Shown here: positions 1-64,000 of the stretch, one piece after another
Layout of the letters: every line of letters begins with the position of its first letter
How positions within the stretch are numbered: the stretch's first letter is position 1
Origin: Gracilaria domingensis
Taxonomy: Eukaryota; Rhodophyta; Florideophyceae; Gracilariales; Gracilariaceae
Direction: 5' to 3'
Length of the DNA stretch: 64,000 bases
Assembly (NCBI GenBank): GCA_022539475.1
Contig: VCMS01000184.1
Coordinates: 1 to 64,000 of the forward strand
The notes under the pieces: generated by a model
The model's input: only the letters and a program-made list of their open reading frames with translations
The model's database searches: none
What the model was told of the DNA's origin: nothing
Position numbers and translations under genes: made by a program

Positions 1-1027
1 ACAAGGGCTTCACCGTGACGTTTAATTACTTCCCACGGAGTCAAATTGGGCGGAGTGTCCACGCAGAGTGATGGGTCAACAGTACAACAACCATCCGGTC
101 TAGATTGAGGTTCACGATTGGTACCTTCTGACGAATTCGTCTCTAACCTCTTGCTCCGAGTAGGTGTCCCTTGTGTTCCAGACCGCTCGCCAGAAAACTT
201 GAACGTGCCATTCTTGCGGACAGAAGCACAACGTCATCGTCCTGCTGCTCCGCAGTTTCTGGTGCAGTTTGGGGTACAGATGGACCAGCTCCTTGTGCGG
301 ATTGCGCATCCGCGTCTGGAAGGGGACCTTTTATGATCTCATCTTCCTCTTCTTGCACAGCCGTCCCGTGCTGAACCGTCTGTTTCGACGCAGAAGATCC
401 CCTTGTGTCGACGGTCTGATTCATCGCAGGAGATGCCCTTTTCGACGCAGTGGGCTTCGTAGCGGAGGTAGACTTTGTTTGACCTGTCTGCTTCGTAGCT
501 GGGGATGCTCTCGTCTCCATAGACCGCTTCATAAAAGACGACGGGACCTGCCCGCGGAGGTGCTACTGATGCGCTACCTCTCGGTGTTGATGAACTTCGA
601 ATTGGCTCCGTGCGGCTTGTCGGCGTCCTCACCTCACTCATAGCACTCACCGTTCGTCGCTTGGCCGCGGGAATGCTGGCTGCCACCGGTTCCATCATTT
701 TCTCATCCCAAGGAGCGGCCGTCCGGAGATCCTGGATGTATTGTGGAAGATCCAGGCCCTCCGCCCGGTAAGGGTAGAACGTGTGACCGCTTCGACTGAT
801 GAGAGTATTATGAACCACCACAAGACCTGGTCCAATTGCTTCCCGTTCAACTCGCGGCGTAGAACACTTCCAATTCCATGCAACAACGCTTCCCCGACTA
901 TCACCTTTCCTTCATTCTCAATATCCATCTGCAGAGAAACCCGCATTCCACCTTGCAATGATCGAGTGCTCCGCCGAGTGCGAGGAGTCACGCTTTGCGT
1001 ACGCTTTCTAACACGAGTTGGCTTCAT
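1..1027 (-). pseudogene. Broken leftward gene of the transposon complex, unrecognised
   Basis: A leftward gene opens with ATG at 1027-1025, about 60 bp beyond the inverted leader repeat. The basic N-terminus (MKPTRVRKRTQSVTPRTRR) runs on in one frame. Near 835 the sensible reading changes frame and continues as a segment containing DLPQYIQDLRTAAPWDEK. Near 535 it changes again into a Ser/Thr/Lys-rich stretch with imperfect repeats of the type SPATKQT/SSASKQT, followed by an acidic patch (EEEDE). It leaves the window at position 1. I recognise no family. Its leader matches that of the rightward gene at 2647, so both probably belong to the same element or to two head-to-head copies. The frame switches may be decay or short introns. 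Confidence 0.45.
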
Positions 1028-1089
1028 GTTGAACCCCTATTGCAGTGAAATTTGTATATCAACAATACGCTCGCTCTGGACGATACAAG

Positions 1090-1187
1090 AACGGAGGTGA
1101 GCCTTTAAATGGCGACTTACGCTGGCCACCCCCGCTTTCGGCAGCTCCTCCCAGCGCACTGCCAGTCTCGTCCGTGTCCTGTCCGTG
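1090..1187 (-). promoter_or_regulatory. Shared leader module, left arm of inverted repeat
   Basis: About 95 bp here is the reverse complement of 2536-2631, with only a few mismatches. Both arms include the core CTTTCGGCAGCTCCTCCCAG and a GTAAGT donor-like hexamer in gene orientation, followed by CCATTTAAAGG. Each arm lies immediately upstream of a divergently oriented ATG (1027 leftward, 2647 rightward). It is most likely a promoter/5' leader used twice by the mobile element, perhaps with a leader intron donor. Confidence 0.6.
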
Positions 1188-1386
1188 GCCGCTCGCACGC
1201 TGATTGTACGCTTTAGAGTCGTGGAGTTCGCGCAATGATCACTCACGCGAGCAATGGTCGCGCTCTCTAATCGTGCTCTTCAAATGCTTTGCATAGTAGT
1301 CAAGAGTACACTCATTCACTTTCATGTACAACCTACTCCCGCCAATACACGTGGACAGCGGCGCCAACGTACCGGCGGCCGGGTGT

Positions 1387-1565
1387 AGCGAAATCACTGC
1401 GGGGCGGCGTGTTTTGGGAGGTCCCGGGAAGGCGCCAGAATGTGGCCAGAACGTGCCCGCGGGCGAGGGGGGTCGGTCGTGTTAGGGTAGGTACCCTAAC
1501 ACGACCGGACCCCCCCGCCCGCGGGCATAAAATCGCACATTTTTCAAAAAATCGCCCAAAACGTG
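1387..1565 (-). repeat. Fold-back repeat unit, copy A
   Basis: This unit is the inverted copy of 2204-2396. It contains a long GC-rich hairpin whose arms include CGTGTTAGGGTA / TACCCTAACACG and flanking GCCCGCGGGC blocks. With copy B beginning at 1561 it forms a larger palindrome: GTGTTTTGGGAGGT near 1409-1422 faces ACCTCCCAAAACAC near 1672-1685. Confidence 0.7.
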
Positions 1566-1706
1566 CCCGCGGGCGGGGGTGTCCGATCGTGTTAGGTTAC
1601 CTACCCTAACACGACCGACCCCCCCCCCCCGCCCGCGGCACGTTCTGGCCACATTCTGGCGCCTTCCGGAGACCTCCCAAAACACTCCTCCCGGCACTTC
1701 CGGCAC
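1561..1706 (+). repeat. Fold-back repeat unit, copy B (partial)
   Basis: This unit has the same hairpin (CGTGTTAGGTTA / TACCCTAACACG) and the same outer segment ending CTCCCGGCACTTCCGG as copy C. It is oriented opposite to copy A, which makes 1400-1700 a MITE-like fold-back with arms of over 100 bp. No coding capacity is seen. Confidence 0.7.
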
Positions 1707-1935
1707 CCACCGCGTCACCTCAATGCACCAACGCGTCTTCTCCATCCCGCAAACGCTCCCTAATTCCCACGCGCACCACACCTACTCTCTCTGCGATCAC
1801 CACATCCGGAACAGCGCCGTTCTAAAGTTATTCGTACGTAAACAAAGCTTTCTCTACACTCTCATATTATGTTTGAGATTAGCGTAGAGTTAAACATACA
1901 ATGTAGAACATAACGAGAGCTGCCAGATCTACGTT

Positions 1936-2097
1936 GTATTGCAATTGCGATTGCGATTGCACAAATACTCCCAATCGCATTCGTGATTGCGAAGGAGAGA
2001 GATGATTGCAATCGCGATTGAAAACGGTGAGGGAGATTGCAATTGCGATTGCAGAGGGGAAGGGTGATTGCAATTTCTCGCAATCGGATTGGACCAA
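1936..2097. repeat. Cluster of GATTGC / GCAATC words
   Basis: A 160 bp stretch is built from repeated and inverted GATTGC, GCAATC and GCGATTGC words (for example GCGATTGCGATTGC, ATTGCAATTGCGATTGC). It lies between fold-back copies B and C. It is either a degenerate short-word tandem repeat or a cluster of protein-binding sites. No gene is seen. Confidence 0.6.
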
Positions 2098-2203
2098 CCC
2101 CTGCAAGTGCCATGTTGCACAATTGCAACAGCCTGGTGCATATACTGCTGCAGCGTGTAGAACAGGTGGGAACCACTGATAGTACAGATTCGGTCACTGA
2201 TTC

Positions 2204-2396
2204 CGCACGTTTTGGGCGATTTTTTGAAAAATGTGCGATTTTATGCCCTCGGGCGGGGGGGTCCGGTCGTGTTAGGGTACCTACCCTAACACGACTGACC
2301 CCCCCCCCCGCCCGCGGGCACGTTCTAGCCACATTCTGGCACCCTCTGGAGGCCTCCCAAAACACTCCTCCCGGCACTTCCGGCAGTGATTTCGCT
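2204..2396 (+). repeat. Fold-back repeat unit, copy C
   Basis: This is the most complete single unit. It has a CACGTTTTGGGCGATTTT outer segment, a GC-rich hairpin with TTAGGGTA/TACCCTAA at the tip, then CCTCCCAAAACACTCCTCCC and a GCAGTGATTTCGCT end. The last 14 bp also occur, inverted, at the outer end of copy A. It is non-coding. Confidence 0.7.
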
Positions 2397-2535
2397 GCAC
2401 ACGCCGTGCACATATATCAAACTAGAAAAAACTAGCGCTTCACACCCACTTGATCCGCGACTTTTAGCACAATACGCGACCTTTGCAATAGCTCCGAATC
2501 GCGACGTGGCCGACACGCGACGCTATCGCACCGAG

Positions 2536-2631
2536 TGGACACGGACACGGACGAGACTGGCAGTGCGCTGGGAGGAGCTGCCGAAAGCGGGGGTGCCTAG
2601 CGTAAGTGCCATTTAAAGGTTCGCCTCCGTT
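2536..2631 (+). promoter_or_regulatory. Shared leader module, right arm of inverted repeat
   Basis: This is the reverse complement of 1090-1187. It carries the same GTAAGT (2602-2607) and CCATTTAAAGG, and it ends about 15 bp before the ATG at 2647. It probably contains the promoter or 5' leader of the rightward transposon genes. Confidence 0.6.
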
Positions 2632-2646
2632 GTTTGCGATGAAGCG

Positions 2647-3390
2647 ATGGATTCCACCGATGATGGAGAGGAGATACATCTTATCGACATGAGTGCTCCC
2701 CCTCCGGCGTTCCATGCATATGTCAGACTTTTCTTGGTTCTTCGCGATGCTTTGGCAGACAGCGATGGAGGCCCTGATCCGCCACGGGACGTGGGGTTTA
2801 GAGGGCTAATAGAGTTCTGCGCCGAGAACTATAAGGATATTCCGGAGGCAAGGAAGATGTTTGAGGAGGCCACTAACTCCAAGAACCTGCAGAACTTGAC
2901 ACTGCAACAGCTGCGAAAGAGTGTTGTGAATAACAAACCTGTGGAACAACGATATCTTGTAACGAAGCTTCTTGACAAGAAGGACGGGGATGAGGACCAG
3001 AGACTCCGCAATTTTTTCCTTCTCTCTATGGATATGGGTATATACCTACCGGTGCGATGCCTGGTTGGTTATTTCATGACCAGGAGAAAGCAGGTTCTGA
3101 AGACGACAGTGTTCATCCCACCAACAGCTGTGAACCCATTTGAGGTCGTTAGATACTTATCATACCTCGGCCACATAATGGGAGAGAACGACAACATCAG
3201 AATGATGAAGAAGAAACAACAGAAAAAGAAACGAAAAGTGAACCATGCACCATCTGTGTACATACCCACTTTTACGTCAATCTCCAAAGACAACTATGAT
3301 CGACTGGGATTCGGTATCAGTGAGGTCGTATGGGCATGGAGTTGTTTTGCGGGTCATCTTGGATACACAAACGTTCAGCACATGGTATAA
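2647..3390 (+). CDS. Transposon-associated 247-aa protein, unrecognised
   Basis: The frame opens with ATG directly after the leader repeat and runs 247 codons. The N-terminus is acidic (MDSTDDGEEIHLIDMS). The body is mixed helical sequence, with a strongly basic patch KKKQQKKKRKVN near residues 190-200 that could be a nuclear localisation signal. The last ~20 residues may not be native: from about 3325 another frame reads on to 3515 with well-formed sequence (MELFCGSSWIHKRSAHGITI), which suggests a frameshift and a longer original protein. I recognise no domain. Its position as the first rightward gene, ahead of the methyltransferase-SET gene, suggests an accessory transposon protein. Confidence 0.5.
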   Translation: MDSTDDGEEIHLIDMSAPPPAFHAYVRLFLVLRDALADSDGGPDPPRDVGFRGLIEFCAENYKDIPEARKMFEEATNSKNLQNLTLQQLRKSVVNNKPVEQRYLVTKLLDKKDGDEDQRLRNFFLLSMDMGIYLPVRCLVGYFMTRRKQVLKTTVFIPPTAVNPFEVVRYLSYLGHIMGENDNIRMMKKKQQKKKRKVNHAPSVYIPTFTSISKDNYDRLGFGISEVVWAWSCFAGHLGYTNVQHMV

Positions 3391-3639
3391 CCATACATTT
3401 ACATGAATATGCAGACTTTGAAGTATACAGCGCTAGAGACACGGGAGTCTGGTTATGCCCCGCCCAGCCAGAGTACTCGATTGAACACACAGGATGTGCC
3501 ACAGAGCAGTACTAGTGGATCGGTAGAGACCTTGAGTGATGAATGCGATACAAACCTCCGAATACTGGCTAAGGAATTTTTGACAGACCTCGAAACCATA
3601 TGCACCCACGATAGCCTCTATAGCTGACGGGCTGATCAG

Positions 3640-5784
3640 ATGAGGAACTGGATAGAGTTCTCGGAGATGCGGATGGATACCGTATCTGGTTCTGACTCCG
3701 GTGAGTTGCCTGCACGATTTCAGAACTTTTCGGAGTTGCTATGGAAACCGATACAGGGTATGCGTCATGCGGCAGGGTTCAATGTGGGCATTCATGGGAA
3801 ACCCGATATTGAACTGACGAAAACTCCTAAAACTTCCGGTAATGCCGAACCTTCTTCGACCAAATCTGCCCCAGCCCCACCTCGTCGAGAGTATATAGAT
3901 CTCGTGAGCTCCGATGGCGACGACTTCGAGAGGCGGTGAATTGTGCGGAGCATGAATCTCGGGTTGCCGGGTACAACATCCAAAAGACTGGTATTGAGCC
4001 GCCCATGAAGGGGATATCCAGTCTCCTTCGAATGAATATGGACACGGTGTGGAAGGGGATGAGAAAGTCACACTTTGTAGCGTACAACTGTGACATGAAG
4101 GACCTGAGGCACACACACACGAAACGTTTGTGAATCAGAGTGAGATTTTATGGGGTGAGGCACAGCTTGTCCTAACAGACCCTCCCTTCAACACTCGAAG
4201 GAAGAGGAACAAACGGAATAGTTCTCACGATGTCTTCAGTGAGGATGACATGATCCGAACGGCTGACTTAATAAGTTCCGCGCTTCGGTCAGGTGGGCAC
4301 TTCATCATATTCTGTGCCATGGCACAGTTTCATGTTTGGCACAGGATACTTTCGGAAACGGCGAGTACGAAAGATGAAGCTGGAAGCGAAGGTAAACCAG
4401 AACTCATTCCTTCGTTTAAAGTGGATGGGAATCCACTGGTGTTCATCCGGGATCGAAGTAATGTTGGAGGGAATCCACGGAAGTTTGGGATACAGCCCGT
4501 AACGGAGTACGCCGTTCATGGGGTGAAGCGTGGATTGCGACCATCCGAGGAAGCCAGTCTTACTCCATTTGAGGAGAACAATTTCATTCCTTCTACTTTC
4601 CCGGCTAACAGGAATGTAATTGACCGGGTGCCAAAACCGAGAGCGGGGGAGTGGTTGACATGGAAGGTAAATGAGCCAGGTAGTTCAGTACCAAGTGGCA
4701 GTACATAAGACCGGAGCAGAAGTCCAGGGAGTTGATGAAAGAGTTGATATGTCGGTTCACAAGACCGGGTGATCTTGCCATGGACATGTTCGCGGGAACT
4801 TTTTCTACGGGTATGGCGTGCCTATCGCTGACAAAGCATAGGAAGTTCTTGGGGTGCGAGAAGAATAGGCCATGTTTCAGCCATGCGAAGCACCATGTAA
4901 CGACTCTTATGGCCGAAGTTCTTCGCGAGGGGAAGAATGACATCGTGGTTGAACAGGAGGTGGTGGATGCTGCTTCAACGACTTATGAACGGGTTCCACA
5001 TCGGGACCGAAGTCGGCTTGAATGGGAGGCTCTATTTGGATACCCCCAGTACCAAGTGATGCCTGCACATATTACTCAGTTCCTAGGAAGATACTGGAAG
5101 GACTGGGAGTTTGTCGACAAGTGTGGACAGCATACTGTAGATCTTTGGGACGAGAAGTACCGAGGAGCTCTGAATCTAATGGATATGCATTTGCTGTTGA
5201 CTGTTGAAGCCAATCGCTATCGCGTACATGTAGCATCTTCTAAGATTTGACATCCCCGTGCTGGTATGGAGGTGTTCACGGAACATAAGATATTGGCTGG
5301 GGAAACTATCTGTCATTTCTATGGAACTTTGGTATACACGGATCTGACGAACCGGAAGGAAAGACACTTAACGTATGGAAGTGGCTGTCTCGGAGCAACT
5401 CCAGTGCGGTACAAGTTGTTTTCTATGATGGTCACTGTGACTGGTACGGAGCTTCTGCACCTGAGGAACAGACCAGGACAGGCTCAGGATAGAAAGGAGA
5501 GCGAAGTGTACATTGTCTCGGCGCCTTTTTGTATCGGTGGCTACATTAACGACGCCGGATATCATGCCGGGAATCCCGATTTATCGCAGCCCCGGTCAAA
5601 CAGGACTCGAAGTGCCAATGTGCAGATGGTGGAAGCGAAGTCCGTGATACAGTTTAAGTCCGACCTTTCTAACTATGCTCTACTTCGTTGTAGAGCAGTG
5701 AGAGATATTGAGAGGGGCGAAGAGTTGTATTTCAACTACGGAGAGCAGTACGCCTGGGACTGGGCTCTGACATTGGAGCAATAG
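3640..5784 (+). pseudogene. Broken DNA methyltransferase-SET fusion gene, copy 1
   Basis: The parts in order are an N-terminal Ser/Pro-rich segment with a SUMO-interaction-like motif (YIDLVSSDGDD, ~3890-3925); methyltransferase motif IV DPPF (4178-4189); motif I DLAMDMFAG (4771-4797); a linker; and a SET domain (5252-5784) with FYGTL, YINDAGYHAG, RSANVQ and GEELYFNYG. Compared with copy 2 (56686-58363, minus strand) it has at least three disabling changes: a longer CA run near 4105 that shifts frame, a missing G near 4697 that shifts frame, and CGA to TGA at 5248-5250. The SET GxG motif also reads GME instead of GMG. DPPF before FxG is the order of the beta-type N6-adenine/N4-cytosine DNA methylases (Pfam DNA methylase family). 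The intact ancestor would methylate DNA and, by inference, a lysine. Confidence 0.75.
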
Positions 5785-6057
5785 ATGAGTTCAGTACCGA
5801 ATAGAAAGTAAATATGCTTGTGAATGTTGCAGCTGCCTGCAATATGCGTTGTACATGTACACTGGAGCTCTTCATCTATTAGTAACGGCGATATTTGCGA
5901 CCCATTGGGCACTTAAAATTCCTAAAAAGCAGGACGTGCGGAGTCTCCCGGAATATCTGAACCATGCACCCCCCCCACCCCCTCCCCCCCCAACAATTTC
6001 GTTTCATTACCCCGTTTATCTCCACAACATGGGTATAACGCCGAGAAAGTGAAATAG
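5785..6057. other. Spacer with C-rich tract, repeated in copy 2
   Basis: The spacer between the SET stop and the next open frame contains an almost pure C tract (5968-5991). The same spacer follows copy 2 in inverted orientation (56430-56690), so it belongs to the element. A possible splice acceptor, TACGCAG, lies at the start of the next frame. Confidence 0.5.
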
Positions 6058-7068
6058 TACGCAGCGGAACAAGAGTGGACAGAAGAAGGAGCATCGGACG
6101 ATACGAATCAGGCTACAAGCACCGCACTTCCTAAACGGAAGTCGTCCTCGACGAAGGAGAGAGTCAGTGGGCGTCCTTCTACAGTACTCTCTCGCCCATC
6201 TCGCAGCGGGGCGTCTTCCGGGATTGCGTCAAGAATTCGTGGATCAGCGAACGATGTCGTGCCGTCAACTGCCGATAATTCAAATCGTGCATCTGTCTCT
6301 GCTCCTCAAGAAGATGAGGTAACTCGGCCCAGCGGGTCAGGACAGGAGGGCATGACATCTGGAACTGAAGAGGTTCGTATGACACCAAAACCTTCATGTC
6401 CCCGGCCGATATCGAAGACCGGAGCTACTGGGGCGCGGGTTACGCCGCCCAGTGGATCTGGACAACAAGGGACAATGACGAGAAGTCGTGAGAGCCCTAG
6501 TATATTAAGATCGTCACGTCCCTCCCTGTCTTCTAGAACTGGGGCCGCTATGAATCGTATTATGCCTCGCAATGGGTCCGGACAAGGGAGAAAGACTATA
6601 AGAAATCGAGAGACAACTGATAAACGAGTTACTCCTCGACCTTCCCCTCTTTCCAGAACGGGGGCTGTTGCAGCTCGTACGAGGCCCAATTCATCTGATA
6701 TACGATGCCATGGAGGAAGACAGACACGGGAGTTGGAGCTCGGAGCCGTGCCAAGGGTGGACACAGAACGCCTGCAGCCTCTCGTGTCTAAGGGTATGGC
6801 ACAGGAGGATAGTTCCAATAACGAAATAACACCGAATCTTGCGGCATTACCGGGGCCTGTCGCCGAAGAGGCTAGGAAAATACCGGAAGATATCCACACT
6901 GGTGTGAATTCAACCTCTATGAACAGACGTGATCTTTTAAATGAACTGAATTGCTTGAAAGAAAAGGTTAAGACGCTACAAGAGGACTTGATGGTTGGGG
7001 GAATTCTAGTGAAGATCGCCCAAGAGCAGAGTACGGCTTTGAAAAGAGGCTTGAAGAGAAGGATCTAG
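6058..7068 (+). CDS. Transposon-associated low-complexity / coiled-coil protein, N-terminal part
   Basis: The frame is open from 6058, after an in-frame TAG at 6055-6057. The first in-frame ATG lies near 6351, so either an upstream exon or that ATG supplies the start. The protein is rich in Ser, Pro, Arg and Thr. It has three imperfect ~45-residue repeats built around SRTGA...RxxPxSGSGQ...RxRE (roughly 6330-6690), then a leucine-rich helix (LLNELNCLKEKVKTLQEDL) near 6940. The helix runs into a frameshift at ~7046-7060, and the neighbouring frame carries on the heptads (LEEKDLVIEGLREALKQEG). With the 7060-8420 segment this was almost certainly one gene. The family is unrecognised. A structural or DNA-binding partner of the transposon machinery is possible but unproven. 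Confidence 0.55.
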   Translation, partial: YAAEQEWTEEGASDDTNQATSTALPKRKSSSTKERVSGRPSTVLSRPSRSGASSGIASRIRGSANDVVPSTADNSNRASVSAPQEDEVTRPSGSGQEGMTSGTEEVRMTPKPSCPRPISKTGATGARVTPPSGSGQQGTMTRSRESPSILRSSRPSLSSRTGAAMNRIMPRNGSGQGRKTIRNRETTDKRVTPRPSPLSRTGAVAARTRPNSSDIRCHGGRQTRELELGAVPRVDTERLQPLVSKGMAQEDSSNNEITPNLAALPGPVAEEARKIPEDIHTGVNSTSMNRRDLLNELNCLKEKVKTLQEDLMVGGILVKIAQEQSTALKRGLKRRI

Positions 7069-8420
7069 TCATTGAAGGGCTAAGAGAGGCATTGAAACAG
7101 GAGGGAGATAGGAGTACACGTGCTGCTGAACCTGGGCAGACAGGTCGAAATAAGCATAAAATTGAGGTGTGCGACGAGTTTCGAGGGGTTGCTCGAGCAG
7201 TGTATCACAACATGCTTACGTGGGCAAGGAGAGAAACAAGTGAGCTATGGCTCGAAGGTGAGTCGCTCACCCGAAATTGGGGTCACCGTGCCGAGAAGGT
7301 GAAAGACGCAACTGAGAGTGGGGAAGGGCTTATTGAGCCGGAGGAAGGTGGTTCATCCATGGTTCCTCAAAACCACGTGGAGCTCTTGGGCAGTTTTGGC
7401 ATGTTCACACCGTCGGTAGAGGGGGGGCCAGATGCTTTGCTGAAGAAAATGGTTGAAAGCGAGTTGAAGGAGTTGAGCTGGGAAGGTATTAGAAAAGCAT
7501 CTCTTACCGACAGGTGTATACTGGAACTTTGTGCAGATATGTGCCTTAGGCAGAGAATGCGGCAGACCATGAGTGACGTCGTGGGCGTTCGGAAGAGAAA
7601 TACGAGGGATAAACTATTTCTGCTCCTGGGGTACGATCTGATTTGGAGAAGAACAAAGCTGGTAGAAGAGAATGCTGACGAACTCACAATGCAGTTGAAG
7701 GAAGCGCAGGAGAACATACTGCGTCTTGACGAAAATGGTGTACCGAACACTTCATGGTGGAGAAAAGCTCCCTTTGTTCGTCTAAAGTACTCCAATGCGG
7801 ACAATGTCGAGGATATGCCGACGGAAGATCAAGACTTGTTCTTCCAAAACCGTGTCGGGGTACAAGTACTGAAGAAGTTTATTGGGTATGATGTGGAAGA
7901 CAAGGATACGGGCACCTTTTTAGATGGCAAAATACTGTTGCTCGCACGTTTGGACGCTTGGGTGTTGACGGTTGTGAGCCTTCTAAGTACGGATGTGTCA
8001 AGGGGTGGCCAGAGACAGAAACTGTTTACAAAGACGTTTGCCCAACTGCTACCTCTGTGTTTAAAGATTGTTCTGGGGGATGTTAGGCAACGTGTCTTGA
8101 GGACCAATTCCAGCGAGTTTCATAATTTTGGAACGACAACGGAAGATTGGACTAAGGTTCTTGGTAATGACATGAGAGAGGCTACATTTGGATATCGAAT
8201 GCCGTCGAACGGAAGACTTTACCTCACTGTGAAAGAACAATTTTTTATTGACAGTGTGAGCCGAAGATTGGGGTCTATTAGCGATTGTTTCGTTGGTGAA
8301 TGCAAGGAAGGGGATATGGAGTTCAAGGAAATGGACATGAACGATTTTGGAAGTAGCACAGGATCACAACAAAAGGCACCACAAGGTGAACATGTAGGGG
8401 ATGGAGCCCTTAATGTTTAA
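7061..8420 (+). CDS. Transposon-associated coiled-coil protein, C-terminal part
   Basis: About 450 codons are open to the TAA at 8418-8420, with no proper ATG near the beginning; 7092 reads TTG. This supports it being the frameshifted continuation of the preceding gene. After the coiled coil there is a ~350-residue largely helical region containing LELCADMCLRQRMRQTMSDV, a second coiled coil (LVEENADELTMQLKEAQENI), a motif TSWWRKAPFVRLKY, and an acidic tail (FKEMDMNDFG). The region is free of stops, so it decayed less than the methyltransferase-SET gene. No family is recognised. Its stop overlaps that of the opposing transposase gene in a shared TTAA. Confidence 0.55.
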
Positions 8421-11400
8421 GGCTGTACAACATCAACGTGCTCAGTTGGTCCTTCATCTGAATCATGATAGAATCGATTGATGTAGAATCGGTGTTGAAA
8501 CCATTGAAGTGGAGGACAAAAAGGTGGAGCAGGGTAGTTTGATCGAACAACATGGACAGTTCCCTGTAGTGCAGAAGCCGGAACCATCCCGTACCAAGGA
8601 GTTAACTCTACGATAGTCTCCGCTTTGGAATGACGAGGGAACGGAAGAGTGTGGTTCTTTTCATCGTTTGTAGCGCACCGTAAAGATATGCATTTCAATA
8701 TGTGGTCGATGTTTGTTGCTGGGGGTAAAACCTCGAAATACCGGACGAATGCCACCTCTGGTGCGGTAAGTGCAGAATCAAGGAGAGATATTCGAATCAG
8801 AGCGACTACCTGGGCAACCCAAGTCTCTGAATCTTCTCCGCTTACCAATACAGTGGAAAACTTTGGCTTTCTACTGGGACCAAATGCTGGAGAAGCGAAG
8901 ACACGTTGGATGAAGGGGTATTTGGGTCGTCCCAGCTTAAGTGCCTTAGAAGACAAATCGAAGTGTTCAAGAGTCGGAACGAAACCGCCTTTCACGAGGG
9001 CCGAATTCACCAGAGTTATCCTTGTCTTTTCTGGGAAGTATGTAATAGAGTGCTCATCCAGTGTTTCTTTCACGAGACTGAGGAAAGGAGGAAGGGCCTG
9101 TTCACCAATTTGGTCAAGAATCGACCTTGTGTCCGTACTTGAGAACATCTCTCTAACAGCAGTCCATGTTTTTGAACTGGACATACTTGAAACACAATGT
9201 TGAAGAGCTCGTAAAGTGAAAGAACGCCCTCTTATTGCAAACCGAGGAAGCTGTGTGGAAGTCCCTGGTAAACCTGGATTACGCTGGTAAGGAGTATTGC
9301 CATTCCATTGCTTTCTAACATGTCCGTGCTCAATGGAGCGAATAGTCTCCTCCACAGCCGTTGCTGTTCTTCTGGACGTCTTTTTGTAGTGTCTCTTAAA
9401 TACCAGGTGTGCATGTTCGTATATGCCTGCGTCGTAGTACTTGATACTTCCCAGGCGGCGAATATCGTCCACTAGATGATCGAGAAGATGAAACTTCAGA
9501 GTTCCCAGTCTGGAGGGATGAAAATCCGCCAGAGTCTTTGTTGCGGAACGCTTGAAGGCTTCAATCTCCGAACTAAGACACAGGAGAGAGCTTTCAGTCC
9601 AATACGGGTCACGATTGTATCTGAATAAGGTCGAAAGCAAGTCCGAGTACTGAGAGAAAACGGTTGTGATTGGGGCAACGTCCAGTTCTCCACAGCATAT
9701 GTCAAAGAATGCTCCTATGAAGGGGAAGACCATGTCAAGTGCTTTGTAGTTTTTGGCCTCCACCATTCCACGGAGACCGTCTTTCGTGAAGATACCATTC
9801 AAAGATTTGCCTTTCTCCTGCGTGGAGAAATCGATATGTAAACCTTTGGCAGGAGAATCGCGTTCTATGGCAGCTAGAATTGCGTTTGCATGGTTCAAGA
9901 GTTGGGTGCGTATCGTTCGAAATGAACGCGATGCAGATGTTCCTATTGTAGTGCACAGGGTGTCTGACTGCAGTCTCTCGATTGTGGCCGTTTTTATCAG
10001 CTTTGAGATACCGAGATGCAAGTTTTGTAATGTTTTGAATGAGAACAGACTGTATGGAGACAATCCCGGGATCATTCCAAGGCTTACGGAAGTTTCGAGG
10101 AACGAAGGAATGAGAGATATGGAATTTGAACGCATCAGAGTATCCGCTTGAGATCTCCTCTCCCTCGCACGACGTGGACGTCTTTCCGCCTCGTATTTTT
10201 GTGCATGTTGCAAGATAGCTGTGTATGTCTTTTGGATGCTTTTCGTGTGCTTTTGAGAACATCCGTTGAATGAGGTGGGAATAGGACTGCATAAAGATGA
10301 GCGAGGGGCTTTGCATCTATGACACGGGCTTTCCGTTTTGGTCCCATGAAGAATGGACAGAATGTCCTTAGCCTCAGGAATATCCGCACAATAACTTGCA
10401 AGCAGAGGATGGCACACTCCACTTAGTTTGTCTTCGCCGATGAACTGAAAACCTTTCTGCGTGAGATTTAGAATGGGCTCCAGGACTTGACGAAGAGATT
10501 CTTGAAGGATTTGCATCCTGGACTGGCGTAGAGACTTGCTAGAAACGAATGGCATTGCGTCTGCTTCAGATGCGGAAACCTCGATCAGTGTAGTAGGGAA
10601 GTATGCCACTACTGTGAGGTCATCACGGATGCACTTACGGCGAAGCTCGTCGGAGAAGTTGAGAAATATGAGGTGAAGAGGATAGGCGGTAACCGATGTT
10701 TGCTTTAGAGTTGTTGAAGACTTATCGGTGTATACCTGCAGAAGACCTACGAAAGATTCACTGTAACTTATTTCTTGGGAGTACCACACTATTCTACTAT
10801 CCAAAAAGCCCATAACCATTTCCTTAAGTTTTGAGGTGGCGTCTATTGCGAGAGAGCCGGACATGGGGTGAGATATTTTCGTGGAGTTGGTCTGTGGTAT
10901 AGGGTGGAAGAATGTGTTTTCGTTGTTAGCCAAGTGGAGCTGTTTCACAAGTGTCTGAACGGGGTCTCTCGTGTAGAGGGTGGCGCTGAACTTACATCCT
11001 TCTGGCGAGACAGTTCTGCGATTGAAACCGTCCTTTGAGGCGTATCGTTCGAAAATGGCGTTCTTCAGTTCTGTACAGCGCTTGGAACTTGTTATGGTCT
11101 CGTTGAATCGCTTTTTCGAGAATCGCGGGTCCCGAAGTAGCCCAATTAGCTCGTCTGCCTCACGATGACCAAGGTTGGAAGCTACTGAAGCCAGACAAAC
11201 CGTGAGATAATCCATATGCAAATCACCGAGGGCCTCCTCAGAAGGCACTGGGCCGGAACTGCTTCCGTATTCTCGCTCTAATGACGCGGGATCCGGGGAA
11301 GGAGAAACACAATGCGAAGTGTCCGGAATGGGAGGGGCGCACGGAATGGGGTCGACGATGTCCTCGGACACCGGAGGCTCGGGAAGGCGACAAGGGGCAG

Positions 11401-11692
11401 TGACCGTTTCGGAAGATGCGGGCGCGGGCGCGGAAAGCTTGAGACGCTTGCTTCTCCGAATGGGCTGCCTATTTTCGTCTTCCAGCGCTGCTTTCAGACG
11501 AAAAAGGCAATGGTTGACATGCTGTTGAAGAGATAAGACTCCTCGGCGAGTAACGAAGGGGCACCCACGCTTCTTATGTGTACAGTAGTAGACCATGGGA
11601 AGAAGAAATGAACGAGAAACGAAGACAAAGACTGCAAGGGAAGGTCGTCCGAAGGGAGAAGGAGGTCGAGCGACAGTCAATATCGACGTCAT
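8417..11692 (-). CDS. Plavaka-like (CMC-type) DNA transposase
   Basis: This is a 1091-codon uninterrupted frame. ATG at 11692 is the first start, but the in-frame ATG at 11596 (residue 33) sits right before the zinc finger and may be the real one. It has an N-terminal C2HC-like finger (Cys37, Cys44, His58, Cys62). A central block contains SVTAYPLHLIFLNFSDELRR, VVAYFPT, GVCHPLLASYCADIPEAKDI and SPCHRCKAP. This matches the Plavaka transposase order: AYPvY..lGNI...R, L.gY.P, C.P.la.Y.aD.PE, CP.C. A later block has LKFHLLDHLVDDIRRLG, YEHAHLVFKRHYKKTSRR, like the K-H-L..H...IR..G...E..H..K..Y..T..R block of that family. By family knowledge it would cut and join the element ends. It is the only intact large gene in the complex and converges on the accessory gene with overlapping stops. 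Confidence 0.75.
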   Translation of the reverse strand: MTSILTVARPPSPFGRPSLAVFVFVSRSFLLPMVYYCTHKKRGCPFVTRRGVLSLQQHVNHCLFRLKAALEDENRQPIRRSKRLKLSAPAPASSETVTAPCRLPEPPVSEDIVDPIPCAPPIPDTSHCVSPSPDPASLEREYGSSSGPVPSEEALGDLHMDYLTVCLASVASNLGHREADELIGLLRDPRFSKKRFNETITSSKRCTELKNAIFERYASKDGFNRRTVSPEGCKFSATLYTRDPVQTLVKQLHLANNENTFFHPIPQTNSTKISHPMSGSLAIDATSKLKEMVMGFLDSRIVWYSQEISYSESFVGLLQVYTDKSSTTLKQTSVTAYPLHLIFLNFSDELRRKCIRDDLTVVAYFPTTLIEVSASEADAMPFVSSKSLRQSRMQILQESLRQVLEPILNLTQKGFQFIGEDKLSGVCHPLLASYCADIPEAKDILSILHGTKTESPCHRCKAPRSSLCSPIPTSFNGCSQKHTKSIQKTYTAILQHAQKYEAERRPRRARERRSQADTLMRSNSISLIPSFLETSVSLGMIPGLSPYSLFSFKTLQNLHLGISKLIKTATIERLQSDTLCTTIGTSASRSFRTIRTQLLNHANAILAAIERDSPAKGLHIDFSTQEKGKSLNGIFTKDGLRGMVEAKNYKALDMVFPFIGAFFDICCGELDVAPITTVFSQYSDLLSTLFRYNRDPYWTESSLLCLSSEIEAFKRSATKTLADFHPSRLGTLKFHLLDHLVDDIRRLGSIKYYDAGIYEHAHLVFKRHYKKTSRRTATAVEETIRSIEHGHVRKQWNGNTPYQRNPGLPGTSTQLPRFAIRGRSFTLRALQHCVSSMSSSKTWTAVREMFSSTDTRSILDQIGEQALPPFLSLVKETLDEHSITYFPEKTRITLVNSALVKGGFVPTLEHFDLSSKALKLGRPKYPFIQRVFASPAFGPSRKPKFSTVLVSGEDSETWVAQVVALIRISLLDSALTAPEVAFVRYFEVLPPATNIDHILKCISLRCATNDEKNHTLPFPRHSKAETIVELTPWYGMVPASALQGTVHVVRSNYPAPPFCPPLQWFQHRFYINRFYHDSDEGPTEHVDVVQP

Positions 11693-12255
11693 GCTCAGAA
11701 CGGAGAATATATTTTGAGTTTAAATCACGTGCTTTCGTTCAAAAAGGAACGTAGGTACACGTCGACCTCAACACAAGGGTGTACTTCTCGTATTATCTAC
11801 CACTGGTTATAAACCTGTGGTTTCGCAACGTTGTACGCTGTACACCTGTCCAATCTCGCACAGAAAAATAAATCTCTTCCCTCCACCGCCGCCGCCGCGC
11901 CTCCGGCGTCCGACCTACCGTTACCGTCGCGCGTTCTCCCTCGCCGGAGTAGAACGCGAAGATGTGGATGGCACGGATCACGAGCGGCGCTCCGTCGTAC
12001 CTTTCTCCGCCCTCGCACTCGCTACAAAGTAGAGTGCGGGGAAGAGAATGAGGTACGCTTCATGTCCGCCTAATGGACGCCTCCATAAAGCGGACATCAT
12101 CCGCATCCGTAATTCCGTGCAGTCTTTCCGTGCAGTCTTTTCGTACGTGCTTCCATATCCTTCTACGTATCTTTGTTCTAAATTAAGCAATCCTCACCAC
12201 GTCTCTTCGCGCTCTGCGACATGTAAACGGCAGAAAAAGGCTTTGGGTTACTTTT
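11693..12255. other. Upstream region of the transposase, no gene seen
   Basis: The sequence upstream of the transposase ATG includes a TTTAAATCACGTG segment that could hold its promoter. I found no copy of the 1090/2536 leader here and no clear terminal inverted repeat marking the element's end. The short open frames overlap one another on both strands and look spurious. Confidence 0.4.
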
Positions 12256-12396
12256 GCGAGTTACTAGGTCCCTCGACGTTTCTAGCGCAACGTTTCTATT
12301 TTGCTCTATCAATGGTACGTTCCATCGCATTTCAAATGTATCCAACGGAGCATTGACTAACTTATGGATACTTTCTGCTTACGTATACAGGTAAAC
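12256..12396 (+). repeat. Intron-bearing module, direct repeat copy 1
   Basis: About 140 bp beginning GCGAGTTACTAGGTCCCTCG recurs 375 bp downstream. Both copies contain a complete-looking short intron: GTACGT donor (12315), TGACTAAC branch site (12354-12361), a pyrimidine-rich stretch and TATACAG acceptor (12390), 76 nt in all. The upstream exon part reads CELLGPSTF..AQRF in the same frame in both copies. The function is unknown. Confidence 0.55.
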
Positions 12397-12630
12397 GACC
12401 AATTTCATTTCGTCTCTCAAGATCGATCTCTGGCTGTTCGGGATAGGCGATTCTGGTACTTGGTTGGGACATAGGCTGCTCTCTCGTTTATCGCATCTTG
12501 CGGTATGTTTGCTGCATGGGCATTCTTGGTGTCCTTGCTTGTGAGTTCTCGCTTCGACACCTTTCGCGCTTTACGATGATATGGTGGGCTGGTAATCTAA
12601 CCGATCCCTTTCCTGCTTCTTCTTCCGTTT

Positions 12631-12774
12631 GCGAGTTACTAGGTCCCTCGACTTTTATAGCGCAACGTTTCTGTTTTGTTTTATCAATGGTACGTTCCAT
12701 CGCATTTCAAATGTATCTAACGGATCATTGACTAACTTATGGATACTTTCTTCTTGCGTATACAGGTAAATGAC
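12631..12774 (+). repeat. Intron-bearing module, direct repeat copy 2
   Basis: This is the second copy of the module at 12256. Its putative 76-nt intron lies at 12690-12765, and donor, branch site and acceptor are all preserved despite scattered substitutions. It lies about 50 bp upstream of a cluster of three hairpins. Confidence 0.55.
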
Positions 12775-12820
12775 TTTTGATGCGTACGTAGCTCACGAGT
12801 AGCAGGTGCAGGTTCCTAAA

Positions 12821-12990
12821 GTAGGGAACCATGCATCTGGGCATGGTTCCCTACATGAGAAACGGAGAGGATGAGGCGCTTCGCGCCTCATCCTCTCGGA
12901 GTGCGTATTTGTTTTACCGATACAGCACTATGGTGGAGGTGCAGTCTGCGGCATCTGCCGCAGATTGCGCCTACACCCGCTCCATCATGG
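12821..12990. ncRNA. Three consecutive strong hairpins, candidate structured RNA
   Basis: Hairpin 1: arms 12821-12834 and 12841-12854, 14 bp perfect, 6-nt loop. Hairpin 2: arms 12865-12879 and 12883-12897, 15 bp perfect, 3-nt loop. Hairpin 3: inner arms 12945-12952 and 12957-12964 perfect, extending with wobbles and a bulge to about 12931-12987. They sit back to back downstream of the duplicated intron module. They could be a processed structured RNA, a terminator-like 3' end or a miniature fold-back element. Sequence alone does not decide. Confidence 0.4.
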
Positions 12991-13094
12991 GGAAATGGTA
13001 CATGTAATATAGCGAAGTAGTGGTTAGCAAAAGCGGTCGATAGAAGAATAGATACGAATAAAACGGTATGATTTCAAAATGGGCATCATCTGTA

Positions 13095-14298
13095 CTAGCA
13101 CCAGTATTCCATGCGTTGCAGGGTATCATTCCGCAGAAGGTATCGTGTAATGTGCACCTTAATGGAAACTGAACCTAGACTTCGCGAAATACCGTTCAGG
13201 TAGCCCTCGATTAAAGAACTAGCATGAGTGGAAAACCCACCAGTATTTACTGCACAACGATTCTGGACGACCCAAGCAATTATCTCCAAATTTTGAAATA
13301 ATTGATCTCGATATTTTTTCAAAAGATTTACTGGACGACCCTTGCCAATTTCTGGACGACCCTCGCCAAAAACTAGCATCTGCAAGAGACAGACGGAGTC
13401 GGGAAAGAATTCGCATTTCTTGAACTTCAAGGTAACACCGGCGTTACGCAGAACCTGCATCACTTTCCTCACATGAGACATATGTTCATGCATACTGTTG
13501 GAAAATACGGCAATGTCGTCCAAGTACACAAGACAAGTCTCCCACTTGAGTTTGGCCAGCAGAATATCAATCGCGCGCTGAAACGTAGCAGAAGAATTCG
13601 TTAGCCTGAAGGGCATCCATTTGAAACGGTTCAGTCCTTGATGAAACACAAATGCGGTCTTTTCGCGATCTTCTTTTCGAATTGGAACTTACCAGTAACC
13701 CCAATTCCCAGCGAAAACTCATGCAATCAAATTTAATTCGAATGTCATAGGATTTTCATTTCTTGTTCGGTCAATTTTCATTCTGCCAGGTGGTGTGTAA
13801 TTATGTCTTCGTTGCATCGAAATCTACTTAGACTCCATTGAAAGCAGTTTTTCTAAAACTTTCGATCCATTGAAGATGCCTTGAGCATTGAAAAAAATAT
13901 GCTTAGATACAGAAAAGCAAATGAATATTCAAAGACGGAAAGTTTTCCCTGGGATTGGCGTCTAGGGCGGTGAATACTCTGGCCCTTTTCATCGAGTCGA
14001 TGTACTAATCCATCCGTGGAACAGAACACACGTCCTTGACGGTAACGGCGTTGAGTCGCCTGTAATCGATGCAAAAACGCCACGATCCATCCGACTTCGG
14101 AACAAGTACGACGGGCGATGCACATGACGACTGAGCTGTGTCAATTATGTCGACACGTAGCATCTTCTCGACTTGAGACTTTTCTTCTTTCCGCGCTTTC
14201 GGACCTGCCCGATACGGATGTTGCGCAATAGTGCGAGTATCTGGCAGCAGATCACTACAATGCTCCGTGATTCCAATTGTTCCAGGAGACCGGCTCAC
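13095..14298 (-). pseudogene. Ty3/gypsy reverse transcriptase fragments
   Basis: The upstream fragment (14298-14005) contains ASPVVLVPKSDGSWRFCIDYRRLNAVT. The downstream fragment (13649-13095) contains MPFRLTNSSATFQRAID and the catalytic box CLVYLDDIAVFS. The segment between them is frameshifted and rearranged: at 13850-14000 the fragment is open in another frame. The palm motifs are recognisable, but the gene is dead and its 3' part, with RNase H and integrase, is missing. Confidence 0.8.
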
Positions 14299-14561
14299 AT
14301 AGAAGTAAATTCTCTGAGCATGTGTCGCAAATTCTCGCGATGGGACGCTGGGATATGGTCCAGATTCAACTTCTCCAATTCCTCAACAGGATTTCTCTGT
14401 TCTGTGCCATGGGGCATCGTTGATTTAACGGGAGTGAACGGTCGTTTGTGACCCGAATTAACTAGGTTCACCTCTTCAGTAGCAACTGCTTCCGGTAGGG
14501 CGGAGTTTCCATTTCTGGAGAAATTCAACAAAACGGAGTCTCCGGAACGCATCTCCCTCTA

Positions 14562-15341
14562 CTAAGCTTCAGGCACGCCGAGAGCCTCGGTCGTTGGGAT
14601 TCTCGTCTGTACGAGCGCCTTGGGATGCGGCAGGACCGAACCCAGTACCTGGTGTTTGACTAGCCACTGAGTGGTTTTGCAAAAGTTGGCAACCAGCACC
14701 TTGAAAGGTCGATCGGGCTGGATAGAAACAACACCATTAGCTAAAGCGAGCTGTCGCTGATCGTATAACGATGAAGACGGTTGAACTAGTCGAATTTCAT
14801 GTTTTTCGGAGATGCACTGCACCCACACCTGGGATTTTGGCGGGATTGAAACGGATTTCGCTATGCGAAGCTTTTTTGATTTCGGATCCACATTTGGGAC
14901 CTTCTGAGCCACAGGTAATGGAACGCGCTTCCGGATTGCGCGCTTCAATGGCTTCCGAACAATCGGAATGGTTGTACCGTCTTCCGTTTCCACGGTTTTC
15001 GCCCTTGGGCGTATCGCTTCGACAAAGCGGTCGCAAAAATCACAACCGAGTATAACCGGTGCAGCGAGTGAATCGCAGACAACAAATTAAAGTTTCACCA
15101 CGTAGGTGCTAAGTCTCACTGTGAGAGTTAAGTAACCAACAGTTCGCAACGAGTTGTTGTTCGCGTCAGCGATATCCAAGCCTGGACCATAGCAAACGAA
15201 CTCCCGAAGTGCCGGGGGCACTAACGAAGAGTGAATGAGACTGGGCCCAGCGCCCGTGTCTAACACAGACAGTTGAAGAACCATAAACTGCTGTAATAGG
15301 CCGAGGTCGTCATGAACCTTATAAGTCCTCGCGGCCATCAC
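14562..15341 (-). pseudogene. Ty3/gypsy protease region
   Basis: The aspartic protease signature LSVLDTGAGPSLI is read at about 15270, with the following hydrophobic strand (TVGYLTLTVRL). A second open frame at 14993-14562 carries the protease-to-RT linker. The active-site D-T-G triad is intact, but frames change between 15087 and 14993. In the parent element it would have cleaved the Gag-Pol polyprotein. Confidence 0.6.
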
Positions 15342-15774
15342 AAGGACTCTATCCGGGTTACGGAAACTTCAGAACCGTACCCACGGACGACGGAGAACCA
15401 TTAGAAGCTCTGAGTCCACGTCAGATTGAGCCATCTTCCTCGTAAGGATCATCCTCTTAAAGAAAGGGACCTGGAAGCGAAGCGGCGGCGCCTCAGGCGT
15501 CTCCAACTTTGGCTCAGAAGACGCCCCTCTCGCAGGGGGAACTCTCAAGTTTTGTTTTTCTGGGCGGGGTTGGCCGGTGACGGCAAACTCTTTCCAGAGT
15601 GGGAAACAGGATTCCCTGGTTCCGGGTTGGTCACAGCTACCTGTTTAGCCTGGTTTCGAGGTTCCTCAGTTCGAACGTTCTGTCTTGTAGCAGGATTGCC
15701 AAACTTGGCCCTTTGCTCTTCATAATTCTTACTCGGAACACGAGCACGATCAGCTAGTGAAAAGGGCTCTCATA

Positions 15775-17647
15775 CTACCCGATAATTTTCGGTAACTCCC
15801 GAGCGTGTAACATGCACATAGGTGCAATATGACCGGGTTGGTAACAAATATGACAGATGGTAGTTACCGACTTACCGAAAGATCGATTACCATCTGGCTG
15901 TCGTTGCGGTTGCGCATTCACCCATCCTGGGCGTGAGAAACGGCTGCCGTTGGTCGCGTAAGCGAGTGGAGCGGCCTGTACCCGTGTTCCTCCCATATAG
16001 AGTGCGGGGTCACCTTCCGAGATCGGAGTCGATGACGACGGAATGTCAGAAGACCCGTACGAATCGGGAGCACTTCCAACGAAGTGGATGTTATCCAGAT
16101 CCGGGTTCACGGAGTTTCCACGTCCAAGGAAAGAGATGGGGATGACTCGTTGACGAGCAACGCCCTTGAGCGACGGGGTTTCGGCGGGCGCCAAGCACGG
16201 AGGACTTTGCCTTCAGATTGGGCATACTGGACCAATTCCAGATACGTAATCCTACGTCTCTCTTTGCGATATCGCGCCACCAAAGCCTTCATAGAAGGAT
16301 CCAACCCATCCACGAACATCGTGCATCTCTCCTGAGCGAAGTACACATTTCCACAGCGATGAAACGTTTTATTCAACCGAGTTGAGTAAACCGTTTCGGT
16401 CTCTTCAGTGTTCTGTTTCGTATCTCGTAGAGCAAGCGGCGCGTTGTGAATCGCGCTTCCTGTTGCATAGGAACTCAGGGGATATTGGACCGCTTCCGGT
16501 CAACAGCTGACAGCTCTCTCAGATGCACGGGACGACCCTCGGACCGATTTAAATTGATCTTCAGCCATCCCTGACAGAAAATAGGTTAAAGCGAGAAACG
16601 TTTGAGCCTCGTTCATACCGAGAATATCGGCTTTCTGCACAAAGCGGGCTAGAAAGTCCAGTACCAGAATTGGATATTCGCCATCGAATTTCTTTGTAAA
16701 AACGATGTTCGTCGTCTGATGTGGTCCTTCACCTTACCGGTGCTTCGCGAGGTGCGACTTGACGATGAATCGTCGAATCGATAATAAAGATACGACAACA
16801 GCTTCCTGTAGAAGAGATTCGTTGGTTTCAACTCCTTGAGTCCAAGATGACGTCTACCTTTTTCGCGAGAGCGAATCACTACTTGAGTGGCATATGTCGC
16901 CTTCGACTTCGTTCCGCGAGATCTACTCCCATACCGTTCTCGGTCGTCTTCACTGTCCGATGCGCTGGATGAAGTAGACTTCGCAGAGCGAACGCTAGAA
17001 TTGGAACTAGACGAATCCGAGTCGAAACGGAGTTCTTTTTTGGATCGTCGGTTTTCGTGGGACGGGGACTGGCCTGCCGAGCGCTTAGAAGCTTCTTCCT
17101 TGACATTCTTGGCATCAGTTGCGTTATCCATCCGATTGATCTTTTCTAGAGTAGACAACTGGGTAGTGCATCGGTCGATTTCGGCTCGATGCTTCTGCAT
17201 AGAGAAATGGTAAGCTTGAACAAAAGCGGCTGGTGCACCCAGACTTTCCAAAATGGAATTCACGTCCTGAGGTAAGACACGAATGTCATTGGTCGGATCT
17301 CCAATTTCAGCTTGGTAAAGCTTCCGTCTGAGATACTGCAGATCCTCGAACAACGAGTGTTGCGCGGGCTGACTGACACGCAGTTGAGCTTTGAGGCACG
17401 AGTATTCAGGGGTTTCAACCACATCGTGTGGTCTCTCGGTGGCCGGAGTACCCGTAACGGGCGGAGCTCCTGCCGTAGAAGCGGCCATCGGACCCGACGG
17501 GACTGAAGAAGCCCTCCGGGGTTCCGGGACCTGTTCATTGTCAGGCGAGCTTGCGGATACGGAGGCGCGAGAACGTTGAGGCCTAGGCGGAGGCACACCA
17601 GCATCTCTGGTCACACCGTTTTCAGAGTTCGGCGCAGGTAGCGTCAT
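15775..17647 (-). pseudogene. Ty3/gypsy gag fragments with zinc knuckle
   Basis: Gag starts with ATG at 17647 and is open for 332 codons, with an N-terminal Pro/Ser/Thr-rich part and a Ser-rich, Lys/Arg-rich middle. A displaced fragment (16376-16107) carries capsid-like sequence (MFVDGLDPSMKALVARYRKE). The C-terminal fragment (16194-15775) ends in a CCHC-type knuckle, CHICYQPGHIAPMCML, whose final Cys is shifted by one. It is broken by frameshifts around 16100 and 16400-16650. Confidence 0.7.
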
Positions 17648-17863
17648 ACCGGGCTACGGTGTACCAAGCAGCGGCAAGATCAAATTAACAACGAGAGGTC
17701 TCGATACTCCAAAGAGTAAGTAACGACCGGCAAATAAAACACTCTAGAGAGTCCACTGTTCCACAGTAGCTTCCCAGAAACCAAAAGATCACTAATCGTG
17801 AAACTTCTCGACAAGGAACGAGAACGATGAAAGAATCAACCCGTTCTAGGTCGGGAGACCACT

Positions 17864-18805
17864 TGTAGAGCAAAACCCCATCGATGGGATCGTCTCTCAA
17901 GGCATTTGAGTATTTGCTCTCTAGACGAGGTGAACTCAGTGGTGAGCCCTCCGAACACGATTAACGCGGATGTAAGACCCTCTGTGGTACGGGATATACC
18001 TACGACGTTTGAGGGGTGAACGGGCCTGATCCAGGAGTCCGACGAAAAGTGACGGAGCGGTTTGGAGGAAGGGTACCGTGGAGCAATGTAAGCCCTGGGT
18101 GAAACGGGACACGGAAGGGAAAATCAAGGAGAAATCCTGGGCGGGATGTGCGACAAGCGGCAACAGACCCGGCGACGGGAGACGGGGGTTGTTTATTAAG
18201 CCCAAAAGGCAACAACTCTATAAAGAGACGGAAAAACCAACTGACACAGGTAAGCAGTAATCTGCAGGTAAAGAAAAGTAAAACAATAGTTCGAAGACGG
18301 AAATAAGCCCGAGGGCAACAGCTGTGTAGGTAAGTAGTTCGTGAAGGATCCCGAGGGATGAAACTAGTTCGTACCGTACGCGCTGACCCTCCTGAGGGAG
18401 TTGTGCACTTCGCGCAGGCGAACTTATTTCAGAGCCGAACTCACTGGGAGGTCAACCCTTATATCGTAACCGAGAAATTAGTTAAACTAAATTAAGTAAT
18501 CTAATGCGCACTTAAGCAGGTCCATATACGTGGTGCACGTGAAAACTAGCGGCAGTGGTCAGTAAAATATCCGACAATCATCCCAAAACATGTGTGAACA
18601 TACCCATTCCTACACACGCGTACACGCGACCAGTACTCATCCATGCCACGTCATGGCCGACCCCTCATGGTGCGATACCTCCATACTGCCGACACGCATC
18701 CCATCCGTCGGCCAATACTCATACCTCCCGAGTACCCGGAATAATTCCTACCATGTACTTATGAAAACCATCCCCGTGCATCGGGCGAGCACGTTTTGCT
18801 CTACA
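17864..18805 (-). repeat. 5' LTR of the decayed gypsy element
   Basis: The 942 bp LTR has terminal inverted ends TGTAGAGCAAAAC and GTTTTGCTCTACA. It aligns over its whole length with the solo LTR at 42175-43147 in the opposite orientation. It is inserted in the copia integrase sequence that ends at 18806. Confidence 0.85.
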
Positions 18806-18831
18806 ATAGTATCATGAACCACTAAGCGATC

Positions 18832-19162
18832 TCATCGACATGGGTGCGCATACATTACTATGCACAATTTCAGTAACAGAAGCAGATCTCGCCGGGTTCG
18901 TGTGATGAGGGCATTGCGTTTGCTTTGCCTTCGCGCAAACCTCACATATCTTCTTAGAGAAGGTTGCAGTTCAAAATGCCTGAACGGCATTCGAGCGCAG
19001 AAATGACTTGATACTGCAACGACTAGCGTGTCGGAGTCTTGCATGCCACAATGTTTCATTGACTTCAGATCGTGCTATGTTCACGGATGGTACATCGCGA
19101 ATGAGAAGTCTTCCAGTAATGACAAAGAAGCGTTTGTACCGAACGGCATAAATCTTTGTCAT
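18832..19162 (-). pseudogene. Copia pre-integrase and integrase N-terminus
   Basis: LWHARLRHAS (near 19050) is the GAG-pre-integrase signature with the His residues of the zinc site. About 30 codons further, in a shifted frame, comes C-E-V-C-A-K-A-K, giving the HHCC cysteines, then the start of the catalytic core. The frameshift between the two and the LTR insertion make it non-functional. Confidence 0.7.
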
Positions 19163-19317
19163 CGTTCCTTGGGAACCGAGGCATCCATTGCGATCAAACT
19201 ATGACACATATCCCTTTTCACACAACATTCACACAACGCGGAACAAGACACTAGAGCATTTGAAATTTCTGGAATTAATAAAACATTATCCGGGTGTATG
19301 TCAGGTTCGTGGACGTC

Positions 19318-20330
19318 TCATTCGACTCTGATAGTGCAACGGAGGTTGGCAAGACCTTCAGACGAGGCATGGAAAACAGGAAAATCATCAAGAAGAACTG
19401 GTTTGCTACTGACATTGCGAATTTGAAACAAACATCGGGAGTCGTTCATAATATGCTGCGAAGCACCAAAATCAAGAACTATTTCGGATGTCTCTTCCAC
19501 AAAGTAAGAACGCACCATCAGTAGTCTAGCCTGATTAACTGAATCGGAGCGATACTCAGCATAACGATCACTACTTAAGTTGCTAAACGACATCTCTTTG
19601 TCCGCGCAGTTCCTAGCAATATGACCCGTCTTCGTACAGGAATAGCATGTTCGTCTTTCAATGCGCTTAGCATTTAGGCTACGGTTACGATTACGATACG
19701 TAACTTGCAGTGCGTTCTCAATAGCTGTTGGGGTTTCACGTGAAAACGAAATGCTTTTCTCTTCGTATTCCTGGGATTTATGCGAGCTGAAACAGTGTGC
19801 CATGACAACTGATTATAGAATGTTTGCAAGGCTGCTACGGTTCCGCCATAGACAGAGGCGTTCTTGTCACCAAAAGAGGAAAGAAATATTGCTACCTGCA
19901 TGTCCTCACGGAGAGGAGTGTTCATACCAGCCAATCGATTGAAGATTTCTTCGAAAGCATCCACATAAGGTCGCATCCACTGACTAGTATACTTCATACG
20001 CGTCAAACGCGTCTGCAGTTGGACCCGTGTCGTCACCCTCGAAATAGAACACCTTTCCTGCAGCTTTTTGCACATCTCAAACGGATTCTTCTGATCTGCC
20101 AAGCAAAGCGGTAGCGGTTTATCTCCAAGTCCACGCATTAATGGAGACCGACCTTTGGCGATTTCCAACTTTTCGCCGTCAGTAAGAGTTTCCTCTTTGT
20201 TTTCAAAAACATCGAGAGTTAAATACTGCAAGACATTCTCTGCTTGCAATAGGGCTTCAATGGGAGCTTGCAAGAGAAGAAAGGTTTCCTCTGAGCGACC
20301 GAGAAACTTCAGAATACGTTTTGGTATCAT
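19318..20330 (-). pseudogene. Copia gag and protease
   Basis: ATG at 20330 opens a 218-codon gag frame. A frameshift near 19800 leads to a second frame with the zinc knuckle CYSCTKTGHIARNC and the protease site VLDFGASQHI. Copia proteases normally have D-S-G there, so the S to F change alone would inactivate it. Gag would form the particle and bind RNA. Confidence 0.75.
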
Positions 20331-22117
20331 CTATAATATCAAAACCACGGATTAACGATAAAACGTATCAGAAAGAAGAGAACGAAAGCATGGTGCGACG
20401 ACAATATATTCGAGAGAAAAGTAGAACTGCTGATTACAGTCTTTCTCTGGGCTGGGCCCATAACCCCTTCAAAGTGGGCAGATAATCGAGAACCAAGGTG
20501 CCGAAGAGCTTTCCTGGTTCTCACGCATTTATGTACTCATTGGTAGGCTCTTAACTTCAACAACTGTACCTAATGCAGGATTGTGTGACTACATTGTTGC
20601 CTAATGACAATGCAGCATATGCGGCAATTCTGAAATAACTACCTTCATATAAGTAGATGCAAATGCAGTTCAGATGACAAGTTCTGACTAACCTGTCGAA
20701 CCATACTCAAGAACTCTTTCTGCTGTATCCAAACTTTTGTGTGCATATTGCCGTATCATTCTTTTGATTCCAACTAAATGTAACCTCACAGCCCAGTGCG
20801 GTGAAACGATCATCATTATCAACAACAACAACAACAGCAGAACTCAAATATCAAGAAAGATATCAGTCTGGTAGAATAACATCCACGTAACGAGGGAACC
20901 AGAATACGTTTTTGGGTAAATTAACTCTACTCACTTTTTAGTGACATATTTTAAATGTCTTTTTCCGTTCCTACAGGTTTTGTGGACATACTTAATATCA
21001 TAAATGCCGTTTCCTATATTTTTATCTAAGCTATTCAGTCATTATTTGTAGGAAGAAGAGAAGCAGTGTAGACTACAATTTATTCTTCTACTCCGTAATT
21101 TTACTTGACTTCACATGAAAAGTTCGAACTCGATTGAAAGATTAAATATTATGCTTTCTTTCGTCTCGCAGGCGAGTTAAGTAAATTGTTGCAAGCCTCT
21201 CAACTTTGATAAACGTCTATCCTCGTCCGTCAAGAAATAGTATCAAACTGGTCACACTTTTCATGAAGCGGGCATCATTTCCGTCGGCTTTCCTGCCGTG
21301 TTTGACGAATCTCGATACCATGGAAGGCTCCAGATCAAATTGTTGCAGGCAGGTGAGCTTGCAATTAATTTATTGCGAAGGTCACCGTGGGAAATGCGGG
21401 TTGTGATCACCTTACTTTCTCTCACTGGGCGTCTCCCGAAAACATAAATCGCAAAGGCTTACTTTCGGCGCTTGAGCTTTTGTGCTCTGTGGTTTGTCCT
21501 AAAATTTAAGAGCGCACAGTTACCATCACAAGCTCCAAACGAATTTTGAGGGGTATGCAAACCTTTATTTTCAAATACTCGTCCCGATGCGCCGGCGTTG
21601 GCTCTACTCTCCGCAGCTTCGAGCTCTGTACTGTCTCTCCCAATGCATCGTTATTCACGCCCGCTATAGCTGGCGCAAACCAGAGCACCACCGTTCGGCG
21701 CTATGCTCAGTTAGCAAGAGTGGGGCATCAGACAGAGAGGACTGATGCTCATTGCCATTCGGTTTCTAAAACAATCCTTGTTCTTTTGCCTCCATAGAAG
21801 CGGGTCAATCGCATTTTATGGATAGCTAAGTATATTGAACTATAACGCGTAGGACTACGTTCTACAGACGTTCAATCTACGTCTCATCGCTTTGCGCCCG
21901 ACTTTTTGCTGCAGAATCGCAAAATTCGACGTCCAGCAAATGCTAGATGTCAAACTGTGCAGTGCTGTAGATTTACATTGATCTGTATCAGCTGATCTCT
22001 TGAAAAAGGAGAGGCACCCCCTATTTACAGTCAAATGCCGCCAAAGGCAAGCACTGCAGATTCGTCTCAGTTTGCGTATTGGAAGTGAAGCGGATGTTGA
22101 GGAAGATACGTATTATT
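20331..22117. other. Probable copia leader/LTR remnant and unassigned DNA
   Basis: The first ~130 bp is probably the copia 5' leader; the minus strand reads GGGGTTATGGGCCCAGCCC near 20470-20452, reminiscent of a primer-binding region. I could not fix LTR ends. The rest is AT-rich, with an AAC microsatellite at about 20820-20838 and no credible gene. Confidence 0.35.
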
Positions 22118-22925
22118 GTAGAGCAAACCCAGTAATGGGGATGATCCACAGGATGTCTGAGTCCTGCTCCCTGTATGGGCAGTCTCAGTGACACAGCCCT
22201 GTGTCCGTGCGCAAGCAAGACGCAAGCGGGTGTAACACAGAAGACGGTGCCTGGCTATAACTACAGAGGTAAAACCGAGAAAGGAGCGGAGCCCAGGTGG
22301 GTACCGAGATAGAAAGCCCTAAAGATGGGATCACAAACAAGCAACCGTGTGGACGGTGTACACGAAAAATCGACCGCGGAACGTAGCAACGGCTCGTCCC
22401 AACCGGCTAGAACAGAGCAGAAAGCGGCACCACGACCACGCCGTGGTGCCAAAAGGATGTACCAAAGTGGGGCCAAAGGATACCCGTACGGAAGTCGAAA
22501 CGGTGCCTAAAACAGGTGGCTATGTCCAGAACGACGCTACTCCTTGGCCAAGACGCTCGACGTAAGCCGATACCGGAGTAGTAGCAGGAAACCAGACAGT
22601 AGGTGCAAGCGTAGGCTTCCTTAAGGACCCTGAGGGGTAGATATGTCGAGACCTGTCGTGGGTACCCTCCGCGAGGAGTAGTGAACTTATGCAGGCAACA
22701 ATATCTATAGCCCGGTCCTGGGAGATAGCACCCGACTCAGGTGGGTTTACGTGGTGGGCTCCAAAGTGAGATGGCCCGAGCCTATATAGGAATCTACCAA
22801 GAATTAAACTACTACTATTACAGTTGCGGTGTGTACCTCTCCCAGTTCAAACACGTGTGCGACCCAGTGTCAGGTTCCTGTGCACAACCCCGGTGGGTAC
22901 ACCTTGAGTATCTACACTACACGTC
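22118..22925 (-). repeat. Diverged gypsy LTR remnant
   Basis: It starts TGTAGAGCAAACCCAGTAATG, resembling the LTR start at 17864 (TGTAGAGCAAAACCCC). It keeps the order of several landmarks: GGGTACCG...AAGCCCT, CCCTGAGGGGTAGA, GAACTTATGCAGGC and CCTGGGAG. It appears to be an older subfamily of the same LTR. The far end is not clear. Confidence 0.4.
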
Positions 22926-24514
22926 GGCTACGAAGTCCAGCGTCCGCTCATGTCCGTGAGCCAATTCCCACATCTGCCTATAAAGGTTCCTGAAACTTGT
23001 TCCAAAATTTAACCAAAAATGGGGGTGCCATTCATAGTGTGCGCCACGTCCCCTGAACGGGTCAGTGCTCATTATGAGATGCATCTGGAGCCGATTACCG
23101 GATCATGTTTGCTTCAGAGTTATGTTGGGTGCTTTTTGATTGTGGAGAAGTATCCAACCGAAAATTACTGTTTGTGCAGAGTGCAGAAACGTTTCCATGT
23201 TCTCCGAACGTCGGAAATATGCGAAAAAAGACAAAAGTTAGAAGATAAGGCACTGCATTAGCTTTTTTTGAAGTATGACATCGTTCTTGTCGGAGAAAAA
23301 GGCGATTTCTTCTTCCACAAGTATCTCACGCACACTTACCGCAAAATGTGTTTTTGAAGCGCAATAAAAGTTAATTATGACGTTTTCACGTCTTCATTTC
23401 GAAAGTTAACTTTTTCAATTTAGATTTTGCGGTAATCTCGCTCTGTATTGAGAAGAAGTTGAAGAACACTGGTTCGTAAGAACATGGGTACCTTATCAAA
23501 CAGCATGGCAATTGGAGTTCTGAGGGAGGCGTCGGCTTCGCAAGAGCAGAGCTGCAGAATCGCGAGTGCAGTGGAGGGCTCGCGGCGCAGCTAAGGCAAA
23601 AGACCGGGGACCGCGGAGAGTAAAACTGTCAGCTCTCTGTTGTTGCTCCCTCTCCTCTCCGGGGTAGCGTCTAGGGCAGCCCTTGCTTATTGTCCTTGTG
23701 AAGGCCGGCAGAGCGGCGCGAGCTCGCGAGTTCTCGCCAGGGCGCAGTCTGGGTCCTCCGAGTCAGCAAAGCTGACGCGAGGACCCTGGTACTGAAAAGC
23801 AAGGAAACGCAGCTGCCACATACTCTCTTTTGGCGGGGATGCGGTCGCCATCGGCCAGATTCCCAGCAAAACAGTTGTTGGTATCGAAAAGCGGATCCTC
23901 AAGCGCCGTGGTTCTCCAATGGACAGCACCAGCGGCCAGCGAATGGCCGTTATTGCAACTATTGTATACTGCAGAGCGGGCGGTCTCGCCCAGAGCCTCT
24001 GATGCCGACGTTGCCTCGTTATTTCAACGCCGCAACCAAGCGCTTGTTTCCAACGGCGGCTTCTCGCTTCTTGCACCGCTCTGGACCGTTCCCTCAATCT
24101 ATTGACTGGGGGGACTGAGAGGCTGTGCGTAAAGTGGCGAAGCATTGCGCAGGCGTAAGATCTGGGGTAGAGCGACCCCGCCGGAAGAAGAAGAATGAAG
24201 AAGAACGAAGTGGACAGTGAAGTGGAAAAGAGAAGTCAGAAGTGAACGGGACTATGCAAAAGCATCTTGTGCGTTGGAGGCGGTCGGAGGTTTGGGAGCA
24301 GGACGGCCGCCTGGATTTCGTTGGGCTTGGAAGAGGTAGAAGTGCACAGTGCGGCCGCGGGGCTGAAGCTGGGCTTGGAAGCAGCACGCGTTTGAGAATA
24401 CCAGCAGCGCGATCGTCGCACCACCAAAATGCCATTTGAGAGTGAATCAATACTCCTTGTACAAGACTCCGAAACGAACTTCGAATCATCCAGCGAATGG
24501 AAGCATACAGCAGT
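22926..24514. other. Unassigned region without a credible gene
   Basis: Several medium-length open frames overlap on both strands (23687-24693). They start with non-ATG codons or show low-complexity composition, and none carries a recognisable motif. It may be old retroelement sequence. Confidence 0.35.
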
Positions 24515-24943
24515 TTAGACTGAAGAGGTCCGGCCGATGTCGACTTGAAGGGTCCGAGCGGCGTTGGTCTGTGGCGCAGGAAGAAGTCCAATTTTTGGAC
24601 GTGAGAAATGTGTGATATCGCGGTAGTCCGGCGCAGGGACGAGGGCCATCGTGAGCGATACGTTGCAGAACACCTCGATGAGACCGAGCGCATCTTTCGC
24701 GCGGGTGAGTTGGTGCGTACAGTTGAGAAAGAAATCGTGCAGAGGTGTCAGCAAAGACCTAAACGCCGGCTGGATCATACAACAGCGCACAGATATGGCC
24801 TCTATGAGACATTGGCGACCACGGTTGAGTGAGTTGTAGATGCAGATATGTACATCAGCAGAGAAACAATAATGGGCGGTGAGCTTAGCGTGCTTGTGTA
24901 TCGCGGCTCGCAGTATTACGGCCGCAACTATGATGAACCCCAC
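24515..24943 (-). pseudogene. Possible gypsy polymerase relic (RT/RNase H junction)
   Basis: The minus strand reads FRSLLTPLHDFFLNCTHQL followed by RAKDALGLIEVFCNVSL. This resembles the segment between RT and RNase H of gypsy elements (..PLy.LL...., aF..LK.aL..apvL). No catalytic motif is left. It is a weak assignment based on spacing and a few residues. Confidence 0.3.
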
Positions 24944-25043
24944 TGAAGCTGGTGGCCTATTCAGTTCGGGTCACTGCGAGGGCCGGATTTTGGTAATACT
25001 CTTAGTGTGCAGGGAGTGAGGCACAGTCACTTGAAGTACGGGC

Positions 25044-25334
25044 GCAGAAATCTACGCTTTCGCCGACGCTTTCGACGCCGCGTACATTACCAAGAAGGAC
25101 TTAGAGATTTGCTTGGGAAGCGAAATTCGTTTATGTTTACTAACGGATAGTCAGATCATCTTGGACACTATTAAAAAGGCAACACATACGGGGGAAGAGC
25201 CACTTATGATCGATATCAGTGCCGCGCGGGAAGCCTACAACCACGAAGAGATATCCGATATTGGCGACATAGATCGCGACAACAACCTCTCTGACGGGCT
25301 TACGAAACCGAAACCATGCCGCGCACTAACCTAA
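25044..25334 (+). pseudogene. Copia RNase H fragment
   Basis: The frame reads EIYAFADAFDAAY, then a helix and LCLLTDSQIILDTI, and ends NLSDGLTK, the characteristic C-terminal copia RNase H pattern (E..A...a..e...l........l..DsqS........r...i....r......i..i....n.aDglTK). It lacks everything upstream. The orientation is opposite to the copia fragment at 18.8-20.3 kb, so it is a separate insertion or a rearranged piece. Confidence 0.7.
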
Positions 25335-28300
25335 TTGCTGCGCACGAATAAAGTCAATCATCCCATTCTCCAACGGGCGATACGACAAAGCGGAACCGTT
25401 TTCAGAGCGAAAAACCGAGCGCAAAAGAAGAAAGAGTGAAGGTACGCACCAAAAACAAGAAGGAGAAGAGCCAGTAATGACGATCAGCTCTACAGCAGGC
25501 AATCCGACTGACACATCAGACCGCTTGCAGTTCGATGTATATCGGGATTCGGCACCTCTCCTAAAGCATTCAACTTGCGCTCCCTACTTAACATGCGACC
25601 AGCGCCACTCACAGTAAATACACCGCCTCAGCATTCATGACACTCGTGACATACTCATTCGCTTCCGCGGTCCTTACTTCTCTGCGAGCTAGCAGCCAGC
25701 ACTCCACTAGGAGACCATCATCTGCCATGAGCAGTGCGACTTAGTGCCTACGCTTATATATGCTTCCACATCAATGGGTTGGGCAATGATTGGACTGACA
25801 TGCTCACGCGCTGGTCTATCGTCCCTACAATTCAACGCCTTGTGTCTATTTCTGTGTTATGGACGTCGTCTGTGTTCTCGTTTTGCTAGTTAGGTGCACT
25901 AGAACACCATGATCGGACGAAATTAGTCAAAAAATCTGCAAAACTCGCGTACATGGCTATGTGCAACCAATTAATTACAATTTCTTGTATTCGGCGCTTT
26001 CATTTACTAGAGCTCTTTCTGCGTTCAAAGCAGAGTAATTGACGTACGCCGCGACTGCTAGTACATGTTCACGAAATGAAAGTCTCGTCCGTACTATTTT
26101 ACGTCAGAGGAAAGCATGCTGTCATGACCACCTGTGCCGCCGTATTTACGGTGGCAAATTTCTGCAAATTCTGTAGGATTGACATCATTACTACAGCTAC
26201 ATAGTACAAAATTCACGTACTAGAAGCCGCGTGCATCTCGCCATCCTCAAGTAATGACGTCAACATGACTTAAATCCTACTTCGCAACTTCGATCAGTAC
26301 ACCGCCAGTACCTTTCCCTATACGCGCATCTGCGAAAGAGAGTCAAACCCTTTCGCGACATCATAATACCGGTCCTGATCGTTTCCCACTTGCTCCACAT
26401 ACTTCCATCTCCACCTCTTTTGATATCCGAAATACCTGCATCCCTTCCACACTAGCTTCGGAACAGAACTAAAGCTAACTCTAGTCTCCTTCTCCTTTTC
26501 CTTCGTTTTTCAAATCCTAGGCCTAGTTTTTTCTCCTCTATCTCCCTTTTCATCGCTACTATCAGCATCTTCTTCTCATACTTTCTTTTTCGGTCTCTTT
26601 TCCGTCCTTCAAGGCAACGAAGAGTTTCATCCTCATCGAAATCATCAGCAGCGGGGACAAAATCGGTGTCGTAAACGTTGCGACAGCACTTGATATTGAT
26701 AAAAAGTCCAAAACCTCTTCTTTCGTCGTGAAGGCATAAGAAAATTTAATATAGGTCGTAAAGCTGAGAAGAGTATTCTCACATAATGTAGACACCGACT
26801 TAGATTTGTCAGGAGCAATTTTCTTCATCCTCTTCTAAAGCTTATTGCAAAAATTAAGCTGAAGCAAATGCACGTCTTGATACTTGAATGCCTTTCTGTT
26901 GTCCCAGCAAAACTCCTCTGAGCATAATTTAGTCTCTACGACAGTAGAAGACGTCTGCGACTGGTAGAACACTTTTTTCAGAGCAAAAAGAAAATCTTTA
27001 TCCCCGAATTCTCATTTCCAAGTTCGGACACTGACAGGTTGAACTTCGGGAACAGCACAGCATACTCCATGTAGAGCGATTTCGGAACAAATCTCATGTA
27101 CCAAGTTGCTTCTTGATTTGCACACTCGAGAAAGCCCAACTCCTACCTGGAGTTTAACGGCGTATTTAGCGCTCAGTAACATTCCTTAATAGGATTCGGG
27201 GCAGAATGCTGTAAATAAATGCGCACCTAGATGAACATAGTCATGCAATCCTCCGATAAATTCCGGGCCGCCCCTTTGTGAACCGGGGAAATTCCAGAAA
27301 GCCCCAGTCTCGGGTGGTTTTCTCGCATTTATGTGCAGCCTTCTAAACAGTCTCGAAACAATTGCGTGGCACATGAGCGGCAGCGTCTTCCGCGGCAGTC
27401 TGTGTCTGGAGCGGCTGCAGCGCGGCATGATAGGCAGTAGCCCTGCGGCCTTTACAGACCATGCGGGGATGACAGAGTGGAAGCAGCAGGCGAACTAGAC
27501 GGATGCAACAAGACGAACCAGAACTTTTCTAAGCGACTGCACACATACGATGTGTTATTTGTGATGATTGGAAAAGTGTCTTTTTAAAAGTTGGTGTGGT
27601 TGGAACGCAGAGATAACCTCCGCACTCAATGTAAAAGAATCTGTGACCACAGTTTGCAGACATATTGGGAAGATTAGAAGACGCCAGCGAAAGCTACGAA
27701 AGTGGTGGCAGAGCGAGTGCAATGGTTCGTTGTGAGAGTTCTTGTAAGAACGCAGCACTTAGACAGATGTGAGAGGCGGATCGAACTAAAGGGCGAAGAC
27801 TTGGAAGGCGCTTTGAGTATGGAAAACGATTTCAATGGAGGGTGATTTGGCATGGTACACACAATCGTCTGACACAATAGCATCAGCTGAGCCAAGGTGA
27901 TCATCTCGAACTCCATTTTCAAAGACCGCGTGACGTGAGAGGTGATGGCGCTCTTCGGAAAGTTGATTAGCAGCAACTCGATGGGGTTAGGAGACGTCTC
28001 CTGGGCATCATTCAGACGAGACAGCAGCGCAGAAGGTGGGTTGGACGACGCGTGTCAAGAAATTGGAAAAGGTGGTGCCCAACTCTCACACCTGTCGATA
28101 CGCGACGGCCGTTTACAAGGTAACGAGGGAATGGTGCCGAGCCTGCGCAGCCTCAATGCAGCAGCATCGCGAGTGGTTGCAAAAGCACAAGGACTCACAT
28201 TCTGATAGTTGTGTAGAAAGGGTGGGGAGAGGGTAAGGCATCGCAAATGCAATGTACACTGGGAAAGGAGGTTCTGTGCGAGAAAGCCAGCAGACGCTGA

Positions 28301-29970
28301 AACAGAGAGTGGCTGAGCACTGTGCAGTCACGCATGTTATTCGCGCATTGCTCGTAGATAAAGCATTTGCAAATTGCGCGAGACTTTATGATTGGGTTGC
28401 GATTCGCAACCCAATTATAAAGGCTCTATGAACGCCCACATTGTGCTGACTAACCAGAGCCCGAGATATACTCTCTCTCCCTCCAAGCCGATACCTGCAA
28501 TATGATCTCAAGCTGATTCATATCGGCTCATGTTATTTGTTGCTTCCTTCATTTGCACATTCATCATAATTATCAGAGTCATCAGGCTGTCGTAGGAAAT
28601 TAACGAGACCTTCTCGATACGAGAAGTCAAACATGTAGAGCAGAAAGTAGAAGGTGAGAAGAAGAATTGCCGATTGTGTTTAGACACCGTTCATGCATCT
28701 CTGCGGAACCCTCTGCAAAGATAAAGGCGCTTTCATCCGTGCATAAACCTCTTCATCGTATTGATGTTTCAATTGAATTGCGAGTAATATGATTCTATTC
28801 TTCTCTGCATCTACATGGGAGTGTAACTCATTTTCCCACCTAAATATTTTGTTAATGAATACGGTATATCCTGTTTTATGTAACATAACTCCCTATCTCA
28901 CCATCCCGGCTAGTGATATGTGCCATTTCTTATACGTGCTCATTTTCGTACACTTTTTAATTTGTATAACAAAGTCCTTGTGCAAAAATATTTTGTGCGA
29001 TTTTGAAATCCTGGTTAGATACCCGACCTTAGAATGTCACATAAAAGGATCCTTTTGTTTTTTCATATCATATAAACTGCATCCTGAACATCTCTCTATA
29101 CTTTTCGGTACGTCACTTCTTTAATGTATTTCTTCTTAAACAGACATTATATTCGCCCATGATTTCACTTTTCTCTTTCTTTATATAACCTCTAAGTGTC
29201 AATGAATGACTGCCATACATGTAATCCCTTTTAATCGATTGTATATAAATTAGAGCGCTAATATCTAGCCCTCAACGTTTACGTTATTATTGCCTTTAAA
29301 TACACTAGAAAACTGACCGTTCTGGAGGGCAATGTAAATTCTTGAAAAAAGAAACTTTGCTTAAACCCTCATAACATGAATTTAAATTAATATTTGAGAA
29401 GCTGCGAGCAAACCTCGGCGCATTTATAAAGAAGGGAAGGGTACAGTTTAGATCTAGTGTTTTAAATTCCCATACTCAATGAAAACATCAATACTGTTAC
29501 CATTTGTTGTAATCTAAGATAAAAAACACGTTGTATACTATCTACTTTTTAATCCGTGTCTCAGAAAAATATTATTCCAAATTTTCTTTCTTTAGTTCAT
29601 TTGCTTCCATTTCAGATGTTTTGTAGATATATTTTGTTAAATGTTTACATTTTTCGTATGAAAAGCAAAAGGCTGTTCTTAGAGTATTAGGTGCTTTCAC
29701 GTTTTAGCGATTGCTTCAATATATTCCTGACGTTGATTTAATAACTAGGCTTACAAGCGATTTATATTGTAAGTTCGAATTATACAAAGTATACTTCGCT
29801 ATATAGCGTTAAACTCAATATGTAAAGCATTATAAATTAAGTTGTTGCCTTAGGCATGTTGAATATTATCCTGTCGAAGATGAGAATTTTCTAAAAACCT
29901 ATTTATTTATAATTTTCTTGTAGTTTAAGTTTTTACGACTATTAATGTCAAAGTTTTCTTTACCGTGGCT
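25335..29970. other. AT-rich region, no gene supported
   Basis: Only short unsupported open frames occur, for example 26562-26828 minus and 27942-28205 plus, and no motifs are recognised. Composition becomes markedly AT-rich from about 28.8 kb on. Confidence 0.4.
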
Positions 29971-30324
29971 AGATGCGCCGTGTTCATACCGCGGACCGGA
30001 CCGCGGTCAGCGGAGTTCATAGCCGAGATCATGGCCATGATCTCGGCTATGAACTCTGCTGACCGCGGTCCGGTCAGCGGCCTGAACACGGTGCATGCGC
30101 TACCACACGTGTACATTGGCTGGCCGGTATGCGCAGACCACTGACCTTGCCACAGCGCTTGCCACGTGTAGAAACGACCGGTAAATTTTGTAGGCTGTTC
30201 AACACGTGTCATGGCTTGTGCATGGACCGCGGTCAGCCGGGTTCATAGCCGAGATCATGACCACGATCTCGGCTACGAACTCCCCTCACCGCGGTCCCGT
30301 CCGCTGTCTGAACACGGCGCATCT
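29971..30324. mobile_element. Fold-back miniature element containing two internal hairpins
   Basis: The outer ends are a perfect 16 bp inverted repeat (AGATGCGCCGTGTTCA at 29971-29986, its complement at 30309-30324). Inside lie two further palindromes. One is 29973-30096, centred at 30034/30035 with 27 bp arms carrying one mismatch. The other is 30223-30322, a diverged copy of the same core (GTTCATAGCCGAGATCATG). It is GC-rich and sits in AT-rich DNA. It encodes nothing. No target duplication is evident. Confidence 0.7.
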
Positions 30325-33239
30325 TGTAATGAAGCAACAGTAGCTGCGAATTAAGAAGAAGTACATAAAGTAAAAATATAAAACTAAGTAAATCCAGGCA
30401 GGTCATATTAGCCAATTAATATCGTAATGTGATAGGTTTTGCAGAGAAGGAAAGTAAAGGTCGCCATTATTTCGTGGTAGGCCTACACTGAGCCGCACGA
30501 AAGCCAAAACACGTTTGGTGGATTACATATTGCAGCAATCTGGTGACAAATCTAGTCGCGATAGTTGTTAGTTTAAATTTGTTCTCAATATTTAATAATA
30601 CTTCAATACAGTGTTCTGTATCGCGCACATTTAAGAACGTTACTCGTAGATGTCCATGCCATTGAAACCCACTCATTATTGTGCAATTCTAAAATATATA
30701 TTTTTCGAAACTAGCTGTGATTCGTTATTACTGCGAGAACTGCATGAGAAAAAGAATAAAAATGAAGTCGAATAAAATCGTTAGACATCCATTATTTTAT
30801 AACTAAAAATATTTCAAAGGCTTCATGTAGAGCCGTTTAAGGAGAATATAAATTGGACAAAAACAAACTTCTTTTAATAAGACTTTAGATGATCATTAAT
30901 ATCATCCTCGGTTGTAAGCGGTTCTTAAAAACATCTTTCTTTAAATTTTATTGACATTGATTAAGGTATATTATTATTACCAAAGAAGATGAACAGATGC
31001 AAAGATCTGGTTACCACCATCAAACTTCCCATAGAGCGGTGATATTATTTATTCTTTTTCTGTTTGTAACCATTGTTTGAATGATGTCCCAAGCATAGTA
31101 AAAAAGAAAGATATATAGTTTTAATTCTCATATTTTTCATCAAGTTAGGATACTAGTAGAAGTTCCAGTTTAATCTAGTAGAATTTAAACTTGGCTGACC
31201 TAGATGCAATATAAGTTTATCGAGAGCGCTGAAAGGTACTAATCTTGAGAAGATTGCCAAAAGCTTGCAACACGGAAAAATAAAAAAGTTCAATTCTAAA
31301 GGTTGCAGAACTGGTATTAGCTTACAAGAATTGGTTGAACTACTTTCTTTTTCTTTTCATTTATGTATAAATACATAAAACTCTCAATTCTTGATCCTAA
31401 TGTCTAGAACCGGTGATAATTAGAATGAGTACCATATTGAAAGTTGATGCTGCCTCAATGGCCTTGAAAAGGTTTAAGAACCTTTGAAAAGAAAATTAAT
31501 ATCCATATAGTATTTAATTTAATGGAGAAGGGTATAAATGTAAGGTTACGTTTATCCTGAAATGGAAGACGTTTAAGAAGGGAACTAGTAACTTGCTTTC
31601 GGTTGGAAAAGATCTTTTCTCAGCGTTCTTCTAAGCTTAACACTTCATAGACGCCCTGATTATTTTGTACATGGAATGATTTCAAATTCGTAATATTCGG
31701 ATACGTGTATAAACACCCTTTTTTCAGCTTCAATTCTTTTCTTACGCTGGAATCTGGCCCCATACCCCGTTTGATCATTCTCAGAGCTTATACACGTAAA
31801 TTCTTCAAATGGTTCTCAGTGTATTTTAAACTGTCATAAGCGAACTTGATAGAGCTGTGAAAGATTTAAGGAAATCACTTAAAACTTTCCGAGGATGTCG
31901 ATGAGCTTGTATGCTTAGCGTATGTCGAATTTTGCAGACGTGGAAGATAAAATAAACATCAATGTTACGAATGTTTTCACCAAATGAATGTCCAGAGAAG
32001 GATTACTGGAGCCTACGCAGGGAGAAAAGGAAGTCTATCTTTGCTGTATAGTGGCAAAATATGATGCGATAGGATATGCGTTTGGATAGAGCGAGCTGCT
32101 CCTTAAGAAAGGGTTGTTCATCTACGATCCCAAGATTGTCGGAGGGGAAACTAGAGAAAAAATAGAGTGGTTCCGGTAAAATGGAGCAGTAATGTGCTAC
32201 TCGCGAATAGAGAAGGAAAGCGCTTCGCTTTATAGATGTCAGAGAGGCATAAGTTTTAAGCAAGTGCTTACAAAGTTCATGGTTCAGTGAAAGAGAGATC
32301 ATAGAACTATTTGAAATCGTAGCACAAGAAGCAGATGATGTGCTGGACGACAGAAGCCATTGATTAGCACGTCGGAGATGAGAATTGAAGGGCTAAAAGT
32401 GAAATAGTGCAACTTGAAAGAACTATTTGCATACATCACTGGTACATTATAGAGAGATTGAAATGTCCGTCATACAAAGAAAGGGGTACATAAACGACTA
32501 GATTCCGCCAGAAAAAAATGGCAGAGAATTCGAAAAATGAAAATCATTATTCAGAAAATTTTGAGCTGACGATCGGCCCCCGGCGCGAGCACTTAGTGCT
32601 CTGCTTTGAGAAGAGAGAAGAGCCGTAATAGTCAGTGTAATCCAAGTGCGATCCAACCTTAGATCTGACTCTGAAGGTGTGATGGTCTCTCTGTTGTCTC
32701 AAATCATTTCATGAACGCACAGGTACGTTCACGTCCAGTTTTCGGAAATATATTTTCGTCTCGTGCGGTCGGGTTGATGCTGACTGGGTCTGCGGCTATC
32801 ATTTTGCAATACTTAAAGTTGCTCGTGATATGAATGAGTTGGGATGTTGATGTCTTGGGTATTCCTGGTAAGGAGCCTCCGCTGAAGAGGTGAGTGAGGT
32901 TCCTAGATTGTGATTCATATAAGATTGTACCGTTGAAGATTTCTTTTCGAAAGGAAAGGTGGAGATTATTCTACTTTCTACTCCAGAATGGTAAAATACA
33001 ACAAAAGATTTCCGGAATGGGCTCAATATTGTTTGCTGTTCAAGCACAATTTCGGTTTATCGCTTTGTCGGTACTTTTTTATCTTGTATGTGTGCTTGCT
33101 GTCTTATATTTGCTGACATGTGGTTTCTACCCGCAATGCCTCTAGCTGCTAGTAATTCTTGGCTTCAGAACTAACTTCTGTTTTTCATATCTCACTTTCG
33201 AGATTCATGATTGTCTGTGGAATTGTTTTGTGTCATGGA
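30325..33239. other. Long AT-rich gene-free stretch
   Basis: I see no supported gene or RNA here. The open frames are short, scattered over both strands and compositionally biased (for example 32003-32302 minus). Confidence 0.4.
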
Positions 33240-33930
33240 AACCGCAATAATCTTAACTGATTTTGAGAACTGGGATAGCTGGTTCTTTTTCTCTTTCCAA
33301 GGTTCGCGCTACACCCAGATGTACGTTTTTGCTCTACTAAATGTCGGGGATCGTTTTGGATACTAACTGTCGCCTTTTTCTGTTTCTCGTCTTGAATCTG
33401 AGATTTTGCGCTTGTCTTTTTGGATTTTCGAAGATCTTGTTTTGGTTATACTGATCCCCTCGCAGCAAGGAACGTCATTCAAGTAGGCATCGTATAACTT
33501 GGAGCGCTGGAAACGCAGGTAATCTCATCACATAGAGACATGCGTGATGAGTGCTTTTGGAACTACATGGGATCGTCAACGGTAATATTCTTATTTGGTT
33601 GTGAGAGCTGGGAGATCTGGTCCTCTAATTTCTTTCTGAGATTCTTGTTACAGTACTCACAGTTGTACGTTGTTGATCTGATACCTGTCTGGGATCGTTG
33701 CGGATACTAACTGTCGCCTATTTCTGGTCCATTTCTCGCTTGTGATATTTTGCCACTGTTGCTTTTTGATGTTTGAAGATCCTGTTCTGGTCATGCTATT
33801 TAACGTCCAGCATTGCACTTCATTCGAATGTGCACAGTATGACTTGGAGCGTCGAGAAGAGAGGTATTGTCATCGTACGGAGAGGTTCGTGAGTGTGGTT
33901 TTGGAACTACATGTGATCGTCTACGGCTCT
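33240..33930 (+). repeat. Degenerate tandem repeat, unit about 345 bp
   Basis: Two consecutive units share landmarks at a constant offset of 344-345 bp: GATACTAACTGTCGCC at 33359 and 33703, CTTGGAGCG at 33499 and 33844, and TTTTGGAACTACATG near 33555 and 33900. The function is unknown. Confidence 0.55.
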
Positions 33931-34689
33931 GTTCGTAATACTGATCCATTTCAGTGCAAAGTTGGAAGCGGTTTCGAAAGACACACCGCGAGCTTCAAAA
34001 GCGTATGCATTACCAACGAATTATCAGTTTCATTTGGGCATCATGAGTCCTGGCCGTGCACGATCAATACTTTCTGCCCCATTTCGTCTACTTTTAGTAG
34101 GGACGTATACGTTGGGTTTGAATGGAGGCAGGGAATGATTCTGAAAGGTACGTAATAGCATCGTATGGAGAAAGTCGTCGACTGTTAACGGTACTGACTG
34201 TGTTAGTTCACTATATTCTGCAAGGTTTCGGTTCATGTTGAATAAGGTTCACACACTTGGAAGTTGGTATGGGTATGTAAGCACTGCTACTACTGTTTCG
34301 ATCCACTCGGAGTGCACCACGAAGGAGTGTAGGTCTGCCCAGAGTACTAACTGCGTTGACCTTGCTTTCTGCAGTAGTTCCTTTCATGTGGTACAGGGAG
34401 AAATTAGGACTCCCTCTGAATCTGTAACGGCTGAAACAGAGGTCCAGAGAGCGGACCATATAATTGGGTCAAAGAAATTAGAGCACTTCGAAAAGTAGAG
34501 ACCTTGAACTACGGCTCTGGCATCTTTCATATTTGGAAGTTTTAGATGTCCAGTACGAAAGACGTAGCTTAATTTAGGCTTCCTCAGAATCATTCAGTAG
34601 TCGTAGTTTTCTCTAGTTTTTCCTCCGAATGAGAACTAAAGAAAGTGCGATTTAACATATGAAAAACTAGCATTTCAAAACTAGCATTC

Positions 34690-35409
34690 TTGGACTGCGA
34701 ACTAGCAAAACGAGAACACAGACGGTCCCGCACAGATAATTTTTGCTGGCCGTCGCCGACGGAAATTCGTGAAGAGCAATCACGTCATGCTAAGCATCGT
34801 CTCACCAGCATGGCGTTTTCTTCAGATTTGTGGGGAACCTCAAAGGAAGCAGTATGGATACCTGATTCATCAGAGAATCTCCAGCTTCGGCTTTGCATCA
34901 TCGCACACACTGGCCCAGCAGGCCATCGAGGCAAGGACGTCACTTCCAGCGCTTTGGCACAGCACTACTTCTGGAGCACACTATTTGAAGACGAAGAAAC
35001 GTTTGTAAAGGCCTGCATTCATTGCATCTCGACCACCGCCGGCGACAAGGTGCCACGATCTTTTGGACCAGCGGTCCATGGTACGAAACCGAACGATTTG
35101 CTTCAGTTCGATTATATTGAAATTGGACAAAGCCGCGTAGAACCCAACTACATACTGATGCATCGCGACGATCACTCGGACTACAAGTAGTTTTTCAGTA
35201 TGCCAGTTGCTCGTCTACTAAAGTTTGCTGAGATTCAGAAGGGATTATTTGTACTCGTACGCTGGAAAGTACTTAGCAACGACGAAGACTCTCCTGAACC
35301 TCTGGATCAAATATACAAAGATGTTCCAATTATATTACAACGTCTACTGCATCGCAAACGCACTCCGACGAAACTCGCTGAGAAAGCTCGGAAGCAACTT
35401 CGTCTTTGA
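34690..35409 (+). pseudogene. Ty3/gypsy integrase relic with chromodomain-like tail
   Basis: The zinc-binding HHCC motif is intact (IAHTGPAGHRGKDVTS..., ACIHCI), followed by KPNDLLQFDYIEIG, the first core aspartate region. After HRDDHSDYK an in-frame TAG (35188-35190) stands where related integrases have Trp, and the rest of the catalytic core is deleted. The frame then resumes with a chromodomain-like sequence, LFVLVRWKVLSNDEDSPEPL. Integrases of this clade would insert the cDNA, and the tail would direct it to chromatin. The relic is dead. Confidence 0.7.
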
Positions 35410-36522
35410 GGGAGAGGACTGTAGTGGCAGTTGCAAAACCACTGTAGTTGATAGAGCGGCTTGCGTCGTGTACATAGTAGATAGAGTGCAACCTACGCAC
35501 TTCGTCATGCACCCGCAGGCTGATTCGGAGCCAGAGAGTCTGCGACACTCAGACCCACAGGCCTGGGCGGCTCTGATACTCGGCGCTTCCGCTAACCAGC
35601 GAGTTGACTCAAGCTGAGAGTCAATAGCTTCGTACTTAACGCCGTCAGGCACAGCCTCCTCAGCAAACTCGGAGACATCGAACCCTACACCTTTCAACTC
35701 AACATCCTGCGCTGCGATCGAAACTCACAGGGTGCCGCTGCCAAGCGCTTTGGTCGACAGAGCGAAAAATGCAACGAAAGTTTGAGGTTGTGGAAGTCGA
35801 TGAAAGAGGATTATAGAGGTGGCGAAAGGAACTGAAGATGAGATTGCGATTTTCTTTCTCTGTGAAGATGGCACTTGGTTTCAACTTCCTCAAATCTTAG
35901 CAACGTTACTACTAATGGCCAACGTTCATGACTGGCTGAAAAAAATAGGCCTTCCTCAACAATTGGTCTGGAAAGTTCCCCCTTCTACCCCTCTTTTCTC
36001 AGCATACGAACGAAATTAACGTCAAGCGAAAATCATGAGCTGCGACATTTGAGTCTTGCTGACGAAGATGATTACCAGAACTTCTTTAACTGCTAGTATT
36101 TATTCTATTGTGGCTAACGTTGGCCTAACATATTGAGTTGATTGTAGAGTCTCCACGCCAGTAGGAGCCTCGCAATAAGGTGAAAACGTAAATAATGTGG
36201 GCCACATTATTTAAAAAGGGCTTTTAAAATGTGGGTTCACACCGTAAAAATTTTAATTGAAATAGTAAACTTGGGAAAAGTTCCATTCCTTAGTAGAAAT
36301 TTATTGCGTCTTACGACGATAGAAATAACTAAAACTTGTTTTCAATGCACGTATTAAGCGGAACAGGACTTTCTTGTCTTTATGATATTCATTTGCAGAG
36401 CTTTTGTGTAATAAAATCAAAAATTATTAACTTTCACCCCATCTCAGGCACCCTGTTTAAAGTAGCCCACATTAAACCTGTTACCACATTATTGTTGAAC
36501 TAAATTTATTTATGGTAGCTTT
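35410..36522. other. Unassigned sequence after the integrase relic
   Basis: Short overlapping open frames on both strands, with no recognised motif. It may contain the 3' end of the integrase-bearing element, but I could not define an LTR. Confidence 0.3.
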
Positions 36523-36966
36523 TTGTACTTGTACAGGGTCCAAACTCTACAGTGTTTCTTTCACGAAAGAGTCACGGGAACAACTTTAGTAAGAAGGTTC
36601 ACCTGTGACTCAGAACATTCCCGTGTGACCCTGTTCGCAGCTTTGGCAGAAGGAAAGCCGGACGTCACAGTGAGAGATGTGCAGGCTGCGATGAATGGTT
36701 GCAAGTCACTACAAAGGTTCTCGAAATGCACGAGTCCTGTTTGGTCTTGTTTTATACATCGCTCAAAAACTAGAGCTGCTACCTTCGATATCGCAAAGGT
36801 CCAAGAAGCGTGGAGCGTATGTGCTGATATGAAGAAGGCTCTCACCCTAAATGGGCAGCATACGTGGCAGCTCTTTCGAAAAAAGCCATCCACTCCTTCA
36901 CCGCAACGTAAACGTGTGTTGGAACAGACCGTCTCACATATCCCCGACAATGTCTTCTGCTACTGA
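36523..36966 (+). CDS. Hypothetical 147-aa frame
   Basis: The frame is open for 147 codons from a non-ATG codon and contains TLFAALAEGKPDVTVRDVQA and a basic C-terminal part. No family is recognised. The complementary strand is also open over most of it (36561-36950), so one of the two, or both, may be chance. It is listed only because it is the longest frame in this AT-rich part. Confidence 0.2.
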   Translation: MYLYRVQTLQCFFHERVTGTTLVRRFTCDSEHSRVTLFAALAEGKPDVTVRDVQAAMNGCKSLQRFSKCTSPVWSCFIHRSKTRAATFDIAKVQEAWSVCADMKKALTLNGQHTWQLFRKKPSTPSPQRKRVLEQTVSHIPDNVFCY

Positions 36967-38396
36967 CAACACTGCCGCTGAATGTAGTTCGGGATCGAGG
37001 TCTTAGCAGGAACTCAATTCTTACAGAATTCTCAAAACAGAGTTGAAGTTAAAGCATGCTGTGTCAACAAAACGAAAAAGAAAACCGAAGGTAACTCATA
37101 GCAAGTGTATCAGATATTAGCAGGAGACCCAGGAAGAAGACAATTAGTTTTACATTGCGTTTCTGAGCTCTTGCATCTAGAACACACTACGTGGATATCT
37201 TTCTGGCCGAGATCGTCTCATCGAAGCGGGAGTTATCAATGACTTATCAACCCTAAGGGTCAATTCCAAAATAGATTTAAACAAATCAACTTTAAACCGT
37301 CTTCGACCGATGTCGGTGCCCGGTCTACAGGAATTTGTGTTTCAGTGGAAGAATGATGTTCCCGTACGAAGGCTCCTTCAATGCTCGTTCAAGAACAAAG
37401 ATATCACTTCGAGATCGGCTGATAACAGGCAAACATCGGGAGCACTACCAATGGCTCAGGAAAAAGACTCTGAAACAGACCCTAAAGTTGAAAATGAGGA
37501 GAGTACTATTGCGTGCGTATCCAAAATGGATTCCGTTGTTTGCAAAGAACTTTTGAATAAGAAAGATAAAAATTTGATCCGAGAAGAAGTTCAATGCGCC
37601 ACCGCTGCATTGACTGAAATAGTTCTTAAAAGCCTTTTGGCTGTTCGCAATCCTCAAAGTTTCCATTTCATAGATCTGACTCTGACAGTATTTATCGCAG
37701 TGATAAGGCAAAAGGTTTGGCAGTCTGGTTTAATATTCTTTGTTAGAATAGTTGGGCGATATTAGCCTTGAACTGTGTTCATGTTGTTGATCCCATCAAC
37801 ACGGCTGAATGGTGGTCTAAGAAGATTTCGTTCATGAACAGTTTGTTCGTAAGGCTTTCAGAAATAGTGGGAAAAACGTAGCGCAGTTCGAAAAGTGTGG
37901 GAATACATGAAAAGTTTCGAACTCAAATTGACGTTGATTCCTATGCATTATGCAAATCTGGAAATGTTTATCCTGCTTTTTAGAAAACGGCACAAGAGAA
38001 CCAAAACAGAGCAAAATAGGTTCTTTGTTGGTTGTTTTTTAAAAGTTATACAATGATGCTTAAATATTTATTAACATGGAATCAGATGCAATATGAGAGA
38101 TTTTGCATACATTCGCCTTGTAGAAAAACTTCAATTTCAGAGACAACCTGAGATACATTTCCCAAATGTATGCATTGAAGGAAATGCCTTTTTCTTCTGC
38201 GGTTCATTTGTTGGCATGGCAGTGGTCCCATGCAAACAATATTCCAAAAATGGCGCTAAATGCGAAGTTTGATAAGGAGCATAATTGTAAATAGTTTATT
38301 AGGTAATCAATAATTGTTTGAAAAAAAGGAGATCATTCTATATATAAGCCCGCACTTTTCGTCAAGGTACCAACAACGTAAGAAGATTACCAAAAC

Positions 38397-39010
38397 GAGT
38401 CTCCGTTTGCTAATAGAATATTGATTATGTTGGCCATAGCAAACAAAAAATCGCCGTGCAGTTCTCTATTGTGACGAAACTGATTTTGCAAACAAAAAGA
38501 ATTGTTGCAATCCTGAATAGAGCTTTTCACGAAGTTCTTGATAGCCGCTCTGAACGTTCTGAAATTGATGTTAACGTTATCAAGAGCTATACACGGCGAA
38601 GACTTGTATTCATTATTCGTGACAACATTTTCGTTCAGTAACAGCATAGTGTTCAATTTTGACTTGACGAAGACTTGAATCTCTTATCCGTGAAAATATT
38701 CTCGTTCAGTAATAGCATAGTGTTCAATTATGACTTAAACATTTCGTTATCCCGAAAATTTTCACATTGAAATGTTCCATATATGCACAAGGTCTCACCC
38801 CGAAATAAACTGAGACCAATTTCATATCGAACTCTGACTGCTTTGGATTTGTGCGGAAACCAATCTCTCAAAGTTCGCGGTTCTGAAACTCGAAAAGCAA
38901 CAATATCAACATTCGTGAAGCAGTTTGAAAAGGATTTCGAGTTTATTCGAGAAGAAAATGTAAACTTCTATAGATTAGATCTCTCAAAAATTCTTGTGAA
39001 ATATTTTCAG
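38397..39010 (+). repeat. Duplicated segment, copy 1
   Basis: From AGTCTCCGTTTGCTAA to the ATAGATTAGATCTCTC region this segment recurs at 39609-40130 in the same orientation, with roughly one difference in ten. Copy 1 has an extra internal ~70 bp duplication (GACGAAGACTTG...GTTCAATTTTGACTT then GACGAAGACTTG...GTTCAATTATGACTT, ~38600-38735). A 110-codon frame (38783-39115) begins inside it. It is not conserved as a frame in copy 2. Confidence 0.6.
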
Positions 39011-39289
39011 AATCTTACCGTATGTGCCATGGACAGCCTTCTTATAATATTCAAAGACCATTTTCAAAAGGGTTTTCGTCTACTTGACAAAAGGTTGCAT
39101 TTCTATCAGCTTTAATCATTCGATAGCAAATGATAATCAATCGAAGCCTTACCCAAACGTCATGTCAAAGTACTTAATGGTAATCTTTGCACATTCTTCA
39201 AGGTCAAAAACGTTTTTGTAAATATGTTTTTCCGCACGTGACAAAACAAGGCACATTGAAATTTTAACAGGAAAATGTATGAAAACCGA

Positions 39290-39312
39290 TGTATGTATGT
39301 ATGTATGTACGT
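39290..39312 (+). repeat. GTAT microsatellite
   Basis: Short tandem (GTAT)n run, about five units. Confidence 0.8.
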
Positions 39313-39608
39313 CAATTACAAACAATTTACAATGCAACACAAAGCTTATAGTAATGCAGCCCACGTTTCAATCACATTGTTGTCTCAAAACCTCTACTGC
39401 GAATGCAGTAATGAGTTAAAGCAAAAATGTTTCCTTTAGAACTTTGCCCAGTAGTTCCATTCTATTCTTTAAAAACTCTAGAAACGATTCCTAAATGATA
39501 CTGTCATTTCATGACTTTTCTTATCTTTTACTTATTACGTCGAAAGTAGGAAACCACGAACTTTGACATTCTCTCGCTGCAAGAGCTTGAATGTTTAGCA
39601 AAATAAAT

Positions 39609-40130
39609 AGTCTCCGTTTGCTAAAAGAATACTGATAATGTTGGCCACAGCAAACGAAAATCCTCGCGCAATTCTCTATTGTGTCAAAATCCATTTTTGC
39701 AAACAAAAAGAAGGTTGGACTCGAGAATAGAGCTTTTTATAACGTTCTCGATAGCGGCTGTGGAACGTTCTTAAATTGATGTTAATGTTATAAGGAGTTG
39801 TACACGACGAAGACTTGTATCCAGTATCCGTGACAACATTTTCGTTCTGTAATAGCACAGTGTTCAATTTTGACTTAAAAATTTCGTTATCCGGAACTTT
39901 TACACATTGAAATGTTCCATATATCCACAAAATCTCACCCCGAAATAAACTGAGGCCAGTTTCATATCGAAGTCTGGCTGCTTTGGATTTGTGCGAAAAC
40001 CAATCTCTGCTGCAAGTTTGAGGTTCCTAAATTCGAAAAGTAACACCATCATCACCCTTGAAGCAGTTTGTAAAGGACTTCGAATTTTATCGAGAAATAA
40101 ATGAAAACTTCTATGGGTTAGATCTCTCAA
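39609..40130 (+). repeat. Duplicated segment, copy 2
   Basis: Direct repeat of 38397-39010 without the internal 70 bp duplication. It ends just before the tyrosine-recombinase-like gene at 40176, so the pair may be part of that element. Confidence 0.6.
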
Positions 40131-40175
40131 TCTAACCGCGTCAACAGGCTACAATTATTATCTCTACCATATTTA

Positions 40176-41147
40176 CTAATCATTCCCTTCTTCTTCATCA
40201 TCCTCTTCCATCACCATCAAGAGTTGCTCCATTGCAACTTTGACACCCTTTTCATATTCCATGCAACTGATGTGAATGTAACGGCTCAGAATTTGCTCTG
40301 CGCTTGCATTCATTCGCTTTCCTAGCAATTTTAAAAACTCTTGCTCAGACCAACCACTTCCAATACGTCTACTGCGATAGGCGCGGATCATAGACGTCGC
40401 AAAACTGGCACGAACGACCATAGAAGTAACAAACTCGTATCGGCGATTGATATGAACCTTGAAAGTGTGTAACGAGTGTGTGATATGACGCATGCAAAGG
40501 CAGGTTCCATCCCGCGAGTGCATCAAAAGACGAACATCAATCCCTTCGTCCACAAAGCTCAACTTGTCTCGCAAGTACGCGCGCATTACCGGCTTTTGAA
40601 ATTCAACAAACGGCTTCATCGAAATCGGAAACAAAACGGACGGAAAGCCCACGTCCCTCTCTTTCTTGTCGGAATTGCAGCGAAGACTGAAGAAATCGTC
40701 AAACGGTGTGCGTTTAACCCAAATAATTTCACTGGCCGTTGGTAGCTGCAAAGTGGCGATAGCTTGAGGTTGTTGGCACCCGCAAGAAAAAAAGATGGCA
40801 GCCATAAAATTGAGGAACCTCTTGTGCATGAGGTATTTATTCTGTTTCAACCTCTCTTTAAACGAACCAGCTTCCTTTGCTTCTTCCAAAACATAAGTAT
40901 TCATAATGTCTTGACGCTTATGGCTCGCGATCTATAACGTCTTTCGCAAATCCGCATGAAACAAGAGATTGTGATCAAAGATGTTAATGAGTCGGTGTCG
41001 TTTTCGGTTGTGACGACTGTACGAATTACTGAGATCCATACGAGGGCCATAATAAGCGATAGACTCCCGCTTTTTCTCAGTGTGATCCTCCATTCTTGCT
41101 TCAGGGCTGTTGAGGGAGTCTCCATCTAGAACGATAATTTGATTCAC
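40176..41147 (-). pseudogene. Possible tyrosine-recombinase (Crypton-like) gene with one stop
   Basis: Two minus-strand frames, 41147-40932 and 40904-40176, are in the same register and separated only by a TAG at about 40929, so this was one reading frame of at least 320 codons. The C-terminal part reads SMVVRASFATSMIRAY, then FLKLLGKRMNASAEQILSRYIH. This resembles the box II Arg and final Tyr region of eukaryotic tyrosine recombinases (..R.sfAt......LG..m..s..q....Y.h). The protein ends in an acidic tail. The first catalytic Arg is not obvious and the box II His is Val. If correct it would be a Crypton-type integrase. It could also be an unrelated transposon protein. Confidence 0.4.
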
Positions 41148-42174
41148 GATGTTCTCCCATGCTTCTTTCTTCGTAGAAAATGGTACTCCATTTGCAATGG
41201 ATGGGCCACGCCGAGACCCTCGTCTACGAAAGATGATTACGTCTGATTCTTTGTTCTACTGGTACGCTTTTCGTTCGTTTTCGAGGAGTCTCCTAGTGCG
41301 AGCTCGAGGGACGAAGTTGCCGTCGTTAGTCTGATGTTCAGACGACGGAAGCCACTACCGCGGCGGCGTTAGAAAGTCGGGTTGTGCGTCAGGTTCTTGT
41401 TTTCCTTCTTTATAAACTTTAGGCGTTGGCGAGCAGGACATATAGCCGTCCTCTTTTGAATCGGAAGAATGAATGAAAACGCGTTTCATAACAATGCAGA
41501 TGAGAACATCTTGAAATCCCGAGAACACCCATGGGGATGAGAATTCCTCAAAAATCTCGAGAATACCCGTCGCGAGTGGTTACATTGCAACAGCCTATCG
41601 CCCCCCAGTAGTTTTCAAGAGCTTGAATCTGGAACCAACAAATCCTGTTGAATCTGCAAGAACGCCCACCAATTCCACCCTTCGATATCCCTAGCATACA
41701 CGAATGCCGTCCGACCCCTCGTTTTGACTTCTGAATCTTCTATTACAGGCGTCATTTCTTGGTTAGAACCGACGGCGTGCAATTTTTTTCATCGCCAAAG
41801 CATCAACAACACAAGCGCGACAACGTAGAGGTTTTGGATCGTGTTAAAAAATGTCGCCGCAACAGACGTGTTCGAAAACTGCCAAGCGCCACGATTCATA
41901 ACCATATGGGGCTCTGAATTTTTCTGTTTTAAAAACGAACCGTGTACACCCTGAATCGGTCTGTAACGAAGCTTCAACCAAGCTTCGTTCTTTAACCTTT
42001 TAGAAAACATTTTATTAGCGTAGCTACAGCTTTTCGGTGACCATGAGAGTATCTGGAATTCAACAACCTAGGCTTGCCACTGCTTACTGCCGCTGCCTAC
42101 AGAGAGCTTGGAACCTTTTCAATGTAGCCTTATCGTAGCCATTTTTGAATTGGGGATTAGGGGTTCTATCGTTT
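41148..42174. other. No gene supported
   Basis: The minus strand remains partly open upstream of the recombinase-like gene (to ~41200), so its true start may lie here. The remainder contains only short open frames. Confidence 0.35.
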
Positions 42175-43147
42175 TGTAGAGCAAAACGTGCTCGCCTGAT
42201 GCACGGGGATGGTCTTCATAGTTCCCTGGTGGGAATGATTCCGGGTATTCGGGAGGTATGAGTATTGGCCCACGGAGGGTATGCTTTTCGTCAGTATGGA
42301 GGTATGGCACCCTGAGGGGTCGGCCATGACGTGGCATGGATAAGTACTGGTCGCTTGTACGCGTGTGTAGGAATGGGTGTGTTCACACATGTTTTGGGAT
42401 GATTGTTGGATATTTCACTGGCCACTGCCGCGGGTTGTCACGTTCACCACGTGTATGGACCTGATTAGGTGTGCATTAGATTATTTCATTTAGTTTAACT
42501 AATTTATTGGTTTCGATATGAGGGGTGACCTCCCGGTCACCTCCTCCTTCATTAAAGGGTGACCGAGTTCGGCTCTGAACTACGTTCGCCTGTGCAATGT
42601 GCACAACGCCCTCCGGAGGGTCACCGCGTACGGTACGAACCAGCTTCATCTCTCGGGATCCTTCAGGCACTACTGACCTACAGAGCTGTTGCCCTCGGGC
42701 TTATTTCCGTCTTCAGCCTATCTTTTTACTTGTCTTTACCTGCAGAGTACTGCCTACCTGTGTCAGGTGGTTTTGCCGTCTCTGTATATAGTTGTTGCCA
42801 TGTGGGCTTAATACACAACCCCCTTCTTCCGTCGCCAGGGGGTCTGTTGCCGCTTGTCGCACGACCCGCCGAGGGTTCCTCCTTGGTTTTCCCTTCGGTT
42901 TCCCCTTTCACCTAGGGCTTACACCGCTCTACGGTACCCTTCCTCCCAACCGCTCCGTCACTTTTCGCCGGACTCCTGGATCAGGCCCGTTCACCCCTTA
43001 CCCTCCGAAGGTACATCCCGTACCACAGACGGCCTTACACCCGCGTTTTCCGTGTTCGGAGGGCTCACCACTGAGTTCACCTCGTCTAGCGGGCAAGGAC
43101 TCGAACGCCTTGAGAGACGGTCCCATCGCTGGGGTTTTGCTCTACAC
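42175..43147 (+). mobile_element. Solo LTR of the gypsy family
   Basis: The 973 bp LTR begins TGTAGAGCAAAAC and ends GTTTTGCTCTACA (perfect inverted ends). It is flanked by the 5 bp target duplication CGTTT (42170-42174 and 43148-43152). The sequence corresponds to the LTR at 17864-18805 in the other orientation. No internal sequence adjoins it, so it arose by recombination between two LTRs. Confidence 0.93.
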
Positions 43148-43152
43148 GTTTA

Positions 43153-44080
43153 TAGTAAAGACTAAGACCCAGCGACGAATGGCAACTTCGGTTGCTTTTT
43201 GTCATACCAGGAGTGCAACGTTGCATTTCTTTGAGGACTCGTCGTCGTACACGTTCTGTTCAGCATTTTTTCTTTGCAAGTGAAAAGAAGTGAAACAACC
43301 AGGTACAGCGACTAGTGGGTTCTCGAATGGAGGTTGTATTACCAGGAGCATACCGTTGGATTTGTTTGAAAACTAGCAATCGTACGCGTATTTTTAAGAA
43401 TTCATTCTCTCCCAGTGGAAAGAATGACGCTAAAGAGTTTAAGCTGTACAAGAATGTGAGCAATGATCTCGAAACGTTTAAGGCAATCGATAACGTCGGT
43501 TAGATATCTTTCCGTTCTGAACATTCAATAACATAAAAAGATTGTCCTACTAGTATCGCTTAGTATTTCAATATTTAACTTAAAAAATTTCGAGTTTTTA
43601 ATATTCATCGGTTCATGGAAAATTTTCTCCAGCTTTCGCTCACTATTTAAATCGTACCAGAACTATTACTTTGCATGTCATAATTTTCCTTTTTCGAAAA
43701 CGTCGTACGATCTCCACCACAATTGAAAACCTTGTCTACTGATACCTAGCACCTCAATATCTATATCTATATTCTTTGTTCGCTCTGGACAACCTATCTG
43801 CATCATTTCAATATTGCAAACTCTGGGCAAAATGCACCATAAATCTTGGGTAATATATGAGCCGCCCAATATCAATTCTTCCATGACCAACATGTAGTAG
43901 ATGCATCCGAAAGAGGAAATCGATTGCTTCACGGTTACGCTTACATTATTTTACAGGTTAAGACTTTCAAAATGAAAAGTGTTGCACAACGTTTACGCTG
44001 GAAGCTACGTGGTAAGTGTCCACCTATCTATGTACGCCAAAACGTACGGAGTGATGTATACCAAAACTGCCGATTGCATA
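43153..44080. other. No gene supported
   Basis: Short open frames only. The minus frame 43932-43678 has no recognised motif. Confidence 0.35.
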
Positions 44081-44797
44081 GGGCAAATAGGTCGTCGATG
44101 ACGGAAGAGGCCGGGGGTTTTCGGGGGTTTGTACTGTGGCTGAAGGTGAGATTTGTTATTTGACGCACTCTAAGGGTTTTGACAGGTGTGCTGCGCATGT
44201 GTACCGATGTTTGGGGTTTTATAATCTATAATATAAGTGTTTTCGTTTCTACGCCGTAGGTCACTGGCTAGACTAGCAAGGTGCCTAAATTCGCTAGCTC
44301 CGCGTTATGCGACAGATAAACAATGAATGAAAAGGACAGAACGGAATGCCCTAACTATAAGTTAATAATTACAGCACATGAATACGGAAGAGAAACAAAC
44401 AGAAAGCACTTTAATATAAATCGCAGAAAAGGTTCCAAAAATTTAAAAGAAAATCGAAATATTGAAGTGATGCAGATAGCTTTTTACAGGATAAACAACA
44501 GGTATTAATATAGATATTGAGGAGGTAGTTCTCGTTGGACATAGTTCATTATTGTTAAGAAGAGCGTACAAGATTTTCAATGAAGGAAAATTATGAAGTG
44601 CAAAATAATATTCCTAGTACGATCTAAAAATGAAGGAAAGCCGCTGAAAGGTTGACATGCATCTATGATTAATATCAACTCGAAAAATCTCAAGGTAAAT
44701 ATTGAAATGAAAAGCAATACAAGTTGGAAAAAATTGTTTGATATTGAATGTGCAGTGAACAATCTCGATATTCACACGATTACAGTTCGAGCATAAC
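44081..44797 (+). repeat. Interspersed repeat R, copy 1
   Basis: Landmarks such as CAAATAGGTCGTCG, GGGGGTTTTCGGGGGTTTG, TTTCTACGCCG and GGAGGTAGTTCTC are shared with 58400-58740 and with 62158-62610. This copy is the most diverged and is cut off by the gypsy insertion at 44798. Confidence 0.65.
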
Positions 44798-44896
44798 TGT
44801 GAGGAAGAAAAGAGGGGTGAAGGAAAAGTGAGCGGTGCATGCGCTGCGCCGCTCATTTTTTTATTTTGAAGAGTACGCCGACACGCGCAGGGCGCA

Positions 44897-45289
44897 CTAC
44901 TTCTGTAAGCGCGCCAGTAAAATTTCGAGGAGCGGCGCAATGATATGCGACGCATCATTGCGGCGCCCCTCGCACACAAATATTATACCGCGAATTACGC
45001 CGCGCGTATACAGCGTCGGCGCCTGACTGATAAGGTCCATAAGGCGGCGCCGATTCGCGTAAACGTCGAAATTCCCGGTAGAAACCTCTCGGAGAAACTG
45101 CTCCAATTCTCCGAGAAGCGCTTCCGAAAACCCAAACCCCACGACTTCCTGGGGCAGGGTGTGTTCGGCGTCCTGGACACTGGGGGCGGGGGCCGGTGCC
45201 GGAACCGCCTCCACGTCCACGAGAGGGCCGAGCCCAGGTAAGGACTCGTTGGCTGGCGATGGGACCGGGCTGGTGACGTGATCCTTCAT
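44897..45289 (-). CDS. Antisense 130-aa LTR protein, left copy
   Basis: ATG at 45289, 130 codons, running opposite to the retrotransposon within U3. The N-terminal half is Pro/Ala-rich and acidic (VEAVPAPAPAPS). The C-terminal half is predicted helical and leucine-rich (FSEALLGELEQFLREVS, IIAPLLEILLARLQK). No known domain is recognised. The frame is intact in both LTRs; between copies one difference is synonymous and one is Ser to Asn. It is the mirror partner of the sense zinc-finger gene across a shared upstream region, so a role in controlling the element is conceivable but unproven. It could be a chance frame. Confidence 0.4.
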   Translation of the reverse strand: MKDHVTSPVPSPANESLPGLGPLVDVEAVPAPAPAPSVQDAEHTLPQEVVGFGFSEALLGELEQFLREVSTGNFDVYANRRRLMDLISQAPTLYTRGVIRGIIFVCEGRRNDASHIIAPLLEILLARLQK

Positions 45290-45392
45290 GACGAAATGTA
45301 GTTGATAGTTTGACGAACGATAGAGATAGGAGCATAAGACGCACGAGACTCATTCTTATAGTCTAGATCATAGGTTAGTGTGCACCTGAATT

Positions 45393-45446
45393 TGCCATGA
45401 CGGCAGGTCATGGCAAGTGTAATTGCCATGATGGCAGGTCATGGCA
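45393..45446. promoter_or_regulatory. Two operator-like 23 bp dyads, left LTR
   Basis: TGCCATGAC-N5-GTCATGGCA (45393-45415) and TGCCATGA-N7-TCATGGCA (45424-45446) repeat at a spacing of 31 bp, about three helical turns. A third, weaker CGCCAGCATGGCG element follows. They lie between the antisense start and the sense TATA-like box. Confidence 0.55.
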
Positions 45447-45555
45447 GTGTCATTCGCCAGCATGGCGGTATAACACCTTGTCATAGGTACACGTGCATTC
45501 CACGACGAAGGCTGCGTGGCGTAGGCGCCCCCTGCGGTGGCAAATGCGCCAAACA

Positions 45556-45704
45556 TATCTACCGTCTACACCCCTCATTGGGTAGGACGGTAGATACAAC
45601 GCAGCCATTGGCCAAGCCAACCGTACCGACGATTCTCGCTGGGAATCGACGGTGCGGTTGTGCATAAAAGGGCCGGAGCAGTCGCCTCCGACTCAACTCC
45701 GGCC
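45556..45704 (+). promoter_or_regulatory. LTR core promoter with dyads, left LTR
   Basis: Dyad TATCTACCGTC/GACGGTAGATA (45556-45596), an imperfect dyad around ACGATTC/GGAATCG (45618-45660), TATA-like CATAAAAG (45663-45670) and a GGCCGGAG/CTCCGGCC stem (45671-45704) close to the expected transcription start. Expected to drive the genomic RNA and the zinc-finger mRNA. Confidence 0.55.
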
Positions 45705-46285
45705 AGACCACTTCCCCTTCGACGACCTCCCCCCACCCTCACTCCTCATCTCTTTCCCCCTTCGTCGTCTCAACCTTCTTCCCCCCCATCCCCAATCTCT
45801 CTCGATCTCCCCCTTTGGCGGCTTGGTCTCAACGCCCACAACGTTCCCTGCTACTCACACAGCCCCCCTCTGGGCTCGTCTCGTGTGAGTCGGCAAAGCG
45901 TCCGCACTACCCTACCGTTGGATTAGCCTTGTGCGGGCGTGCCTCTCTCTCCCGAAGTCCGTTCTTCTTGGTTCCCCGTCCCTCCTTCTTCTCCGTGGTG
46001 ATTCTCTTTGTTGTCGTTGTTCTCGTCATCGATCTTTCCCGTTTCCATACCCCACGGTTGTCTTTGTTGTTGCTTCCCTTCGTTCCTTCGTCGTTGTGCG
46101 GGCCTCTCCTGCCTGCATCTGTTCCCTTGCTTCTCTTGTCGGCCTTGGACTCAGGTTTCGCTGGTTCTTTCGCGTTGCGATTCCGTTCCTCACATAGTGT
46201 TGCTTTGCACCTGTTGTTGCTAGACACACTGTGTGATACGGCGTAAGGTTCCCATTAACCTACGGCCCTGAGGCAATCGTTCAAG

Positions 46286-46786
46286 AGTAAGTTGTTCTCA
46301 GCTGCTCTTTTGGCATTTTGTGTGACTACTAACTTCTTGTTTGTTTCACATCAAGTGCCAACGTCTTTCGTCTCATCCAGCGAGTATTCGTCCGTGGTTG
46401 ACCCGGACGAGCGTCTAGAAGAAGTCCCTGACCCCGTTCCGCAGATAAAGAAGTCGGCTGTGCAGCCTCTTGACGGGCCACGCGAGCGCCATATCTTTCG
46501 CGTAGCCACTCAGAAGGAGAAGCGCCGTCGTAACCCTCCGCCGCGTAAGCGAATCTTCAAACGCTGTCGTGTCTGTGACATCCAGGTCCAGAGCCAGCGT
46601 CAGCCTGAAGTACATCAAGCCGGCCGTCGCCATCGCAGAGCTTTGCGCCGTGCAAACTACACCGAGCTGGACATTCACTGCAAGGCTTGCGACATCCGGT
46701 TCTCTGAAGCCCACGATCTGCGCGTCCACTACCGGAGCCGTCGTCATCGTGCGACACTTAGAAAGAAGAACAATACTATCTTTTAG
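46286..46786 (+). CDS. LTR-encoded two-finger U1/JAZ-type zinc-finger protein, left copy (spliced)
   Basis: The reading frame has no ATG of its own. A 69-nt intron (46287-46355) with GTAAGT donor, TACTAAC branch site (46327-46333) and CAAG acceptor joins A46286 to TG46356, creating ATG followed by CCAACG. Upstream in that register is a TAA (46256-46258) with no ATG between. The product is 143 aa: an acidic N-terminus, a basic stretch, then two fingers CRVC-x12-H-x5-H and CKAC-x12-H-x5-H, the spacing of U1/matrin/JAZ fingers that bind RNA or dsRNA. The tail is basic. It lies between the promoter and gag, so splicing or leaky scanning must decide which protein is made. It is repeated in the right LTR. 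Confidence 0.7.
   Translation, partial: SKLFSAALLAFCVTTNFLFVSHQVPTSFVSSSEYSSVVDPDERLEEVPDPVPQIKKSAVQPLDGPRERHIFRVATQKEKRRRNPPPRKRIFKRCRVCDIQVQSQRQPEVHQAGRRHRRALRRANYTELDIHCKACDIRFSEAHDLRVHYRSRRHRATLRKKNNTIF
46287..46355 (+). other. Predicted 69-nt intron in left LTR
   Basis: GTAAGT donor, perfect TACTAAC with the branch A 23 nt from the 3' end, pyrimidine-rich CTTCTTGTTTGTTTC, CAAG end. Identical in the right LTR (54716-54784). Splicing creates the only available start codon of the zinc-finger protein. Confidence 0.7.
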
Positions 46787-47059
46787 AGCACAGGTTTCTC
46801 TTTTCATTGTCCAGTTGTGACACATTTCTATTCATATCCTAGTACATATATTATCCTTGTTTGTTCTTCTTTATCTTTTTGTCTATCGTTCGGTATCCCT
46901 CCTCTGTTCTTGTGTTCGTGCTTGTGTTGTTTGGTTTCTGCCGCAAGCTTATATTTGGCTAGTGCTTCTTCGTCCGATTGGACTGGTACTCTACGAGAGC
47001 AAACTTTATTTTTATCGTTTTTGCCCCCTTTGGCTGTAACCGCCGACGCCATCACCAAA

Positions 47060-50000
47060 ATGGCGTTTTCATGGTACTCTCGCCGAGGTGCCCTTGGCCC
47101 CGATACTATGGACACCTCGACGCCTCTCTTCGACGGATACAATTCCGATGTTCGTCGATTTCTCTTTTTCTTCGAGAACGTTGCCACCCGTGGAAAGCCT
47201 GATGAGGAGCGTTCCTCCGAAATCTTGGGCTTCCTAAGTGGTGACGCCTTCGATCATTATTATAATAATTTCTCTGTAGATGGCGTGCTCACCCCGAACG
47301 CGGCCAACTACATATCAGTTAAGAAGTCCTTGCTCGATCGCTTTGGCGCTGCTGAGGAACCCGAGGAGTATATCCGAGAAGCTGTGACTGCGCGTTTGGA
47401 CTACGGTGATCTCCTTGGCTCCCTCCAGCGCATGGACGCTTGCTTCGACAAGGCCGAGTTCAACGCGAAGGCCAAGTTTGGCCTTCTCCGTAAAGCAGTT
47501 ATGGAGTACGCAGACTTAGCTCAGTTTGTGATATTCCGCGGAGCAAGCGACTATAAGTCGTTGAAAGATCTCATCAAATCCTTTGTGGCCGGCAAGAAAG
47601 CCCTCGGAGCAGGCGGTTCACTGGCGTTTATGCCTCCTCCGAAGAAAGTGTTACAAAGGAGGCCCGTCGACCCTTCTGATAGGGATCCCACTGCAGACAA
47701 GGTGGATCAGCTAGATAGTCAGCTTGCAGAACTCACTCTCTTGATGAAGAAGAAGGCAGGACCACCTCCGAAGCCTGATGGAGAGCAAGTTTGTGGCTAC
47801 TGTCAGAAGCCTGGTCACTTTTCTACTCGCTGTCCACAGAATCCGCATCGCGATACGCGTTGTGGGGGCTGTGGAAAGATGGGGCATTCCATCGCAACGT
47901 GTTGGAAGCGCCATTCGGAAAAGAAGGTCCGTTTCGATGCCGAAAATCAGAAAGAAGTCCCGGAAGTTCCCAGACCCAACCAAGTTTCTGTAGTCACCGA
48001 GGATGACCTTCAGGATCGCGAAATTGTAGCGATGGCCAAACGAGCCGCTGATGGAGCCCCATTGCCAAAGCAGGCCCGTCTGGAACATCGGGTCGGTGTC
48101 AAGGAACTTCTGAACCCAGCAAGCGACACCCCATTTCGCTTGATTCGCTCAGCTACGCGTAATCGATCCGGGAAGCCTAAGAAGGCCTCCACAAAGAAGC
48201 TCTCTGGTAAGTCAATGCTCCAGGAGCACGCCCGAAAGTATAACGTAATGGAGGAGCTCGCGAATGCCCCGACCGGGCTCACATTCGGTCAACTTATTCG
48301 CGGGGACGCCGATGCGGCCAAGAAAGATCTGCGTCGAATCATCTCTGGCCGTGCAACGACCAGAAAGGTCAATGCGACCCAGGTCGAGCGTGAAAACTCC
48401 CGTCTTAAGGTTGTGCCTATTACAGTCTATGGGACCATGACCCAAGCCCTTTTGGACTCTGGCGCTGTCCCGAATCTAATGTCAGCAGAACTAGCGGACC
48501 ATCTGCTACTGACACCGAACCCCACTGAAAGGACGATTAAAGTAGCTGATGGCAATGTTGCCCGCATTCGTGGTACTCTAGAGGGCGTTCCTGTAAGGTT
48601 CGATGATCTCCGGGTATCCCTCGAGTTTCTTGTTATCGAGAAGCCCCCCTTCAATGTAATCATCGGGAACCCCACGCTAGAAAAGCTGCATGCCTGTATC
48701 GATCTTGGTACACAAGAAGTCACCATGAGTTACAACAAGAAGCACGTCGTTATAGGACTCGACTCCGATCGTTCCGGATTAGAAGCATTTGTCCCGTTGT
48801 CTGAGACAGATAGCGAAGATTTCACGTCAGACTCTGATGCTATCCCGTCTGACTCTGAAGATGAGTCGGAGGACTTTGCTAACCTCCCGCTTCCAAAGCA
48901 GCGAACCCCTGGTGGCGCCGAAGTGACCTTAGTGGCAGTAATGGAAAGGGATGGGGACGCAGGATCCCAGGATGGCGAAGAGGAGAACGATGATGAGGAA
49001 GAACCCGCCAATGTGACAGCGCAGCTCACCCGAGCCGGGCCGTCCGAAGGACCTCAAATATCTGACCAAGCCCGTCGACCAACTCAGGATGAAGATTCCA
49101 ACGGCCCTAACTTCACCTGGCGTACCATCGGGACTCAGATCCATCTGGATAGTTTGACCGCGGAGCGTGGGGAGAACCCTCATGCAAATAATGTGCATAT
49201 TGCAGGACCCGATGGCCCACAAATTTCTCCAGAGGGAGAAAGGGTGGCAGTCGGACCAGCACCGCGTCAGCAATCCCAGCTGATCTCCCAGTATGATGAT
49301 GACGAGGATCGACGAGTCGAAGACGCGGAGGAAGAAGTGCAGGCAGATCCCCCTGTCGAAGAAAGGTCCGGACCCAATCCCTCCTCCTTCCAGAGCGAGT
49401 CTACGGATACCAGCGTACAGCCAAAAGATGTGAATGTCGTGATTCCTACAAGTATTGCACCCAGGGCTAAAAACCGCAGCGAGGACAGTGAAGTCTGCTC
49501 TCCTGACGGTGGGCCCGTAGGCGAAAGCCCGACGGAGTTCCCAGGCGGTAGTAACGATGAGGATGACTCCTCACCGGAGGAAGTAGACCTCATTGGCTCA
49601 CCACTCTACCGCGACCCTGTCCTTACTATCCCGATCAAAGACGAAGTAGTTCTGCTTCCTTTAGCCGAAGGCCAGTCAGTTACTGACTTCTTGGACGTGC
49701 GGGTTCAATTGCGACATCCAGTACCGTCACCCGCGCATCCCCCTCATCTAGAAGCACAGAACTTACCGCTGGACCGCGTAGGAATGCTGGAGGACGACGA
49801 CTCCGGCGGTTTTGTCATAGCATTTGAAGAAGAACTACCTCCGGACGAAATCGACACCCAGATCCCGGGAGATGATGAACAATCACAAGACCCAAGCCGC
49901 GACGAAGAAGTTGTAGCTGAGACTACGTGCCCAGCACAGGACATTGAGTATTCCCTGCAAGATCCAATTGCACAAGATTCACTTGGTCGCACACTCGACC

Positions 50001-50299
50001 GACGTAACTACCCCCCCGACACGAACAAGGAGGAGGTGATTCTAGAACGGATCTCTCATCTCCCAAGAGATAGACAGGTGGACCTCCTCGCTGTTCTGGA
50101 TAACTTGAATGTCATAGCATGGTCCTTGTATGATCTTAGGCCCTCTGATGTGCCGGTAACGCACAGGTTTGACCTCAGTGTCGAGACCCCAATTCATTCG
50201 AAGGTCCGAAGGCTACCCCCAAAGCATGACGACGTTGTTCGGAAAGAGGTCGACAAAATGTTGTCCGCCGGGATCATCAAGCCGTCCACCTCTCCTTGA
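47060..50299 (+). CDS. Gag-protease polyprotein of the young gypsy element
   Basis: The best start is ATG at 47060 (ACCAAAATGG context). It lies in the last 12 bases of the 5' LTR, so the first four residues (MAFS) come from the LTR and the primer-binding site is translated. There is a later ATG at 47107. The protein is 1079 aa to a TGA at 50297. It has a capsid-like region (residues ~15-210), zinc knuckles CGYCQKPGHFSTRC (residue 245) and CGGCGKMGHSIATC (268), and an aspartic protease with LLDSGA (catalytic Asp 466) and IIGNPTLEKL. A long acidic, disordered region (~580-1000) follows, and then the start of RT (VRRLPPKHDDVVRKEVDKML). The TGA stands where gypsy elements have Trp (S-P-W), so RT is reached only by readthrough or in an unmutated relative. 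Confidence 0.85.
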   Translation: MAFSWYSRRGALGPDTMDTSTPLFDGYNSDVRRFLFFFENVATRGKPDEERSSEILGFLSGDAFDHYYNNFSVDGVLTPNAANYISVKKSLLDRFGAAEEPEEYIREAVTARLDYGDLLGSLQRMDACFDKAEFNAKAKFGLLRKAVMEYADLAQFVIFRGASDYKSLKDLIKSFVAGKKALGAGGSLAFMPPPKKVLQRRPVDPSDRDPTADKVDQLDSQLAELTLLMKKKAGPPPKPDGEQVCGYCQKPGHFSTRCPQNPHRDTRCGGCGKMGHSIATCWKRHSEKKVRFDAENQKEVPEVPRPNQVSVVTEDDLQDREIVAMAKRAADGAPLPKQARLEHRVGVKELLNPASDTPFRLIRSATRNRSGKPKKASTKKLSGKSMLQEHARKYNVMEELANAPTGLTFGQLIRGDADAAKKDLRRIISGRATTRKVNATQVERENSRLKVVPITVYGTMTQALLDSGAVPNLMSAELADHLLLTPNPTERTIKVADGNVARIRGTLEGVPVRFDDLRVSLEFLVIEKPPFNVIIGNPTLEKLHACIDLGTQEVTMSYNKKHVVIGLDSDRSGLEAFVPLSETDSEDFTSDSDAIPSDSEDESEDFANLPLPKQRTPGGAEVTLVAVMERDGDAGSQDGEEENDDEEEPANVTAQLTRAGPSEGPQISDQARRPTQDEDSNGPNFTWRTIGTQIHLDSLTAERGENPHANNVHIAGPDGPQISPEGERVAVGPAPRQQSQLISQYDDDEDRRVEDAEEEVQADPPVEERSGPNPSSFQSESTDTSVQPKDVNVVIPTSIAPRAKNRSEDSEVCSPDGGPVGESPTEFPGGSNDEDDSSPEEVDLIGSPLYRDPVLTIPIKDEVVLLPLAEGQSVTDFLDVRVQLRHPVPSPAHPPHLEAQNLPLDRVGMLEDDDSGGFVIAFEEELPPDEIDTQIPGDDEQSQDPSRDEEVVAETTCPAQDIEYSLQDPIAQDSLGRTLDRRNYPPDTNKEEVILERISHLPRDRQVDLLAVLDNLNVIAWSLYDLRPSDVPVTHRFDLSVETPIHSKVRRLPPKHDDVVRKEVDKMLSAGIIKPSTSP

Positions 50300-52155
50300 T
50301 CCTTCCCAGTTGTCATCGCACATAAGAAGGATGGAAAGCCCCGGTTCTGTGTCGACTATCGGGGTCTGAACCAGGTCATGACGCCCGACAGGTGGCCCCT
50401 ACCAAACATGGAACAGATCTTTGATGATTTGGGTGGTTGTTCATTCTTCACGACCCTAGACCTTTTCTCCGGATACTGGCAGGTGCGCATGGCCCCTGAC
50501 TGCAAAGAAATGACGACTTTCATTTGTCGCCAGGGAACCTTTCAGTTTGAAGTCATGCCTTTTGGTCTCATGAATGCCCCAGCTACGTTTCAAAGGATGA
50601 TGAACGCGGTCCTTCATGGGGTAGAGTTTGCTCGCGTCTATATAGACGACGTTGTCATCTTCTCGAAAAGCCTGGAAGAACATTTGTACCACCTAACCAG
50701 GGTACTCGAGATCCTTGCAAGTCATGGTCTGAAGATAAAAATATCCAAGTGTGATTTCGCACAGCCCCGTATCAAACTGCTTGGTCACGTCATCAACAAG
50801 GAAGGCACTTCGGTTGATCAAGACAAGATCGACGTCATCCAAAAGGCCCCCGAACCCTCGACGGCAACCGAGCTCCGAAGTTTTCTCGGTCTAGCCAGTT
50901 ATTATCGAAGGTTCATAAAGGATTTCGCGGATACGTCAGCAGTGTTGCATGCTGCCACTACAGGGAAGGGAAAGCTAAATTTCACCAATGAGATGAAGAC
51001 CGCGTTTAATGATCTAAAGGGAAAGTTAGTATCCCCGCCGGTCTTGGCATTTCCCGACTTCGACAAGCCTTTTAGAGTTGAAACTGATGCTTCTTCAGTC
51101 GCGCTTGGTGCCGTTCTATCACAAAAGAAAGAGGACGGAATGTATCACCCGATTCAATTTGCCAGTCGCACGCTTAACGCCGCCGAGCGAAAGTATTCTA
51201 CTTGTGAAAAGGAGGCCCTAGCCGTGGTCTTTGCCTTGAAGAAGTTTCGCATGTATCTGCTCGGAGGTCACCCCTTTGAGCTTGTTACGGACCACCAAGC
51301 TTTAAAGTATGCATTCCAAAAGAAGGACATTCACGGGCGCCTAGCCCGATGGATGGACCTGCTGGCGGAATACGAGTTCGTTATAGTCTATAGATCTGGC
51401 GACAAGAATCGGGCTGCCGACTATCTCTCTCGCTTTGCCGTTGGGGATCCACCGGTGCCGGATGATGACGTGTCTGTTGTACTGAATGCGACGAACGAAG
51501 TCTATGACTTGGAGCTCTTCTGCGCGCACATCAAGTTGTACCTTGCCGCCTTTTCTTTTCCTGAAGAAGACCCTAAGATCCGCGCTTTGATTAAGAGGAA
51601 TGCGAAGAAGTTCTTCCTCTGGGAAGGTCTCCTCTATCGCCGTACCAAGAAAGGATTAAGAGTGGTACCCTCTGTAAGCAAGCGCCGTGGCATCCTCTCA
51701 TCCTTTCATGATGACATAGGACATTGGGACTTGGAGGCTACTAAGGATCTGGTCCAGTTCCGATTCTGGTGGCCTGGAATGTACCCCGACATCGTTTCAT
51801 ATGTTCGCAGTTGTGATGGGTGTCAGTTCACAACACCCCTGCTTAAGTACCGGCCAGGACAAAGAGCCCCATTGACTGGCCTATTTCATACATTCTCTGT
51901 GGACTTCGCCGGTCCTCTTCCGGCTACCAGGAATGGCAACCGTTTTGCTCTGATTGGTGTAGAACACATAACAGGATGGCCTATTGCCGCGGCCTACGGT
52001 AATCAGACCTCTACCACCGTCATTCACTTTGTTCGATCTCCGATCGTTTCCCCGTTTGGTCCCCCGCTGACGATCGTGTCCGACAACTTCAGTTCCTTCA
52101 AAGCCAAGGCAGTCGAGGCATACATGGAAAGTAAGAAGATATCCCTCAAGCCAAG
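50300..52155 (+). CDS. RT-RNase H-integrase part of the young gypsy element
   Basis: In frame with gag-protease after the TGA. RT motifs include PRFCVDYRGLN, TTLDLFSGYWQV, MPFGLMNAPATFQ and the catalytic YIDD (50639-50650). RNase H has FRVETDASSVALGAVL, STCEKEALAVV and VTDHQAL. Integrase has the HHCC site (HDDIGHWD...CDGCQ), first Asp in SVDFAGPL (51902) and second Asp in IVSDNFSSF (52082). At about 52140-52155 a deletion removes the catalytic Glu segment and shifts frame; the following coding sequence continues in the +1 register (AKKSIAKTIFNKGQEWDEAL). The first internal ATG is 50378. RT looks catalytically complete; integrase does not. Confidence 0.85.
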
Positions 52156-53178
52156 AAATCGATTGCCAAGACAATCTTCAATAAGGGACAAGAATGGGAT
52201 GAAGCCCTCGAGCAGATACTTTACGGATACAGGAGGCGCCGGCTGGGTGGCGGGTTTTCTCCTTTTGAGCTCATGTATGGCACTGTCCCACGGATGAGCT
52301 CAGACGACCTACCCCCGCTCATCGTAGATCCAACCCCCACTAATCGTCATCATGAACTACTGTCAAATTCCGCAGGCAGGGCTTCCAGAGTTCTATCTCA
52401 ACCCAATCGACAAGACGACCCCAAGTCTGGGCACCGGTTCAACGTCGGTGATGAAGTCTTGGTGATACATGGGAAAGCTCTTAACCCCAACGTGAAGTGG
52501 GCTGCCTTTCAGTCAAAATTCTACGGACCCTGTAAGGTGGTTAAAGCCAGGCACCCCCGATATGTCCTAGTGTCCCCTCATAATCGCTACACTAGAGAAG
52601 GAGTTCACGCCCGCCGGCTCAAGCGGTATCACCGCCGACCAGTTCATCTGCAGGACGAGGTGGTAGCCACTATTACGGAAGGCGAGGACGCCCCTGCCCC
52701 ATATCCCACGCAGATCACCGTAATGCCACTCCGCGTTGACTACAATATCCTCACTGCACCCCACCTCTCGTGTCACTTTATCATTGGAGGGAAAAGCATA
52801 CATTCATGGCTTAGCCCTTTGAACGTCTCTATCCAAGAGGTGGAAAGGGTTACCTGGACGCTGACGCATGCCTCACTCGCCCTGTTCTCAATCTCGGGCC
52901 CGTTCTTGAGTCGTAGAGGAGGATCCATCTTAAGAGCCTTATTTCGACGTGTGCACCAGAACTACGGAAGTAATATCGCGCCAGAATTCGTGGTATACCT
53001 TTACCACCATGCAGTCTCCTTGCATGGGCATCTCCCAGAGTCGCAACTCTACATACAAGAGACTCAGGACCATATATCGCACTATGCTCGCACAGGAATC
53101 GCTCGGATACTCAGCTACACCCCCGACCCAGAGAAGCTAGCAGTACCCTTTCTCTTCCACTATACCACCGAGAATTAG
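52141..53178 (+). CDS. Integrase C-terminal part with an extra domain
   Basis: Continuation of integrase in the shifted frame: the end of the core (EWDEALEQILYGYRRR, FSPFELMYG), then a DNA-binding tail with FNVGDEVLVIHG, FYGPCKVVKA and GVHARRLKRYH. Beyond the usual integrase end, about 170 residues follow (LSCHFIIGGKSIHSWL, VTWTLTHASLALFS, VHQNYGSNIAPEFVVYLYHH) that I cannot assign. They are open to TAG at 53176, 48 bp before the 3' LTR. A first ATG within the frame is at 52273. Confidence 0.75.
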   Translation: MPQAKKSIAKTIFNKGQEWDEALEQILYGYRRRRLGGGFSPFELMYGTVPRMSSDDLPPLIVDPTPTNRHHELLSNSAGRASRVLSQPNRQDDPKSGHRFNVGDEVLVIHGKALNPNVKWAAFQSKFYGPCKVVKARHPRYVLVSPHNRYTREGVHARRLKRYHRRPVHLQDEVVATITEGEDAPAPYPTQITVMPLRVDYNILTAPHLSCHFIIGGKSIHSWLSPLNVSIQEVERVTWTLTHASLALFSISGPFLSRRGGSILRALFRRVHQNYGSNIAPEFVVYLYHHAVSLHGHLPESQLYIQETQDHISHYARTGIARILSYTPDPEKLAVPFLFHYTTEN

Positions 53179-53324
53179 CTCAGTACTTTCGACGCCCGAT
53201 GTAGCGTCGTTTGAGCTCGCGGGTGTGTGAGGAAGAAAAGAGGGGTGGAGGAAAAGTGAGCGGTGCATGCGCTGCGCCGCTCATTTTTTTATTTTGAAGA
53301 GTACGCCGACACGCGCAGGGCGCA

Positions 53325-53717
53325 CTACTTCTGTAAGCGCGCCAGTAAAATTTCGAGGAGCGGCGCAATGATATGCGACGCATCATTGCGGCGCCCCTCG
53401 CACACAAATATTATACCGCGAATTACGCCGCGCGTATACAGCGTCGGCGCCTGATTGATAAGGTCCATAAGGCGGCGCCGGTTCGCGTAAACGTCGAAAT
53501 TCCCGGTAGAAACCTCTCGGAGAAACTGCTCCAATTCTCCGAGAAGCGCTTCCGAAAACCCAAACCCCACGACTTCCTGGGGCAGGGTGTGTTCGGCGTC
53601 CTGGACACTGGGGGCGGGGGCCGGTGCCGGAACCGCCTCCACGTCCACGAGAGGGCCGAGCCCAGGTAAGGACTCGTTGGCTGGCGATGGGACCGGGCTG
53701 GTGACGTGATCCTTCAT
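53325..53717 (-). CDS. Antisense 130-aa LTR protein, right copy
   Basis: Same frame as 44897-45289 with one amino-acid change (Ser to Asn in LMDLI-x-QAP). Intact from ATG at 53717. See the left copy for composition and caveats. This copy's transcript would run back into the integrase tail and could act as antisense RNA. Confidence 0.4.
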   Translation of the reverse strand: MKDHVTSPVPSPANESLPGLGPLVDVEAVPAPAPAPSVQDAEHTLPQEVVGFGFSEALLGELEQFLREVSTGNFDVYANRRRLMDLINQAPTLYTRGVIRGIIFVCEGRRNDASHIIAPLLEILLARLQK

Positions 53718-53820
53718 GACGAAATGTAGTTGATAGTTTGACGAACGATAGAGATAGGAGCATAAGACGCACGAGACTCATTCTTATAGTCTAGATCATA
53801 GGTTAGTGTGCACCTGAATT

Positions 53821-53874
53821 TGCCATGACGGCAGGTCATGGCAAGTGTAATTGCCATGATGGCAGGTCATGGCA
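53821..53874. promoter_or_regulatory. Two operator-like 23 bp dyads, right LTR
   Basis: Exact copies of the left-LTR dyads, 53821-53843 and 53852-53874, 31 bp apart. Confidence 0.55.
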
Positions 53875-54714
53875 GTGTCATTCGCCAGCATGGCGGTATA
53901 ACACCTTGTCATAGGTACACGTGCATTCCACGACGAAGGCTGCGTGGCGTAGGCGCCCCCTGCGGTGGCAAATGCGCCAAACATATCTACCGTCTACACC
54001 CCTCATTGGGTAGGACGGTAGATACAACGCAGCCATTGGCCAAGCCAACCGTACCGACGATTCTCGCTGGGAATCGACGGTGCGGTTGTGCATAAAAGGG
54101 CCGGAGCAGTCGCCTCCGACTCAACTCCGGCCAGACCACTTCCCCTTCGACGACCTCCCCCCACCCTCACTCCTCATCTCTTTCCCCCTTCGTCGTCTCA
54201 ACCTTCTTCCCCCCCATCCCCAATCTCTCTCGATCTCCCCCTTTGGCGGCTTGGTCTCAACGCCCACAACGTTCCCTGCTACTCACACAGCCCCCCCTCT
54301 GGGCTCGTCTCGTGTGAGTCGGCAAAGCGTCCGCACTACCCTACCGTTGGATTAGCCTTGTGCGGGCGTGCCTCTCTCTCCCGAAGTCCGTTCTTCTTGG
54401 TTCCCCGTCCCTCCTTCTTCTCCGTGGTGATTCTCTTTGTTGTCGTTGTTCTCGTCATCGATCTTTCCCGTTTCCATACCCCACGGTTGTCTTTGTTGTT
54501 GCTTCCCTTCGTTCCTTCGTCGTTGTGCGGGCCTCTCCTGCCTGCATCTGTTCCCTTGCTTCTCTTGTCGGCCTTGGACTCAGGTTTCGCTGGTTCTTTC
54601 GCGTTGCGATTCCGTTCCTCACATAGTGTTGCTTTGCACCTGTTGTTGCTAGACACACTGTGTGATACGGCGTAAGGTTCCCATTAACCTACGGCCCTGA
54701 GGCAATCGTTCAAG

Positions 54715-55215
54715 AGTAAGTTGTTCTCAGCTGCTCTTTTGGCATTTTGTGTGACTACTAACTTCTTGTTTGTTTCACATCAAGTGCCAACGTCTTTCGT
54801 CTCATCCAGCGAGTATTCGTCCGTGGTTGACCCGGACGAGCGTCTAGAAGAAGTCCCTGACCCCGTTTCGCAGATAAAGAAGTCGGCTGTGCAGCCTCTT
54901 GACGGGCCACGCGAGCGCCATATCTTTCGCGAAGCCACTCAGAAGGAGAAGCGCCGTCGTAACCCTCCGCCGCGTAAGCGAATCTTCAAACGCTGTCGTT
55001 TCTGTGACATCCAGGTCCAGAGCCAGCGTCAGCCTGAAGTACATCAAGCCGGCCGTCGCCATCGCAGAGCTTTGCGCCGTGCAAACTACACCGAGCTGGA
55101 CATTCACTGCAAGGCTTGCGACATCCGGTTCTCTGAAGCCCACGATCTGCGCGTCCACTACCGGAGCCGTCGTCATCGTGCGACACTTAGAAAGAAGAAC
55201 AATACTATCTTTTAG
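54715..55215 (+). CDS. LTR-encoded two-finger zinc-finger protein, right copy (spliced)
   Basis: Same arrangement as 46286-46786: intron 54716-54784, splice-created ATG (A54715 + TG54785), 143 aa. Three replacement differences from the left copy are seen: Pro to Ser (PDPV-x-Q), Val to Glu (IFR-x-ATQ) and Val to Phe between the first two cysteines. All zinc ligands are conserved. As it lies in the 3' LTR, its transcript would be independent of the genomic RNA and would read into flanking DNA. Confidence 0.65.
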   Translation, partial: SKLFSAALLAFCVTTNFLFVSHQVPTSFVSSSEYSSVVDPDERLEEVPDPVSQIKKSAVQPLDGPRERHIFREATQKEKRRRNPPPRKRIFKRCRFCDIQVQSQRQPEVHQAGRRHRRALRRANYTELDIHCKACDIRFSEAHDLRVHYRSRRHRATLRKKNNTIF

Positions 55216-55505
55216 AGCACAGGTTTCTCTTTTCATTGTCCAGTTGTGACACATTTCTATTCATATCCTATTACATATATTATCCTTGTTTGTTCTTCTT
55301 TATCTTTTTGTCTATCGTTCGGTATCCCTCCTCTGTTCTTGTGTTCGTGCTTGTGTTGTTTGGCTTCTGCCGCAAGCTTATATTTGGCTAGTGCTTCTTC
55401 GTCCGATTGGACTGGTAATCTACGAGAGCAAACTTTATTTTTATCGTTTTTGCCCCCTTTGGCTGTAACCGCCGACGCCATCACCAAAATGGCGTTTTCA
55501 ATAAC

Positions 55506-56215
55506 TTTAATCTCATCGTGCCCACTAATACTAACTTCAAAATTTTCCTTTGGAGAAACAGATGGCCACTCTAACTTTATATCTGTATTCTCTTTCTCCG
55601 GCATGTTGGTTCATTGCAGTTTATTTGAACGCGGCGTTTCTCAAGGGAAGTCGGCGAGGAATTGCTTTGACGCTGGGAAAGCAGAGGGCTCGAAGGGAAG
55701 CGTAGGACGCGATCAAGGAAAGTGCGCGCTCTCGTTCCCAACTTTTCATGACAATATTTTAAGATGGCTGCAGTCAGCGGCGTGATGTCTTCTCAGACAG
55801 ATCAAGAAAATGCGGGCTGCCTGACAACTTCGATTGGCCAAAGGAGAGACCGTGAGCGATTCTGCGTCGGTAGTATGCTCATATGAAGCGAATTGGTCTG
55901 TGAACATTATTGCTCTGCTTGGGCTCGCTTTCGGAAGTCAAAGACCGCAAGTATTGAGTCAGCTTCAACTACGGAGCAAATTTGAGTACGAGCAGTACTT
56001 CTATCTTTGCAAAATATTTAACAAACCTTCAGGCCAACCCACAACCTCTATATCTACTCACATCGGAAATGTCCGAAGTACATAATGTTTTGATTCTATG
56101 AAAGTTCCGTATATTTGATAGCACTTCTCGCTGATGAGAACGTTGGTGCTGAAAGTAAAGCTAACTACTTACTGTTGTCTTTGGACTTTGGTTTTGTTTG
56201 AATGCAATGTGTTTT
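55506..56215. other. Flank of the gypsy insertion, no gene supported
   Basis: On the minus strand a frame beginning with ATG at 55604 (MPEKENTDIKLEWPS) runs 35 codons into the 3' LTR. Joined across the target site it would stop after only a few more codons. A 42-codon plus frame begins with ATG at 55764 (MAAVSGVMSSQTDQ). Neither is recognised. Confidence 0.3.
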
Positions 56216-56272
56216 TGACGAAGGACTCGAACCTTTACATGATAGCATCAAAAGCTAATGCCTTACCAACGG
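56216..56272 (-). tRNA. 5'-truncated tRNA-Gln(UUG)-like sequence
   Basis: The minus strand reads GCCGTTGGTAAGGC (D arm), then an anticodon arm TTAGC-TTTTGAT-GCTAT (anticodon TTG, with one mismatch at the stem base), a short variable region and the T-arm core GGTTCGAGTCC. The 5' acceptor strand is missing, because the truncated transposon copy begins there. The GGTAAGGC and GGTTCGA.TCCTTC stretches recall organellar trnQ. It may be a relic, an organelle-derived insertion or a SINE head. Confidence 0.35.
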
Positions 56273-56273
56273 C

Positions 56274-58376
56274 GAGAGAGTACTGTAGAAGGACGCCCAC
56301 TGACTCTCTCCTTCGTCGAGGACGACTTCCGTTTAGGAAGTGCGGTGCTTGTAGCCTGATTCGTATCATCCGATGCTCTTATCTTCTTCTGTCCACTCTT
56401 GTTCCGCTGCGTACTATTTCGCTTTCTCGGCGTTATACCCATGTTGTGGAGATAAACGGGGTAGTGAAACGAAATTGTTGGGGGAGGAGGGGGTGGGGGG
56501 GTGCATGGTTCAGATATTCCGGGAGACTCCGCAGTTCCTGCCTTTTAGGAATTTGAGGTGCCCAATGGGTCGCAAATATCTCCGTTACAAATAGATGAAG
56601 AGCTCCAGTGTACATGTTCAACGCGTATTGCAGGCAGCTGCAACATTCACAAGCATATTTACTTTCTATTCGGTACTGCACTCATCTATTGCTCCAATGT
56701 CGGAGCCCAGTCCCAGGCGTACTGCTCTCCGTAGTTGAAATACAACTCTTCGCCCCTCTCAATATCTCTTACTGCTCTACAACGAAGTAGAGCATAGTTA
56801 GAAAGGTCGGACTTAAACTGTATCAAGGACTTCGCTTCCACCATCTGCACATTGGCACTTCGAGTCCTGTTTGACCGGGGCTGCGATAAATCGGGATCCC
56901 CGGCATGATATCCGGCGTCGTTAATGTAGCCCCCGATACAAAAAGGCGCCGGGACAATGTATACTTCGCTCTCCTTTCTATCCTGAGCCTGTCCTGGTCT
57001 GTTCCTCAGGTGCAGAAACTCCGAACCAGTCACAGTGACCATCATAGAAAACAACTTGTACCGCACTGGAGTTGCTCCGAGACAGCCACTTCCATACGTT
57101 AAGTGTCTTTCCTTCCGGTTCGTCAGATCCGTGTATACCAAAGTTCCATAAAAATGACAGATAGTTTCCCCAGCCAATATCTTATGTTCCGTGAACACTC
57201 CCATACCAGCACGGGGATGTCGAATCTTAGAAGATGCTACATGTAAGCGATAGCGATTGGCTTCAACAGTCAACAGCATATGCATATCCATTAGATTCAG
57301 AGCTCCTCGGTACTTCTCGTCCCAAAGATCTACAGTATGCTGTCCACAATTGTCGACAAACTCCCAGTCCTTCCAGTATCTTCCTAGGAACTGAGTAATA
57401 TGTGCAGGCATCATTTGGTACTGGTGGTATCCAAATGGAGCCTCCCATTCAAGCCGACCTCGGTCCCGATGTGGAACCCGTTCATAAGTCGTTGAAGCAG
57501 CATCCACCACCTCTTGTTCAACCACGATGTCATTCTTTCCCCCGCGAAGAAGTTCGGCCATAAGAGTCGTTATATGGTGCTTCGAATGGCTGAAACATGG
57601 CCTATTCTTCTCGCACCCCAAGAACTTCCTATGCTTTGTCAGCGATAGGCACGCCATACACGTAGAAATATTTCCCGCGAACATGTCCATGACAAGATCA
57701 CCCGGTCTTGTGAACCGACATATCAACTCTTTCATCAACTCCCTGGACTTCTGCTCCGGTCTTATGTACTGCCCACTTGGTACTGAACTACCTGGCTCAT
57801 TTACCTTCCATGTCAACCACTCCCCCGCTCTTGGTTTCGGCACCCGGTCAATTACATTCCTGTTAGCCGGGAAAGTAGAAGGAATGAAATTGTTCTCCTC
57901 AAATGGAGTAAGACTGGCTTCCTCGGATGGTCGCAATCCACGCTTCACCCCATGAACGGCGTACTCCGTTACGGGCTGTATCCCAAACTTCCGTGGATTC
58001 CCGCCAACATTACTTCGATCCCGGATGAAGACCAGTGGATTCCCATCCACTTTAAACGAAGGCATGAGTTCTGGCTTACCTTCCCTTCCAGCGTCATCTT
58101 TCATACTCGCCGTTTCCAACAGTATTCAAGTCAGCCGTACTGATCATGTCATCCTCACTGAAGACATCGTGAGCACTATTCCGTTTGCTCCTCTTCCTTC
58201 GAGTGTCAAAGGGAGGGTCTGTTAGGACAAGCTGTCCCTCACCCCATAAAATCTCACTCTGATTCACAAATGTTTCATGTGTGTGCCTCAGGTCCTTCAT
58301 GTCACAGTTGTACGCTACAAAGTATGACTTTCTCATCCCCTTCCACACCTTGTCCATATTCATTCGAAGGAGACTG
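56274..58376 (-). mobile_element. Truncated, inverted second copy of the transposon segment
   Basis: Corresponds to about 4016-6190 of copy 1, including the SET stop, the C-tract spacer and the beginning of the low-complexity gene. Both ends are abrupt: one against the tRNA-like sequence, the other against repeat R. No terminal repeats are seen. Confidence 0.85.
56686..58363 (-). pseudogene. DNA methyltransferase-SET fusion gene, copy 2
   Basis: The main frame (58119-56686) is 477 codons without interruption and spans methyltransferase motif I (DLVMDMFAG, about 57674-57700) through the complete SET domain (RAGMGVF, FYGTL, YINDAGYHAG, RSANVQ, GEELYFNYG). This shows the two enzymes are one polypeptide. 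The N-terminal frame (58363-58094) carries motif IV, LTDPPFDTRR. Between them ~80 bp present in copy 1 (around 4270-4350) are deleted, which shifts frame, so this copy is also inactive. The MTase order (DPPF then FxG) fits beta-type N6-adenine/N4-cytosine methylases. SET enzymes methylate protein lysines with S-adenosylmethionine. Truncated upstream at 58376. Confidence 0.8.
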
Positions 58377-58399
58377 AGGGGATTAGGGGTCGTAGCATA

Positions 58400-60113
58400 T
58401 ATAATATATGTGTTTACATTTCTACGCGGTACCTCACTGGCTAGACTAGCAAAGATTTTAAGTTCCCTAGACCGTCGTTATGGGACAGACAAAAAATTAA
58501 CGAAAATGACAGAACGCAGTACCCGAACCATGTGTTAATAATCACATTTAAGGAATAAGAAAGACAATCCGACACAGAGCTTTTTAAAACTTATCGCAGA
58601 AAGTGTTAAAAAATTTAAGAAGGAAATTGAAATATTGAAGTGATGCAGATAGTATTTTGCAGGACAAAAATAGATATTAATATATATATTAAGGAGGTAG
58701 TTCTCATTGGACATAGTTCCTTATTGTTTTGAAGAGCGAAAAAGTTTTCGGGGAAGGAAATCTACTCTATGAACATCGAATCTGTCCCAAATATGGCCGA
58801 AGCATAACCAAAATGAGGTTGTTTAGCTCGAGAGTTTGTGAGCACGCCTATCTTGCCAAGAAAATCAATTTCTATTTAGGAAGATATTGTAAAAATATGG
58901 CCAACGTATGGCGAAAATAGAGCCAACATATGGCCGAAATATGACCATTTACGAAAATATAAAAAGTTCGCCGCCACGACTTACACGTTTTTACAAAAGT
59001 TTGATATGAACGCCTTCATTTCGGTCACTTTATGGCCAAAGTCTGCACAGATTCGATTTTAATAAGGATTATGACGATGAAAATAATATCTCTAGTACGA
59101 TTTAACTAATGAAGACAAGCCGCATAAAGGTTTCCATACATCATTGAATGATATTAACTATAAATGGTTTAAGCGAATTATTGCAATCGAAAGCGATATT
59201 AGCAGGAAAATATATTCCCCACGTATGACGTTCCGTCATTGAATATTCATGTACTTCTCTGTATGTAGACAAAGTTTTGTAGATGTTCAAGGCATTCTCA
59301 ATGGCTGGAAAGTATTAGAAAATTTTCTTTCAGCAAAATCTCAGTATATTCTGATGCAATGAGAACATGATGACGCACGACGGGAAATGAACAAAAGAAG
59401 CTCTCCGACTAGATACCAAAAACATTTGTGCAGTTCGGAGCACGTTTGATAGCTATCCTGAGGTTGAGGACCACTTTTCTTCTGATGAAAGAGCTGCAGC
59501 ACAGATTCACCACCGCTCAACTCCATGATAACCATACTCTCTGGAACCATTGCTCTCACAGATACGGGTTCGTATGAGAGTCTTAACCTTATAATATCAA
59601 AAACTTTGAATGCAATTGGCCTTGCATCGTATCGGTTTTCGCGATTACGTGCGGAGTTCTTGTCACACTTTTTCACACGGTGATTGAGAAAGTATTTTTC
59701 TCTCAGCTCTCATTCTCAATTTTTTGGATGGAAAATGGGCCAAGTTGTTATTTGGTGTAAGGTAGATCTCTGGTTCTTGATGTCGAGTCTCAAAACGCAG
59801 GAATATTTTGCATGCTGTTCGAAAAGCACTCCCTCCCCACGGAATGGTGACGAAATCAATCGGGTCAATATCGACAACAAGTTTCAGAGAGACTCCCGGC
59901 GTTTTTGGAAGAACAGAACTTCTGTTATAAGAAACTTTTCTTCGTACACAAGAACTGAGAGAGAATCCGTCCGTGAAAACGTTATCAATAGAGTTTTGAT
60001 ATTGCTCAGTAGCGTCTTCCAAACTCAATCCGTTCGCAGATGGGGCTTGATACTGATAGTTATCCGAGTGCTCTATTCTCTGCAACAAATTAAACGACGC
60101 ATACAAGAAAGAA
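58400..60113 (+). repeat. 3889-bp-period direct repeat, unit 1
   Basis: Starts within repeat R (TTTCTACGCGGTACCTCACTGG) and recurs 3889 bp downstream. Up to ~58875 the two copies differ at many positions. From AGGAAGATATTG onward they look identical to the end of the window. The 5' part includes a cluster of TATGGCC words (58790-58945). Confidence 0.85.
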
Positions 60114-61241
60114 ATACAATGCGTGTCTGCATCGAAATCGTCAAGAATGCACGTTGGAACGCGGTATTCCGCTTCAGAGTCATGTTGTAGAGCTGGACGG
60201 TTAACAACTGTCCTTCCTTCAGAACCAAATGTCGAACTAGATGCTGTTCGTGTACGATTCGAACTTGTACGGTTGGAACTTGTTGAGAGCGGGACGGGGT
60301 CGTTCCTCCTCTGCGAAAGATCATTTCTAGCTCGCGGCTTTCCAATTGTTTCCTCTTCTTTCTTTCCCTCGCTTCTCTCTGTCGACAGTTTCTCAGTGGA
60401 AAACGAATTCGAATGAAATGACGAAGGGTTCTCGTTCAATGTAGACTTTGGTTCCTTGTTACTGTTTCCTGCAAAAGTTAAGATTGTATTCTGCGATGGT
60501 GCACAAAGCACAAGACCATCATTCAGGTCAGCACAGTTTCCGTTTTGCACGCATAGGACAACCACACCGCTTAGTGGCAACTTATCGCAATGTTTCGCTA
60601 TTCACTTGACAGCATTTTTTTCATACACGACTATTGCTGCATCGTTAGGAGTCTTCAGATTAGTGGTTTCTTCGAGTAAACGCAGCATCAGATCCTTCTC
60701 AAATTTCTTGTTACGGTCGCAAGGGCTAGAAATTGCGTCCTTCAGAAGCCGATGGGCTATAATTGCTATACATTGCACCAACTTTTCGTATGGTTTTGTA
60801 AACACGATGAACGCATTCTGAGGTTGTTCTGAACCATTTGCATCATTTTCGTTAATATCAGACCCCTCGATCCAAACGCCACCATGGTTTTGCCGAAGTG
60901 TCATAGCTCTCCTCAACATCTTTCTTCGCGTTTCCGATTTTAACGCATTAGGAATCTGTTCATATCCGAATGGAACAATTCCGTATCCTTCCCGTTTATT
61001 TTTTCGAATAAAAACGGCTTGCTTCCTCTAACGTACCTGTCCCATTTCGAATGATGCTTTGAATGGTTGTTCTTTCAGGTATTGAAAACGTTCTAGTTTT
61101 CGTCCAACGATCGAGAACAGCCGCCCGGAGTCTAATCGTCTGCGTAGTCGAAAGCCCCATATTATCTGCGAGAAATACTTCCAGAGAAAAATGTTCAATA
61201 CGAGATCCGACACGAGACTGAAGTCTTGTGCCTGATATCAT
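59341..61241 (-). pseudogene. Unrecognised repeat-borne gene, interrupted
   Basis: On the minus strand an ATG at about 61241 opens an 81-codon frame. After a frameshift in an A/T run near 61000 the reading continues (REGYGIVPFGYEQIPNALK) into 60919-60602. A TGA at 60604-60602 interrupts it, and the same frame resumes from 60580 to 59663 (305 codons). A 14-bp overlapping frame (59676-59341) carries on. The middle is Ser/Thr/Asn/Arg-rich (SSNRTRTASSSTFGSE). The C-terminal part has VSLKLVVDIDPIDFVTIP and a basic end. No catalytic motif is recognised. Because it is repeated with the flanking repeat R, it is probably a mobile-element gene. Confidence 0.4.
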
Positions 61242-62157
61242 ACTCCTTCCAGCATGAAACGTTTGTCAAACGTGTCGTAGCTAATTTTGAAAATTGAAAA
61301 GATTTGCAACAAATCCTAAATATATTTTACTCATGTCGCCAATTTGTCACGCTCTTTGAGGATAATGGCTCTTGAGGTTTAAGTCATAAGCAATGTTTAA
61401 CCGATTCAGATCAACCACAACTTTTGCAAGTCGAAAGGGCACACCAGAAGTTGACCCAAACATGTACTGCCTTGGAGCTCTTATCAAGAACTTTCCCTTG
61501 ATAAAGATCTCATGGTTGTTTTCTACTCTTCTTGACCAAGTTTAGTGGCGTATAAATTTTCCTGAAAAGACTGAAATGGTCATTATCATTCCTCACCCTG
61601 GATGACAGCACTAAAAACTGCAGCTACCTCGCACGACGTTTTGTACCCCAAGCCCCCTTATATACGCTATCATCTTGCGTGGCGGGTTCACGAGCCTACC
61701 AATGGGGCTAGGAAACGCCTGTTCATTCCTCCAAACCCTTCAATCTCGAGTTTGCACATTGCATCGTACGCCCTGCTCCGCAGTGTCCAAGAACGCCATA
61801 AGGACAAGCACAGCCCATTCTACCGTTACGACCTGCCAAATAAGCCACTTACAGCGGCTGTCTTGGTTGCTTAGCAAATGACGGGTGTGGTAAGCCACCA
61901 ATGGCGGGGTTGGGACGGCCAGCAGATTAGAAACCTGCCAAAAGTCTTCCCAGTCAATGTCACGAAAGAACGGGAGTCGAAGGTACAAGCCCCGTCGGTC
62001 TACGGCTTTCATATCGTGAAACTCTATCTGGTGCAAGCGGAATAGGTACAATTAAAAACGGAAAAATGTAATTAAAAAACGAGAAAAGTAGCTAAAACGC
62101 GATAAAAATGAAATTAGACCGAGAGGTAGATGGGTTTCCTCTCTTTTGATTGCATAT
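61242..62157. other. Spacer between repeat units, no gene supported
   Basis: A minus-strand frame from an ATG near 62010 to 61740 (about 90 codons, with LRLPFFRDIDWEDFWQVSNLL) and a partly overlapping plus frame (61602-61874). Neither is recognised. Confidence 0.3.
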
Positions 62158-64000
62158 TGCAAATAGGTCGTCGGTGACGGATGAGGTCGGGGGTTTTCGG
62201 GGGTTTGTACTGTGGTTTAAGCTGAGATTTGTTCTTTGACGAACTCTAAGGGTCCTATCTAGTGACTATAGTATAGGTCGCACCATCTATAAAATAGGTG
62301 TTTTCATTTCTACGCGGTACCTCACTGGCTAGACCACCAAAGATTTTAAGTTCCCTAGACCGTCGTTATGGGACAGATAAAAAATTAACGAAAAGAACAG
62401 AACGCAGTACCCGAACCATGTTTTAATAATCACAGCGAAGGAATAAGAAGAAGGAACAGACACAGAGCTTTTTAAAACATATCGCAGAAAGGGTTAAAAA
62501 ATTTAAGAAGGAAATTGAAATATTGAAGTGATGCAGATAGTATTTCGCAGGACAAAAATAGATATTAATATATATATTGAGGAGGTAGTTCTCATTGAAC
62601 ATAGTTCTTTATTGTTTTGAAGAGCGAAAAAGTTTTCCGGGGAAGGAAATCTACTCTATGAACATCGAATAGGGCCTAAATATGGCCGAATGCTGACCAA
62701 AATGAGGTCGTTTAGCTCGACAGTTTTTGAGCACGCCTATCTTGCCAAGAAATTCAATTTGCATCTAGGAAGATATTGTAAAAATATGGCCAACGTATGG
62801 CGAAAATAGAGCCAACATATGGCCGAAATATGACCATTTACGAAAATATAAAAAGTTCGCCGCCACGACTTACACGTTTTTACAAAAGTTTGATATGAAC
62901 GCCTTCATTTCGGTCACTTTATGGCCAAAGTCTGCACAGATTCGATTTTAATAAGGATTATGACGATGAAAATAATATCTCTAGTACGATTTAACTAATG
63001 AAGACAAGCCGCATAAAGGTTTCCATACATCATTGAATGATATTAACTATAAATGGTTTAAGCGAATTATTGCAATCGAAAGCGATATTAGCAGGAAAAT
63101 ATATTCCCCACGTATGACGTTCCGTCATTGAATATTCATGTACTTCTCTGTATGTAGACAAAGTTTTGTAGATGTTCAAGGCATTCTCAATGGCTGGAAA
63201 GTATTAGAAAATTTTCTTTCAGCAAAATCTCAGTATATTCTGATGCAATGAGAACATGATGACGCACGACGGGAAATGAACAAAAGAAGCTCTCCGACTA
63301 GATACCAAAAACATTTGTGCAGTTCGGAGCACGTTTGATAGCTATCCTGAGGTTGAGGACCACTTTTCTTCTGATGAAAGAGCTGCAGCACAGATTCACC
63401 ACCGCTCAACTCCATGATAACCATACTCTCTGGAACCATTGCTCTCACAGATACGGGTTCGTATGAGAGTCTTAACCTTATAATATCAAAAACTTTGAAT
63501 GCAATTGGCCTTGCATCGTATCGGTTTTCGCGATTACGTGCGGAGTTCTTGTCACACTTTTTCACACGGTGATTGAGAAAGTATTTTTCTCTCAGCTCTC
63601 ATTCTCAATTTTTTGGATGGAAAATGGGCCAAGTTGTTATTTGGTGTAAGGTAGATCTCTGGTTCTTGATGTCGAGTCTCAAAACGCAGGAATATTTTGC
63701 ATGCTGTTCGAAAAGCACTCCCTCCCCACGGAATGGTGACGAAATCAATCGGGTCAATATCGACAACAAGTTTCAGAGAGACTCCCGGCGTTTTTGGAAG
63801 AACAGAACTTCTGTTATAAGAAACTTTTCTTCGTACACAAGAACTGAGAGAGAATCCGTCCGTGAAAACGTTATCAATAGAGTTTTGATATTGCTCAGTA
63901 GCGTCTTCCAAACTCAATCCGTTCGCAGATGGGGCTTGATACTGATAGTTATCCGAGTGCTCTATTCTCTGCAACAAATTAAACGACGCATACAAGAAAG
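62158..64000 (+). repeat. 3889-bp-period direct repeat, unit 2 (runs off the window)
   Basis: Contains repeat R with its complete 5' part (CAAATAGGTCGTCG..., shared with 44084), then the same sequence as unit 1. Minus frames 63565-63230 and 63995-63552 are the same proteins as 59676-59341 and the C-terminal part of 60580-59663. Confidence 0.85.

What the first reader, a model, noticed from the sequence alone, without database searches (positions are those of the whole stretch)
2647..11692. Plavaka-like transposon complex carrying a DNA methyltransferase-SET fusion
Seen: a recognisable transposase (8417-11692) converges on genes that include a protein with DPPF...FxG methyltransferase motifs joined to a SET domain. 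The open frame at 56686-58119 proves the two domains share one chain. Known: transposons of the related KDZ group in fungi can carry TET/JBP DNA-modification genes. A DNA methylase and a histone-type methylase in one transposon polypeptide is something I do not know to be described. Inference: the element may write its own chromatin state to escape or exploit silencing.
Basis: partly seen in the sequence, partly recalled or inferred. Interest (0 to 1): 0.87.

Follow-up and report, generated by a model that had tools for sequence, protein, structure and literature searches.

The report
Giant seaweed transposon with dual methylase
A very large jumping gene, present in many copies in a red seaweed genome, carries one protein that joins a bacterial-type DNA-methylating enzyme to a SET (histone-methylating type) enzyme, so the element may write its own chemical marks on DNA and chromatin.

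The parts
1..13395 (.). giant Plavaka element, truncated on the left by the contig start
   Evidence: window 1-1705 aligns with the element in L021; right end shared by the 10 fetched transposase loci
1..1036 (-). 5' part of the ParB-like gene, broken into short frames here (related proteins P0002/P0003 are 1097/1170 aa)
   Evidence: alignment to L021 2969-5485; ParB label weak: PHROG 3264 E 0.0014 for P0003 only, no ParB in Pfam or NCBIfam
1087..2634 (.). long inverted-repeat (palindromic) region between the two divergent genes
2647..5784 (+). MTase-SET gene, copy 1, broken by in-frame stops and frameshifts
   Evidence: unbroken relatives
4163..4336 (+). catalytic (DPPF) part of the beta-class MTase
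   Evidence: PF01555 profile 2-60, 17.3 bits, below cut-off on its own; full-length match in the intact copy
4711..4875 (+). SAM-binding (FAG) half of the MTase
   Evidence: PF01555 profile 163-215, 5e-10
5263..5742 (+). SET domain, copy 1
   Evidence: PF00856 9.6e-8; same place
6029..8420 (+). basic, coiled-coil-like gene in two overlapping frames (broken here); no Pfam match for either frame; start inferred from the C465 copy
   Evidence: its 3' part from 7017 on lies in the 10 fetched transposase loci
8417..11719 (-). Plavaka transposase, 1100 codons, intact frame
   Evidence: PF18759 2.1e-16; CHRC and HLLDH motifs
12248..12774 (.). subterminal repeats near the right end
13376..13395 (.). 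right terminus ...GCATCTGCAAGAGACA-GACG
   Evidence: same end in the 21 right ends read, GACG in 19 of 21; of the 11 not chosen by a right-end query (10 transposase loci and the window) 10 have GACG
13396..13688 (-). interrupted LTR-retrotransposon reverse transcriptase: the insertion site
   Evidence: PF00078 6.6e-18 for the frame 13098-13688; junction
56271..58376 (-). second, partial copy: FAG half of MTase + SET open (56689-58125), DPPF half in another frame, both ends truncated
   Evidence: 96.7% identical to 4346-6196 and 94.5% to 4019-4273

Best explanation
This is one copy of a high-copy, probably autonomous giant Plavaka transposon of a red alga. One of its regular genes encodes a two-enzyme 'writer': a beta-class N6-adenine-type DNA methyltransferase of bacterial or phage type, followed on the same chain by a SET lysine methyltransferase. 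Shown here: the element's ends and gene layout, its repetition in the genome, the fusion in unbroken natural frames, models of both folds, conserved catalytic motifs in distant relatives, and purifying selection between two intact copies. Inferred: the MTase methylates adenine on the element's DNA (and perhaps other DNA). SET methylates a histone lysine on the nucleosomes beside it. The pair holds element promoters in an open state in a host whose repeats are silenced by histone methylation. The ParB-like and coiled-coil proteins may recruit or spread the writer. My probabilities: transposon-borne MTase-SET fusion under selection about 0.97; active N6-adenine methylation about 0.75; histone as SET substrate about 0.6; net anti-silencing effect about 0.5.
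Against: No activity, expression or methylation data were available. The window's own two copies are broken, and many rows have stops or shorter frames. Target-site duplications were found in only 1 of 5 copies with both ends read. Of 6 places where a right end was predicted from a left end, 2 had it and 4 did not. The selection test rests on one pair chosen for intact frames; other pairs give dN/dS of 0.32-0.67. The SET 'NH' motif reads mostly ND here, so substrate or activity may differ. The structural ranking does not separate H3K4, H4K20 and other SET classes. Other gracilarioids are reported to have cytosine methylation (Gracilariopsis chorda; G. dura and Gracilariopsis lemaneiformis), so the apparent lack of a C5-methyltransferase needs checking. 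Marks could equally be repressive, as for rotifer N4CMT.
Confidence: 0.5

Rival explanations
1. Copy control: the fusion deposits repressive marks, so the element quiets its own copies and spares the host, much as rotifer N4CMT maintains silencing of transposons.
For: A captured amino-methyltransferase with a chromatin module does this in bdelloid rotifers, which also lack C5-methyltransferases (PMC8885841 passages); PRC2 rows are among the SET structural matches.
Against: The genome holds many near-identical copies, so control is not tight; the rotifer enzyme is a host gene, this one is carried by the element; MLL-type SETs rank first in Foldseek, though within a close field.
Confidence: 0.17
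2. Transposition timing: adenine methylation of the element's ends lets its transposase (or the ParB-like protein) recognise replicated, hemimethylated copies, like Dam control of IS10 (recalled); SET opens the nucleosomes at the ends.
For: The MTase model falls in the CcrM/M.BceJIV structural group; the gene is found beside the transposase in two divergent lineages.
Against: No target motif of the MTase is known and no enrichment at the ends was tested; the SET part is not needed for this.
Confidence: 0.13
3. Restriction-modification-like addiction: the ParB-like protein is a nuclease and the MTase protects DNA from it, so losing the element harms the cell.
For: The ParB-like gene lies head to head with the MTase-SET gene; weak ParB match E 0.0014.
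Against: ParB label is weak (no ParB in Pfam or NCBIfam; no phage match); with many copies the element cannot easily be lost; SET unexplained.
Confidence: 0.05
4. Passenger cargo: the fusion was captured once and drifts along without benefit to the element.
For: Many copies are broken, both window copies among them; copy 1 v copy 2 shows no significant constraint (pN 0.024, pS 0.041, p 0.12).
Against: Purifying selection between two intact copies; 43 of 55 aligned sequences keep both catalytic motif sets; same layout in two lineages.
Confidence: 0.05
5. Same architecture and role but the base made is N4-methylcytosine, not N6-methyladenine.
Against: DPP[YF] in 51 of 55 sequences is the usual adenine signature (recalled); best structural matches are adenine enzymes.
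Confidence: 0.1

Closest known systems
Plavaka DNA transposons with TET/JBP genes (Kojima 2025, PMC12730594; abstract, sections 16 and 18 and passages read)
   Same: Plavaka transposase; TGT..ACA termini as in PlavakaA; carries an enzyme acting on epigenetic DNA marks
   Different: Here a DNA methylase (writer) plus SET, not a TET/JBP oxidase; red alga, not fungus; the TET+ Plavaka of that paper all belong to PlavakaB
Giant Plavaka elements of red algae (Bostrychia genome paper, Current Biology 2025: recalled only, nothing seen; not among the papers listed)
   Same: Giant Plavaka elements amplified in red algal genomes
   Different: I could not read it, so I cannot say whether it reports the MTase-SET gene
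Plavaka giant repeats of Amoebidium (PMC11244446, three passages)
   Same: Large multigene blocks flanked by a Plavaka transposase; some genes with hits in red algae
   Different: The passages name tyrosine recombinases, no MTase-SET
SET-carrying HarbingerS and MuDR transposons of Phytophthora (one passage of PMC12730594)
   Same: DNA transposon carrying a SET methyltransferase gene
   Different: Other superfamilies; the passage mentions no fused DNA methyltransferase
Bdelloid rotifer N4CMT (PMC8885841 passages; PDB 8s9m)
   Same: Bacterial beta-class amino-methyltransferase captured by eukaryotes and joined to a chromatin module
   Different: Joined to a reader (chromodomain), not a writer (SET); host gene rather than transposon gene
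CcrM and M.BceJIV bacterial N6-adenine methyltransferases (PDB 6pbd, 9c3s)
   Same: Fold; motif order DPPY before FxG (recalled for these enzymes)
   Different: Bacterial enzymes without SET

Membership tests
Plavaka transposons (CMCT) | Plavaka transposase domain | tested here: met
   PF18759 60.5 bits, cut-off 26.3
[quoted passage not shown]
   CHRC at 466 and HLLDH at 744, one of each in the protein; the catalytic D and E were not mapped
PlavakaA | 5'-TGT..ACA-3' termini | tested here: met
   CGTC-TGTGTT in 15 of 15 left ends; GAGACA in the 21 right ends read, GACG next in 19 of 21; ends were located by similarity, so sameness is partly by selection; the CGTC/GACG outside TGT..ACA looks like part of the element
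PlavakaA | 2-bp target-site duplication | tested here: inconclusive
   1 of 5 copies with both ends read, taking CGTC/GACG as element (C178 yes; C179, C218, C89, C99 no)
beta-class N6-adenine DNA methyltransferases | motif order catalytic DPPY/F, target recognition, SAM-binding FxG | tested here: met
   PF01555 profile 2-215 of 221 in one frame; DPP[YF] 51 of 55
beta-class N6-adenine DNA methyltransferases | fold | tested here: met
beta-class N6-adenine DNA methyltransferases | methylates adenine N6 | not testable with these tools
   needs an assay
SET lysine methyltransferases | SET fold | tested here: met
SET lysine methyltransferases | GxG and C-terminal catalytic Tyr | tested here: met
   second Gly of GxG 49 of 53, Tyr 47 of 51 sequences with a letter there
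SET lysine methyltransferases | N-H of the NHSCxPN motif | tested here: inconclusive
   N 49 of 55, but the next residue is D in 47 of 55; some active SETs deviate (recalled)
SET lysine methyltransferases | methylates a lysine | not testable with these tools
   needs an assay
TET/JBP-carrying transposons | TET/JBP gene | tested here: inconclusive
   no PF12851 match in the genome, but the control search rang nowhere
Rotifer N4CMT-like chromatin-linked MTases | chromodomain on the MTase chain | tested here: inconclusive
   Pfam scan of the intact chain lists MTase and SET above cut-off and no chromodomain at E up to 0.5; about 470 N-terminal residues are unassigned
ParB proteins (neighbour gene) | ParB N-terminal domain | tested here: inconclusive
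   PHROG 3264 E 0.0014 in P0003 only; no ParB in Pfam or NCBIfam

The most novel reading that the evidence does not exclude
A single transposon-encoded enzyme that writes both DNA adenine methylation and histone lysine methylation, kept by selection in at least two red algae (Gracilaria, Chondrus) and many unnamed relatives, and borne by two lineages of Plavaka elements: a mobile, self-propagating epigenetic writer acting in a host without a detected C5-methyltransferase.
Probability: 0.45. Interest if true: 0.9.

Novelty: new variant of a known kind. Interest (0 to 1): 0.74.

Why it matters
Transposons are known to carry single erasers (TET/JBP) or a SET gene. A DNA writer and a histone-type writer on one chain, inside a high-copy element, would be a natural dual-writer tool. 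It would also be a direct test of whether 6mA and histone marks act together in eukaryotes, and would bear on how giant elements spread in red algal genomes.

Tried and rejected
Rejected: variable left truncation as in LINE elements. The apparent left breaks are runs of N in five of the 10 loci (C315, C269, C127, C218, C339), the contig end in four (C400, C401, C187, C97) and my fetch limit in one (C91). Rejected: a TIR start at C465 (L023 about 2521), which proved to lie inside the ParB-like gene once longer copies were read. A TIR search inside the window alone found nothing, because the left end is not in the window. The first protein search with the 479-residue piece found one relative only, because most full-length proteins fell outside its length limit; the full-length query found 54. 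Of the 80 phage-collection loci, 12 were read: frames of 219-322 codons, MTase-like by eye; no domain scan was made of them, so no ParB fusion was shown or excluded. Scans of that collection with single proteins gave no relative. No phage match for P0003. The dN/dS of the C179 copy is unreliable: its MTase half (dN 0.170) and SET half (dN 0.007) differ too much, as in a recombinant. SET pairing: 63 of 129 MTase rows have a SET row 365-445 bases downstream. Right ends predicted from left ends: one of 7 stretches asked did not exist (C165); of the 6 fetched, C99 and C89 had the right end, C38, C22, C53 and C109 did not. Absence from print rests (10 of 11 papers with the word Plavaka listed); most subscription papers are not held.
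Full report
What is in the window. The stretch 8420-11719 on the minus strand is one open frame of 1100 codons that matches the Plavaka transposase (PF18759, 60.5 bits, cut-off 26.3). It has one CxxC and one HxxxH motif, motifs described for this transposon clade in PMC12730594; the catalytic residues were not mapped. To its left and convergent with it lies a gene with N6_N4_Mtase and SET matches. In the window this gene is broken by in-frame stops and frameshifts. A second, partial copy lies at 56271-58376 on the minus strand. Its 479-codon frame joins only the SAM-binding half of the MTase to SET; the copy has a 74-base deletion and its DPPF half lies in another frame.

Host. The neighbour gene's closest proteins, P0002 and P0003, are from Gracilaria domingensis at 90-91% identity. 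The record of P0003 has the same length, 1,013,300 bases, as contig C22 of the window's genome. The genome has 77.9 Mb, and the G. domingensis assembly is given as 78 Mb in PMC10388701 (passages). The host is therefore a red alga (taxonomy). The window begins at base 1 of contig C184.

Copies and unbroken frames. All genome lists here are capped. The transposase has 42 scored rows, the window's own and 41 others at 96-97% identity, 37 of 42 without a stop (1753 first-look candidates). The query of the FAG half plus SET has 90 rows, its own included; 70 of 90 span residues 1-479 within 15 residues, and 9 have a 1055-codon frame with no stop in the match. Two of these, C257 and C465, have no stop over all 1055 codons. 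In C257 (L021:6394-9561) Pfam gives N6_N4_Mtase 4.5e-15 over profile positions 2-215 of 221 and SET 3.4e-7 over 1-105 of 105, in one frame.

The element. The 10 fetched transposase loci share the window's sequence to its base 13395, or within a few bases of it, and then diverge. Left ends were found by walking outward in other copies. The ends read CGTCTGTGTT at the left (15 of 15 left ends) and GCAAGAGACA at the right (21 right ends), followed by GACG in 19 of 21. Most of these were found by queries that contained the end. Independent of that are the two left ends, the 10 transposase loci and the window, of which 10 of 11 have GACG, and the two right ends. At one insertion the uninterrupted relative shows that GACG is not native (C187 against L024). 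Five copies with both ends measure about 21.5, 22.9, 23.7, 22.4 and 22.5 kb (C178, C179, C218, C89, C99). At four further places the right end was not where a left end predicted it. TGT..ACA fits the PlavakaA termini of PMC12730594. The 2-bp target-site duplication given there was seen in 1 of 5 copies, so it is not shown. From left to right the element carries: a 342-codon frame near its left end, a 415-codon frame, two HAD-type hydrolase genes, a ParB-like gene, the MTase-SET gene, a coiled-coil-like gene and the transposase. The ParB label is weak: E 0.0014 in one PHROG family for P0003, none in Pfam and NCBIfam.

Is the methylase-SET gene part of the transposon? Of 10 loci picked by transposase, 6 reach far enough left to judge, and those 6 carry MTase-SET sequence; 4 end in a gap or contig end first. 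C257 and C465 were picked by the fusion itself and are not counted here; C257 has the transposase in two frames, and in C465 homology to the element ends inside the coiled-coil gene. In an independent test with profile hits, 35 of 129 MTase rows have a Plavaka row convergent within 9 kb downstream, 0 have one on the same strand downstream, and 1 and 1 have one upstream; about 1.2 is expected from density alone. I gave that script 129 of the 150 MTase rows and, for Plavaka, the 123 rows and 41 of the 42. Both lists are capped, so 35 is a lower bound; whether the other 94 lack a transposase is not known. A second lineage (32 MTase rows of 684-696 bases) shows the convergent layout in 13 of 32 rows, 12 of them at 5.5-5.9 kb. 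One member, on C12, is 39% identical to the first lineage and again has both domains in one frame. A third type, three frames of 1169-1170 codons on C382, also pairs an MTase row with a SET row.

Age and selection. A full-length search finds 54 relatives at 27-46% identity, 37 of 54 with both Pfam domains precomputed; one is named Chondrus crispus, the others are listed without an organism. In the alignment of 55 sequences DPP[YF] is kept in 51, the FAG glycine in 55 and the SET terminal tyrosine in 47 of 51 with a letter there; the NH pair of SET reads mostly ND. The MTase set is complete in 51, the SET set (two Asn and the Tyr) in 46, both in 43 of 55. Two intact copies differ by dS 0.046 and dN 0.0117 over 1055 codons, p 6.6e-7 with counts rounded; other pairs give dN/dS of 0.32-0.67, the C179 copy being a likely recombinant. 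The two broken window copies do not differ significantly from neutrality (pS 0.041, pN 0.024, p 0.12), as expected for decaying copies.

Chromatin setting. No C5-methyltransferase (PF00145) was found in this genome, while the control rang in 10 of 14 well-known prokaryote genomes; a gene split by introns could be missed. CpG is not strongly depleted (o/e 1.03 in the window, 0.94 in the element part, 0.88 in the intact gene). Against this, PMC8566409 (passages) reports cytosine methylation in Gracilariopsis chorda, and PMC9861306 (passages) changes of DNA methylation in Gracilaria dura and Gracilariopsis lemaneiformis. The passages also report H3K27me3 on at least half of the repeats of a unicellular red alga. 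PMC12636532 (passages) describes 6mA downstream of transcription starts in green algae and its possible coordination with H3K4me3. On this basis I favour an anti-silencing writer at about 0.5, with copy control, transposition timing and an addiction module as rivals. None of the activities has been shown.

What is known. Transposons with TET/JBP genes and with SET genes are described (PMC12730594, abstract, two sections and passages). A captured bacterial amino-methyltransferase joined to a chromatin reader acts in rotifers (PMC8885841, passages). Giant Plavaka repeats are described in Amoebidium (PMC11244446, three passages). I recall giant Plavaka elements in the red alga Bostrychia (Current Biology 2025), but the paper was not among those listed and I could not check whether it names this gene. 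Ten paper searches listed no title or abstract start that reports a DNA methylase fused to SET; of what they listed, only the passages named above were read, so this is weak evidence. I file it as a new variant of a known kind: a transposon that carries chromatin-modifying enzymes, with an enzyme pair I do not know to be described.

Noticed in passing
window 44797-55500: Nearly intact LTR retrotransposon: 2275-base direct repeats 99.56% identical (44798-47071 and 53226-55500), starting TGTGAGG and ending TTTTCA, around frames with aspartyl protease matches and polymerase-like sequence; one stop lies between two frames at about 50297.
   Followed up: partly
window 58388-60111 and 62276-64000: Two copies of a 1.7-kb repeat, 97.5% identical; the first begins about 12 bases beyond the end of the second MTase-SET fragment.
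   Followed up: no
window 1087-2634: Nested inverted repeats (the main arms 65-105 bases) between the ParB-like and MTase-SET genes; five of 10 other copies break into runs of N at or to the right of this region.
   Followed up: partly
L025 500-4259: Metabolic-looking genes inside the element: two HAD hydrolases (PF08282) and a 415-codon frame resembling a ketopantoate reductase (recalled resemblance, no significant family match).
   Followed up: partly
L021 2966-5485; P0002, P0003: The ParB-like proteins are named in public records as cell-wall-anchored protein SasA and a mediator subunit, which look like wrong automatic names.
   Followed up: partly
G000 C382 10484, 36683, 110684: Three frames of 1169-1170 codons of a further MTase-SET lineage on one contig.
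   Followed up: no
window genome, SET search: 142 of 150 scored SET rows score about 30-38 bits and only 8 score above 49 bits like ordinary host SET genes; 63 MTase rows pair with one of them, the rest were not checked.
   Followed up: partly
window 17861-18806 and 42174-43149: Inverted copies of a 0.97-kb repeat, 86% identical.
   Followed up: no
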